In this document: piece by piece, positions 1 through 34,918 of the stretch
Layout: every line of letters begins with the position of its first letter
Numbering within the stretch: position 1 is the first letter of the stretch
Assembly (NCBI GenBank): GCA_022563885.1
Contig: JADFMM010000028.1
Location: forward strand, 1-34,918
Direction of reading: 5' to 3'
Length of the DNA stretch: 34,918 nucleotides
Origin: Planctomycetota bacterium
Lineage (GTDB): Bacteria; Planctomycetota; Phycisphaerae; Sedimentisphaerales; Anaerobacaceae
The notes under the pieces: model-generated
What the model saw: only the letters and a program-made list of their open reading frames with translations
What the model was told of the DNA's origin: nothing
Database searches by the model: none
Translations under genes and position numbers: made by a program

Positions 1-191
1 TTTGGCCGCTTCTCAATCGCCAAATCCTCACCGTAGCCCACTACACCTCCGGTTTGGCTCAATCGGCGCGACCAAATCTACGGCACACTTGAACCCCAAA
101 ATGTCCATTTTATTTCTTGCCGATCCCCTATTGAAAAGCCCGCATCACCAGGAGAACAAGTAATCTCCACGATTATCAAAGGAGCATGACT

Positions 192-1151
192 ATGATAAAC
201 CGAAGGCAATTCGGGCAAACCCTCGCCTCATCCGTACTCGCCGTCGCCGCCGGCATCAGGACCACCCATGCCCGACAGCCCCAGCACCGCAAGATGACCA
301 TCGATCTGGTCGGAGGCGCCATCGGGGTCTCCGGCAATCAAACGGAGATGATAGATCTGGCCGCCCGGCATGGATTCGAATCCGTGGAGGCCAAGCCTCA
401 GGACCTCGCCAATCTGAATGACGATCAACGACAGAGGCTCCTTCAACATCTGAAGGGGAAGAACCTGGTCTGGGGCGCGGCCGGCCTCCCGATCGAGTTC
501 CGCAAAGAGGAAGAAACCTTCCGCGAAGGACTGAAGCGTCTTCCCAACTTGATGGCAGGATTGCAAAAGGCCGGGGTCAGCCGTGTCGGCACTTGGCTTT
601 CTCCCTCCAATGATTCGTTAACCTACCTTCAGAACTTCAACCAGCACGTCCGTCGGCTGCGGGAAGTATCCAAGATTCTCAAAGATAACGGACAACGTTT
701 CGGTCTTGAGTATGTTGGTACCTTCAATCTGCGGACTCGCTCCAAATTCCCCTTTGTTCACAGCATGGTTGAAGCCGCCGAACTCATCGACGAGATCGGA
801 ACCGGCAACGTGGGGTTCGTTCTGGATTCCTGGCATTGGTGGACGGCGGACGAATCAGAGGCGGATCTGCTTCAGTTGAAGAACAATCAAATCGTGGCCG
901 TCGATTTGAACGACGCCCCCAAGGGCCTCGCCAAGCGGCAACAAATGGATAACCGGCGTGAACTGCCGGCGGCAACCGGCGTGATAGACATCAAACCCTT
1001 CCTGGGCGCCCTCCAGAAAATCGGCTACGACGGCCCGGTCCGAGCCGAGCCCTTCAACCAGCCGCTAAGGGCTCTCAACAACGAGGAGGCATGCGCCGCC
1101 ACCGCCCATGCCTTGAAAAAAGCCTTCACCTTCTTGGATGAATCCCATTAG
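192..1151 (+). CDS. Tat-exported sugar phosphate isomerase/epimerase-like TIM-barrel protein
   Basis: The protein has about 319 residues. It opens with a twin-arginine motif (NRRQFGQ) and a short hydrophobic stretch ending near TTHA, so export by the Tat pathway is expected. The rest reads as the xylose-isomerase-like TIM barrel (AP endonuclease 2 superfamily). Late-barrel landmarks are VGFVLDSWHWW, IVAVDLNDAP and GPVRAEPFNQP, which match the usual metal-binding Asp/His and Glu strands of the family. The start is set at the second of two in-frame ATGs (186 and 192) because AAAGGAG at 178-184 is 7 bases before 192 but only 1 base before 186. Substrate is unknown; exported members usually act on carbohydrates. 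Its stop codon TAG coincides with the first bases of a decayed repeat end (1149-1173). It has no close operon partner in the window. Confidence 0.85.
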   Translation: MINRRQFGQTLASSVLAVAAGIRTTHARQPQHRKMTIDLVGGAIGVSGNQTEMIDLAARHGFESVEAKPQDLANLNDDQRQRLLQHLKGKNLVWGAAGLPIEFRKEEETFREGLKRLPNLMAGLQKAGVSRVGTWLSPSNDSLTYLQNFNQHVRRLREVSKILKDNGQRFGLEYVGTFNLRTRSKFPFVHSMVEAAELIDEIGTGNVGFVLDSWHWWTADESEADLLQLKNNQIVAVDLNDAPKGLAKRQQMDNRRELPAATGVIDIKPFLGALQKIGYDGPVRAEPFNQPLRALNNEEACAATAHALKKAFTFLDESH

Positions 1152-1173
1152 GCTTTGTCGGAAAACATGTTCG
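1149..1173 (+). repeat. Decayed left end of the 162-163 bp hairpin element
   Basis: These 25 bases match the left end of the complete element at 29897 with about four mismatches (shared start TAGGCTTTGTCG, then AAAAC). No matching right end is seen downstream, so it is probably a solo end left after decay. The first three bases also serve as the stop codon of the preceding gene. Confidence 0.45.
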
Positions 1174-1219
1174 AGGAATTAGATGTTTCACCGTCGTCCT
1201 ATCTTATCTTGACAAGCAC

Positions 1220-1342
1220 CTAGGAATATCGAATATCGATTAACGAATAATGATTCTTGAAGGAAAATCAAGAACGGTTTGATTGGGCTTGCCGTTCCTT
1301 CGACATTCGTTAATCGGTGTTCGATATTCAAAAAAAGGCTAG
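1220..1342 (-). repeat. Palindromic interspersed repeat, copy 1 (inverted relative to copies 2 and 3)
   Basis: This is an imperfect palindrome of about 123 bp. Its outer arms are CTAGGAATATCGAATATCG and, near the right end, GTGTTCGATATTC, followed by seven A and GGCTAG. It contains ATTAACGAATAATGATT and its partner CATTCGTTAATCGG. It is the reverse complement of the two repeats at 2793-3043 with only a few differences. It sits immediately upstream of the pseudopilin gene. This is a REP/MITE-like non-coding element. Confidence 0.9.
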
Positions 1343-1369
1343 GGCACCCATAGACGTGGAGATCAGCTA

Positions 1370-2152
1370 ATGAGTAAGAACAAAGCGTTTACCTTGATTG
1401 AACTGTTGGTCGTCATTGCCGTCATCGCACTCTTGATGGGGATTCTAATGCCGGCATTGCAGTCAGCGCGTAAACAGGGCCGACGTGTGGCCTGCGCCTC
1501 GAATCTGAGACAATGGGGTTTGGCCGTGGCTGCATATGCCGCAGAAAATGACGAGCAGCTCTTAAAGACAGTCGACACCTGGGGCTCCGGGCCGGAAGGT
1601 CTCATTGCCTGGTCAACGGAACTAAAGCATAGACAACATCCGGATCAATTCAGTCTCCAGGCATTTGGTCCGTATATGCCGGGATTCAATTACGGCGAAC
1701 GCAACCTGGGTGATGCTTGGATATGTCCCGCAAACAAGGTGGATTATCATGCTATGACAAGTGAACACTGGGAAAGCGGTTTCATTGTCACGCAATACGC
1801 CTATTGGGCCCGTATGGACGATTATTCTGAAAACGTCACACACCCTGAGCATCTCACCCAACAATACCTCACCGGCAAACGAATCCTGGCCACAGACACC
1901 CTCTTTCGGTTAAGGGGAACAGGCGGCTATCTGTACAACCACGGCAGGAACGGTGCCTCAGTCCATCGCAATCCCGAAACGCTCGGAGGCTTCATCGATA
2001 CCGGTCCTCCGGAAATCACCGGGCTGAACCGCTGTTATGGTGACGGCCATGTCGGATGGAAAAAGGGCTCGGAATATGATGTCGAAGCCATGAACGATTG
2101 GTCCAACAAAAGCGAACCCAGAGTAATGAGTGGAAATGTGAGTTTCTATTGA
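1370..2152 (+). CDS. Prepilin-type N-terminal cleavage/methylation protein (type II pseudopilin-like)
   Basis: The 260-residue protein begins with a short basic leader, then the class III prepilin signal: [16 protein letters not shown], with Glu at +5 of the mature chain and a 20-residue hydrophobic helix. [19 protein letters not shown] follows, the sequence normally found after the helix in Planctomycetota and Verrucomicrobia pseudopilins. The C-terminal part holds NHGRNGAS and [11 protein letters not shown], resembling the H-X9-DG processing-associated domain. GGAG at 1358-1361 is 8 bases before the ATG. In these phyla such proteins occur in large numbers and many have no known pilus role. 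The gene lies between copy 1 and copies 2/3 of an inverted palindromic repeat. Confidence 0.9.
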
Positions 2153-2165
2153 GGAGAGAACGACT

Positions 2166-2300
2166 GTGGAGACCATCGTGAAGCAGGTCGCAAAGCACTA
2201 CCAGGTCAAGAGCGTTGACATCCGCAGGCGAGGTGCCAATGGCAACCTGCCCCGAGATGAATCGCGACATACGGGAGATCAGGACCGTGATATCGAATAG
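2166..2300 (+). pseudogene. C-terminal remnant of a REP-associated (Y1/RAYT-type) transposase, DnaA-like HTH domain
   Basis: An open frame of 44 codons from GTG reads VETIVKQVAKHYQVKSVDI, then RRRGANGNLPRDESRH. This resembles the DnaA-like helix-turn-helix tail of REP-associated tyrosine transposases (pattern V-x-K-x-Y-x-V-K-x-x-x-L, then a Gly/Arg/Asn run and PR-D-x-A-x-Y-L). The catalytic N-terminal part with HUH motif and Tyr is absent. It lies next to palindromic repeats of the kind such transposases mobilise. The match is by eye on a short stretch; it could also be a chance open frame. Confidence 0.45.
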
Positions 2301-2322
2301 TTGATAATTGAGACGTGACCCT

Positions 2323-2777
2323 CTAGCTCCCCTTCAGGACTTTGACGTGACCGTCTGCGGTGATCTTGATATTCTCGGGCTTCAGGTCTCGATGGATGAT
2401 GCCCTTTTCATGAGCGGCCTCAAGGGCTTCGGAAATCTGCTTGCCGCAATCGAGAGCCTCTTCGACGGTCATGGGTTCGCGTTTGAGACGTTCGCCCAGT
2501 GTTTCTCCCTCGACCAACTCCATGACCAGAGCATGGGTCTCAGGGGTTTTCTCAATGCCGTAGATGGCGGCGATGTTCGGATGGTTCAAGGTGGCCAAGA
2601 CCTTGGCTTCACGTTTAAATCGGGCGACGCGATTCCTGTCCCCGGCAAAAGACTCCGGCAGGATCTTGATGGCCACGTCACGGTCGAGCTTGGTGTCGGT
2701 GGCACGGTAGACCTCACCCATGCCGCCTTTACCTATCTTCGCAGTGATCTTTAATGTGCGATGGTTTGATTGATCAT
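2323..2777 (-). pseudogene. Broken Ser/Thr protein kinase (PknB family), frameshifted and cut off before DFG
   Basis: The N-lobe and catalytic loop are well preserved: glycine loop IGKGGMGEVYRATD, VAIKILP with the ATP-anchoring Lys, FKREAKVLATLNHPNI, LVMELVEGETL and HRDLKPENI. The probable original start is ATG at 2777-2775 (MINQTIAH), but the frame hits TAA at 2753-2751. One missing base there (CATTA-AAG instead of CAT TAy AAG) moves the kinase into another frame. At the other end the sequence runs HVKVLKGS and stops exactly where HVKVLDFG is expected, so the Mg-binding DFG loop, C-lobe and any sensor domain are lost. Catalysis is therefore not possible. It is flanked downstream by the transposase remnant and upstream by two tandem palindromic repeats. 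Confidence 0.9.
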
Positions 2778-2792
2778 GATCGTCTTATTCTC

Positions 2793-2918
2793 GCCTTTTT
2801 TGAATATCGAACACCGAGCACCGATTAACGAATGTCGAAGGAACTGCAGGCCCAATCAAACCGTTCTTGATTTTCCTTCAAAGATCATTATTCGTTAATC
2901 GAAATTCGATATTCCTAG
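2793..2918 (+). repeat. Palindromic interspersed repeat, copy 2
   Basis: This 126 bp element begins GCCTTTTTTGAATATCGAAC and ends ATTCGATATTCCTAG. Its arms (CACCGATTAACGAATG left, CATTATTCGTTAATCG right) are imperfect inverted repeats. It is in direct orientation to copy 3, which starts at its last bases, and inverted to copy 1. Confidence 0.92.
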
Positions 2919-3043
2919 CCTTTTTTGAATATCGAACACCGAACACCGATTAACGAATGTCGAAGGAACTGCAGGCCCAATCAAACCGTTCTTCATTTTC
3001 CTTCGTAATTCATTATTCGTTAATCGAAATTCGATATTCCTAG
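2918..3043 (+). repeat. Palindromic interspersed repeat, copy 3 (tandem with copy 2)
   Basis: This copy is nearly identical to copy 2 over its whole length, with a few substitutions mainly in the central loop (for example CTTCATTTTC for CTTGATTTTC). The two abut head to tail, sharing the CTAGCC junction, as expected from tandem duplication or insertion into the CTAG end. Confidence 0.92.
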
Positions 3044-3050
3044 ATAATTT

Positions 3051-3120
3051 CTCCCGGAGGCACGGAGGCGTGTTGGTTCAGCCCCTATTTTCTCCGTGCC
3101 TTTGTGTGCCTCTGTGAGCG
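3051..3120 (+). repeat. Second palindromic repeat family (CGGAGGCACGGAGG type)
   Basis: The left arm is CGGAGGCACGGAGG. The right arm is CTCCGTGCCTTTGTGTGCCTCTGTG. They pair around a short AT-containing loop. The element lies directly after copy 3 of the first repeat family, so this intergenic spot has collected several unrelated palindromes. Confidence 0.75.
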
Positions 3121-3457
3121 ATATCATTGGTTCTGGCCGAAGGCCGAGCTTGCTCGTGATTTCCGTGCGATTATAGTACCCGACTACCGACGTGAACAGG
3201 AGTAAACCTATAATCCCATTAGGATAAGGCGTTCTTTCGCGCTGAACCCGACGTCGGGTGGGGGACAGACTAACATTGTGGCCGAGAATTCTGATTGTGT
3301 CATAGCACCCCCTCCCAGGCAATGTTCCAACTTCGGAAGGCGTTTCGCCTGGAACGGCCTCAACGACAAGACCGCCAGGCAGTCGATCCGAAGGAAAACT
3401 CCAAGCAGGCGATGCTGTGCTCTTCCTCTCCTTCTCACGCACAATTTACTCGGATTC

Positions 3458-3574
3458 TGGGACAGTCCCCGCTCGCCGCTGAGTGTACAATTCTGGGGAA
3501 CCCAACCAATCCAATCAGAGTTCTCCTCACCAAGATCCCGGTAGGAATCCGCTCGGCTTAAGGGACGGTCCCAG
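3458..3574 (+). repeat. REP-like inverted pair built on GGGACnGTCCC
   Basis: The left end is CTGGGACAGTCCC (3458-3470) and the right end is GGGACGGTCCCAG (3562-3574). Each end is itself a small palindrome, and the two are inverted relative to each other, like the ends of a short non-autonomous element. The same GGGAC core with a different context (GGGGGACAGAC) appears at 3260. Confidence 0.55.
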
Positions 3575-3675
3575 AGGCCGATTCTACGCATGCTACTTCA
3601 AGTGTTGGTGTCGCTGGTGACGTTCAGTCAAACGAAAGCGTTTGGGGTCGCAGAGCGTTCGTACAATCGCAAACC

Positions 3676-3704
3676 TTGAGAAACACCCTGCTTTCACATA
3701 GACT
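3676..3704 (+). promoter_or_regulatory. Possible weak sigma-70-type promoter
   Basis: TTGAGA (3676-3681) is 17 bases from TAGACT (3699-3704). The -10 is poor and the start codon at 3713 would leave almost no leader, so this is only a candidate. Confidence 0.2.
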
Positions 3705-3712
3705 GACCGGCC

Positions 3713-4732
3713 ATGAACAAGCCCCTGTCACAACGTATCTCGGCCGCTGTGATCGACCTGTTTCGAGAGGCCTGCCAGGTGAGTTGGATCCTCTTTAAGA
3801 TCATGATTCCGGTGATCATCGTGGTCAAGCTGTTGACGGTCTCCGGCGCCATTCACTACGTGGGTCTGGCGCTGAGCCCGCTGATGAACCTGGTGGGCGT
3901 GCCCGGCGAGATGGGCTTGGTCTGGGCCACGACGATGTTGGTCAATCTCTACGGCGCTTTGGTCGTCTTTGTCGCTCTCTTGCCCGATACGCCGGTCACG
4001 GTCGGCCAGGTGACAATCCTGGCATCGATGATGCTGATCGCCCACGCGCTACCGGTCGAACTGGGCATCACCCGCAAGGCCGGGTCTTATCTGCTACCGA
4101 TGGGATTGATCCGATGTGGCGGCGCATTGCTCTATGGGTGTCTGCTCAACCTCTACTTTCGCGTCACCGGCACGGGGCAGGGCGTGCCGAATATTCTATT
4201 GACGCCTGCCGCCGAGGATCCTTCCCTGGGCGTCTGGGTGCAATCGGAATTACTCAATCTGGGTTCGATCTTCTTGATTCTGCTGGCCTTGCTCACCCTG
4301 ATTCGGTTGCTTCGTTGGCTGAAGGTCACGGACTGGCTGGAGAGGATCCTCAGTCCGGTGTTGACCTGCCTGGGCATGAGTCCCCTGGTGGCGGAGATGA
4401 CGGTCGTTGGCATGACGCTGGGTCTCTCTTTCGGCGGCGGGATCATCATACACCGAGCCAACGAAGGCCGAATTCCCGCCAGGGACGTGTTCCTATCGCT
4501 CGTACTCATGAGCCTGTGCCATGGCCTCATCGAGGACACCTTGTTGATGCTGGCGATGGGCGGCCACGTGGCCGGCATCCTGCTAGGTCGACTGCTCTTC
4601 GGGCTGGTCTTCACCTACGCGCTGGTTCGACTGCTGGCGCTGCTGGCACCCGCCAACGTGGAGCGATATCTGTACCAAACGCGAGAGCCGAAAGAGACCG
4701 AGAAGTCAGAGCGTTTCATGGTTTCCCCGTGA
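3713..4732 (+). CDS. Nucleoside recognition (Gate) domain membrane protein
   Basis: The 339-residue integral membrane protein has two Gate-type (nucleoside recognition) modules. The first spans roughly residues 20-150 (MIPVIIVVKLLTVSG, then ALSPLMNLVGVPGEMGLVWAT). The second spans roughly 180-310 (LERILSPVLTCLGMSPLVAE, then MTLGLSFGGGIII). The repeated 'LSP-hydrophobic-GxP/SP' turn followed by a Gly-rich helix is typical of this family, which includes nucleoside-transporter gates and the sporulation proteins SpmA/SpmB. The real substrate cannot be read from sequence. No strong Shine-Dalgarno is visible before the ATG. The C-terminus is a short charged cytosolic tail (QTREPKETEKSERF). It is followed 70 bases later by ettA on the same strand. 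Confidence 0.75.
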   Translation: MNKPLSQRISAAVIDLFREACQVSWILFKIMIPVIIVVKLLTVSGAIHYVGLALSPLMNLVGVPGEMGLVWATTMLVNLYGALVVFVALLPDTPVTVGQVTILASMMLIAHALPVELGITRKAGSYLLPMGLIRCGGALLYGCLLNLYFRVTGTGQGVPNILLTPAAEDPSLGVWVQSELLNLGSIFLILLALLTLIRLLRWLKVTDWLERILSPVLTCLGMSPLVAEMTVVGMTLGLSFGGGIIIHRANEGRIPARDVFLSLVLMSLCHGLIEDTLLMLAMGGHVAGILLGRLLFGLVFTYALVRLLALLAPANVERYLYQTREPKETEKSERFMVSP

Positions 4733-4762
4733 CCCCCGAATGAGTACAATTGCCTTTTTTTG

Positions 4763-4787
4763 CCGGACCGCACAAGATGCGGCCCGG
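4763..4787 (+). promoter_or_regulatory. Hairpin in the ettA leader
   Basis: CCGGACCGC (4763-4771) can pair with GCGGCCCGG (4779-4787), giving nine base pairs with one mismatch around a seven-base loop. It ends three bases before the ettA ribosome binding site (AGGAG, 4791-4795). It could limit read-through from the gene in front or influence ribosome access. There is no T-run after it, so it is not a classic terminator. Confidence 0.4.
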
Positions 4788-4802
4788 AAAAGGAGTTTCT
4801 CT

Positions 4803-6488
4803 ATGAGTCCTGAAGTCAACAAGATCATCTTTTCGATGATGCATGTTGGAAAGACCTACCAGAACAAACCTGTCCTGAAGGATATATCGCTCTCCTATTT
4901 CTATGGCGCCAAGATCGGCATCTTGGGGCTCAACGGGTCCGGCAAGAGTACACTCCTGCGCATCATGGCGGGAATGGAGACCGAGCATGAGGGCGAGGCC
5001 AAGCTGGCTTCCGGCTATACGGTGGGTCATCTGGCTCAAGAGCCCGTGCTCGATGCCGAGAAGTGCGTGAAAGAGGTCGTCGAAGAGGGCCTGCTGGAGA
5101 CCGTGAACCTTGTTAGGGAATACAATGAGATCAGCGATCGATTCGCCGAGCCCATGAGCGACGCAGCGATGGAGAAACTGCTGGCCCGCCAGGGTGCGTT
5201 GCAGGAAAAGATCGATCATCTCGACGCCTGGGACATCGATGCCCGACTCGATATGGCCATGGACGCCCTGCGCTGTCCGCCTGGGGATGCCCGCATGGAC
5301 ATCCTGTCGGGTGGCGAGAAGAGACGGGTGGCCCTGTGCCGCCTCTTGCTGCAGAAGCCCGACATCCTGCTGCTGGACGAACCGACGAACCACCTGGATA
5401 CCGAAACGGTGGGCTGGTTGGAACGGCACCTCCAGCAGTATGAAGGCACGGTCATTGCCATCACCCATGATCGCTACTTCTTGGACAACGTCGCCGGGTG
5501 GATCTTGGAACTCGATCGTGGCGAGGGGATTCCCTGGAAGGGCAACTACTCCTCCTGGCTGGATCAAAAGCAGAAACGACTGGCCTTGCAGGAGAAGAGC
5601 GAAACCAAGCGACAAAAGACCTTGCAGCGGGAACTGGAATGGATCGGCCTATCCCCCAAGGGCCGCCAGGCCAAGGGCAAGGCCCGCGTGAACGCCTATG
5701 AGACCCTCCTGGATCAAGACACGGCCAAACAGGATAGAGACCTGGAGATCTATATCCCCGCCGGCCCTCACCTGGGCAATCTCGTCATCCAAGCCAAGCA
5801 GGTCGCCAAGGGATTTGGAGACCGCCTTCTCTTTGAGAACATGGAATTCGATTTGCCGGCCGGGGGCATCGTGGGGGTCATCGGGCCCAACGGGGCGGGC
5901 AAGACGACGCTCTTTAAGATGATCACCGGCAGCGAGACACCGGATGAGGGGAGCTTCAAGATCGGTGCCACTGTAAAACTCGCCTACATCGATCAGGACC
6001 GCAATACGCTGGATCCCGACAAGACGATCTGGGAGTGTATCTCGGGCGGGCAAGACAACGTCCGTTTGGGAAAACTGGAGGTCAATTCACGCGCCTATGT
6101 CGCCCGCTTCAACTTCACCGGTTCCGATCAACAGAAGAAGGTCACGGCCCTCTCGGGCGGTGAGCGCAATCGCGTGCACTTGGCCTGCATGCTCAAGGAG
6201 GAAGGCAACGTCTTGCTCCTGGACGAACCCACCAACGACCTCGACGTCAATACCCTGCGTGCCCTGGAAGAGGCCTTGGAACGCTTCGCGGGCTGTGCCG
6301 TCATCATCAGCCACGATCGCTGGTTTCTGGACCGCGTCGCCACGCACATTCTGGCCTTCGAAGGGGACAGCAAGACCGTGTGGTTTGAGGGCAACTACTC
6401 CGCCTACGAAGCCGATCACAGGCGTAGACTGGGCACAGACGCCGATAAACCTCATCGGATCAAGTATCGGCACCTGACGCGCAAGTGA
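4803..6488 (+). CDS. ettA: Energy-dependent translational throttle protein EttA (ABC-F ATPase)
   Basis: The 561-residue soluble protein has two ABC domains. Domain 1 has Walker [10 protein letters not shown] (42-50), signature [13 protein letters not shown] (about 168-180) and Walker B with DEPTNHLD (192-199). Domain 2 has Walker [10 protein letters not shown] (361-369), LSGGERNRV (450-458) and DEPTNDLD (474-481). Between them lies the basic linker (about 255-300). The N-terminal sequence, [20 protein letters not shown] and the length match E. coli EttA (555 residues) far better than Uup or resistance ABC-Fs. EttA binds the ribosomal E site and gates entry into elongation according to the ATP/ADP ratio. 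An in-frame ATG exists at 4740, but AGGAG at 4791-4795 is 7 bases before 4803 and family alignment starts there. Confidence 0.95.
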
Positions 6489-6545
6489 CGTCAGGCCATG
6501 GTCGAAAACGACTCTTTAGCGCGATCTCCTTTTTTAGGATGCCAT

Positions 6546-7364
6546 ATGCCCCTTGATTTACAGACCCTATTGGCAAAGGCGGAGTCCGCCGCCCGCCTCG
6601 CCGGCAAAGAGGCCCTCGCCCAGATGGGGTCGACACAGACCTCCATCAAGAACAAGGACGAACTCGTGACAGAGGCGGACAAGCGCTGTCAGCAGATCAT
6701 CGTGGAGACCTTGAGTAAGGCCTTTCCCCAACATGGCTTTGTCGGCGAAGAGGGTGATGGCGGCCGCCTCTTCAAGCAGCCCCCCTCGGGCATGGAGGAT
6801 CTCTGGTGGATCATTGACCCCATCGACGGCACCAACAACTACGCGGTCGGCATCCCTCAGTTTTCCGTGAGCATTGGGGCCCTGTTTGAGGGCAAACCCG
6901 TCATCGGCGTCATCTACGACCCCAGCACACGAGACCTCTTTGCGGGGACGGGCGCCGGTGACAGTCAGGCGAACGGACGCAGGTGCCAGGTCAGGGATCA
7001 AGGTCTGGATCGATTCGCGAATCTGGCCTTGGACAGTCACTTCGGTCCGACACTGCCGGCCTGGCTGCCGGACGTCATCGTTCGTTCTCGCTTTAGAAAC
7101 GTGGGGTCCACCGCCCTGCACCTGGCCTATGTGGCAAAGGGAGGGTACTGCGGCATGATCGGCTCTACACCCAAGCTGTGGGACCTGGCCGCCGGTGCGC
7201 TGTTGGCAGAGAATGCGGGGGCCATCGTCACCGACTGGCACAACCAGCCCCTCTGGCCCTTGGATGTTGGAGCCTACGAAGGCACCCCCCTGCCCTGCGT
7301 CATGGCCACCCCCAGGGTACACCGGGAACTCATGGACCTGATGTCGTCGCTCGATCAGGCGTGA
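6546..7364 (+). CDS. Inositol monophosphatase family phosphatase
   Basis: The 272-residue enzyme has all metal-site motifs of the Mg2+/Li+-sensitive phosphatase superfamily: DELVTEADK (about 38-46), GFVGEEG with the metal-binding Glu pair (64-70), WIIDPIDGTNNY (88-99) and KLWDLAAGALLAENAG near the C-terminus. It removes phosphate from inositol-1-phosphate or related substrates. SuhB-like and histidinol-phosphatase-like members cannot be told apart here. The upstream ATG at 6498 is less likely: AGGA at 6536-6539 is 6 bases before 6546 and the shorter form fits the family length. It follows ettA by 57 bases. Its last ten bases overlap the end of the convergent tgt gene. Confidence 0.9.
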   Translation: MPLDLQTLLAKAESAARLAGKEALAQMGSTQTSIKNKDELVTEADKRCQQIIVETLSKAFPQHGFVGEEGDGGRLFKQPPSGMEDLWWIIDPIDGTNNYAVGIPQFSVSIGALFEGKPVIGVIYDPSTRDLFAGTGAGDSQANGRRCQVRDQGLDRFANLALDSHFGPTLPAWLPDVIVRSRFRNVGSTALHLAYVAKGGYCGMIGSTPKLWDLAAGALLAENAGAIVTDWHNQPLWPLDVGAYEGTPLPCVMATPRVHRELMDLMSSLDQA

Positions 7365-8482
7365 TAGAGTGCGCGGTACCGGGGCAACTCCCTTTGGGCC
7401 CAGGATGAAAACGCATCGGCCTCGATCAGCGCCCGCATCTGGGCCATGAGTCGCTGGAAGAAGGTCAGATTGTGCAGTGTCACCAGGATCGGGCCCAGCA
7501 TCTCTTTGTCATTGAAGAAGTGTCGCAGCGCGGCGCGGGTAAAATGGCGGCAGCAGTAACACTCACAGGCGGAGTCAATGGGTTCCCGACTGTCCGCATG
7601 CTCGCTGTTACGCAACCGAAGCGGACCCTCGCTGCGAAACGCAAAGGCGTTCCTGCCGTTGCGGGTGGGCAAAACGCAGTCAAACATGTCGACGCCGGCC
7701 TGGACCGAGGCAATGAGATCCGCCGGCGTGCCCACGCCCATGAGGTAGCGGGGCTTGTCTGCGGGCAGAAGCGGCGCCGTGTGCTGCACAGTCGTGACCA
7801 TGTGGTGATGTCCCTCCCCTACGCTGAGGCCACCGATGGCGTATCCCGGAAAATCGAGGTCCACCAGCGCTTCGGCGCAGCGGCTGCGCAGGGTTAGATC
7901 GATGCCTCCCTGGACGATGCCAAACAACATTTGGTCGGGCCGGCCATGCGCGCTCTTGCACTCTCCCGCCCAGCGAATCGTGCGATCGACGGCTGACTCC
8001 AGTTCTGCGGGCGCACAGGGGAAATGAGTACACTGATCGAAGCACATGATGATGTCCGCGGCCAGGCGATTCTGCAGGTGAGTCGCAATTTCCGGATTCA
8101 GGTAGAGCGATTTACCGTCTATGTGACTCGCAAACTCGACCCCATCCGCGTCGATTCGATTGAGCTTGCTCAGCGAGAAGACCTGATAGCCCCCGCTGTC
8201 CGTCAAGATGGGACCGTCCCAGGCCATGAATCGGTGCAGCCCACCGACTTTCTCCACGATCTCCACGCCGGGCCTAATCATAAAATGGTAGGCGTTCGCC
8301 AAGATCGTCTCCGCGCCGAGTTGTCGGAGCTGTTCCGGCATGATCCCTTTGACGGCCCCCGCCGTGCCGACGGGCATGAATGACGGTGTTTGAGCGGTTC
8401 CATGCGGCGTCCTGAGGATCCCACGTCGGGCCTGGCTGTGGGGATCTCGATGGATGATGTCAAATCCTATCACACTCGCCAT
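7355..8482 (-). CDS. tgt: Queuine tRNA-ribosyltransferase (tRNA-guanine transglycosylase)
   Basis: The 375-residue enzyme is the same length as E. coli Tgt. It swaps the wobble guanine of GU(N)-anticodon tRNAs for preQ1 in bacteria. Visible signatures are the base-pocket Asp in LTDSGGYQVFSL (D95), FGIVQGG (187-193), the catalytic Asp in MFDCVLPTRNGR (D268) and the zinc site CECYCC plus His (C306, C308, C311, H337). The start is the ATG whose A is also the last base of the upstream gene's TGA (TGATG overlap at 8484-8480), so it is translationally coupled to the SpoIID-like gene. A longer frame upstream has no Tgt similarity. No other queuosine genes are in the window. Confidence 0.97.
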   Translation of the reverse strand: MASVIGFDIIHRDPHSQARRGILRTPHGTAQTPSFMPVGTAGAVKGIMPEQLRQLGAETILANAYHFMIRPGVEIVEKVGGLHRFMAWDGPILTDSGGYQVFSLSKLNRIDADGVEFASHIDGKSLYLNPEIATHLQNRLAADIIMCFDQCTHFPCAPAELESAVDRTIRWAGECKSAHGRPDQMLFGIVQGGIDLTLRSRCAEALVDLDFPGYAIGGLSVGEGHHHMVTTVQHTAPLLPADKPRYLMGVGTPADLIASVQAGVDMFDCVLPTRNGRNAFAFRSEGPLRLRNSEHADSREPIDSACECYCCRHFTRAALRHFFNDKEMLGPILVTLHNLTFFQRLMAQMRALIEADAFSSWAQRELPRYRALYHA

Positions 8483-9780
8483 CACGGCCGCCTGCCAATC
8501 CTGGCACCCGGATAGTAGTGCACGAGGATGTCTTGGACGCTGAGACCGGCCCGGGCCAGCCCCTGGGCCCCACACTGACACATGCCCACGGCGTGTCCCC
8601 AGCCGCGCCCTTGCACAAAGGCCCAATGCTCGCCTCGATCCTCCAATCGACACCCGGTGCTCTTGATCCGGCGTCCACTGGGATCGATGGCCAGTCGCAG
8701 ATCCTCCGCACGTAGCACCGAGCTTCTACCAGTGGTTCCTACCAGGCGGACCTGCGTGAATCGAGTGAAGTGGTCGTATTCACTCTGACGAATCGGCACG
8801 ATCTCATGGACCGCTCCCAACTCGCGCAGCGCCGGGTAGCGTGCCAGCAGCCTCTGGCTCACCTCCTGCTTGGAGTAGATCACTTCGGGCCAGTTGAATT
8901 GCGTCGCCTTGGCCACATCCTCACAGCTCCAGCACTCCACACCCCGAAGCACCACGGAGGCCTCGCCGAAGACGCGATTGCTGTCCTCGGTGTGGCCCGC
9001 CCAGATCGAACTGTAGTAGGTCGGCAAGACGATTGGGGTGCCGTCTCGGCCATCAGTGACCAGGATCTGCCCTCGGGTCGCGTGGACCGCATCCCACACG
9101 GTGGCAGATTCTGCGGCTATCCCCCGGTAGACTTGATGTGCCTGGGTCCGACTCATGTCCCAGGATCGGTGCCGGCCGAAGCGTTCTTTGATGTACAGGC
9201 AGTAGGTGCGAGACGCAATCGCCTGCGCCTTCAGGGCCTCCGGTTCCCAGTAGCTGGGCATCTCGGCGCCGACGACGCCGGCCAGATAGGGCTCCAGCGG
9301 CAGGTGATTGATCACATCAAAGGCAGTGCCCGCCCCATCGACGATCACCTCAAGCTGCCCCCGGAAGCGTTCACCCTCCATCGAAAAGATGCCCGGAGGG
9401 CCGAAGTGGATTTCCAGGTGATCGACGTCAATCGGGTGTCCCGCCAGCGTCAATCGGCCCCGGACCAGGCCAATATCAATGTGGTGTAAGTGTCCAAGAT
9501 CTTTGAGACTAACCGAGTGACCCTTACCGACGTCCCGCAGAGAAAGTTCGTTGGTGATTTGAACCCGGAACCGCTCGACGTTGTGGAGCAGAAGCACACG
9601 AATCAAGGTGTCGCGCGCGCCGGCCATCTGCGGTGTGAGCCGATCCCTCTCTCTCGGTCGACATTCCAGCCAGATGACGAGACCCGAGAGCGACACGAGG
9701 ACTAGCAGAACCGACACCCAGGTTTGAACGGCTTTCTTGGTTCGACCTGCCAGATTCTCTTCAACTCCCGGAAACAACAT
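8482..9780 (-). CDS. SpoIID/LytB-domain protein, membrane anchored
   Basis: The 432-residue protein has one membrane helix near residues 20-38 and an extracytoplasmic SpoIID domain. The catalytic region reads GVVGAEMPSYWEPEALKAQAIASRTY, with the expected catalytic Glu at about 173. Later conserved pieces are YYSSIWAGHTED and GRGWGHAVGMCQCGAQGLA (about 391-409), ending with VHYYPGARI. SpoIID proteins are lytic transglycosylases that cut glycan strands lacking stem peptides. In sporulators this serves engulfment, while relatives in non-sporulators act in cell-wall remodelling. Its stop overlaps the tgt start by one base. No strong Shine-Dalgarno is seen before the ATG at 9780. Confidence 0.9.
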   Translation of the reverse strand: MLFPGVEENLAGRTKKAVQTWVSVLLVLVSLSGLVIWLECRPRERDRLTPQMAGARDTLIRVLLLHNVERFRVQITNELSLRDVGKGHSVSLKDLGHLHHIDIGLVRGRLTLAGHPIDVDHLEIHFGPPGIFSMEGERFRGQLEVIVDGAGTAFDVINHLPLEPYLAGVVGAEMPSYWEPEALKAQAIASRTYCLYIKERFGRHRSWDMSRTQAHQVYRGIAAESATVWDAVHATRGQILVTDGRDGTPIVLPTYYSSIWAGHTEDSNRVFGEASVVLRGVECWSCEDVAKATQFNWPEVIYSKQEVSQRLLARYPALRELGAVHEIVPIRQSEYDHFTRFTQVRLVGTTGRSSVLRAEDLRLAIDPSGRRIKSTGCRLEDRGEHWAFVQGRGWGHAVGMCQCGAQGLARAGLSVQDILVHYYPGARIGRRP

Positions 9781-9834
9781 GACTTGAATACGGTTCCATG
9801 ACGGGGCCCATCAGTGAACCGTGGGCTCTGACCC

Positions 9835-11145
9835 TCAATCTAGACGCTTCAGTGACAATCCAACCAGCGCCAAGGCCTTGTTGACCTCGACGAGGCTCGT
9901 CTGACCGAAGTTTTTGCACCCCAGGAGTTCCGCCTCGGTGGTGCGGGTCAAATCACCGATCGTAAGCATGGACAGCTTCGTTAGACACTTTCGTGACCGC
10001 ACGGTGAGCTGCAGGTCCTCGATCGGTTTGCTCAACATGCCCTGCTCCTCCTCCTCAACCTCTTCGGGCAAGGGCATCTCTGCAAACTGACCGTCCTCCA
10101 GGGCCAGGCCCAGGGACAGGCCCTTGGTCTCAAGAATGATCTTGATTTCCTGCAATGAGGTATCACCGAAGTTCTTGTAGGACAGCAGCTCGGACTCAGA
10201 AATATTCAGCAGGTCACCGAGGGTGTGGATGTTCATCTTCTTGAGGCAATTGCGGCTGCGAACAGACAACTCGAAGTCCGAGATAGGCGTCTCGAGGATC
10301 TGATTCTTGCGCGAGAGGCAACGCTCACCCTCCTCATCAAAGAACATCGTCTTGGAACTCTCAATGTCTCGAGAGAACAACAAAGCCCTCTGGTGGTTGG
10401 GAAACGCCTCCAAAACCCTATCGACGCACTGAGTCGCCAAACCGTATTGGCCCGCATCCTCGTACAAGACCGCCAGATTCAGCAGGGCATTCACGAAACA
10501 ACGCCGCCCACTGACAATCCGCTTGTAGCAGGCCAGGGCCTCGTCGTCGTGTCCGGTCAGGTCGTAACGCAGTGCCAGGTGGAACCGAGCCTCCATGTGG
10601 CCGGGCGACAGCTCAATGGCCTTCAGGTAGTTTTCAATCGCCTCATCATAGGAGGCTTTCAGTTCTAAGAGGCGGGCCTTCTGATAGTGGTATTCCGCGC
10701 TGACGTTTCCATAGTTCCCGCAGCCCGCCAGTTCGAGTTCGGCGGCTTCGACGTTCCTGGCCATGCGATAGGTCGCCACCTTCTCCATGGCCACAGCCAA
10801 TGCGTCGGCCTGGTGACTCAAGCTTTTGTCCAGGCACTCGATGGCTTCCTCATAACGGCCGAGATCCCGCAAGGCATAGGCCCAATAGAAATACTTTTCC
10901 TTGCCGTCCACGGCCTTTTGCAGGCGATCGCAGGCCTCGGCAGGACGATTAAGTAAGTACAAACCAACACCGACCTTGAGTCGGTCTTGTGGGGACGTTT
11001 TTTTTAGGTTTTCACCCACTTGCTCGGAAAATCTGTCCCGATTGATCGCGCTGGATAGCACCTGCTCTACCGTCTTCTGGATGTCCTCCAGGGAGGGACA
11101 GGCCATGGAAAACAGGTCCACCTCAAGCTCTGCGCATTGCTCCAT
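9835..11145 (-). CDS. TPR protein with two RNA polymerase alpha-CTD-like modules
   Basis: The 436-residue protein is probably cytosolic. Residues about 50-290 form tetratricopeptide repeats (examples YWAYALRDLGRYEEAIECL, YHYQKARLLELKASYDEAI, RFHLALRYDLTGHDDEALACY). Two copies of a helix-hairpin-helix module follow: FELSVRSRNCLKKMNIHTLG with NFGDTSLQEI, and LQLTVRSRKCLTKLSMLTIG with NFGQTSLVEV. They are separated by an acidic linker (EEVEEEE). The modules closely resemble the C-terminal domain of the RNA polymerase alpha subunit, which binds UP-element DNA and activators. This architecture is familiar from Planctomycetota; its function is not established. The start is the inner ATG because AAGGAG lies 9 bases ahead. 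A promoter is visible at 11221-11248. Confidence 0.88.
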   Translation of the reverse strand: MEQCAELEVDLFSMACPSLEDIQKTVEQVLSSAINRDRFSEQVGENLKKTSPQDRLKVGVGLYLLNRPAEACDRLQKAVDGKEKYFYWAYALRDLGRYEEAIECLDKSLSHQADALAVAMEKVATYRMARNVEAAELELAGCGNYGNVSAEYHYQKARLLELKASYDEAIENYLKAIELSPGHMEARFHLALRYDLTGHDDEALACYKRIVSGRRCFVNALLNLAVLYEDAGQYGLATQCVDRVLEAFPNHQRALLFSRDIESSKTMFFDEEGERCLSRKNQILETPISDFELSVRSRNCLKKMNIHTLGDLLNISESELLSYKNFGDTSLQEIKIILETKGLSLGLALEDGQFAEMPLPEEVEEEEQGMLSKPIEDLQLTVRSRKCLTKLSMLTIGDLTRTTEAELLGCKNFGQTSLVEVNKALALVGLSLKRLD

Positions 11146-11220
11146 CGATTCTTGCTCCTTTTTAAGACTAAGCGTACCCAACGACGACACACATCGTGCG
11201 CACAACCCAACAAGCGGCTT

Positions 11221-11248
11221 ATTATAATCAACACGTCACTCTTTGCAA
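11221..11248 (-). promoter_or_regulatory. Promoter of the TPR/alpha-CTD gene
   Basis: Reading the minus strand, TTGCAA (11248-11243) is followed after 16 bases by a perfect TATAAT (11226-11221). Transcription would start near 11214, leaving a leader of about 70 bases to the ATG at 11145. A tandem heptamer GTTAAGC x2 (11283-11269) lies about 20 bases upstream of the -35 and could be an operator. Confidence 0.65.
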
Positions 11249-11303
11249 CAGTATTTTAACGTGCTACAGCTTAACGCTTAACGACTTAGGTTGCTCCGCC
11301 GTG

Positions 11304-11409
11304 GTTCACAGGGACTCTCTCGCAGGCGCAGCACGAACACGGTTTTTTCGGAAGTACTCGTACACGGCTATTGACGTTTTTCGTGTACGTGAACCCCTTC
11401 GCTGTGAAC
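11304..11409. repeat. Nested inverted repeats
   Basis: The outer arms GTTCACAG (11304-11311) and CTGTGAAC (11402-11409) are perfect complements. Inside them CGTACACG (11359-11366) pairs with CGTGTACG (11382-11389). The element lies between the 3' end of the unrecognised gene and the promoter of the TPR gene. There is no T-run, so it is not an obvious terminator. Confidence 0.45.
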
Positions 11410-11472
11410 GCGAACGGATTTGTTCGGAGAAACCCTTGGGGAAATATGGGCCTCCACCCCATTGAACGGCGC

Positions 11473-12447
11473 CTAAACCTGACAGTCCAGCGTTTTTCCG
11501 GTCTTGGATTTTGAGGAGGCGCTGCGTTTGTTCTTGGGTTTGACTTCGTTCGCCACCGGCGCCTGAGATTCCGCGGACAGTTCTCGTTGTGCTGCACGAA
11601 CAAGACGGAGTCTATCTTTTTGAGGCAGGGAGAAGGCCTTGTGACGCACGGCAAAAAGTCGGTCGTACACCTTGACGTAGGCCTCTGCCTGCAAGGTCAT
11701 GTCGTCCAACCCCGACGCCCCCAGCACGGGCGGAAACTGAAAGCGCGACACATCTGCAAGACGATGCGGATCAAGGCGAGCCTGCTGAAGCAGCGCTTTC
11801 GCAGAGGAAATCGCGGTCTCTTCACGGTCAATGACGGCCTGGTAGGTCTCTCGCATCACCTCAAGGATGTCGGCTTGATGGGCAAATTTCAACTCGCAGG
11901 CGACGACGAGCAGGCGCACGCCAAAGACATGGTTTTCATATCGTCGAACAAGGAAAGCGAATTGCTGCAGGCGTTCCTTGGCGTCTGCCCCCTGGCCCGA
12001 GCCGCGTTCTCCTGCGGATCTCTCGTCCATCAGCCCGAGGCGTTCCTTCACCCGTTGGGCCACCCAATTCGGCTCAATTCGTCCCTTGAAGCGTGCCGTG
12101 CCGAGCACCTGCCCCTGATAAGATGCCTGGACGTCCGGCAACTGTGTCCCCGAGAACACGATATCACTGGGGGTGATTGCCCACCGAATGCCACCCGCTC
12201 CAATGTTCACGGCGCTGGTCCGCTCCCCCGAGTCACCAAAGGTCAAGTGGACGCTCGCCTCCGACAGCGTCCCCAAGAGTACATGGATGGATCGATCCAT
12301 CTTGGGCAACACCAAGGCCACCTTTTCGTCCCGATCGATGTAGAGTTCGAAGCGCCCCCAGAACTCGGGCCCCTCGATCGTCAAGCACTTCGAACGGAGC
12401 CCGCGTCTCTTGCCGCCGACATCCTTGTCGCCCAATAGAAATCCCAT
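11473..12447 (-). CDS. Unrecognised protein, beta-rich N-terminus and helical C-terminus
   Basis: I do not recognise this 324-residue protein. Residues 1-125 alternate short hydrophobic strands (GRFELYIDRDEKVALVLP, SVHLTFGD, NIGAGGIRWAI, TARFKGRIEPNW). The NIGAGGIRW turn is reminiscent of a PilZ barrel, but no arginine pair precedes it, so I do not assign one. Residues 150-290 are predicted helical and rich in Arg/Glu/Ala. The tail is a basic, disordered stretch (KPKNKRSASSKSKTGKT). There is no signal peptide or membrane helix. It is encoded upstream of the TPR/alpha-CTD gene on the same strand with 327 bases between them, including that gene's own promoter, so co-transcription is optional. 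The start codon lacks a clear Shine-Dalgarno. Confidence 0.7.
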   Translation of the reverse strand: MGFLLGDKDVGGKRRGLRSKCLTIEGPEFWGRFELYIDRDEKVALVLPKMDRSIHVLLGTLSEASVHLTFGDSGERTSAVNIGAGGIRWAITPSDIVFSGTQLPDVQASYQGQVLGTARFKGRIEPNWVAQRVKERLGLMDERSAGERGSGQGADAKERLQQFAFLVRRYENHVFGVRLLVVACELKFAHQADILEVMRETYQAVIDREETAISSAKALLQQARLDPHRLADVSRFQFPPVLGASGLDDMTLQAEAYVKVYDRLFAVRHKAFSLPQKDRLRLVRAAQRELSAESQAPVANEVKPKNKRSASSKSKTGKTLDCQV

Positions 12448-12523
12448 GTGGCTATTCTATGGAGATCCCGACGCATGACCAGTCCAATTCTCGGCCGGGT
12501 TCAGTTCAGGGTCACACAGTCAG

Positions 12524-12620
12524 TCGTTGTCGTAATCGTGATTGTAATCGAATCAGTCGCATTGGCTCGACAGGCTGTCGAGTACGACAACGATTACCGC
12601 TGCGCTGACAACGACAACGA
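12524..12620 (+). repeat. Inverted repeat of the TCGTTGTCGT family
   Basis: TCGTTGTCGT (12524-12533) recurs inverted as ACGACAACGA at 12584-12593 and again at 12611-12620. The left arm continues into GTCGTAATCGTGATTGTAATCG, a low-complexity series. This explains an apparent open frame across it with a Val/Ile run, which I do not regard as a gene. The rest of the 12448-12811 gap shows nothing else. Confidence 0.7.
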
Positions 12621-12811
12621 AGGCTGGCAGAAAGGTACGTTTGCGAGAACAATCTTGAACCAGGCCCATTTTTCGGCACAGGGTTTCATGCCCGAGATTC
12701 AGAGCCCTAGACCTACAATCCTATTGACAATGCCGACCTACTCTACTATGAAGTCGGGGAAACAATAGGTCAGACAGAGCCTAAGCCCGTTGCTTGGCTG
12801 AGGAGTCCCCC

Positions 12812-14161
12812 ATGGCGAATCATCAGAGTCGTGTGTATGACTCGGTGCTGGAGATGCTCTCCGGCGAAGAGAATCCCACACCGCTAGTGCGTCTTCACCA
12901 GACTGTTCCCTTCGAACAGACCCAGGTGTTTGGGAAACTAGAGTGGTACAATCCCTTTGGTGCCGTGAAGGACCGGATCGCGGCCAACATGCTGCAGAGG
13001 GCAGAAGAGGCCGGAGAACTGGTGGCGGGAAACAAACTGGTGGAGCCGACCTCCGGGAACACCGGTTTTGCCCTGACCCTCTTGGCCAACCTAAAGGGCT
13101 ATACAGTCACGTCGCCGCTTTCCACGGAGATTCCGCTCGAGAAGCGGGCTCTATTGCGCTTCTTCGGCAACGACGTCATCGAGCTAGAAGACACCCTGTG
13201 CCCGGCGCCCGGGGCTCCGGAAGGGGCTATCGCTCTGGCGCATGCCACCGCGGAGCAACCCGATTTCCACATGCTCGACCAATATGCCAATACCAACAAT
13301 CCCCAGGCCCACTATCAAACGACCGGTCCCGAGGTCTGGAAACAGACGGAACAGAAAGTGACTCATCTCGTGGCGGGCCTGGGGACCTGCGGTACCCTCA
13401 CGGGCACGGGCCGATTCTTGCGTGAAAAAAACCCGGACGTCACCCTCGTGGGGGTTCACCCCGAGGAGGGACACGACATCCCGGGGGTACGCAGTATTAG
13501 ACAACTAGAACAGACCGCGCTGTTCGATCGGGAACTCATGAACCACCTCGTCGAGGTCACCAATAGGGAGGCCTTCGACATGTGCCTACGGCTCAATCGG
13601 GAAGAGAGCATTATCGCCGGGCCTTCTTCGGGCATGGCACTTGCCGGCGCCTTGAAGGTCATCGAGGATCAGCCCGACGGCGTGGTCGTGGTCATCTTCC
13701 CTGACAACGTGTTTAAGTACGCGAGTTCCGTCCAGCGCCATTTCGCGCCCTTGTTCAGGAATACGGTGGGTTCCCCCGCCAACCCCAACTCCAAGAACGT
13801 TCAGGAAGAACGTCTCAACCGGATGATTGAACTGGCCCGCAATCAGCAGACCACGATTGACCTGGATGCGGCCGCCGCCCTGGATAATAAAAATACCCTT
13901 TTCGTGGATGTCCGTGAACCTCAGCAGTACCAAGCCAGCCACGTGGCCGGTGCCGTACACATCCCCATCGACGCGTTGCTGGACGGCAATGGCGCACTGC
14001 CGACAGATCTTAAGCAACCGATCATCACGGTCTGCAATCTAGGCAACCTCTCGCTTTCGGGCATGCTCATCCTAAAATCCAGGGGCTATGAAGACGTCCG
14101 CAGCATGAATGGGGGAACCTTGGGCTGGATTGACAAGGGGTATCCTGTGGAGACGATGTAG
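12812..14161 (+). CDS. PLP-dependent cysteine synthase-rhodanese fusion
   Basis: The 449-residue protein has two domains. Residues 1-320 are a fold-type II PLP enzyme of the cysteine synthase/cystathionine beta-synthase family. The Schiff-base lysine lies in NPFGAVKDR (K53), the substrate loop is EPTSGNTG (81-85), the phosphate loop is GLGTCGTLTGTG, and PSSGMA follows near the C-terminus of the domain. Residues about 345-445 are a rhodanese domain with LFVDVREPQQYQASHVAGAVHIP and the active-site loop CNLGNLS (C408). A fusion suggests that sulfur is passed as persulfide between cysteine metabolism and the rhodanese cysteine. The usual NPGGSVKDR is replaced by NPFGAVKDR. The start is the ATG at 12812 with AGGAG at 12801-12805; an in-frame TTG at 12794 is less likely. 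Confidence 0.92.
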   Translation: MANHQSRVYDSVLEMLSGEENPTPLVRLHQTVPFEQTQVFGKLEWYNPFGAVKDRIAANMLQRAEEAGELVAGNKLVEPTSGNTGFALTLLANLKGYTVTSPLSTEIPLEKRALLRFFGNDVIELEDTLCPAPGAPEGAIALAHATAEQPDFHMLDQYANTNNPQAHYQTTGPEVWKQTEQKVTHLVAGLGTCGTLTGTGRFLREKNPDVTLVGVHPEEGHDIPGVRSIRQLEQTALFDRELMNHLVEVTNREAFDMCLRLNREESIIAGPSSGMALAGALKVIEDQPDGVVVVIFPDNVFKYASSVQRHFAPLFRNTVGSPANPNSKNVQEERLNRMIELARNQQTTIDLDAAAALDNKNTLFVDVREPQQYQASHVAGAVHIPIDALLDGNGALPTDLKQPIITVCNLGNLSLSGMLILKSRGYEDVRSMNGGTLGWIDKGYPVETM

Positions 14162-14183
14162 TCGTACGGTCCCCCGATGACGC

Positions 14184-14798
14184 GTGGATCCACAACGGAT
14201 CAAGATGCTGGAAGACACGACTTTTCAGACAGAAGAGACTCAATCGAAGCCGAGCATGCGGCAGATTCTCTATCTGCTCTTCGTGGGGTTTGCCGTGACC
14301 TTCGCGGCACGGCTGATATCCGGCCGGTTACCGCAATTCCCAGAGGATCAGCCCATTCTTTCCACGGGGACATGGAACATCCTCATCGTCACGACTCTGG
14401 CTTTGCTCCTCTCCAGATCGCCCGCCAGAAAACTGCCCTGTAGCCACGAACTGGCCATGGCCTTGGTCTTCCTATTCGTCGCCAACATGGGGGCCCGAGC
14501 CAATCTGTCGGGCTTGGCCAGCCAGGCCCCCTGGTTCCTGGGGGCCGCTTTCTTCTGGATCGCTTTTCACGGCATGTTTTGCCTGCTCGCGGCCTGGGTG
14601 CTGCGGGTTGACATTCATTCCACCGTCATCGCCAGCGCGGCCAATGTGGGCGGTGCGGCGAGTGCGCCGGTGGTAGCGGCCCACCACAACCCCAAACTCG
14701 TGCCCGTGAGCATCCTCATGGCCTTGATGGGTTACGCCATCGGCACCTACGGGGCGCTGGTGGCCGCCTGGCTGTGTCGCTGCGTCGCTGGCGTGTAG
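14184..14798 (+). CDS. Half-length DUF819-family membrane protein
   Basis: The product is about 204 residues, with five or six membrane helices. The second half matches the C-terminal part of DUF819 (YjcL-like) proteins: FVANMGARANLSGL, HGMFCLLAAWVLR, ASAANVGGAASAPVVAA and MGYAIGTYGALVAAW. Full family members have about 370-400 residues, and the N-terminal half is missing here. The short soluble N-terminus (MDPQRIKMLEDTTFQTEE) does not look like an interrupted transmembrane region. The protein may be a genuinely short form or a truncated gene that has acquired a new start. The start is uncertain: GTG 14184, ATG 14205 or ATG 14256, none with a good ribosome site. It begins 22 bases after the cysteine synthase-rhodanese gene and is probably co-transcribed with it. 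Confidence 0.7.
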   Translation: MDPQRIKMLEDTTFQTEETQSKPSMRQILYLLFVGFAVTFAARLISGRLPQFPEDQPILSTGTWNILIVTTLALLLSRSPARKLPCSHELAMALVFLFVANMGARANLSGLASQAPWFLGAAFFWIAFHGMFCLLAAWVLRVDIHSTVIASAANVGGAASAPVVAAHHNPKLVPVSILMALMGYAIGTYGALVAAWLCRCVAGV

Positions 14799-14811
14799 GG
14801 AGCGGCCCCTG

Positions 14812-16002
14812 TTACCCGACTCCCTCGATCTTGGTAAACTCGACCAGGGCACTCTTGGAGGGCGCGTGTGCCTTGACGATACCGATGAGGCCTACTTTCT
14901 TGTCCAGGTATTGGGTCAACTCATCATCCGATATACTGCCCACGGGCTGCGCGTAGCAGAGGGTCTTTCCCGAGGCAGCCACAATTCGATACCGCCTCAA
15001 GTTCACGTTGGATTTCTTGAGTATCCCGATCACGGCAAAACGGCCGAGCTTGGGCGCTTGGGCCAAGCGCTGTAACCTCGCCTTGTTGATGCGGAAGTTG
15101 GCTTCCTTGAGGAGTTCATCCTGCACGGCCACCTCTCGTCCCACTTTGATTGCCAGCTTGTATCCCGCTATTCTGGACAAGAAGATCCGAGCATACTTCG
15201 CGACTTTTTCGCTCTCCTCGTTGTCGGTGAGCTGTTTGAGTAACGCCTCGATCTCATCATAATTTTGCTCTTCCCGCGGTTTCGCGAGTTCCTCTTCGAC
15301 CCGCATCTTTATGGCGTAGTACTCAGCCAGCAAGGAGGCTTCCGGAGAGGATGTTTCCGTGACGACCGGTTCTTCCGAAGCCACGGCGCTCGGCGATACA
15401 TCAACAGAGACGGGGGGAGCCACGGATGGGGCCTCCGTTTGGGATGTCTCTACCCGCTGCAGAAACTGGCTACTGACCCAGAGGTAGCTGTTTGGCGGCG
15501 GACTGATCTTTAGATAACCATCCATCTCCTCGTTCAGGAGATGTGTCTTGTCCCTTCTCTTCAGTGTGACCTGAATTATCGACGAGTGGATGGGCTTTAC
15601 GAAATCTGAGCCGGCATAGACAATCGCCTCTACGCCGGTGACAACGCCAACGGTCGGATCCGCTGCGTCTACCGCGATGTGCTTCGTGGCAACCCAGGAA
15701 AAACTGAGGGCCGGTGGCGTAATCTTGGACCAACCCTTTTCCGTCCCCCAGACTTCCACCGTGTCACCCGTGTTTAACGTGCCGCAGTCGTAATAATGGG
15801 TGCCCGGCCCGGAGCGGATAAACACCTTGTCCCCGGTGAGGCTCGCTATATAGGACACCGGTTGTGTACGCACCTGCTTTTCTGCCCCGCCCGATTGTGC
15901 CGTCGCACACCAAGCATGACCGCCTAGGAAGGCAATCAACACGAAAACGCTCGTCAGTCGCCGCGCGCCCATCTCCGTTCGAGTGTTACGTCGAGTTTTC
16001 AT
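14812..16002 (-). CDS. Exported SH3-domain protein with helical C-terminal region
   Basis: The 396-residue protein starts with a basic stretch and a Sec-type signal (SVFVLIAFLGGHAWCATA). Residues about 48-110 are a bacterial SH3 domain: KVFIRSGPGTHYYDCGTLNTGDTVEVWGTEKGWSKI followed by SWVATKHI. A second, weaker SH3-like segment runs from about 120 to 185 (YAGSDFVKP, GYLKISPPPNSYLWVSSQFL). A Pro/Ser/Val-rich linker and a long helical stretch (LLAEYYAIKMRVEEELAKPREEQNYDEIEALLKQL) come next. The last 80 residues form a small beta domain (RFAVIGILKKSNV, VGLIGIVKAHAPS). Bacterial SH3 domains commonly bind peptidoglycan or peptides, so a periplasmic envelope role is likely. It converges on the DUF819 gene with a 13-base gap. 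Confidence 0.8.
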   Translation of the reverse strand: MKTRRNTRTEMGARRLTSVFVLIAFLGGHAWCATAQSGGAEKQVRTQPVSYIASLTGDKVFIRSGPGTHYYDCGTLNTGDTVEVWGTEKGWSKITPPALSFSWVATKHIAVDAADPTVGVVTGVEAIVYAGSDFVKPIHSSIIQVTLKRRDKTHLLNEEMDGYLKISPPPNSYLWVSSQFLQRVETSQTEAPSVAPPVSVDVSPSAVASEEPVVTETSSPEASLLAEYYAIKMRVEEELAKPREEQNYDEIEALLKQLTDNEESEKVAKYARIFLSRIAGYKLAIKVGREVAVQDELLKEANFRINKARLQRLAQAPKLGRFAVIGILKKSNVNLRRYRIVAASGKTLCYAQPVGSISDDELTQYLDKKVGLIGIVKAHAPSKSALVEFTKIEGVG

Positions 16003-16128
16003 TTTCGGCCTCCATGATCAAAACACCTGATCCTATCGCAGAACAAGTCCGATGTGACGTGTCCATCGGAGGCTGACGCTATCACCATGGTCGACCCCTG
16101 TCAATGTTTTTTGGGCAGTGGCCGAACT

Positions 16129-17334
16129 CTAGCCGCCCAGACGGTCCAGCTCTGTCCGGCACATCTGGAGCTGCCCAGGGTCTCTCAATCTGTCGACGGC
16201 CTGACGCAGATGTTTGATGGCTTCCGCGGGTCGATCGAGGTAGCGGGCATAGAGCACGCCCAACATGAGTCTCACCTGCTCTACGTGTTCGTAGCTGCTG
16301 TAGTGGGCCAGAAAGTTCTCATAGGCATCGGCCGATTCCGCCGATTTGGAGCTGCTCGCGAGATTGTTGGCGATATCCAAAAGCGGTTGTCGGGCCAAGA
16401 CTTGGGCACTGTCAATCTTCATCAGCTCCAAATAGGCTTCTGCAGCCGTCGATACATTGCGCTGTAACAAACGAGTGCTGATCTCCTTTCGCAACTTCTG
16501 GATGGTGGCCTCTTTCTCCGCCTGCTCCGGCGCCTGGGGAACCACCTTGGCCCGGGCATGCCTCCGTTGCCGCCCCCCAACGAAGGGATCCCCCTGCTGT
16601 TTCACGGAACCTCGGTACTCCCGCCGTCGGTTCCACCTCTCGATGAGAGCCCAGAGATCGAACTGACTCCGCTCCAGCCAGCCCATCGCCAAACAGACGA
16701 GCATCACGCCAATGCCAAAGGCATAGCCGGACAGATGGGCCGTGTAGGCCACGGCTGCCGAAGGGTCGGCAGCAACGTAGTTGTCGAGAATAATCATTTT
16801 CAAGGCAATGAACCACAGGGCCGGCAACTCAATCGTGCCAATGAAGAAGAAAAAGTAGAGGACGGTGATCAGCGTCTTGGGATACAAGACCAGGAAGGCA
16901 CCCGTCACGGCGGCTACGGCGCCACTGGCCCCCAAGGTCGGCACGGGATAGAACATGTCGGTCATCGGGATAGGCTGAACCGCCGTTTGGCCGGCCAGAG
17001 CCGTATGACCAATCCCACTGGAAATGGCCGCCAAGAGGTAAAACATCGTGTACTTGGTATTGCCCAGCTTGTCGTTAACGTTGTTGCCGAATATGTACAG
17101 AAAAAACATGTTGCCGATGATGTGCATGAATCCGCCGTGCAGAAAGGCATAGGTCAGAAATTGCCAGTAGCGCCACATGGCGGGATAGAGTTGAAGCTTG
17201 TCAGCCCAGTTCCGCACCGCCACACCCTCGTGGGGATAGTATGTCAGCAGAAAGGCCAGCACGTTGATCGCTATCAGCGCATAGTTGGCGTAGGGCGTTT
17301 GTCGCAGCGAGACATTGGTTCGAATCGGCAGCAT
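16129..17334 (-). CDS. Rhomboid-family intramembrane serine protease with C-terminal helical repeats
   Basis: The 401-residue protein carries six membrane helices in residues 18-225, then a soluble tail. Active-site features are HGGFMHIIGNM (His 71, Asn 75, the HxxxN of helix 2), GASG with the nucleophilic Ser 137, and the catalytic His 200 in YTAHLSGYAFG. The tail (about 255-401) is basic at first (GGRQRRHARAK), then TPR-like helices (STAAEAYLELMKID, SAESADAYENFLAHYSS, VRLMLGVLYARYLDRPAEAIKHL). The tail may recruit substrates or partners. The start is placed at the ATG of LPIRTNVSL, where rhomboid similarity begins; a longer GTG-type frame to 17403 adds unrelated sequence. AAGGA lies directly against this ATG, so the ribosome site is not ideal. 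Confidence 0.88.
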   Translation of the reverse strand: MLPIRTNVSLRQTPYANYALIAINVLAFLLTYYPHEGVAVRNWADKLQLYPAMWRYWQFLTYAFLHGGFMHIIGNMFFLYIFGNNVNDKLGNTKYTMFYLLAAISSGIGHTALAGQTAVQPIPMTDMFYPVPTLGASGAVAAVTGAFLVLYPKTLITVLYFFFFIGTIELPALWFIALKMIILDNYVAADPSAAVAYTAHLSGYAFGIGVMLVCLAMGWLERSQFDLWALIERWNRRREYRGSVKQQGDPFVGGRQRRHARAKVVPQAPEQAEKEATIQKLRKEISTRLLQRNVSTAAEAYLELMKIDSAQVLARQPLLDIANNLASSSKSAESADAYENFLAHYSSYEHVEQVRLMLGVLYARYLDRPAEAIKHLRQAVDRLRDPGQLQMCRTELDRLGG

Positions 17335-17588
17335 TCCTTGGGTTCCCAGATTGTTACGCAACGCGTTACATGGATCGACCTCGCATTCTAATGCGCCGGC
17401 CAACCTTCAACAAGTCGGTGACCGACGAGTCGACCAAAAATCGTCCCCTATGAAATAGAAAAGCCTTTATTTCTCTAATCGCTTCCGCTACTTCAGTAGA
17501 CCAGTCAATAGTTAGGGGCCAATATGCGCCGGAGGCTGGGGATGTTCTCTTAGTCGGCCTGCGCAATTTCAAGATAGGATCTGCTTCA

Positions 17589-18665
17589 ATGGACAAAGAG
17601 GTCATCAACCGACGCATTCAAGACATCAGGAGTGAGGCCCGCCGAAAGAAAGTGGGCGTCCTCCTTCTGACCCATCCGGCGAATGTGACCTATGCGACAG
17701 GGTTTCAGGGCGAGGACAGTTGGGCGGTGATCGGCCGCCGACAGGTCACGCTCCTCACGGACAGTCGGTATTCGGAGCAGGCGGCCCAGGAGTGTCCTGC
17801 CTGCCGCATCCGCGAGCGACAGGGTAGCATGCCGCAGCTCCTGGCCGCCGTTCTCGGGAAGGCCGGGAGCCATGCCAACTTGGCCGTGGAAGACTCGATT
17901 TCTGTCGCCAATCTCAAACGCATTGAGAAACAATGGAAGCGACGCGTCAAGTCCGCGTCTGGACTGGTGGAAGGTGTGCGCCAGTGCAAAGAAGAAGAGG
18001 AACTTAGGAAGATCAAGACGGCCATCAAGATCGCAGCCCAGGCCTTGGAGCAGACACTGCCCCACATCAAGCCCGGTGTCAGGGAAAGCGGTCTGGCCGG
18101 GTTTCTCGACTACCAGATACGGCTGTTGGGCGGGTCCAATTCGTTCGCCACCATCGTGGCCTTCGGTGCCAACGGCTCTCGTCCGCATCATCGACCCGGG
18201 AACCGAAAACTGAAATCCCGAGACTCCCTGTTGATCGACTTCGGGGCGAGGTACCAGGGGTATTGCAGCGATATGACCCGCTGTTTTGCCATCGGCAAGC
18301 CGACCACGCTCTTCCAGAAGGCATACGCTACGGTACAAAGGGCCCAGGAGGCGGCCATGCGGTCCATTGCGGCCGGTGTCCGACTCACGGAGGTGGATGA
18401 CGCCGCTCGCGGCCTGATCCGGACATCGGGAATGCCTGTTTATGGCCATGGCACGGGCCACGGTATCGGCCTTGACATCCACGAGGCACCCTTTTTGGGA
18501 CCAGACGGAGGGGCAACACTCAAGACCCACCAAGTCATCACCATCGAACCGGGCATCTACATCCCGGGAAAACTCGGGATCAGGCTGGAAGAAGACGTCC
18601 AGGTGCTTGAAAATGGGCGGAAGATCCTGACCAGGAAGTGTGCTCCCTCTTGGAATCTAGGGTAA
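17589..18665 (+). CDS. M24B metallopeptidase (Xaa-Pro aminopeptidase family)
   Basis: The 358-residue enzyme is cytosolic. Residues 1-130 are the creatinase-like N-terminal domain; 135-350 form the pita-bread catalytic domain. The five metal ligands are present: D217 in LLIDFGARYQGY, D228 in SDMTR, H291 in YGHGTGHGIG, E320 in TIEPGIYIPG and E334 in IRLEEDV. It removes an N-terminal residue preceding proline, with two Mn/Co/Zn ions. AGGAT at 17576-17580 is 8 bases before the ATG. It is divergent from the rhomboid gene. It ends 36 bases before the convergent lipoprotein gene. Confidence 0.94.
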   Translation: MDKEVINRRIQDIRSEARRKKVGVLLLTHPANVTYATGFQGEDSWAVIGRRQVTLLTDSRYSEQAAQECPACRIRERQGSMPQLLAAVLGKAGSHANLAVEDSISVANLKRIEKQWKRRVKSASGLVEGVRQCKEEEELRKIKTAIKIAAQALEQTLPHIKPGVRESGLAGFLDYQIRLLGGSNSFATIVAFGANGSRPHHRPGNRKLKSRDSLLIDFGARYQGYCSDMTRCFAIGKPTTLFQKAYATVQRAQEAAMRSIAAGVRLTEVDDAARGLIRTSGMPVYGHGTGHGIGLDIHEAPFLGPDGGATLKTHQVITIEPGIYIPGKLGIRLEEDVQVLENGRKILTRKCAPSWNLG

Positions 18666-18701
18666 TTGAAGGTGTCTCAGTTGCGAGATTGGGCGGGGGC
18701 C

Positions 18702-19163
18702 TTAGTAGGTCGTCACTCCTGGCCCCAGAGTAAACTCGTGCGACTTGACGTCGTAGACGAAGGTACCTCGCGACAGGGACTGGATCCACAGGTGGAACCC
18801 CTCTGCCCGCAGCGCCGAATCGAACTTGTCTCCGACACGGATCTTGGCCCCGCCATAGTTGAGCAGCGCGTCACGGAGATCTTCGCCGAGCTCAAAAACC
18901 TGCTCATCCGTATGTCCCAGCTGCCGCAGGATGACGATCACATCATCCACGGTCAGCCGGATGGCGCTGGTATTGCTCACGGGATGCACGGAGACGGCCA
19001 GGTCTGCACTCCGCGCCGGTTTCGGGGTACGCCATCTCCCGCCACACCCCAAAAGATTTAACAAGAGGAGTGCCAGGACGAGTGTGACCAGACACTTTAT
19101 GGCGTCAGAACGGATTCTCTTTGTTATCAATGGGTATCTCACCGCGGGCGTCCTCAAGATCAA
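18702..19163 (-). CDS. Small lipoprotein coupled to the secretin gene
   Basis: The 153-residue protein has a basic n-region, a hydrophobic core (LVTLVLALLLLNLLGC) and a lipobox LLGC with the acylated Cys at about 40. The mature part (113 residues) begins with a Pro/Arg-rich spacer and continues with LTVDDVIVILRQLG, VFELGEDLRDALLNYGGAKIRVG and a short beta end (FVYDVKSHEFTLGPG). I recognise no family. The TTG start overlaps the secretin stop (TTGA), which indicates translational coupling and a shared function. By analogy with pilotin lipoproteins that guide secretins to the outer membrane, a pilotin-like or assembly role is possible. This is inference from position and lipobox only. Confidence 0.7.
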   Translation of the reverse strand: MILRTPAVRYPLITKRIRSDAIKCLVTLVLALLLLNLLGCGGRWRTPKPARSADLAVSVHPVSNTSAIRLTVDDVIVILRQLGHTDEQVFELGEDLRDALLNYGGAKIRVGDKFDSALRAEGFHLWIQSLSRGTFVYDVKSHEFTLGPGVTTY

Positions 19164-22100
19164 TACCGTGACGTAGGACGACGACGTACATTCGGATTGG
19201 CATTGGGCAGTCTGCGCCCTAGGTCCCTATTGAAATCGCTCAGGGGTGCGGCGCCAGCTTGATTCGTCACGCCCTGTCCGCCAAGCCTCAAGGGTGATGG
19301 CGGTGCAGAGGTGAGAGGCGCCGGATTGGCCATGCCGGGCGCCGGCAGTGGACGATAGACGCTTGGGCCCCGTTCCGGGACGATGCGAGCCGTAATGAAT
19401 ATCGCGACTTCCCGCGCGGTGGAGAGCGTATTGTCGTTGTTGAACAGCTTGCCCAGCAAGGGGATGCGACTGAAACCGGGCGTGCGTCTTGCCTGGATCA
19501 CGCGGCGATTCTCCGACAATCCAGCTATAGCGACCGTACCCCCATCGTGCACCGTCACGGTGTTCTGCGCGGTGCGTCGCGTCACCACGGGCAATTCACT
19601 CTCCGGACCCCTCGGAATACTGTCGCTCAACTCCACGGCGATGATCATGGTGATATCGTTGTTGTCGCTGATATAGGGGATGATGTCCAGCTTCGTGCCG
19701 GATTGGATTTCCGCCAACTCCGTCTGTGCAAAGACTTGGTTCCCGGCCTGAGTCGGTGCCGTCAACATGAAATACTCCTCCTTGATGACGTACATCGTCG
19801 CCTGCTCACCATCCTGGGCAAGCACCTGAGGATTGGCTATGATCTGAGCCTGACCGTTTTCTTCCATCAGATTGAGAGTCATGTTCAGGGCGTTGGTAAA
19901 GGTCCCGTCGGGCGAAAAACCGATCTGCGCGCCCCAGGGCCAACTGCCCCGATAACTTGTCGTACCGGCACCCAACGCGAGAGTGGGCACATTGCGGAAC
20001 GCGCCGGCCTGCAGAGTGGGCCAGCCCCACTCGATGCCCAGGTTCAAGAGGTTGCTCTTGTCCATGACCACGATGCGGGCATCCAGCAGCACCTGTCGCG
20101 GCTTGGCATCTATTGTCTTTAGACTCGCCACGATTTGTTTCAGGACGGCGGGCGGGGCCGTAATCACGGCTATGCGGCCATTCAACTCTCCCTTGACAAA
20201 GGGCCGATAGGCGTCGTGCAGGAGACTCACCGCGTTGGAGGCGCTCATGTACTGCAGTTTGACACGCACCACCTCACTCGAATCGATCAGATCCTCCAGC
20301 GCCGTCGAATAGACGGGGGAGATGAGGTAGTAGTGGTCGGTCTTCTTCCAGGTCAGCCCGGTCCCGGCCAGCAGAATGTCCAGGGCCAAATCCAGAGGCG
20401 TGTTGACGAAATCGCCCGAAACACTCGGCGGAATCACGGTGGCACCGATAATAATGGGAATCTCAGTTTGAATAGAAAAATCCTGTAGAACGACTGCCAG
20501 GTCCTCGGCGGTCGCTGTGTATGTCACGACAGGCCCCAGTGAGGAACTCACAGGACTCCTGGGTCCGCCCAGATCCGGTGGCGTTGAACTGTCTGTGAAC
20601 GACGGCCGACGCCGAGAGGTAACACGCAGACGCTCTATTTCGGCCAACGCGGCCTCCAATTGAGCACTCATCGCTTCGTCGGCGCCAGTGGTCGCTGCCG
20701 GCGGTGTCCCTGCGTCCGCTCCCACTCTCTCCGTTGGCGGCAGACCCCCAGTCACTAGTCGTGTTGGATCCTCGGGCAGGAAGGGCGCCCGATCAGGGGG
20801 CAGCGGTGGAAACACCGAAGGAGCAGAGACGTCACCCGGTGGGGGCGCAATCGGGCCCGTCTCATCGATGTCCTCGATCACATCGACGTAGACGCTATCC
20901 CCAAACTCAATACCAGCCTTGAGAAATGAAATCGAACCCGACCAACCATAGGGCACTTCGACGGTAAACTTGCCATCAACACCGCTGAGCATGGAGGTGC
21001 CTCCATTGTCGGCGGTCACCATCACCTGCGGCAACGCCTCCCCGTCGGCGTCCAGTAAGATATCGGTAATCTTCATCATCTTGACCTCTCCCTTAAAGTC
21101 GACGGTCAAGTCCCTCTTGAGCCCAAACACTTCTTTTTGCAGCGGCATGAAGGTGTGCCCTGGTTTCGCCACCTGAAGCTTGCCTTTCCAGTTATAGGGC
21201 AGGGAAATGCGGTAGCGTCCCTCCGCGTCGGTCACCGTGTTCTTGGGATCACCCAAGCCCAGCTGGACGTCTACATCGGACATGGGGCCATCCTTACCCG
21301 TCACTCGGCCCGACACGATGAACTCCTTCTCCGACGCCTCATAGTCCTGTTGCAGCTGTGGCGTGCCCACGTCCTCGTAGAAGCGGTAGGGAGGGTCGAA
21401 TTGCAGCCCCTCTTTCTTGGGTGTCACCGTGGCGCCGAAGCCATACTCGACTTCGACCTCATAGTCTCCGGCCGCGTCGCTTCGGACCGTGGCGGGGAAG
21501 CCCTCCAGCAACACGTCCCGTTGCCTTCCGGTATTGCCACGAATGACATACTTCACTTTCTTCGCCTTGAAGACGTCGCTCTTGTGCCGGGTCAGACGGT
21601 TGAACGCCACCCCGGGCGGGTCGAACTCATATCCCTCCTTTGCCAGCATCATGGTGCCCGAGTACAAATAGCGGACCTCGCAGGTGTATCTCCCGCGGCT
21701 ATCGGTGTACACCGGCTGACCGTGTCGGTCCAGCATCCCGGTCAGTTCGACCCCCTCGATACCGGCGACCGTACCGGTGAGCTTAATGAATATCTCTTGG
21801 GCAACAAATGAAGGTATCGTCTTGTCCGACTTGATCTTTGTTAGGGAAAACTTGGGAGGTGTGAAGCGATAGCCCTCCAGATGGGGCGTGAGCTCGATGT
21901 TTTGCCCATGGTTGACCTGGGCGGCGAAGTCCCCTCCAGGCCCCGAGAGGACAGCCCCTCGGAGCCCCCTGATTTCAACACCCCCGATGCCGACGTTTCC
22001 CGTCACACTGTACTGAATCTGGGAGGCGTAGAAGTCTTGTCCCAGTTGGGGCGAGACCACCTGATCGTGGCGGATACTGGGCGGACTAAACTCATAGCCC

Positions 22101-22810
22101 TCCATCAGCGGCGTGACCGTCGCCGACCACTCATGGTCTACCTTGAACCGGTAGCGACCGCTGGGATCTGTCTTGACGGGACCGGCAAAACCGTCAAGAA
22201 CGACGCCCGCGATGGGTGAGCCATTGATGGTGATCGTCCCGGAGACTTCATAGGTACTCTTGGCGGGCCGAAAGGTCTGGCTGGTGTCGGCCCTCACATT
22301 TTCGTAGGACTTGTCGGGCGGCGTAAACTCATACCCCTCCTTCTGCGGGGTCACGACACCGGACCAGCCATAGGGCACCGCGACCTTATAGGCCCCGCCG
22401 TTGCCGGGGTAGACGGGTTCGGGAAACCCCTGAAGCACGACGCCGTCGATGCCAACAGACCCGGAAATCATGAAGGTCTGCAGCTTCGAGACAAAACTCT
22501 CCTCCGAAGGCCCTCTGACGGGTCCAATGCGGCGACTCGAGGGCTGAAAGGTATATCCTACCAGGGTGGGCGTGATCGTGCCGATCCAGCCGTAGTAGAC
22601 GTCAACCGAAAACCAGCCATCCTGATCCGTGACAACGGTCCCTGCGTACTGAGGGAATCCCCTGAGCGTGACACCGGGCTCACCGACAGAGCCTGAGATC
22701 GTATACGTCTTTCTGGTGCCTACCACTGCGTGCGCATCGGTGGCGACCAGCAAGACGCAGCCTATCAGACTACTGCCTGCCAAGAAGGTTCCGATAAGTT
22801 TCCTTATCAT
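19160..22810 (-). CDS. Secretin-type outer membrane channel with eight Ig-like repeats and an STN domain
   Basis: The 1216-residue protein has a signal peptide (1-28, ending ATDAHA). Eight tandem beta-sandwich repeats of 70-80 residues occupy about 36-648 (core YxISGxV-GVxLxGFP...TDxxGxYxVxVxYGWSGTVTPxKEGYxFxPP). A Pro/Thr-rich linker (650-710) and a short coiled coil (AQLEAALAEIERL) follow. Residues about 760-830 are an STN/N0 domain, 845-900 an N1-like domain (ALQ-type SASNAVSLLHDAYRPFV), and 905-1145 the secretin pore. Signatures of the pore are VTRRTAQNTVTVHDGGTVAIAGL and PGFSRIPLLGKLFN. A 70-residue Pro/Arg-rich tail ends the protein. Secretins export pili or proteins. Ordinary ones have only N0-N3 here; a long row of Ig-like repeats in front is unusual. 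AAGGG precedes the ATG by 10 bases. Confidence 0.92.
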   Translation of the reverse strand: MIRKLIGTFLAGSSLIGCVLLVATDAHAVVGTRKTYTISGSVGEPGVTLRGFPQYAGTVVTDQDGWFSVDVYYGWIGTITPTLVGYTFQPSSRRIGPVRGPSEESFVSKLQTFMISGSVGIDGVVLQGFPEPVYPGNGGAYKVAVPYGWSGVVTPQKEGYEFTPPDKSYENVRADTSQTFRPAKSTYEVSGTITINGSPIAGVVLDGFAGPVKTDPSGRYRFKVDHEWSATVTPLMEGYEFSPPSIRHDQVVSPQLGQDFYASQIQYSVTGNVGIGGVEIRGLRGAVLSGPGGDFAAQVNHGQNIELTPHLEGYRFTPPKFSLTKIKSDKTIPSFVAQEIFIKLTGTVAGIEGVELTGMLDRHGQPVYTDSRGRYTCEVRYLYSGTMMLAKEGYEFDPPGVAFNRLTRHKSDVFKAKKVKYVIRGNTGRQRDVLLEGFPATVRSDAAGDYEVEVEYGFGATVTPKKEGLQFDPPYRFYEDVGTPQLQQDYEASEKEFIVSGRVTGKDGPMSDVDVQLGLGDPKNTVTDAEGRYRISLPYNWKGKLQVAKPGHTFMPLQKEVFGLKRDLTVDFKGEVKMMKITDILLDADGEALPQVMVTADNGGTSMLSGVDGKFTVEVPYGWSGSISFLKAGIEFGDSVYVDVIEDIDETGPIAPPPGDVSAPSVFPPLPPDRAPFLPEDPTRLVTGGLPPTERVGADAGTPPAATTGADEAMSAQLEAALAEIERLRVTSRRRPSFTDSSTPPDLGGPRSPVSSSLGPVVTYTATAEDLAVVLQDFSIQTEIPIIIGATVIPPSVSGDFVNTPLDLALDILLAGTGLTWKKTDHYYLISPVYSTALEDLIDSSEVVRVKLQYMSASNAVSLLHDAYRPFVKGELNGRIAVITAPPAVLKQIVASLKTIDAKPRQVLLDARIVVMDKSNLLNLGIEWGWPTLQAGAFRNVPTLALGAGTTSYRGSWPWGAQIGFSPDGTFTNALNMTLNLMEENGQAQIIANPQVLAQDGEQATMYVIKEEYFMLTAPTQAGNQVFAQTELAEIQSGTKLDIIPYISDNNDITMIIAVELSDSIPRGPESELPVVTRRTAQNTVTVHDGGTVAIAGLSENRRVIQARRTPGFSRIPLLGKLFNNDNTLSTAREVAIFITARIVPERGPSVYRPLPAPGMANPAPLTSAPPSPLRLGGQGVTNQAGAAPLSDFNRDLGRRLPNANPNVRRRPTSRY
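20867..22705 (-). repeat. Eight tandem Ig-like repeat units inside the secretin gene
   Basis: At the protein level the units start near residues 36, 112, 187, 267, 342, 420, 497 and 578. Each carries a variant of ISG-GVxLxGF, TDxxGxY and EGYxFxPP. Units 1-6 are most alike; units 7 and 8 are divergent (GHTFMPL, AGIEFGD). The DNA copies have drifted enough that no long identical stretches are visible, so the array is old. Confidence 0.85.
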
Positions 22811-22968
22811 GATTCAACGTCCCTTTCTATCACCGGTAGAGGGCACTCCACCGCCACATCCTCTCATTTCGTATCGGCAAAGCCTTTGCGCACGTTAACA
22901 AAATAAACATACCAGTATATTATCTATCCCCTGGAACCCTCTCTCTGGATGCCAACTCGAAACTTCCA

Positions 22969-24777
22969 TTATCGCTGGGGAAACAGAACGGCGCGCTCGA
23001 CGCCATCCTGCCTAATAAAGATCTCGATGGTCTTTGTCTGCACGACAGGCACCGCATTGGCACCCAAGATGAATGACGCTTCCACGCGGTAGGTACCCGG
23101 AATTCTCCTGGAAAAGTCCAGCTCGCGACTAAAAACTCGTCTTTCAAAGGGGAGCATGATCGCATCGCCCTGTTGGCCGTTCTGGAGCCGGTCGTAAGAC
23201 ACCTGCTCACCGGCACCGGCGCCTCCGTCGAGCAGATACAGAGCCACCATACAGGTGGGCTCGATATGGATGAGGCTTTGATTCTCAAAGGTCGCCACCA
23301 CATCAAACTTGGAGTCACCCGTGGCCTCAATCTTCAATCCTCTCTTTGCTACATTGGCGGTCGCCTGTACGGTCTTGTCCTTGACGCAGACATGGGCATT
23401 GATGACTCCGGCCAGTGAGTCATCGCCATAAAAACCAACCAATCTGAGGTTGGCATAGTACGCACCCGGATCGTAACCCCATTGAGGCAGCCTCCGCCTG
23501 TCCGGCATTCTCAGGAAAAGCCGCAGATTGCGTTTGGAGAACGCTCTCACTACCAATTCCGACGGCTTGATACTGAGCCATTCGGCGCAGGACAAGTCAT
23601 CAAGCTTTTCGCCAGTGCCCAAGGCCTTGTTGGCCAGGGCCTCGGGAACGAGAGCGTAGGACTTGATCGTCACCGGCTCATCGGCATTGTTGAATACGGT
23701 CACGACCGCCGATGCCGCCCGCCCAGGCGCTATCTCCATCTCGACCTGAGGAGGCTCCAGCCGAATGGCCGCCTCCCTGCGTGCCAGACCGCCACTGCCC
23801 CCTGGTCCCACATAGTTCACGACCCGACTGATCGATCTAGACAGCCTGCCATCCACATAAAGGGAGGCCTTGATCCGATAGGTCCCCGTCGGCAGGTTCT
23901 TGTAAATGTCCTCAGCCAATTTCAGACGGGAACCCGGTATGATACCCACAGTATCGAAGACAATATTCTTCTTCACCAGCCGCGTCTTGTCGTCTTTCAG
24001 TAGCTGGATCAACTGGGCCACCCCTACGATCTGGCCATAAGTGCCGCCCGTGTTTTTGACCCCCACTGTGACAAGAGTCGTTTCCGGCGCCGTTCCGTTC
24101 GCGGGAACATATTCCAGCCCTGCATCCACCAAACTGATTCGTTTGGGAAGGGCTCCGCCTGCGATCGTGATCAGAACGGGTACGATAAATTCGTAGCGCA
24201 CCACCACACCCGTTTGATCGGGGCGTGCCTCCAGACTGGCCACAATGGCTGCCGTATAAAACCCCCGCACAGCCGCCGGCACCGTGATGTTAACCGGGAT
24301 GAGGTTCCTGTCCATTATTGGAACCTCGACCAGTCCATTATTGGGTAGATCCGCCAGTCGAATCCAATCTCTACAGGACCTGTGTTCCCCGAGATCGATC
24401 ACCTGAGCTGCATCCAAGGGGTCGTTGGGATCTATGGCGTTCCAGGTACCGGATTCCGTCTGCAGCAATTCGACGACGGAGACCCTGACATATTTCGTCT
24501 CATCCCGGCCCATGTTTTGCAGAACAATCTCGGTCCTAATCCGCTCCCGGGGCACCGCCGAAATCTCGTAGACCATCGGCTGGACCATGAACTGCGCGTG
24601 GATGGACTGCGTGAACAACAACCCGACCAAGACGGCCCCCAGGGCCGACTCCATTGCTTTACTTCCACACCCACGCCGAGCACTCTTCTCGGACCCATTG
24701 GGTTCTGGGTGTGTTGACACCTTGGCTCCATAGGGCCATCCCATCGACACACCATTCCGGTCGTGTTCAGAATTCAC
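22969..24777 (-). CDS. Exported protein of two tandem chaperone-like Ig-fold modules
   Basis: The 602-residue protein starts at GTG with AGGAG 6 bases ahead (stop of the spacer at 24778). A long 41-residue basic n-region precedes a signal sequence (ALGAVLVGLLFTQSIHA). Two homologous modules follow, about 64-325 and 335-592. Each opens with a beta-sandwich (MVQPMVYEISAVPRERIRTE or LEPPQVEMEIAPG), has a Cys-Trp motif (SCRDWI at 134, SCAEWL at 396) and a turn GFYTAA or GAYYAN. The first then has VVRYEFIVPVLITI, VGVKNTGGTYG and GIIPGSRLKL, resembling the second domain of PapD-like chaperones or DUF916/DUF3324 cell-surface proteins. I cannot choose between these. It is the first gene of the unit with the secretin. 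A single-module paralogue is at 29991. Confidence 0.75.
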   Translation of the reverse strand: MNSEHDRNGVSMGWPYGAKVSTHPEPNGSEKSARRGCGSKAMESALGAVLVGLLFTQSIHAQFMVQPMVYEISAVPRERIRTEIVLQNMGRDETKYVRVSVVELLQTESGTWNAIDPNDPLDAAQVIDLGEHRSCRDWIRLADLPNNGLVEVPIMDRNLIPVNITVPAAVRGFYTAAIVASLEARPDQTGVVVRYEFIVPVLITIAGGALPKRISLVDAGLEYVPANGTAPETTLVTVGVKNTGGTYGQIVGVAQLIQLLKDDKTRLVKKNIVFDTVGIIPGSRLKLAEDIYKNLPTGTYRIKASLYVDGRLSRSISRVVNYVGPGGSGGLARREAAIRLEPPQVEMEIAPGRAASAVVTVFNNADEPVTIKSYALVPEALANKALGTGEKLDDLSCAEWLSIKPSELVVRAFSKRNLRLFLRMPDRRRLPQWGYDPGAYYANLRLVGFYGDDSLAGVINAHVCVKDKTVQATANVAKRGLKIEATGDSKFDVVATFENQSLIHIEPTCMVALYLLDGGAGAGEQVSYDRLQNGQQGDAIMLPFERRVFSRELDFSRRIPGTYRVEASFILGANAVPVVQTKTIEIFIRQDGVERAVLFPQR

Positions 24778-25013
24778 AGCTCTCTCCTAAAGCCAAACGG
24801 ACCAAGCATTTAAAAGACTAGGAAGAGACCAGAGACCTTCTCTGCACACTACCCCATCCTAATCAACGGTTACTGTTTCATTTTCGGCAAATTACCATCC
24901 GTACTTGCCAACAAAACCCGCCCTTTAAGCTTGTAGCCGTTTCACTTCCCCTCAAGTAATATACCACCCCATAATGATAAGACGAAAGACTATCTTGTAG
25001 TAAACGTTTCTTT

Positions 25014-25043
25014 ATTATACCCATACTACTATATATAAGTCAA
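25014..25043 (-). promoter_or_regulatory. Promoter of the chaperone-like/secretin/lipoprotein unit
   Basis: On the minus strand TTGACT (25043-25038) is followed after 18 bases by a perfect TATAAT (25019-25014) within an AT-rich stretch. Transcription would start near 25008, giving a leader of about 230 bases before the GTG at 24777. Within that leader GGTGGTATATT (24968-24958) repeats an 11-mer found at 27050-27040 in front of the neighbouring unit. Confidence 0.75.
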
Positions 25044-25069
25044 CCAACTTTTCTAATTTATTGGAATAC

Positions 25070-25327
25070 TTAAACATGCATGTCGATCACACGCACCTCG
25101 GCAATCCTCATCCCGGGATAAGGACTGAACTGGCCCGTAGCGACCTCTTCCCCCCGCACACAGATCTTGGCGACATTGAGGCCTTGCTCAACGATGGTGT
25201 CCCCTCCCAGCACCGAGACGTCGCTTTGGGACCGATCCCTGCCCGACTTGCCGCTTCCCTCAACCACACCCACGGCAGAGACAAACGCCATCGCCCCAGA
25301 ATGGGCGTGCACGCCGAACTCCTTCGA
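25070..25327 (-). pseudogene. Eroded paralogue of the small secreted protein at 25472
   Basis: The C-terminal half of a second member of the same family is still readable: SGAMAFVSAVGVVEGSGKSG, then KICVRGEEVATGQF and MRIAEVRVIDMHV before TAA. The neighbour has QICVKGEKVNIAKL and VVVAEVTIQVV at the same distance from its end. The N-terminal half and signal peptide are missing; a terminator hairpin occupies that place. It therefore has no start of its own and is probably the relic of a tandem duplication. Confidence 0.6.
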
Positions 25328-25349
25328 CCCCAGACCTCCAGAACCCGAG

Positions 25350-25392
25350 GAAAAAAGAAAAAAGGAGGAATGGGTCATTTGACCCATCCTCC
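25350..25392 (-). terminator. Rho-independent terminator of the small secreted protein unit
   Basis: On the minus strand GGAGGATGGGTCA pairs with TGACCCATTCCTCC (one bulged base, tiny loop) and is followed by TTTTTTCTTTTTT. The stem is GC-rich and the T-run immediate, so termination should be efficient. It ends transcription 80 bases after the stop codon at 25472. Confidence 0.88.
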
Positions 25393-25471
25393 CCATCTCA
25401 ATCACATATTCATTCTGAATTCGCGACCGAACAATCTCAGTTGAACTCGTGCTTAACGTCAGGCAATAAAT

Positions 25472-25969
25472 CTATGGGCTGCCCTGAGGAACCACCTGGA
25501 TGGTCACCTCGGCAACCACAACGTCACTATCGCCACCCTGCAGCTTGGCGATATTAACCTTCTCACCTTTCACACAGATTTGGAGGCTCGTGTCGCCCAC
25601 ATGAATGTGGGCCGAGCTGCCACCATCCAAGCTAACACTCCAATCACCACCGGACCCGAGGTTTAGCGGGTCTTCCTTGATCGTAGCAGTGAGCGTGGCG
25701 TCAAAGTTACTCTCGACATCAGTCGTGATGCACCCCACATAGGTCTTGTAAGGATCGGAGGCGCTTGTGTCTTGGGTAACCTTGATGCAATCTGTGTCCT
25801 TGATCTGGATGAAGTATCCGACGTCCAGACACACCTCGATAGTGGTCACGGTCACCTTCGCATACCTTGTTGGCCAGTCGTGGACCTTGATATTTGTAAA
25901 AGTGTCACCAGCGATGGCAGGGAGCGCGATCGCCAGCACAGCAATTGCGATTAGACTTTTCTTCAACAT
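25472..25969 (-). CDS. Small exported beta-rich protein, candidate fibre subunit
   Basis: The 165-residue protein has a clear Sec signal (MLKKSLIAIAVLAIALPAIA, cleavage before GD). The mature part of about 145 residues is Thr/Val/Asp-rich and has alternating strand patterns (YAKVTVTTIEVCLDV, DATLTATIKED, DWSVSLDGG, VVVAEVTIQVV). Four cysteines could form two disulfides (EVCLDV, TDCIKV, VGCITT, QICVKG). No enzyme motif is visible. It resembles, in size and composition only, exported fimbrial or coat subunits. AGGA lies 8 bases before the ATG, and a strong terminator follows the stop. A broken paralogue lies just beyond the terminator. Its position next to the chaperone-like and secretin genes suggests it may be their cargo. 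Confidence 0.8.
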   Translation of the reverse strand: MLKKSLIAIAVLAIALPAIAGDTFTNIKVHDWPTRYAKVTVTTIEVCLDVGYFIQIKDTDCIKVTQDTSASDPYKTYVGCITTDVESNFDATLTATIKEDPLNLGSGGDWSVSLDGGSSAHIHVGDTSLQICVKGEKVNIAKLQGGDSDVVVAEVTIQVVPQGSP

Positions 25970-26398
25970 CTTCTTTTCCTTTCTTAACCTACGCCCTGGT
26001 ACTGCCGATATGGCGATACAAGGACCAACCTCAACTTTATCATCCAGACACCGAGTCTGAACAATACTACGTTTTGGGTAATTGAAACCACGTCACCGAT
26101 TTCGTTTCGGGCTTACCCAACCCTCACTCCATCGAAGCCCTCATCCGCAGCCAACGGTCGCAACCCCTTAACCAAAGATCACGTCATCCGCCACTTTTCA
26201 CCTGCAGGGCAGGCTATGGCCCACAGATGTTTCGCAGGCTGCCGCCTGCCCGTTGCCAGTTTTCTCAGCACCACACCTCCTTTCGACCCCTTCCCTTAAA
26301 GGGGATAATCTCAACGAGTAGCAACCATGCCATAAGTCCTGGGTACTAAACAAATTAAGATTACATTGCGATACCGACACCTACGTACAAAGCCAATT
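25970..26398. other. Gene-free stretch between the two small exported proteins
   Basis: No convincing gene is present. Seen here are a short hairpin CCCCTT/AAGGGG (26287-26292 and 26299-26304) and GC-rich inverted pieces around 26205-26255 (CAGGGCAGGC with GCCGCCTGCC). I could not match them to a known riboswitch. No T-run follows, so a terminator is unlikely and the two genes may be co-transcribed. Confidence 0.5.
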
Positions 26399-26866
26399 CT
26401 AAGGAGTCGCCATGACCTGAAATGCCACTACTCCATGGTACCTACCTGCAGGGTAGGTCTGCAGATTTCGCACAGCAAATCCCAAATCGATCGCCACGTG
26501 TACACCGCTGGCGGGCGTCGCCTGCGTCGAAGCGGTCACCGATACCGGCCTCGGACCGACCTGCACACCATTGACCACAACAGACACGTCCTCAGGGCGG
26601 ATGCGGAACCCATTACGATCGACAAAACCTTCGAAGGAGATACCTACCTCATGGGGACAGTTTGCCAGGACGTGAAGATCCAATGTCGTCTCTGATCTAT
26701 ACATTCCTAAGGACCAGGCACTGTCAAGCTTGATGGACCTGGCGTTGACAGAGATGGCAACTGCAGGAGCAGCGCCCCGGAACGACATAGCGAGCGTCGT
26801 CTGCCCGAAACACAGGACCGCCATGAAACCTATTACCAGCACACCATTTGGCACATACCTTCGCAT
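26399..26866 (-). CDS. Exported beta-domain protein, candidate adhesin or fibre subunit
   Basis: About 155 residues. The signal peptide (NGVLVIGFMAVLCFGQTTLA) is followed by a single beta-rich domain: VAISVNARSIKLD, ETTLDLHVLANCPHEVGISFEGF, DVSVVVNGVQVG, GVHVAIDLGFAV and finally YPAGRYHGVVAFQVMA. The closing 'YPAGxYxGxVxFxV' strand is typical of exported fimbrial or coat-type domains, which end in a similar strand; the match is only in pattern. The ATG at 26866 has GAGGG 9 bases ahead; a GTG two codons upstream is the alternative. It is the first gene of the unit that continues with the gene at 25472, driven from an AT-rich promoter at 27040-27068. Confidence 0.75.
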   Translation of the reverse strand: MRRYVPNGVLVIGFMAVLCFGQTTLAMSFRGAAPAVAISVNARSIKLDSAWSLGMYRSETTLDLHVLANCPHEVGISFEGFVDRNGFRIRPEDVSVVVNGVQVGPRPVSVTASTQATPASGVHVAIDLGFAVRNLQTYPAGRYHGVVAFQVMATP

Positions 26867-26872
26867 CAACAC

Positions 26873-27404
26873 GATCCCTCATCCATTTAGGAATAGCTAA
26901 TACTTACCCAAATTCAATTTTCCAAAGAGCGAGCTTCCCTACTAAGCAGTCATCGAATCCTGCCGTGATTCGTTATCCTGCCACACCGGACGACAGACAA
27001 AAGGCTCAAGAGCTATATCTCCATATGGCATTATAATCCAATATACCACCTAACCATCCTAATGTAAACTATATTTGGCCTACTAAACCTATTTTAATTT
27101 CCTAACAACATAATATTCTCAATGTATTATTATCCATAATACCATAACCTTCAATATATATTCTCGTGATAATTTTAATTCATCTCATATCCCCCAAAAA
27201 CCCAGGAATTTCACACAATTGGTGCGTTTTTTTTCCTATCCAGGAGTCGAGTTGGTGAGTCTCCAATGAAATCAAGTTGACGCGGAGCCCATTCCGAGCG
27301 ATTCCCTCAGGAAAAGGCTGTGTGGTGGCAGTAGGGCAGATTGGAGGACAACCGGGAGCCAGGCTCTCGCTGTGATTCAGCAAGACTCCCACAGGGACCA
27401 TCCC
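26873..27404. other. Gene-free region with an AT-rich island
   Basis: From about 27015 to 27190 the sequence is strikingly AT-rich compared with its surroundings (runs such as TTTTAATTT, TCAATATATATTC). It carries the promoter listed at 27040-27068. Nothing protein-like is visible. From 27200 to 27404 base composition returns to normal and no feature is seen before the hairpin element. Confidence 0.6.
27040..27068 (-). promoter_or_regulatory. Promoter of the small exported protein unit
   Basis: On the minus strand TTTACA (27068-27063) is followed after 17 bases by TATATT (27045-27040), preceded by TGG as in an extended -10. The leader to the ATG at 26866 would be about 165 bases. A second TATAAT (27035-27030) lies just downstream. 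GGTGGTATATT is shared with the leader of the secretin unit. Confidence 0.55.
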
Positions 27405-27567
27405 AGGCTCTGTCTGAAAACCCCGTCGTCGGCCCGAGAGCGGGCAGTTTTTTCGGCTGGCAAAGACGGCGAAGCAGGCGATGTTTGTTCTATCGCCGAT
27501 GCACCCGGATGCAGCCAGGCGAAAAAAGGGCCGCTCGAAGCCAGATCGGGATTTCAGACAGGGCCTT
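27405..27567 (+). repeat. 163 bp hairpin element, copy A
   Basis: The ends AGGCTCTGTCTGAAAACCCCG and CGGGATTTCAGACAGGGCCTT are inverted repeats with few mismatches. Further inside, TTTTTTCGGCTGGCA pairs with TGCAGCCAGGCGAAAAAA, so the whole unit can fold into one long hairpin. Copy B at 29897 has the same orientation and the same body (CGGCCCGAGAGCG, GCAAAGACGGCGAAGCAGGC, GGGCCGCTCGAAGCCAGATCG). It lies 46 bases after the ammA stop. Open frames across it are by-products. Confidence 0.85.
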
Positions 27568-27613
27568 GTAGCACTCACGCGGGAAGATCGGCCGGCCGCC
27601 AGGTGTCGTGTTC

Positions 27614-28177
27614 CTAAGCCCCAAATACCTCGGCTTGGAAAGTCAAGAAGGTCGCGTTTTGTCGCCACTGCCCTGATGCCAGGCCAGCCTTCTGAGATAG
27701 CTGCGATAGGGTCTCCTCAAGGGTCCACCCTTGCTCCGGGGCCACTTGGGGCAAGAAGACCGCACGCAGTTTGTCCTTCTGCAAGATGATGCCATCAACG
27801 CCCAAGCGAATATCCCGATAAGAATCCATCTCCTTTGGGACGGTGAGCGCAGATATTTCGATGTGCAGATCCGACAGCTCCACAAGGGACACACGGGCAA
27901 AACGACGATCATTGACCGCCGCATTGACCGCGTTGCTCATCACCGACCGATAGAGGGGTTGGCAGGGCAAGACGTCACCGATGCACCCCCGCAGGCGCGT
28001 GCTGCGCGTCAAGGTCACAAAAGCCGCCCGTTTCGACTGCAGCGCCGATCCAATGGGGATCCCCAGTGTTTGGGCCGCAGGCTCCTCCTGATGGGTCAAG
28101 TAGTACTCAATGGTCCGTCGGGCCAACCCCAATAGGGTAGCCTTGTCTCCGGACGACAGCGATGTGGCGGTCTCCAC
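27614..28177 (-). CDS. amrA: AMMECR1-domain protein (AmmeMemoRadiSam system protein A)
   Basis: The 187-residue protein is cytosolic. It shows the AMMECR1 domain from about residue 10 to 185, with LARRTIEYYL, AAFVTLTRSTRLRGCIGDVLP (the conserved LRGCIG signature, Cys at about 64), YRSVMSNAVNAAVNDRRFARVSLVEL, LHIEISALTVP and GVDGIILQKDKLRAVFLPQVAPEQGWTLEETL. GTG is used as start with AAGGA 7 bases ahead, 4 bases after the MEMO gene stop, so the two are an operon. Such pairs normally occur with a radical SAM protein, which is not in this window. The reaction is not settled; a role in a radical-dependent modification is inferred from the association. Confidence 0.92.
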   Translation of the reverse strand: METATSLSSGDKATLLGLARRTIEYYLTHQEEPAAQTLGIPIGSALQSKRAAFVTLTRSTRLRGCIGDVLPCQPLYRSVMSNAVNAAVNDRRFARVSLVELSDLHIEISALTVPKEMDSYRDIRLGVDGIILQKDKLRAVFLPQVAPEQGWTLEETLSQLSQKAGLASGQWRQNATFLTFQAEVFGA

Positions 28178-28181
28178 TGTT

Positions 28182-29150
28182 TCATCCTTGAGCGGGCGTC
28201 GACCACTGACCTCGTATCTGTGCCGACAGATAACTCACGGAATTCCGATAGTCGCCCATGAGCTGACCTGAGGTCGTATATTCGACAAGGTGGCAGGTAT
28301 GCGTAGGCTCTAGCATAGACAGCAGGATCGCAATCGGCACGCGACCACAAATCGTGGCCCCGGTTTCTTCTTGATAACGCACAAAGGCCGGGGCATCCAG
28401 TGCCTCGATGTGAGCATAGGCGCCCAGATCCAGAGTCCTAAGATTGCTGGCGATGTCGTCCAAAAAAGGTACATACTCAAACCGCGGCCCATAGTGTGTG
28501 AAGTCGGAACTGACCACCATCAACGTATCCTGATCCAACAGTCCCTTCAGAATCGCCGCCACCCGCTGGCTGCTGGCGAGCGAGAGCTGACCTGCCACGA
28601 TCGGGACCAATCGAAAATCGGCAAAGAGATGCTGCAATAGGGGTAGTTCAATTTGGACGCTGTGCTCCCCCCGATGGGCCAGAGGGATGTGCTCAAACCC
28701 TGGTTGTGCCACCAGAGTGTCCACGAAGGTCTGATCCAACGCTATCTCTCCCAAGGGGGTCGCATAATGACTCACATCGGGGAGACTGCAGATTCCAGGC
28801 ATCGACATCCGGTGGCTGGGCCCGATGACAACGATCCTACGGTATTGGCGTCTTGAGCCGGCCAATGCCTTGATGGCCGTAGAACCCGAGTATTCATACC
28901 CGGCGTGGGGCAAGATCACGGCGATGACGTCATTGAGCGGCTCGGAGTCGAGACCTGCAAGGAAACCGTCCAATTGTTCTTTCAGTCGCGCCGCATCGGC
29001 CGGATACCAATGTCCGGCCAGCGTCGATCGAAGCACCGTCTTTCTCGCCCCTGCCGCCGTAGTACGACTCCTTTCCCTGCCACTGATACTAGAAGGCTGG
29101 ATGGTCAAGCCCATGATCGGGCACTGTCCTCTAGACCCAGTGGGAAACAC
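28182..29150 (-). CDS. amrB: MEMO-family protein (AmmeMemoRadiSam system protein B)
   Basis: The 322-residue protein has a basic N-terminal stretch of about 40 residues, then the MEMO fold, which is related to class III non-haem iron extradiol dioxygenases. Conserved pieces are LAGHWYPADAARL, AVILPHAGYEYSGSTA (first His), VVIGPSHRMSM (second His), HRGEHSVQIELPLLQ (EHS/EVQ motif), VVSSDFTHYG and CGRVPIAILLSML. Those His residues are the putative metal ligands. The start may be GTG 29150 (AGGA about 9 bases ahead) or ATG 29114; I give the longer form. It is upstream of and coupled to the AMMECR1 gene. It is divergent from dgkA. Confidence 0.92.
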   Translation of the reverse strand: MFPTGSRGQCPIMGLTIQPSSISGRERSRTTAAGARKTVLRSTLAGHWYPADAARLKEQLDGFLAGLDSEPLNDVIAVILPHAGYEYSGSTAIKALAGSRRQYRRIVVIGPSHRMSMPGICSLPDVSHYATPLGEIALDQTFVDTLVAQPGFEHIPLAHRGEHSVQIELPLLQHLFADFRLVPIVAGQLSLASSQRVAAILKGLLDQDTLMVVSSDFTHYGPRFEYVPFLDDIASNLRTLDLGAYAHIEALDAPAFVRYQEETGATICGRVPIAILLSMLEPTHTCHLVEYTTSGQLMGDYRNSVSYLSAQIRGQWSTPAQG

Positions 29151-29375
29151 AAAGCGTTATCCTATAAGAGCGGCAGTTTACGCACAAGAGTCTTGGCGTG
29201 GCCCATCTTTTGAGGACAGATTCGATTCGAGCACGTACCGAGGTATTTTCAGCCGGACGGTCCACTGGCCGGTCAGCCCGCTCCGCCTCCTCTGAGGGCG
29301 CTATAAAGCCGCTACGCCGATATTCCGATAGAACCCTGACAGAAACAGGGTGTATGCTGTTAAGTATCTGATTCG

Positions 29376-29813
29376 GTGCAACCCAAGATGAAAACTGCCC
29401 GCTTGACTGACCTGGAAACAGTGGATCGCCACCAAAACAGACAGAAAAACTTCTCTCTGAAGGGCCGCCTCCAGAGCTTGCAGTGTGCACTTAGTGGCCT
29501 GAGACTCATGATTCGGTCTCAGCACAATGCCTGGCTGCATGCCTTGGCCTCCGCCACAGTCATTGCCCTGGGCTATCTGCTCCAGATATCGAGAAACGAC
29601 TGGTGCTGGTTGGTCTTGGCGCTGGTCGCAGTATGGACAGCCGAGGCCATGAACACGGCCTTGGAGCTTTTGGCCGATGTGGCCTCACCCGAGTTTCATC
29701 CCCTGGTGGAGAAGGCCAAGGACGTGGCGGCGGGTGCGGTCCTACTCTCCGCAATCGGTTCCGTTGTTATCGGCCTGCTGGTGTTCGGCCCCCATCTTGT
29801 CGACTTGTTGTGA
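29376..29813 (+). CDS. dgkA: Diacylglycerol kinase family protein (DgkA/undecaprenol kinase type)
   Basis: The 145-residue (141 from ATG 29388) membrane protein has a basic cytosolic N-terminus with SLKGRLQSLQCALSGLRLMIRSQHNAWLH. Three membrane helices follow, the central one with the catalytic signature VWTAEAMNTALELLADV, then SPEFHPLVEKAKDVAAGAVLLSAIGSVVIGLLVF. The EAMNTALE and KAKDVAAGAV motifs (Glu and Asp binding Mg-ATP) are intact. These enzymes phosphorylate diacylglycerol or, in many Gram-positive and deep-branching lineages, undecaprenol. Which one applies here cannot be told from sequence. The start could be GTG 29376 or ATG 29388. It is followed 83 bases later by hairpin element copy B. 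Confidence 0.93.
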   Translation: MQPKMKTARLTDLETVDRHQNRQKNFSLKGRLQSLQCALSGLRLMIRSQHNAWLHALASATVIALGYLLQISRNDWCWLVLALVAVWTAEAMNTALELLADVASPEFHPLVEKAKDVAAGAVLLSAIGSVVIGLLVFGPHLVDLL

Positions 29814-29896
29814 AGTCGTGCCCCCATGGCGGAGGTCGCAATGGATGCCCCTAACAGAAGCAGAGGTCGCGGGTCAAGACGATCAGTTGTCGGGGT

Positions 29897-30058
29897 AGGC
29901 TTTGTCGAAAAACTTGCTCGTCGGCCCGAGAGCGAGCAATTTTTTCGCCGGGCAAAGACGGCGAAGCAGGCGATATTGGTTGTATCGTCGATGGAGCGAG
30001 ATGCAGCCAGGCGGAAGAAGGGCCGCTCGAAGCCAGATCGAGTTTTTCGACACAGCCT
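29897..30058 (+). repeat. 162 bp hairpin element, copy B, fused to the front of a gene
   Basis: Same body and orientation as copy A (27405). The ends differ: AGGCTTTGTCGAAAAACTTG and CGAGTTTTTCGACACAGCCT. They are again mutually complementary, so pairing was kept although both ends changed. Its right half contains the likely start codon (29991) and the charged n-region of the signal peptide of the following gene. Confidence 0.88.
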
Positions 30059-30875
30059 CAGTCTACTCCTGTTGCTGTGGATGCTTGATACGTCTCAGGC
30101 AAGTGTTCTGATACGGCCCATGTTGGTCTCATATGAGGCGACGCCCGGCACTGTGTCCCAAATTACAATCCTGCTCGAGAACAGGAGTCCGACGGCAACT
30201 CAACGGGTGGCCATCAGGATCGTAGAACTGCTCCAGAACGAATCAGGTAAGTACTATCCGCAGGACCCCTGTAGCCCGGATCCGAATGTTACAGTCGATC
30301 TAAGTCATCGGGCGACGTGCAGAGAATGGCTCTCGTTTTCAGACCGTCCGGATAGGATCGAGGTCGAAGCCGGCGCCACGGTGACACTATCTCTGTCCAT
30401 CGACACGCCGGCCCAGGCCCAAGGTTTCTACTGTGCAGCCGCCATCATTGCGATCATGCCCAAGACCCAGACCTCGCTGATCACCGCGCGGATTGACTAT
30501 GTGATCCCCATCCTGATCGAAATCAAGGACAGACCGGGACGCCGTCAGATTGACCTGGTGGATGTGGGACTGCGGAGACTTGGGACCGAGTCAGACACTC
30601 GCACCACGGTGCAGATGGTGGTACACAACAACGGACGCACCTACAATCGACTCAAAGCGTCCGCGCGGATAAGACCCTTCTCAGAAGACCACCGTCACAC
30701 CCCTGGAGAGGAGATTGAGATCAAGGAACTTAGCATCATTCCCGGCTCCAGACTCAGGCTGGAAACGAAATTACCCCATCATCTCACCCCCGGCCGCTAC
30801 CTGGTCACCGGCCGTCTTTCTGTCGATGGGGGCCCCGCCTTTACCCTCGAAAAAGAGGTGCGACTGACCGAGTGA
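29991..30875 (+). CDS. Exported single-module chaperone-like protein, paralogue of the 602-residue protein
   Basis: The most likely product is 294 residues from ATG 29991. Its n-region (ERDAARRKKGRSKPDRVFRHS) is encoded by hairpin element copy B, and the hydrophobic core (LSLLLLLWMLDTSQAS) follows directly. The mature part mirrors module 1 of the protein at 22969: VLIRPMLVSYEATPG, TCREWLSFSD (Cys-Trp motif), QGFYCAAAIIAI, ITARIDYVIPILIEI, VHNNGRTYNRLK and SIIPGSRLRLETKLP, with a closing LTPGRYLVTGRLSVDGG. This suggests two Ig-like domains. The frame is open back to 29826, so the true start is uncertain, and no ribosome site is clear. It lies on the opposite strand from its paralogue and is separated from it by the ammB-ammA-dgkA block. 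Confidence 0.78.
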   Translation: MERDAARRKKGRSKPDRVFRHSLSLLLLLWMLDTSQASVLIRPMLVSYEATPGTVSQITILLENRSPTATQRVAIRIVELLQNESGKYYPQDPCSPDPNVTVDLSHRATCREWLSFSDRPDRIEVEAGATVTLSLSIDTPAQAQGFYCAAAIIAIMPKTQTSLITARIDYVIPILIEIKDRPGRRQIDLVDVGLRRLGTESDTRTTVQMVVHNNGRTYNRLKASARIRPFSEDHRHTPGEEIEIKELSIIPGSRLRLETKLPHHLTPGRYLVTGRLSVDGGPAFTLEKEVRLTE

Positions 30876-31034
30876 ATTTCGCGACGCCGGATTGATTTTA
30901 GAGATCGGCAAGAAAACAGCGGCTTCCGTGGTACGATCCTGGCTGCGAGAGCAGCGTTATTAAAGAACCACGAAATAACTTACGATGCGGACGTGAGCAG
31001 CACTTTCTCAGCTGGCGCCAGGTGTGTGGGCTGG

Positions 31035-31110
31035 GAAGTAATCAGTAATCAGTGATCAGTCGTTAGCCCAACCGATTACTGACTAACCGCTCACTGGCTA
31101 CCGATTACTG
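31035..31110 (+). repeat. Palindromic repeat of the AGTAATCAG family
   Basis: The left side contains AGTAATCAGTAATCAGTGATC; the right side contains CCGATTACTGACTAACCG and CCGATTACTGA. The arms are imperfect inverted repeats. The element lies between two convergent genes in the 30876-31122 gap, where nothing else is seen. Confidence 0.75.
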
Positions 31111-31122
31111 AATCCCTTGCCG

Positions 31123-31665
31123 TCAGTCGGTGAGCTTAATGGGGCAGCCCAGACTCCGGGGATCGGCGAAGATGTTTTTCGTTTCGTCCACGCGGTTCTG
31201 AACGCAGAGACAGACAGCGCCTGCGCGGCCTCCCTGGAACCAGTGCTCGGTGGTGGGTGTGATCGTAAACTGTTGTCCGGCATCCAAGGGGATTTCGTGA
31301 CGCGCCGTGTAGTAGGCCTCCTTGCCGGACGGAATCAGGATGTGGGGGTTGTTTTCAGGACCGGGAACATACACCTTGGCCTGCCCATGGATAACGCGGA
31401 TCGTCTCCTCTTTGCCTTCTTCACCCTCGTGAGGGGGGTGCATGTGTTGGGGTAGGGTCTGCTTGGGCAGCAATACCAACAGCGTGGTCCGCAGGCGCGG
31501 CGACCGCAGTAGGTCTACAAAGGCGAAGCCTTCCATAAGGACGTTTCCCAGTCCGAAATCGTTGACTGAGAGCGCCTGCCACTCCTGTTCCGTCAGGACC
31601 CATCCCGATCGGCGTATCAAGGTCTGTGCCTCTTCCTTGGCGGTGTTGCGTTGTCGGGTATTCAT
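31123..31665 (-). CDS. Cupin sugar isomerase (D-lyxose/D-mannose isomerase family)
   Basis: The 180-residue protein is a single cupin. It reads WVLTEQEWQALSVNDFGLG, FVDLLRSPRLRTTLLVLLPKQTLPQHMHPPHEGEEGKEETIRV and YYTARHEIPLDAGQQFTITPTTEHWFQGG. The metal ligands expected for the family are His 73 and His 76 region (QHMHPPH), the Glu of KEETIRV and the His of EHWF. Such enzymes interconvert aldoses and ketoses (lyxose/xylulose, mannose/fructose). GAGGA lies 6 bases before the ATG. It begins 10 bases after the TIM-barrel gene and is the last gene of the operon with that gene and the MFS transporter, so it probably completes the pathway for the imported sugar. Confidence 0.85.
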   Translation of the reverse strand: MNTRQRNTAKEEAQTLIRRSGWVLTEQEWQALSVNDFGLGNVLMEGFAFVDLLRSPRLRTTLLVLLPKQTLPQHMHPPHEGEEGKEETIRVIHGQAKVYVPGPENNPHILIPSGKEAYYTARHEIPLDAGQQFTITPTTEHWFQGGRAGAVCLCVQNRVDETKNIFADPRSLGCPIKLTD

Positions 31666-31675
31666 CGTGCATCCT

Positions 31676-32653
31676 CTATAAGGAGAACAGATTGGTCTCG
31701 ATAAACTTCCATGTCTTCAAGAAGTCACCTCCCTGTATCAGGGACTTGAATTCATCCCTATCGAGCGACATCAGCTTGTTCCAGACCTTCGTCGTCAGCC
31801 GGGAGTTGGCCTCGAAGGTCCCTTTGATGTCCCATCGTGTCGGCGAGGTATCGGAGGTCACATAGTCGCTATACTCATATTCCTGAAGATAGTAGAGGAA
31901 TTCGGCATAGGCCAGCAGGTTATCCGCCCCCGCCATCAAGTCCCAATCCCACTTGGCGTTGTTGTCATTGATGTGGACGTAGTAGGGGAAGCGGCTGTTC
32001 GCCAAGAGAGATAGCACCTCCGCCGGGTTCTCCTGGCCATATTTCGAATGTCCGTAGTCGAGCGTAATGCCCATGGGGTCGATGCCGATATCGTTCAGGA
32101 GGCAGAGGGCCTTACTGGCCGTGTCCACAAAGCATCGGCCCCGCGTTTCACTCGGCTTATACTCTATGAATAAGGGAATTTCGGTGCAGTAGCACCCCGC
32201 CTCACCCAGGCCATCGACCATATAGGTCCACATCTGCGCGTAGTCACAGTTGAAGCTGAATTCATAGCCGTCCCCCAGGGGGCAGCAGGTCACTTTATTG
32301 GCCCCGACGGCCACGGCAAAGTCTTTCGATTCCTTGATGAAGCGAATCGCCTTGTCCCTGATTGATTTGTCCGTCGAACTCAACCCGCCCTGACGAAACT
32401 CGGGCTCCGCCTTCACGTTGACATTCACCGCAGAGACCGCGAGATCGTACTGCTTCAGGAGGGCCTTGGTAGCCACAGCGTCCTTGACTTCATAGGGATA
32501 GATTATCTCAACCGCTTCAAATCCCTCCATCTCGGCCACGAGCTGAAACTTCTCTTCTACCGTCTTGGGTTCGTTGTACTCGTGAAAGCGATCCTGGGTA
32601 CGACCCAGGAACGCGGTGATCACCGAGTGTTGGGGTGCATTCATATGTTTCAT
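31676..32653 (-). CDS. TIM-barrel sugar isomerase/epimerase
   Basis: About 325 residues, soluble, without signal peptide. This is an AP-endonuclease-2/xylose isomerase-like barrel. Landmarks are FEAVEIIYPYEV (strand 2), VTCCPLGDGYEF (strand 4), IPLFIEYKPSETRGRCF (metal-binding Glu), GITLDYGHSKYG (Asp and His ligands) and YYVHINDNNAKWDWDL (strand 7). The closest known functions are epimerisation or isomerisation of ketohexoses, rhamnose-type sugars and similar. The start is ATG 32653 (AGGA 7 bases ahead) or 32644 (AAAGGA 9 bases ahead); both are possible. It lies 50 bases after the transporter gene and 10 bases before the cupin isomerase gene. Confidence 0.85.
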   Translation of the reverse strand: MKHMNAPQHSVITAFLGRTQDRFHEYNEPKTVEEKFQLVAEMEGFEAVEIIYPYEVKDAVATKALLKQYDLAVSAVNVNVKAEPEFRQGGLSSTDKSIRDKAIRFIKESKDFAVAVGANKVTCCPLGDGYEFSFNCDYAQMWTYMVDGLGEAGCYCTEIPLFIEYKPSETRGRCFVDTASKALCLLNDIGIDPMGITLDYGHSKYGQENPAEVLSLLANSRFPYYVHINDNNAKWDWDLMAGADNLLAYAEFLYYLQEYEYSDYVTSDTSPTRWDIKGTFEANSRLTTKVWNKLMSLDRDEFKSLIQGGDFLKTWKFIETNLFSL

Positions 32654-32702
32654 TCCTTTTTCCTGAGACAATGTATAAAATGATGCGGCGTTGCGCATCT
32701 GC

Positions 32703-34200
32703 CTACTCTAGTTCACTCTCTGATTCCTTGATCTTAGGCGTGTTCGCGTCGGTTGACGCGGCCGGCTTATTTGCTGCCAACATTGCGGCCTTGTTTTTCT
32801 GGAACCCCGAGTACAGGTTGTAGCCGATCGCTCCCGCCAGGAGCGCCGTGCACACCGTGATTAGGGCTATGAATCGAGCCCGGAGTGCGGCGGGAGACAG
32901 CCGGCGATCGTTGACACGGTTCGGGTTCATGATACACCAACAGAGGATGGCGACCGCGTTGATGCTGATGGCCAGTGCGAAGAAGGTGTTCGCGCTGCCG
33001 GTCTCCTTATCTAACAACAACGGGAACAAGAAGGCACTCAAAGCAGCGCCGATGTTACCGACCATGTTCATAGCGCCGGAGACGGCTCCGGAGTTGGCGC
33101 CACCGATGTCGTTGCAGAAGGCCCAACTCGGGCTGAGCGTCATGTCCACGCCAAACGTCGCCAGGCCGAAGCACGCCACGAACCAGAGCAACCGGGCATT
33201 GTCGGTGGCTAGGAAGCCTAAACTGTCAGTTTGAATGGCGGCCAGCAGACCTAGGATGCCCAAGGAAAAACCGGTAATCGCAGTACAGCGGCGCGAGCCA
33301 ACATGATAGCCCTTATTGTAGAGTCCCGTCACCATGGAGCCGGCAATCCAATTGGCAAATGCGGCAAAAACCAAGGGTACGGCTGCGTAGTAGACCGCAT
33401 TTTCGAGATTCGGCCACTGACTTTTGATGTAGGAGGGCAACCAGGTCAGACTGATGAAGAAGGTGACATTGCTGGCAAAGTATTGCAGCATCGCGAGGGA
33501 CATATTCGACGACGTGAATACTTCCGCGAAGGAAGCCTTGACCGCCTCTTTGAAATCTTCCGTACGCCCTTTCTCAATGTAGTCTCGTTCCGCCGGGCTG
33601 ACGCGTTTGTTGTTCAGGATCGTCCCGGAACCAGAGCAGCCAGACAGTGGCCCATACGATGCCGATCAGTCCGTTGATCACGAACATGCCGCGCCAGCCA
33701 ATCCAGGGGATGGCTATCAGCCAAGGCATTAGAAACAACGACAGGGCCCCGCCCAACCGACTTCCGGAGAAGTTGATCCCGTGGGCGAGCCCCCGTTCCT
33801 TGACGGGCAGCCAGCGATAGAAGGCCACTGTCGCGCCGGGAAAGGCCCCGGCCTCGCCCACGCCGAACAGGAACCGCAAGACCAATAATTGTCCTGCATT
33901 CATCGCGGCCCCAGTCAGAGCCGTGAAGCAACTCCAGACCGACACCACAATGGTCAGCGACTTGCGTGCGCCAAATCGATCCGCAATCCATCCCGAGGGT
34001 ATCTGAAAGAGGGCATAGCCCACCGCGAAGATCCCCAGAATGAGTCCCCACATCTCTTTCGAGATGGAAAGGTCCTTCATCATGCTATCGGCAGCCGTGG
34101 CGATGCAGGCCCGATCCATGTAGGTGTTGAAACTGTGAAAGAAAAGGAGGGTGACCAGGACAAATCGTTGGCGACTCTTCCGGGAATCCGTTTTGTTCAT
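32703..34200 (-). pseudogene. MFS transporter (anion:cation symporter type), frameshifted
   Basis: Two adjoining frames belong to one twelve-helix MFS protein. The N-terminal half (start ATG 34200, GGAG 6 bases ahead) reads FFHSFNTYMDRACIATAAD, FQIPSGWIADRFGARKSL, FLFGVGEAGAFPGATVAFYRWLP and LLWFRDDPE. One extra base near 33612 then shifts the frame to a stop at 33574. In the other frame the protein continues without loss: NKRVSPAERDYIEKGRTEDF, then SNMSLAMLQYFASNVTFFIS, NDIGGANSGAVSGAMNMVGN and the helices to the end. The family imports hexuronates and other sugar acids. Restoring one base gives about 500 residues. A real mutation or a sequencing error are both possible. Its partners are the sugar isomerases downstream. 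Confidence 0.9.
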
Positions 34201-34283
34201 GCAACTCTCCAGAGGGCGATCCTCGATCCTGGCCCTGGTTGTCAATCAGGCCGGACCCAGGCTCATCTAGACGATCCCTGTCT

Positions 34284-34496
34284 TCATGGAATGACACCTA
34301 GCCTGCAGAACGGTTGGCCGGCAATTAGCGACTCAGCGACAACGTATCCCGATCTGTGCAAGTGACTCTTGAGTCGTTGCTCCGCCAAATCGCCGTCGCC
34401 CTGTTCAATCGCCTCGATGATGCCAAAATGCTCAGGCAAAGTTTCGTGGGGTGACCTGATCGGACCCCTGCATTGCTTTTTGAATCCAAAAATCAA
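34284..34496 (-). pseudogene. C-terminal scrap of a GntR/FCD-family regulator
   Basis: The frame carries HETLPEHFGIIEAIEQGDGD, then LAEQRLKSHLHRSGY, the last two helices of an FCD ligand-binding domain (pattern EH-x-x-I-x-x-A-I-x-x-G-D-x-x-x-A-x-x-x-x-x-H). Nothing of the winged-helix DNA-binding part or of the earlier FCD helices is found upstream to 34735. It lies immediately behind the sugar operon, where the pathway regulator would be expected. It is probably a leftover regulator. Confidence 0.65.
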
Positions 34497-34589
34497 TTTT
34501 CATCGTACTACACTCCCCTGTCGGCGTCGAGAGCGATGGTAGAGTCCGCAGGCTCGTACTCGGTGATCACTGACCCCTCTAACATGGGG

Positions 34590-34595
34590 TATAAT
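34590..34595 (+). promoter_or_regulatory. Possible -10 element for the last gene
   Basis: A perfect TATAAT follows GGGG, but no convincing -35 is found 16-18 bases ahead. The leader to the ATG at 34736 would be about 135 bases. Confidence 0.25.
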
Positions 34596-34735
34596 CGCCG
34601 TTATCTATTTGATCTCAATTTTCGCGCTAGCCAGGCGAACCATTGGCGAGCCATCGCAAGGGATCGGCGCCTAACAGACCGTCGCACCCGACATGGCTGG
34701 CAGTCTTTGATGTGGTGCTGTATGGAAAATCGACG

Positions 34736-34918
34736 ATGAAATCTATCGCAAGGGCAACAGGTGCCCGCCGGATTCTTTTTTGCTGGCTCTTGGTGCCGCT
34801 GCTAATAGGTGTAGCGCAAACAGCGCAGGACCATTCGGAGTCCAGCTCGGCAGCAACCCGTGAGGCGCCGACACCTATCGATGCAGACACGTTGGAAGCG
34901 TTCCTTGATCCGCTCGTC
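34736..34918 (+). CDS. Start of an exported protein, cut by the window end (serine-hydrolase-like start)
   Basis: Sixty-one codons are open to the window end. A signal peptide is clear: basic MKSIARATGARR, core ILFCWLLVPLLIGVAQ, cleavage after TAQ. A short Ser/Glu-rich spacer follows, then IDADTLEAFLDPLV, which resembles the first helix of exported beta-lactamase-class-C/serine hydrolase proteins. That identity cannot be confirmed without the SxxK motif beyond the edge. GGA lies 9 bases ahead of the ATG. Confidence 0.6.
   Translation, partial: MKSIARATGARRILFCWLLVPLLIGVAQTAQDHSESSSAATREAPTPIDADTLEAFLDPLV

Follow-up and report, generated by a model that had tools for sequence, protein, structure and literature searches.

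The question raised by this locus is whether a secretin can stand where a chaperone-assisted export pathway would have its usher. The window, the whole stretch of 34,918 nucleotides that was analysed, comes from an uncultured member of the Planctomycetota (genome G000) and contains a five-gene cluster, SUB2-SUB1-CHAP-SEC-LIPO, in which a pilus-type chaperone and pilin-like subunits are encoded together with a secretin in the usher's slot. The cluster suggests a so far undescribed route for building or exporting surface proteins. Its features, and those of its surroundings, are as follows.

18702-19163, minus strand: LIPO, small lipoprotein and pilotin candidate, its start overlapping the SEC stop by TTGA
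19160-22810, minus strand: SEC, secretin of 1216 aa (PF00263, E 1.4e-33; STN, E 1.5e-7)
19379-19867, minus strand: secretin pore domain (PF00263, residues 982-1144)
20315-20425, minus strand: STN, or N0-like, domain of SEC (PF07660, residues 796-832)
20864-22705, minus strand: eight N-terminal CarboxypepD_reg-like repeats of SEC (PF13620, E 2.2e-15; CooC_C, E 9.3e-8)
22969-24777, minus strand: CHAP, exported protein of 602 aa with two tandem chaperone-like modules (AlphaFold model, pLDDT 80.6)
23023-23787, minus strand: CHAP module 2, Caf1M/FimC-like two-domain unit, residues 331-585 (Caf1M 3dsn, Z 12.9 over 185 residues)
23800-24600, minus strand: CHAP module 1, WxLIP/CsuC-like two-domain unit, residues 60-326 (WxLIP 9i25, Z 19.1; CsuC 6fq0, Z 11.3)
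25014-25043, minus strand: promoter-like site (11/12) before the CHAP-SEC-LIPO unit, a lead only
about 25070-25405, minus strand: possible relic of a third subunit, with C-terminal similarity to SUB1
25368-25389, minus strand: terminator-like hairpin after the SUB2-SUB1 unit, a lead only, the count of such sites being at chance level
25472-25969, minus strand: SUB1, exported pilin-like subunit (AlphaFold model, pLDDT 82.4; PapG pilin domain 3me0_B, E 7.8e-5, Z 7.7)
26399-26872, minus strand: SUB2, exported beta-rich subunit of a conserved family
29826-30875, plus strand: single-module CHAP paralogue, one copy of the CHAP module with its signal-peptide region interrupted

The open reading frames agree with an earlier, sequence-only reading of this DNA, which had described a minus-strand unit of chaperone-like protein, secretin and overlapping lipoprotein, a second unit upstream encoding two small exported beta-rich proteins, and a CHAP of two copies of one module with a single-module paralogue nearby. 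Comparative genomics places the cluster at 38 loci in 18 of the 45 genera of the source organism's GTDB family, always in the order and orientation SUB2-SUB1-CHAP-SEC-LIPO, barring members that are absent (mostly at contig ends) or cut by a contig end; this conservation excludes chance as the origin of the cluster. Flanking the cluster are housekeeping genes that differ from lineage to lineage, the most widespread of them lying near 9 of 35 loci, and the conserved unit is therefore the five genes. The paralogue is probably outside this core; an in-frame inverted-repeat insertion of 162 bp (29897-30058) adds 54 codons near its start, and the corresponding empty site is present in the sister genome G001. 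For the DNA scan the secretin alignment was used, since the A5 alignment showed too much divergence.

That the module protein would have a chaperone-type fold was borne out by comparison of the AlphaFold model with solved structures: whole CHAP modules align to Caf1M, FimC, CsuC and CfaA at Z 11-13 (FimC at about Z 12), module 1 having WxLIP and CsuC/CfaA, and module 2 Caf1M/FimC, as neighbours. The comparison with PapD-type chaperones made in the sequence-only reading holds for the fold, but the nearest solved relative is WxLIP rather than PapD, and none of 37 CHAP members has a PapD-type Pfam match. Searched as single sequences, CHAP and its paralogue had no match among solved structures, whereas the profile of module 1 matched EfmWxLIP1 (E 0.0019), its sole PDB profile match well below E 0.05. 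The WxLIP_PGBD family matches 7 of the 37 CHAP members at E<=0.01, the window's own CHAP not among them; one relative (L121) exceeds the PF06030 cut-off, at 27.7 against 27.3, and the paralogue at 29826-30875 matches the WxLIP HBD at E 0.01 only.

SUB1 and SUB2 both begin with what look by eye like signal peptides. The best structural neighbour of SUB1 is the PapG pilin domain, followed by the Caf1M/PapD chaperones, all with middling scores (Z below 8), and its first 26 residues form a low-confidence stretch of the model (pLDDT under 50). The profiles of SUB2 and SUB1 are weakly similar (E 4e-5, probability 70), and PEGA matches SUB2 weakly, in 2 of 26 members. The eroded third subunit copy proposed earlier fared less well: 12 of 1000 shuffled sequences score as high against SUB1 as the relic does, and 1 of 1000 for the copy in the sister genome.

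WxLIP is a partner that resides at the surface and not a chaperone that is released. CHAP might remain strand-complemented with SUB1 and SUB2 as a finished surface or envelope complex, the counterpart in a diderm of the WxL/WxLIP system, with the secretin merely exporting or anchoring it. This reading, which is unlikely though by no means negligible, draws on WxLIP being the best match of CHAP in structure and in profile searches, on the WxLIP_PGBD matches, and on two relatives (G000:C162 and G055:C286) in which chaperone module(s) and a SUB1 domain are fused, an arrangement that would suit a permanent complex; it is weakened by the closeness of module 2 to Caf1M/FimC-type chaperones, by a C-terminus of CHAP in which no hydrophobic segment or transmembrane helix is apparent by eye, and by the WxL domain, which matches none of the SUB1 and SUB2 members. 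In the Gram-positive system an inserted strand is predicted to be the means by which WxLIP completes WxL, and the resulting complex is proposed to be lasting (PMC10599100).

SEC belongs to the secretin superfamily (116 bits against the PF00263 cut-off of 27.5) and falls below every NCBIfam secretin cut-off, including those of GspD (TIGR02517, 129 bits vs 351), PilQ (TIGR02515, 116 bits vs 284), MshL and SctC. The chaperone-linked secretins are a separate lineage: those of six families group apart from the nine other testable secretins of G000, the window's genome, which served as the comparison set (support 91/85, 92% of bootstrap trees). All 31 intact secretins of the source family have exactly eight N-terminal repeats. 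The number agrees with the sequence-only reading, which had called the repeats Ig-like; by their domain matches they are CarboxypepD_reg, or transthyretin-like, beta-sandwiches and not Ig domains of the classical kind. The lipobox Cys of LIPO is invariant in 24 relatives, and no Pfam family matches this protein.

As the sequence-only reading had it, the window contains no GspE/GspF-like open reading frame of the kind expected for type II secretion or type IV pili. GspE and GspF are likewise absent from the 84 stretches analysed and lie near no chaperone-linked secretin locus; the gene that regularly accompanies the homologues of SEC is that of the module protein. As a control, 6 of 12 other secretin loci of G000 have GspE and/or GspF nearby. 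GspE-type ATPases are encoded elsewhere in all 24 carrier genomes tested (10-24 matches each), and a motor acting in trans on the cluster's secretin is therefore possible. Such a motor, of the type II secretion or type IV pilus kind, might drive SEC; the cluster would then supply only an outer-membrane module specific to its substrate, the cargo itself and a protein that protects it. SEC does retain the N0-like STN domain that contacts inner-membrane partners in GspD. The secretins in question, however, form their own group and reach no GspD, PilQ, MshL or SctC cut-off, and none of their loci lies near the GspE/GspF genes that so often accompany other secretins of the same genome; such a borrowed motor appears improbable.

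A short form of the cluster without the repeats, consisting of chaperone and secretin and usually of small exported subunits, is found in five or more further families of Planctomycetota. Chaperone and secretin genes are again linked in families f21, f98, f83, f29 and f35, with small exported open reading frames beside the pair in f21, f29 and f35. The chaperones of the two forms are homologous (E 1e-32), and the short-form secretins group with the chaperone-linked secretins of the long form. Neither Pfam nor the PDB gave a useful match for the short-form subunits; the SUB1 profile shows no significant similarity to them, and that of SUB2 is similar only over a C-terminal stretch of 35 columns. 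That SEC is a structural ring or crater-like element decorated by CHAP and the small proteins, with nothing exported through it, is very improbable, for although Planctomycetota possess crateriform outer-membrane structures (PMC11131199) and the repeats of SEC are unusually long, its pore domain is intact and the short form, lacking the repeats, still has subunits and chaperone.

The reading preferred here, for which the odds seem about even, is a chaperone-secretin pathway, in which pilin-like subunits undergo donor-strand chaperoning and leave through a dedicated secretin. SUB1 and SUB2, as beta-sandwich subunits, would enter the periplasm via Sec, where CHAP, as a tandem of WxLIP/PapD-type chaperones, would lend a strand to one or two of them and pass them, presumably by strand exchange, to the outer-membrane secretin, the putative exit channel in the usher's place. 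The eight repeats of SEC may extend into the periplasm and, by analogy with the C-terminal domains of ushers, could dock the chaperone-subunit complex, and LIPO probably aids targeting or assembly of the secretin. Export would be driven by folding or polymerisation of the subunits, independently of a GspE-type ATPase, and its product would be a fibre or surface layer. Besides the conserved gene order, the recurrence in other families, the predicted folds, the lineage of the secretins and the lack of linked motors and of recognised ushers, this reading draws on the CHAP-SUB1 fusions, on the strand insertion predicted for WxLIP and on the CHAP relatives of Deinococcus plasmids and G232; the middling SUB1 scores, the GspE-type ATPases elsewhere in the genomes and the surface residence of WxLIP count against it. 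Somewhat more tentative is the wider proposal that motor-free secretion and fibre assembly along this line, from WxLIP/PapD-type chaperone to pilin-like subunits to a secretin replacing the usher, operates in several Planctomycetota families, the outer-membrane channel having been swapped between lineages.

Secretins and chaperone-usher pathways have been treated as separate worlds, the former being driven by an ATPase or phage acting from the inner membrane, the latter solely by the folding of subunits. If real, a chaperone-secretin pathway would join them, would reveal an exchangeable outer-membrane channel in chaperone-assisted export, would link the Gram-positive WxL/WxLIP system with Gram-negative chaperone-usher pili, and would be the first candidate surface-assembly system for a group of Planctomycetota known here from metagenome-assembled genomes only. 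No such system is described in the papers searched on chaperone-usher pathways, secretins and Planctomycetes, a set outside which subscription papers and preprints fall.

Among known systems, the secretins of type II secretion and type IV pili (GspD, PilQ, MshL) share with SEC the pore domain and the STN/N0-like domain but not its eightfold N-terminal repeats, its lineage or its lack of linked motor genes; membership of type II secretion was rejected on the missing GspE/GspF linkage and the TIGR02517 score, and of type IV pili on the TIGR02515 score. Deinococcus plasmids and G232 carry CHAP relatives in a similar layout, a CHAP-family protein among small exported open reading frames and then a large envelope protein with a CarboxypepD_reg domain; this Ig/CarboxypepD_reg protein of 1000-1100 aa, in the position of SEC, is not a secretin, and testing the Deinococcus version for the amphipathicity of a barrel did not discriminate. 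The Gram-positive WxL/WxLIP system offers the closest relative of the CHAP module in sequence and structure, together with a predicted completion of the partner by an inserted strand, whereas the cluster is found in diderm bacteria, adds a secretin and a lipoprotein, and has neither the C-terminal membrane helix nor WxL domain matches in its subunits. Profile searches that detected both usher families in an E. coli control found PF00577 in 0 of 38 carrier genomes and TcfC (PF16967) in 0 of 35, and classical chaperone-usher membership was rejected on this result and on the missing PapD-type match. The cluster differs from the archaic and alternative chaperone-usher pathways (CsuC and CfaA, of Csu and CFA/I pili) also in having two chaperone modules per chain and an extra lipoprotein, and shares with them the two-domain beta-sandwich fold of the chaperone, the small exported pilin-like subunits, and the operon order of subunits, chaperone and outer-membrane channel.

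The genome, 96% complete, comprises 6.5 Mb over 470 contigs, and the window is its contig 348. The open reading frames of the candidate export cluster, its secretin domain, the coupling of the secretin gene (SEC) to the lipoprotein gene (LIPO) by TTGA, the two-module exported protein (CHAP), the two small exported proteins (SUB1 and SUB2) and a single-module paralogue of CHAP were all confirmed there; an eroded third subunit copy found weak support. The sequence-only reading was correct in counting eight repeats in the secretin, but they are CarboxypepD_reg-like beta-sandwiches in type rather than classical Ig domains. In Pfam these repeats also score as CooC_C, the C-terminal domain of CS1-type ushers (14 of 19 members; E 9.3e-8 for the window secretin), which may reflect general fold similarity.

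The CHAP paralogue carries an in-frame insertion of 54 codons in its signal-peptide region, a 162-bp MITE-like element (29897-30058; second copy at 27405-27566) with inverted termini of 19-23 bp, and the empty site is present in the sister genome, G001. The window genome and G001 each hold about 50 matches to the element, a further genome, G002, has about two dozen, and the search of other genera showed none. Another repeat family, with units of about 120-134 bp, occurs three times in the window (1220-1343, 2786-2918 and 2910-3043), and its copies lie in both orientations.

The module protein is matched in 43 of the 89 genomes and 18 of the 45 genera of the GTDB family. The order SUB2-SUB1-CHAP-SEC-LIPO on a single strand, the long form of the cluster, is kept in all 38 long-form loci read: all five genes stand in exact order in 18, three loci have an extra SUB1 copy, and most of the remainder run into a contig end. 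Despite long flanks, L082, L024 and L095 have no recognisable SUB2, and L111 lacks both subunits. All 31 secretin reading frames holding both parts have eight repeats. The flanking genes, of housekeeping types (e.g. ClpB-like chaperone and DNA ligase, named by eye), vary by lineage, and none lies near more than nine of 35 loci. A secretin scan of 84,980 GTDB species genomes returned 35 loci with the long-form layout, mostly loci already counted, under named records, every one in a metagenome-assembled genome of the Planctomycetota (Phycisphaerae, Sedimentisphaerales).

Across the phylum, 392 genomes were searched by profile, and relatives of the module turned up in few, scattered families. In families f21, f98, f83, f29 and f35, and also in genera belonging to the family of the window, a chaperone-like gene lies beside, or a few genes from, a gene for a short secretin (about 450-580 aa) that has no repeats. 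Small exported reading frames with a conserved C-terminal strand adjoin this short-form chaperone-like gene in f1, f21, f29 and f35. Long-form and short-form chaperones are homologous (E 1e-32). In a maximum-likelihood tree with some long rows, a branch below the strongest support class (91/85) separates the chaperone-linked secretins of six families from nine other secretins of the window genome, those that were testable.

Neither GspE nor GspF (queries from the same genome) was found in any of 84 chaperone-linked stretches, many of them one locus from two collections and several short, versus six of the 12 other secretin loci of the window genome (GspE in five, GspF in five). All 24 carrier genomes examined for GspE-type ATPases encode them at other places in the genome; the whole window genome has 18 such matches and 13 secretin matches. 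Searches for usher PF00577 in 38 carrier genomes and for the TcfC usher in 35 found none, with E. coli controls positive.

The chaperone-like folds proposed for CHAP were borne out by an AlphaFold2 model (28 homologues, pLDDT 80.6). Both domains of module 1 align with Enterococcus WxLIP (Z 19.1, 234 residues), followed by CsuC and CfaA (Z about 11), and module 2 with Caf1M (Z 12.9, 185 residues), YadV, CupB2, FimC and others. WxLIP was also picked from the PDB by sequence profile alone (E 0.0019), and a short-form relative of the chaperone passes the WxLIP_PGBD cut-off. For the SUB1 model (pLDDT 82.4; residues 1-26 under 50), both programs rank the PapG pilin domain first (E 7.8e-5, Z 7.7), ahead of the chaperones Caf1M and PapD; this likeness is suggestive, not conclusive, because a Z under 8 may reflect a common arrangement. 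Profile comparison shows a weak relationship between SUB1 and SUB2.

Outside Planctomycetota, a short-form search covering plasmids found a distant relative of the short-form chaperone on a Deinococcus plasmid (E 6e-8). Three Deinococcus plasmids (L191, L192 and L193) each carry a four-gene set, which is without annotated function:

small exported reading frame
CHAP-like gene
reading frame of about 180 aa
protein of 1000-1090 aa (in the single case examined, with one Ig-like domain and one CarboxypepD_reg domain)

The last sits where an usher would be. At L172 of genome G232 (5587-11582) the layout is similar: four small exported reading frames accompany a CHAP-like gene, and a large envelope protein of Ig/CarboxypepD_reg type is encoded in two separate frames, with no secretin in that interval; the large proteins of G232 and Deinococcus have weak N-terminal similarity (E 9e-5). 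If these were usher-like barrels, the secretin would be a replacement within an older chaperone pathway, which we offer as a lead.

Natural fusions join two CHAP modules to a SUB1-like domain in the window genome (L030, contig C162, 2638-3966, 442 aa; SUB1 part E 3e-16) and one module to such a domain in genome G055 (L113, contig C286, 4184-5635, 483 aa; E 7e-19), which argues that CHAP and SUB1 bind each other. SUB1 and SUB2 would be exported by Sec, receive a strand from one or both CHAP modules, dock at the periplasmic repeats of the secretin and exit via its pore, with the lipoprotein assisting secretin assembly. In archaic pili, quaternary structure outside the cell can supply the energy of secretion (PMC9452303), and a motor is therefore dispensable in principle. 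For WxLIP, the closest relative of the CHAP module, a hairpin strand is predicted to enter WxL and complete its sandwich (PMC10599100), acting on WxL as the chaperone G1 strand acts on the pilin in chaperone-usher pathways, where that strand completes the pilin and subunits are joined by strand exchange (PMC4654587).
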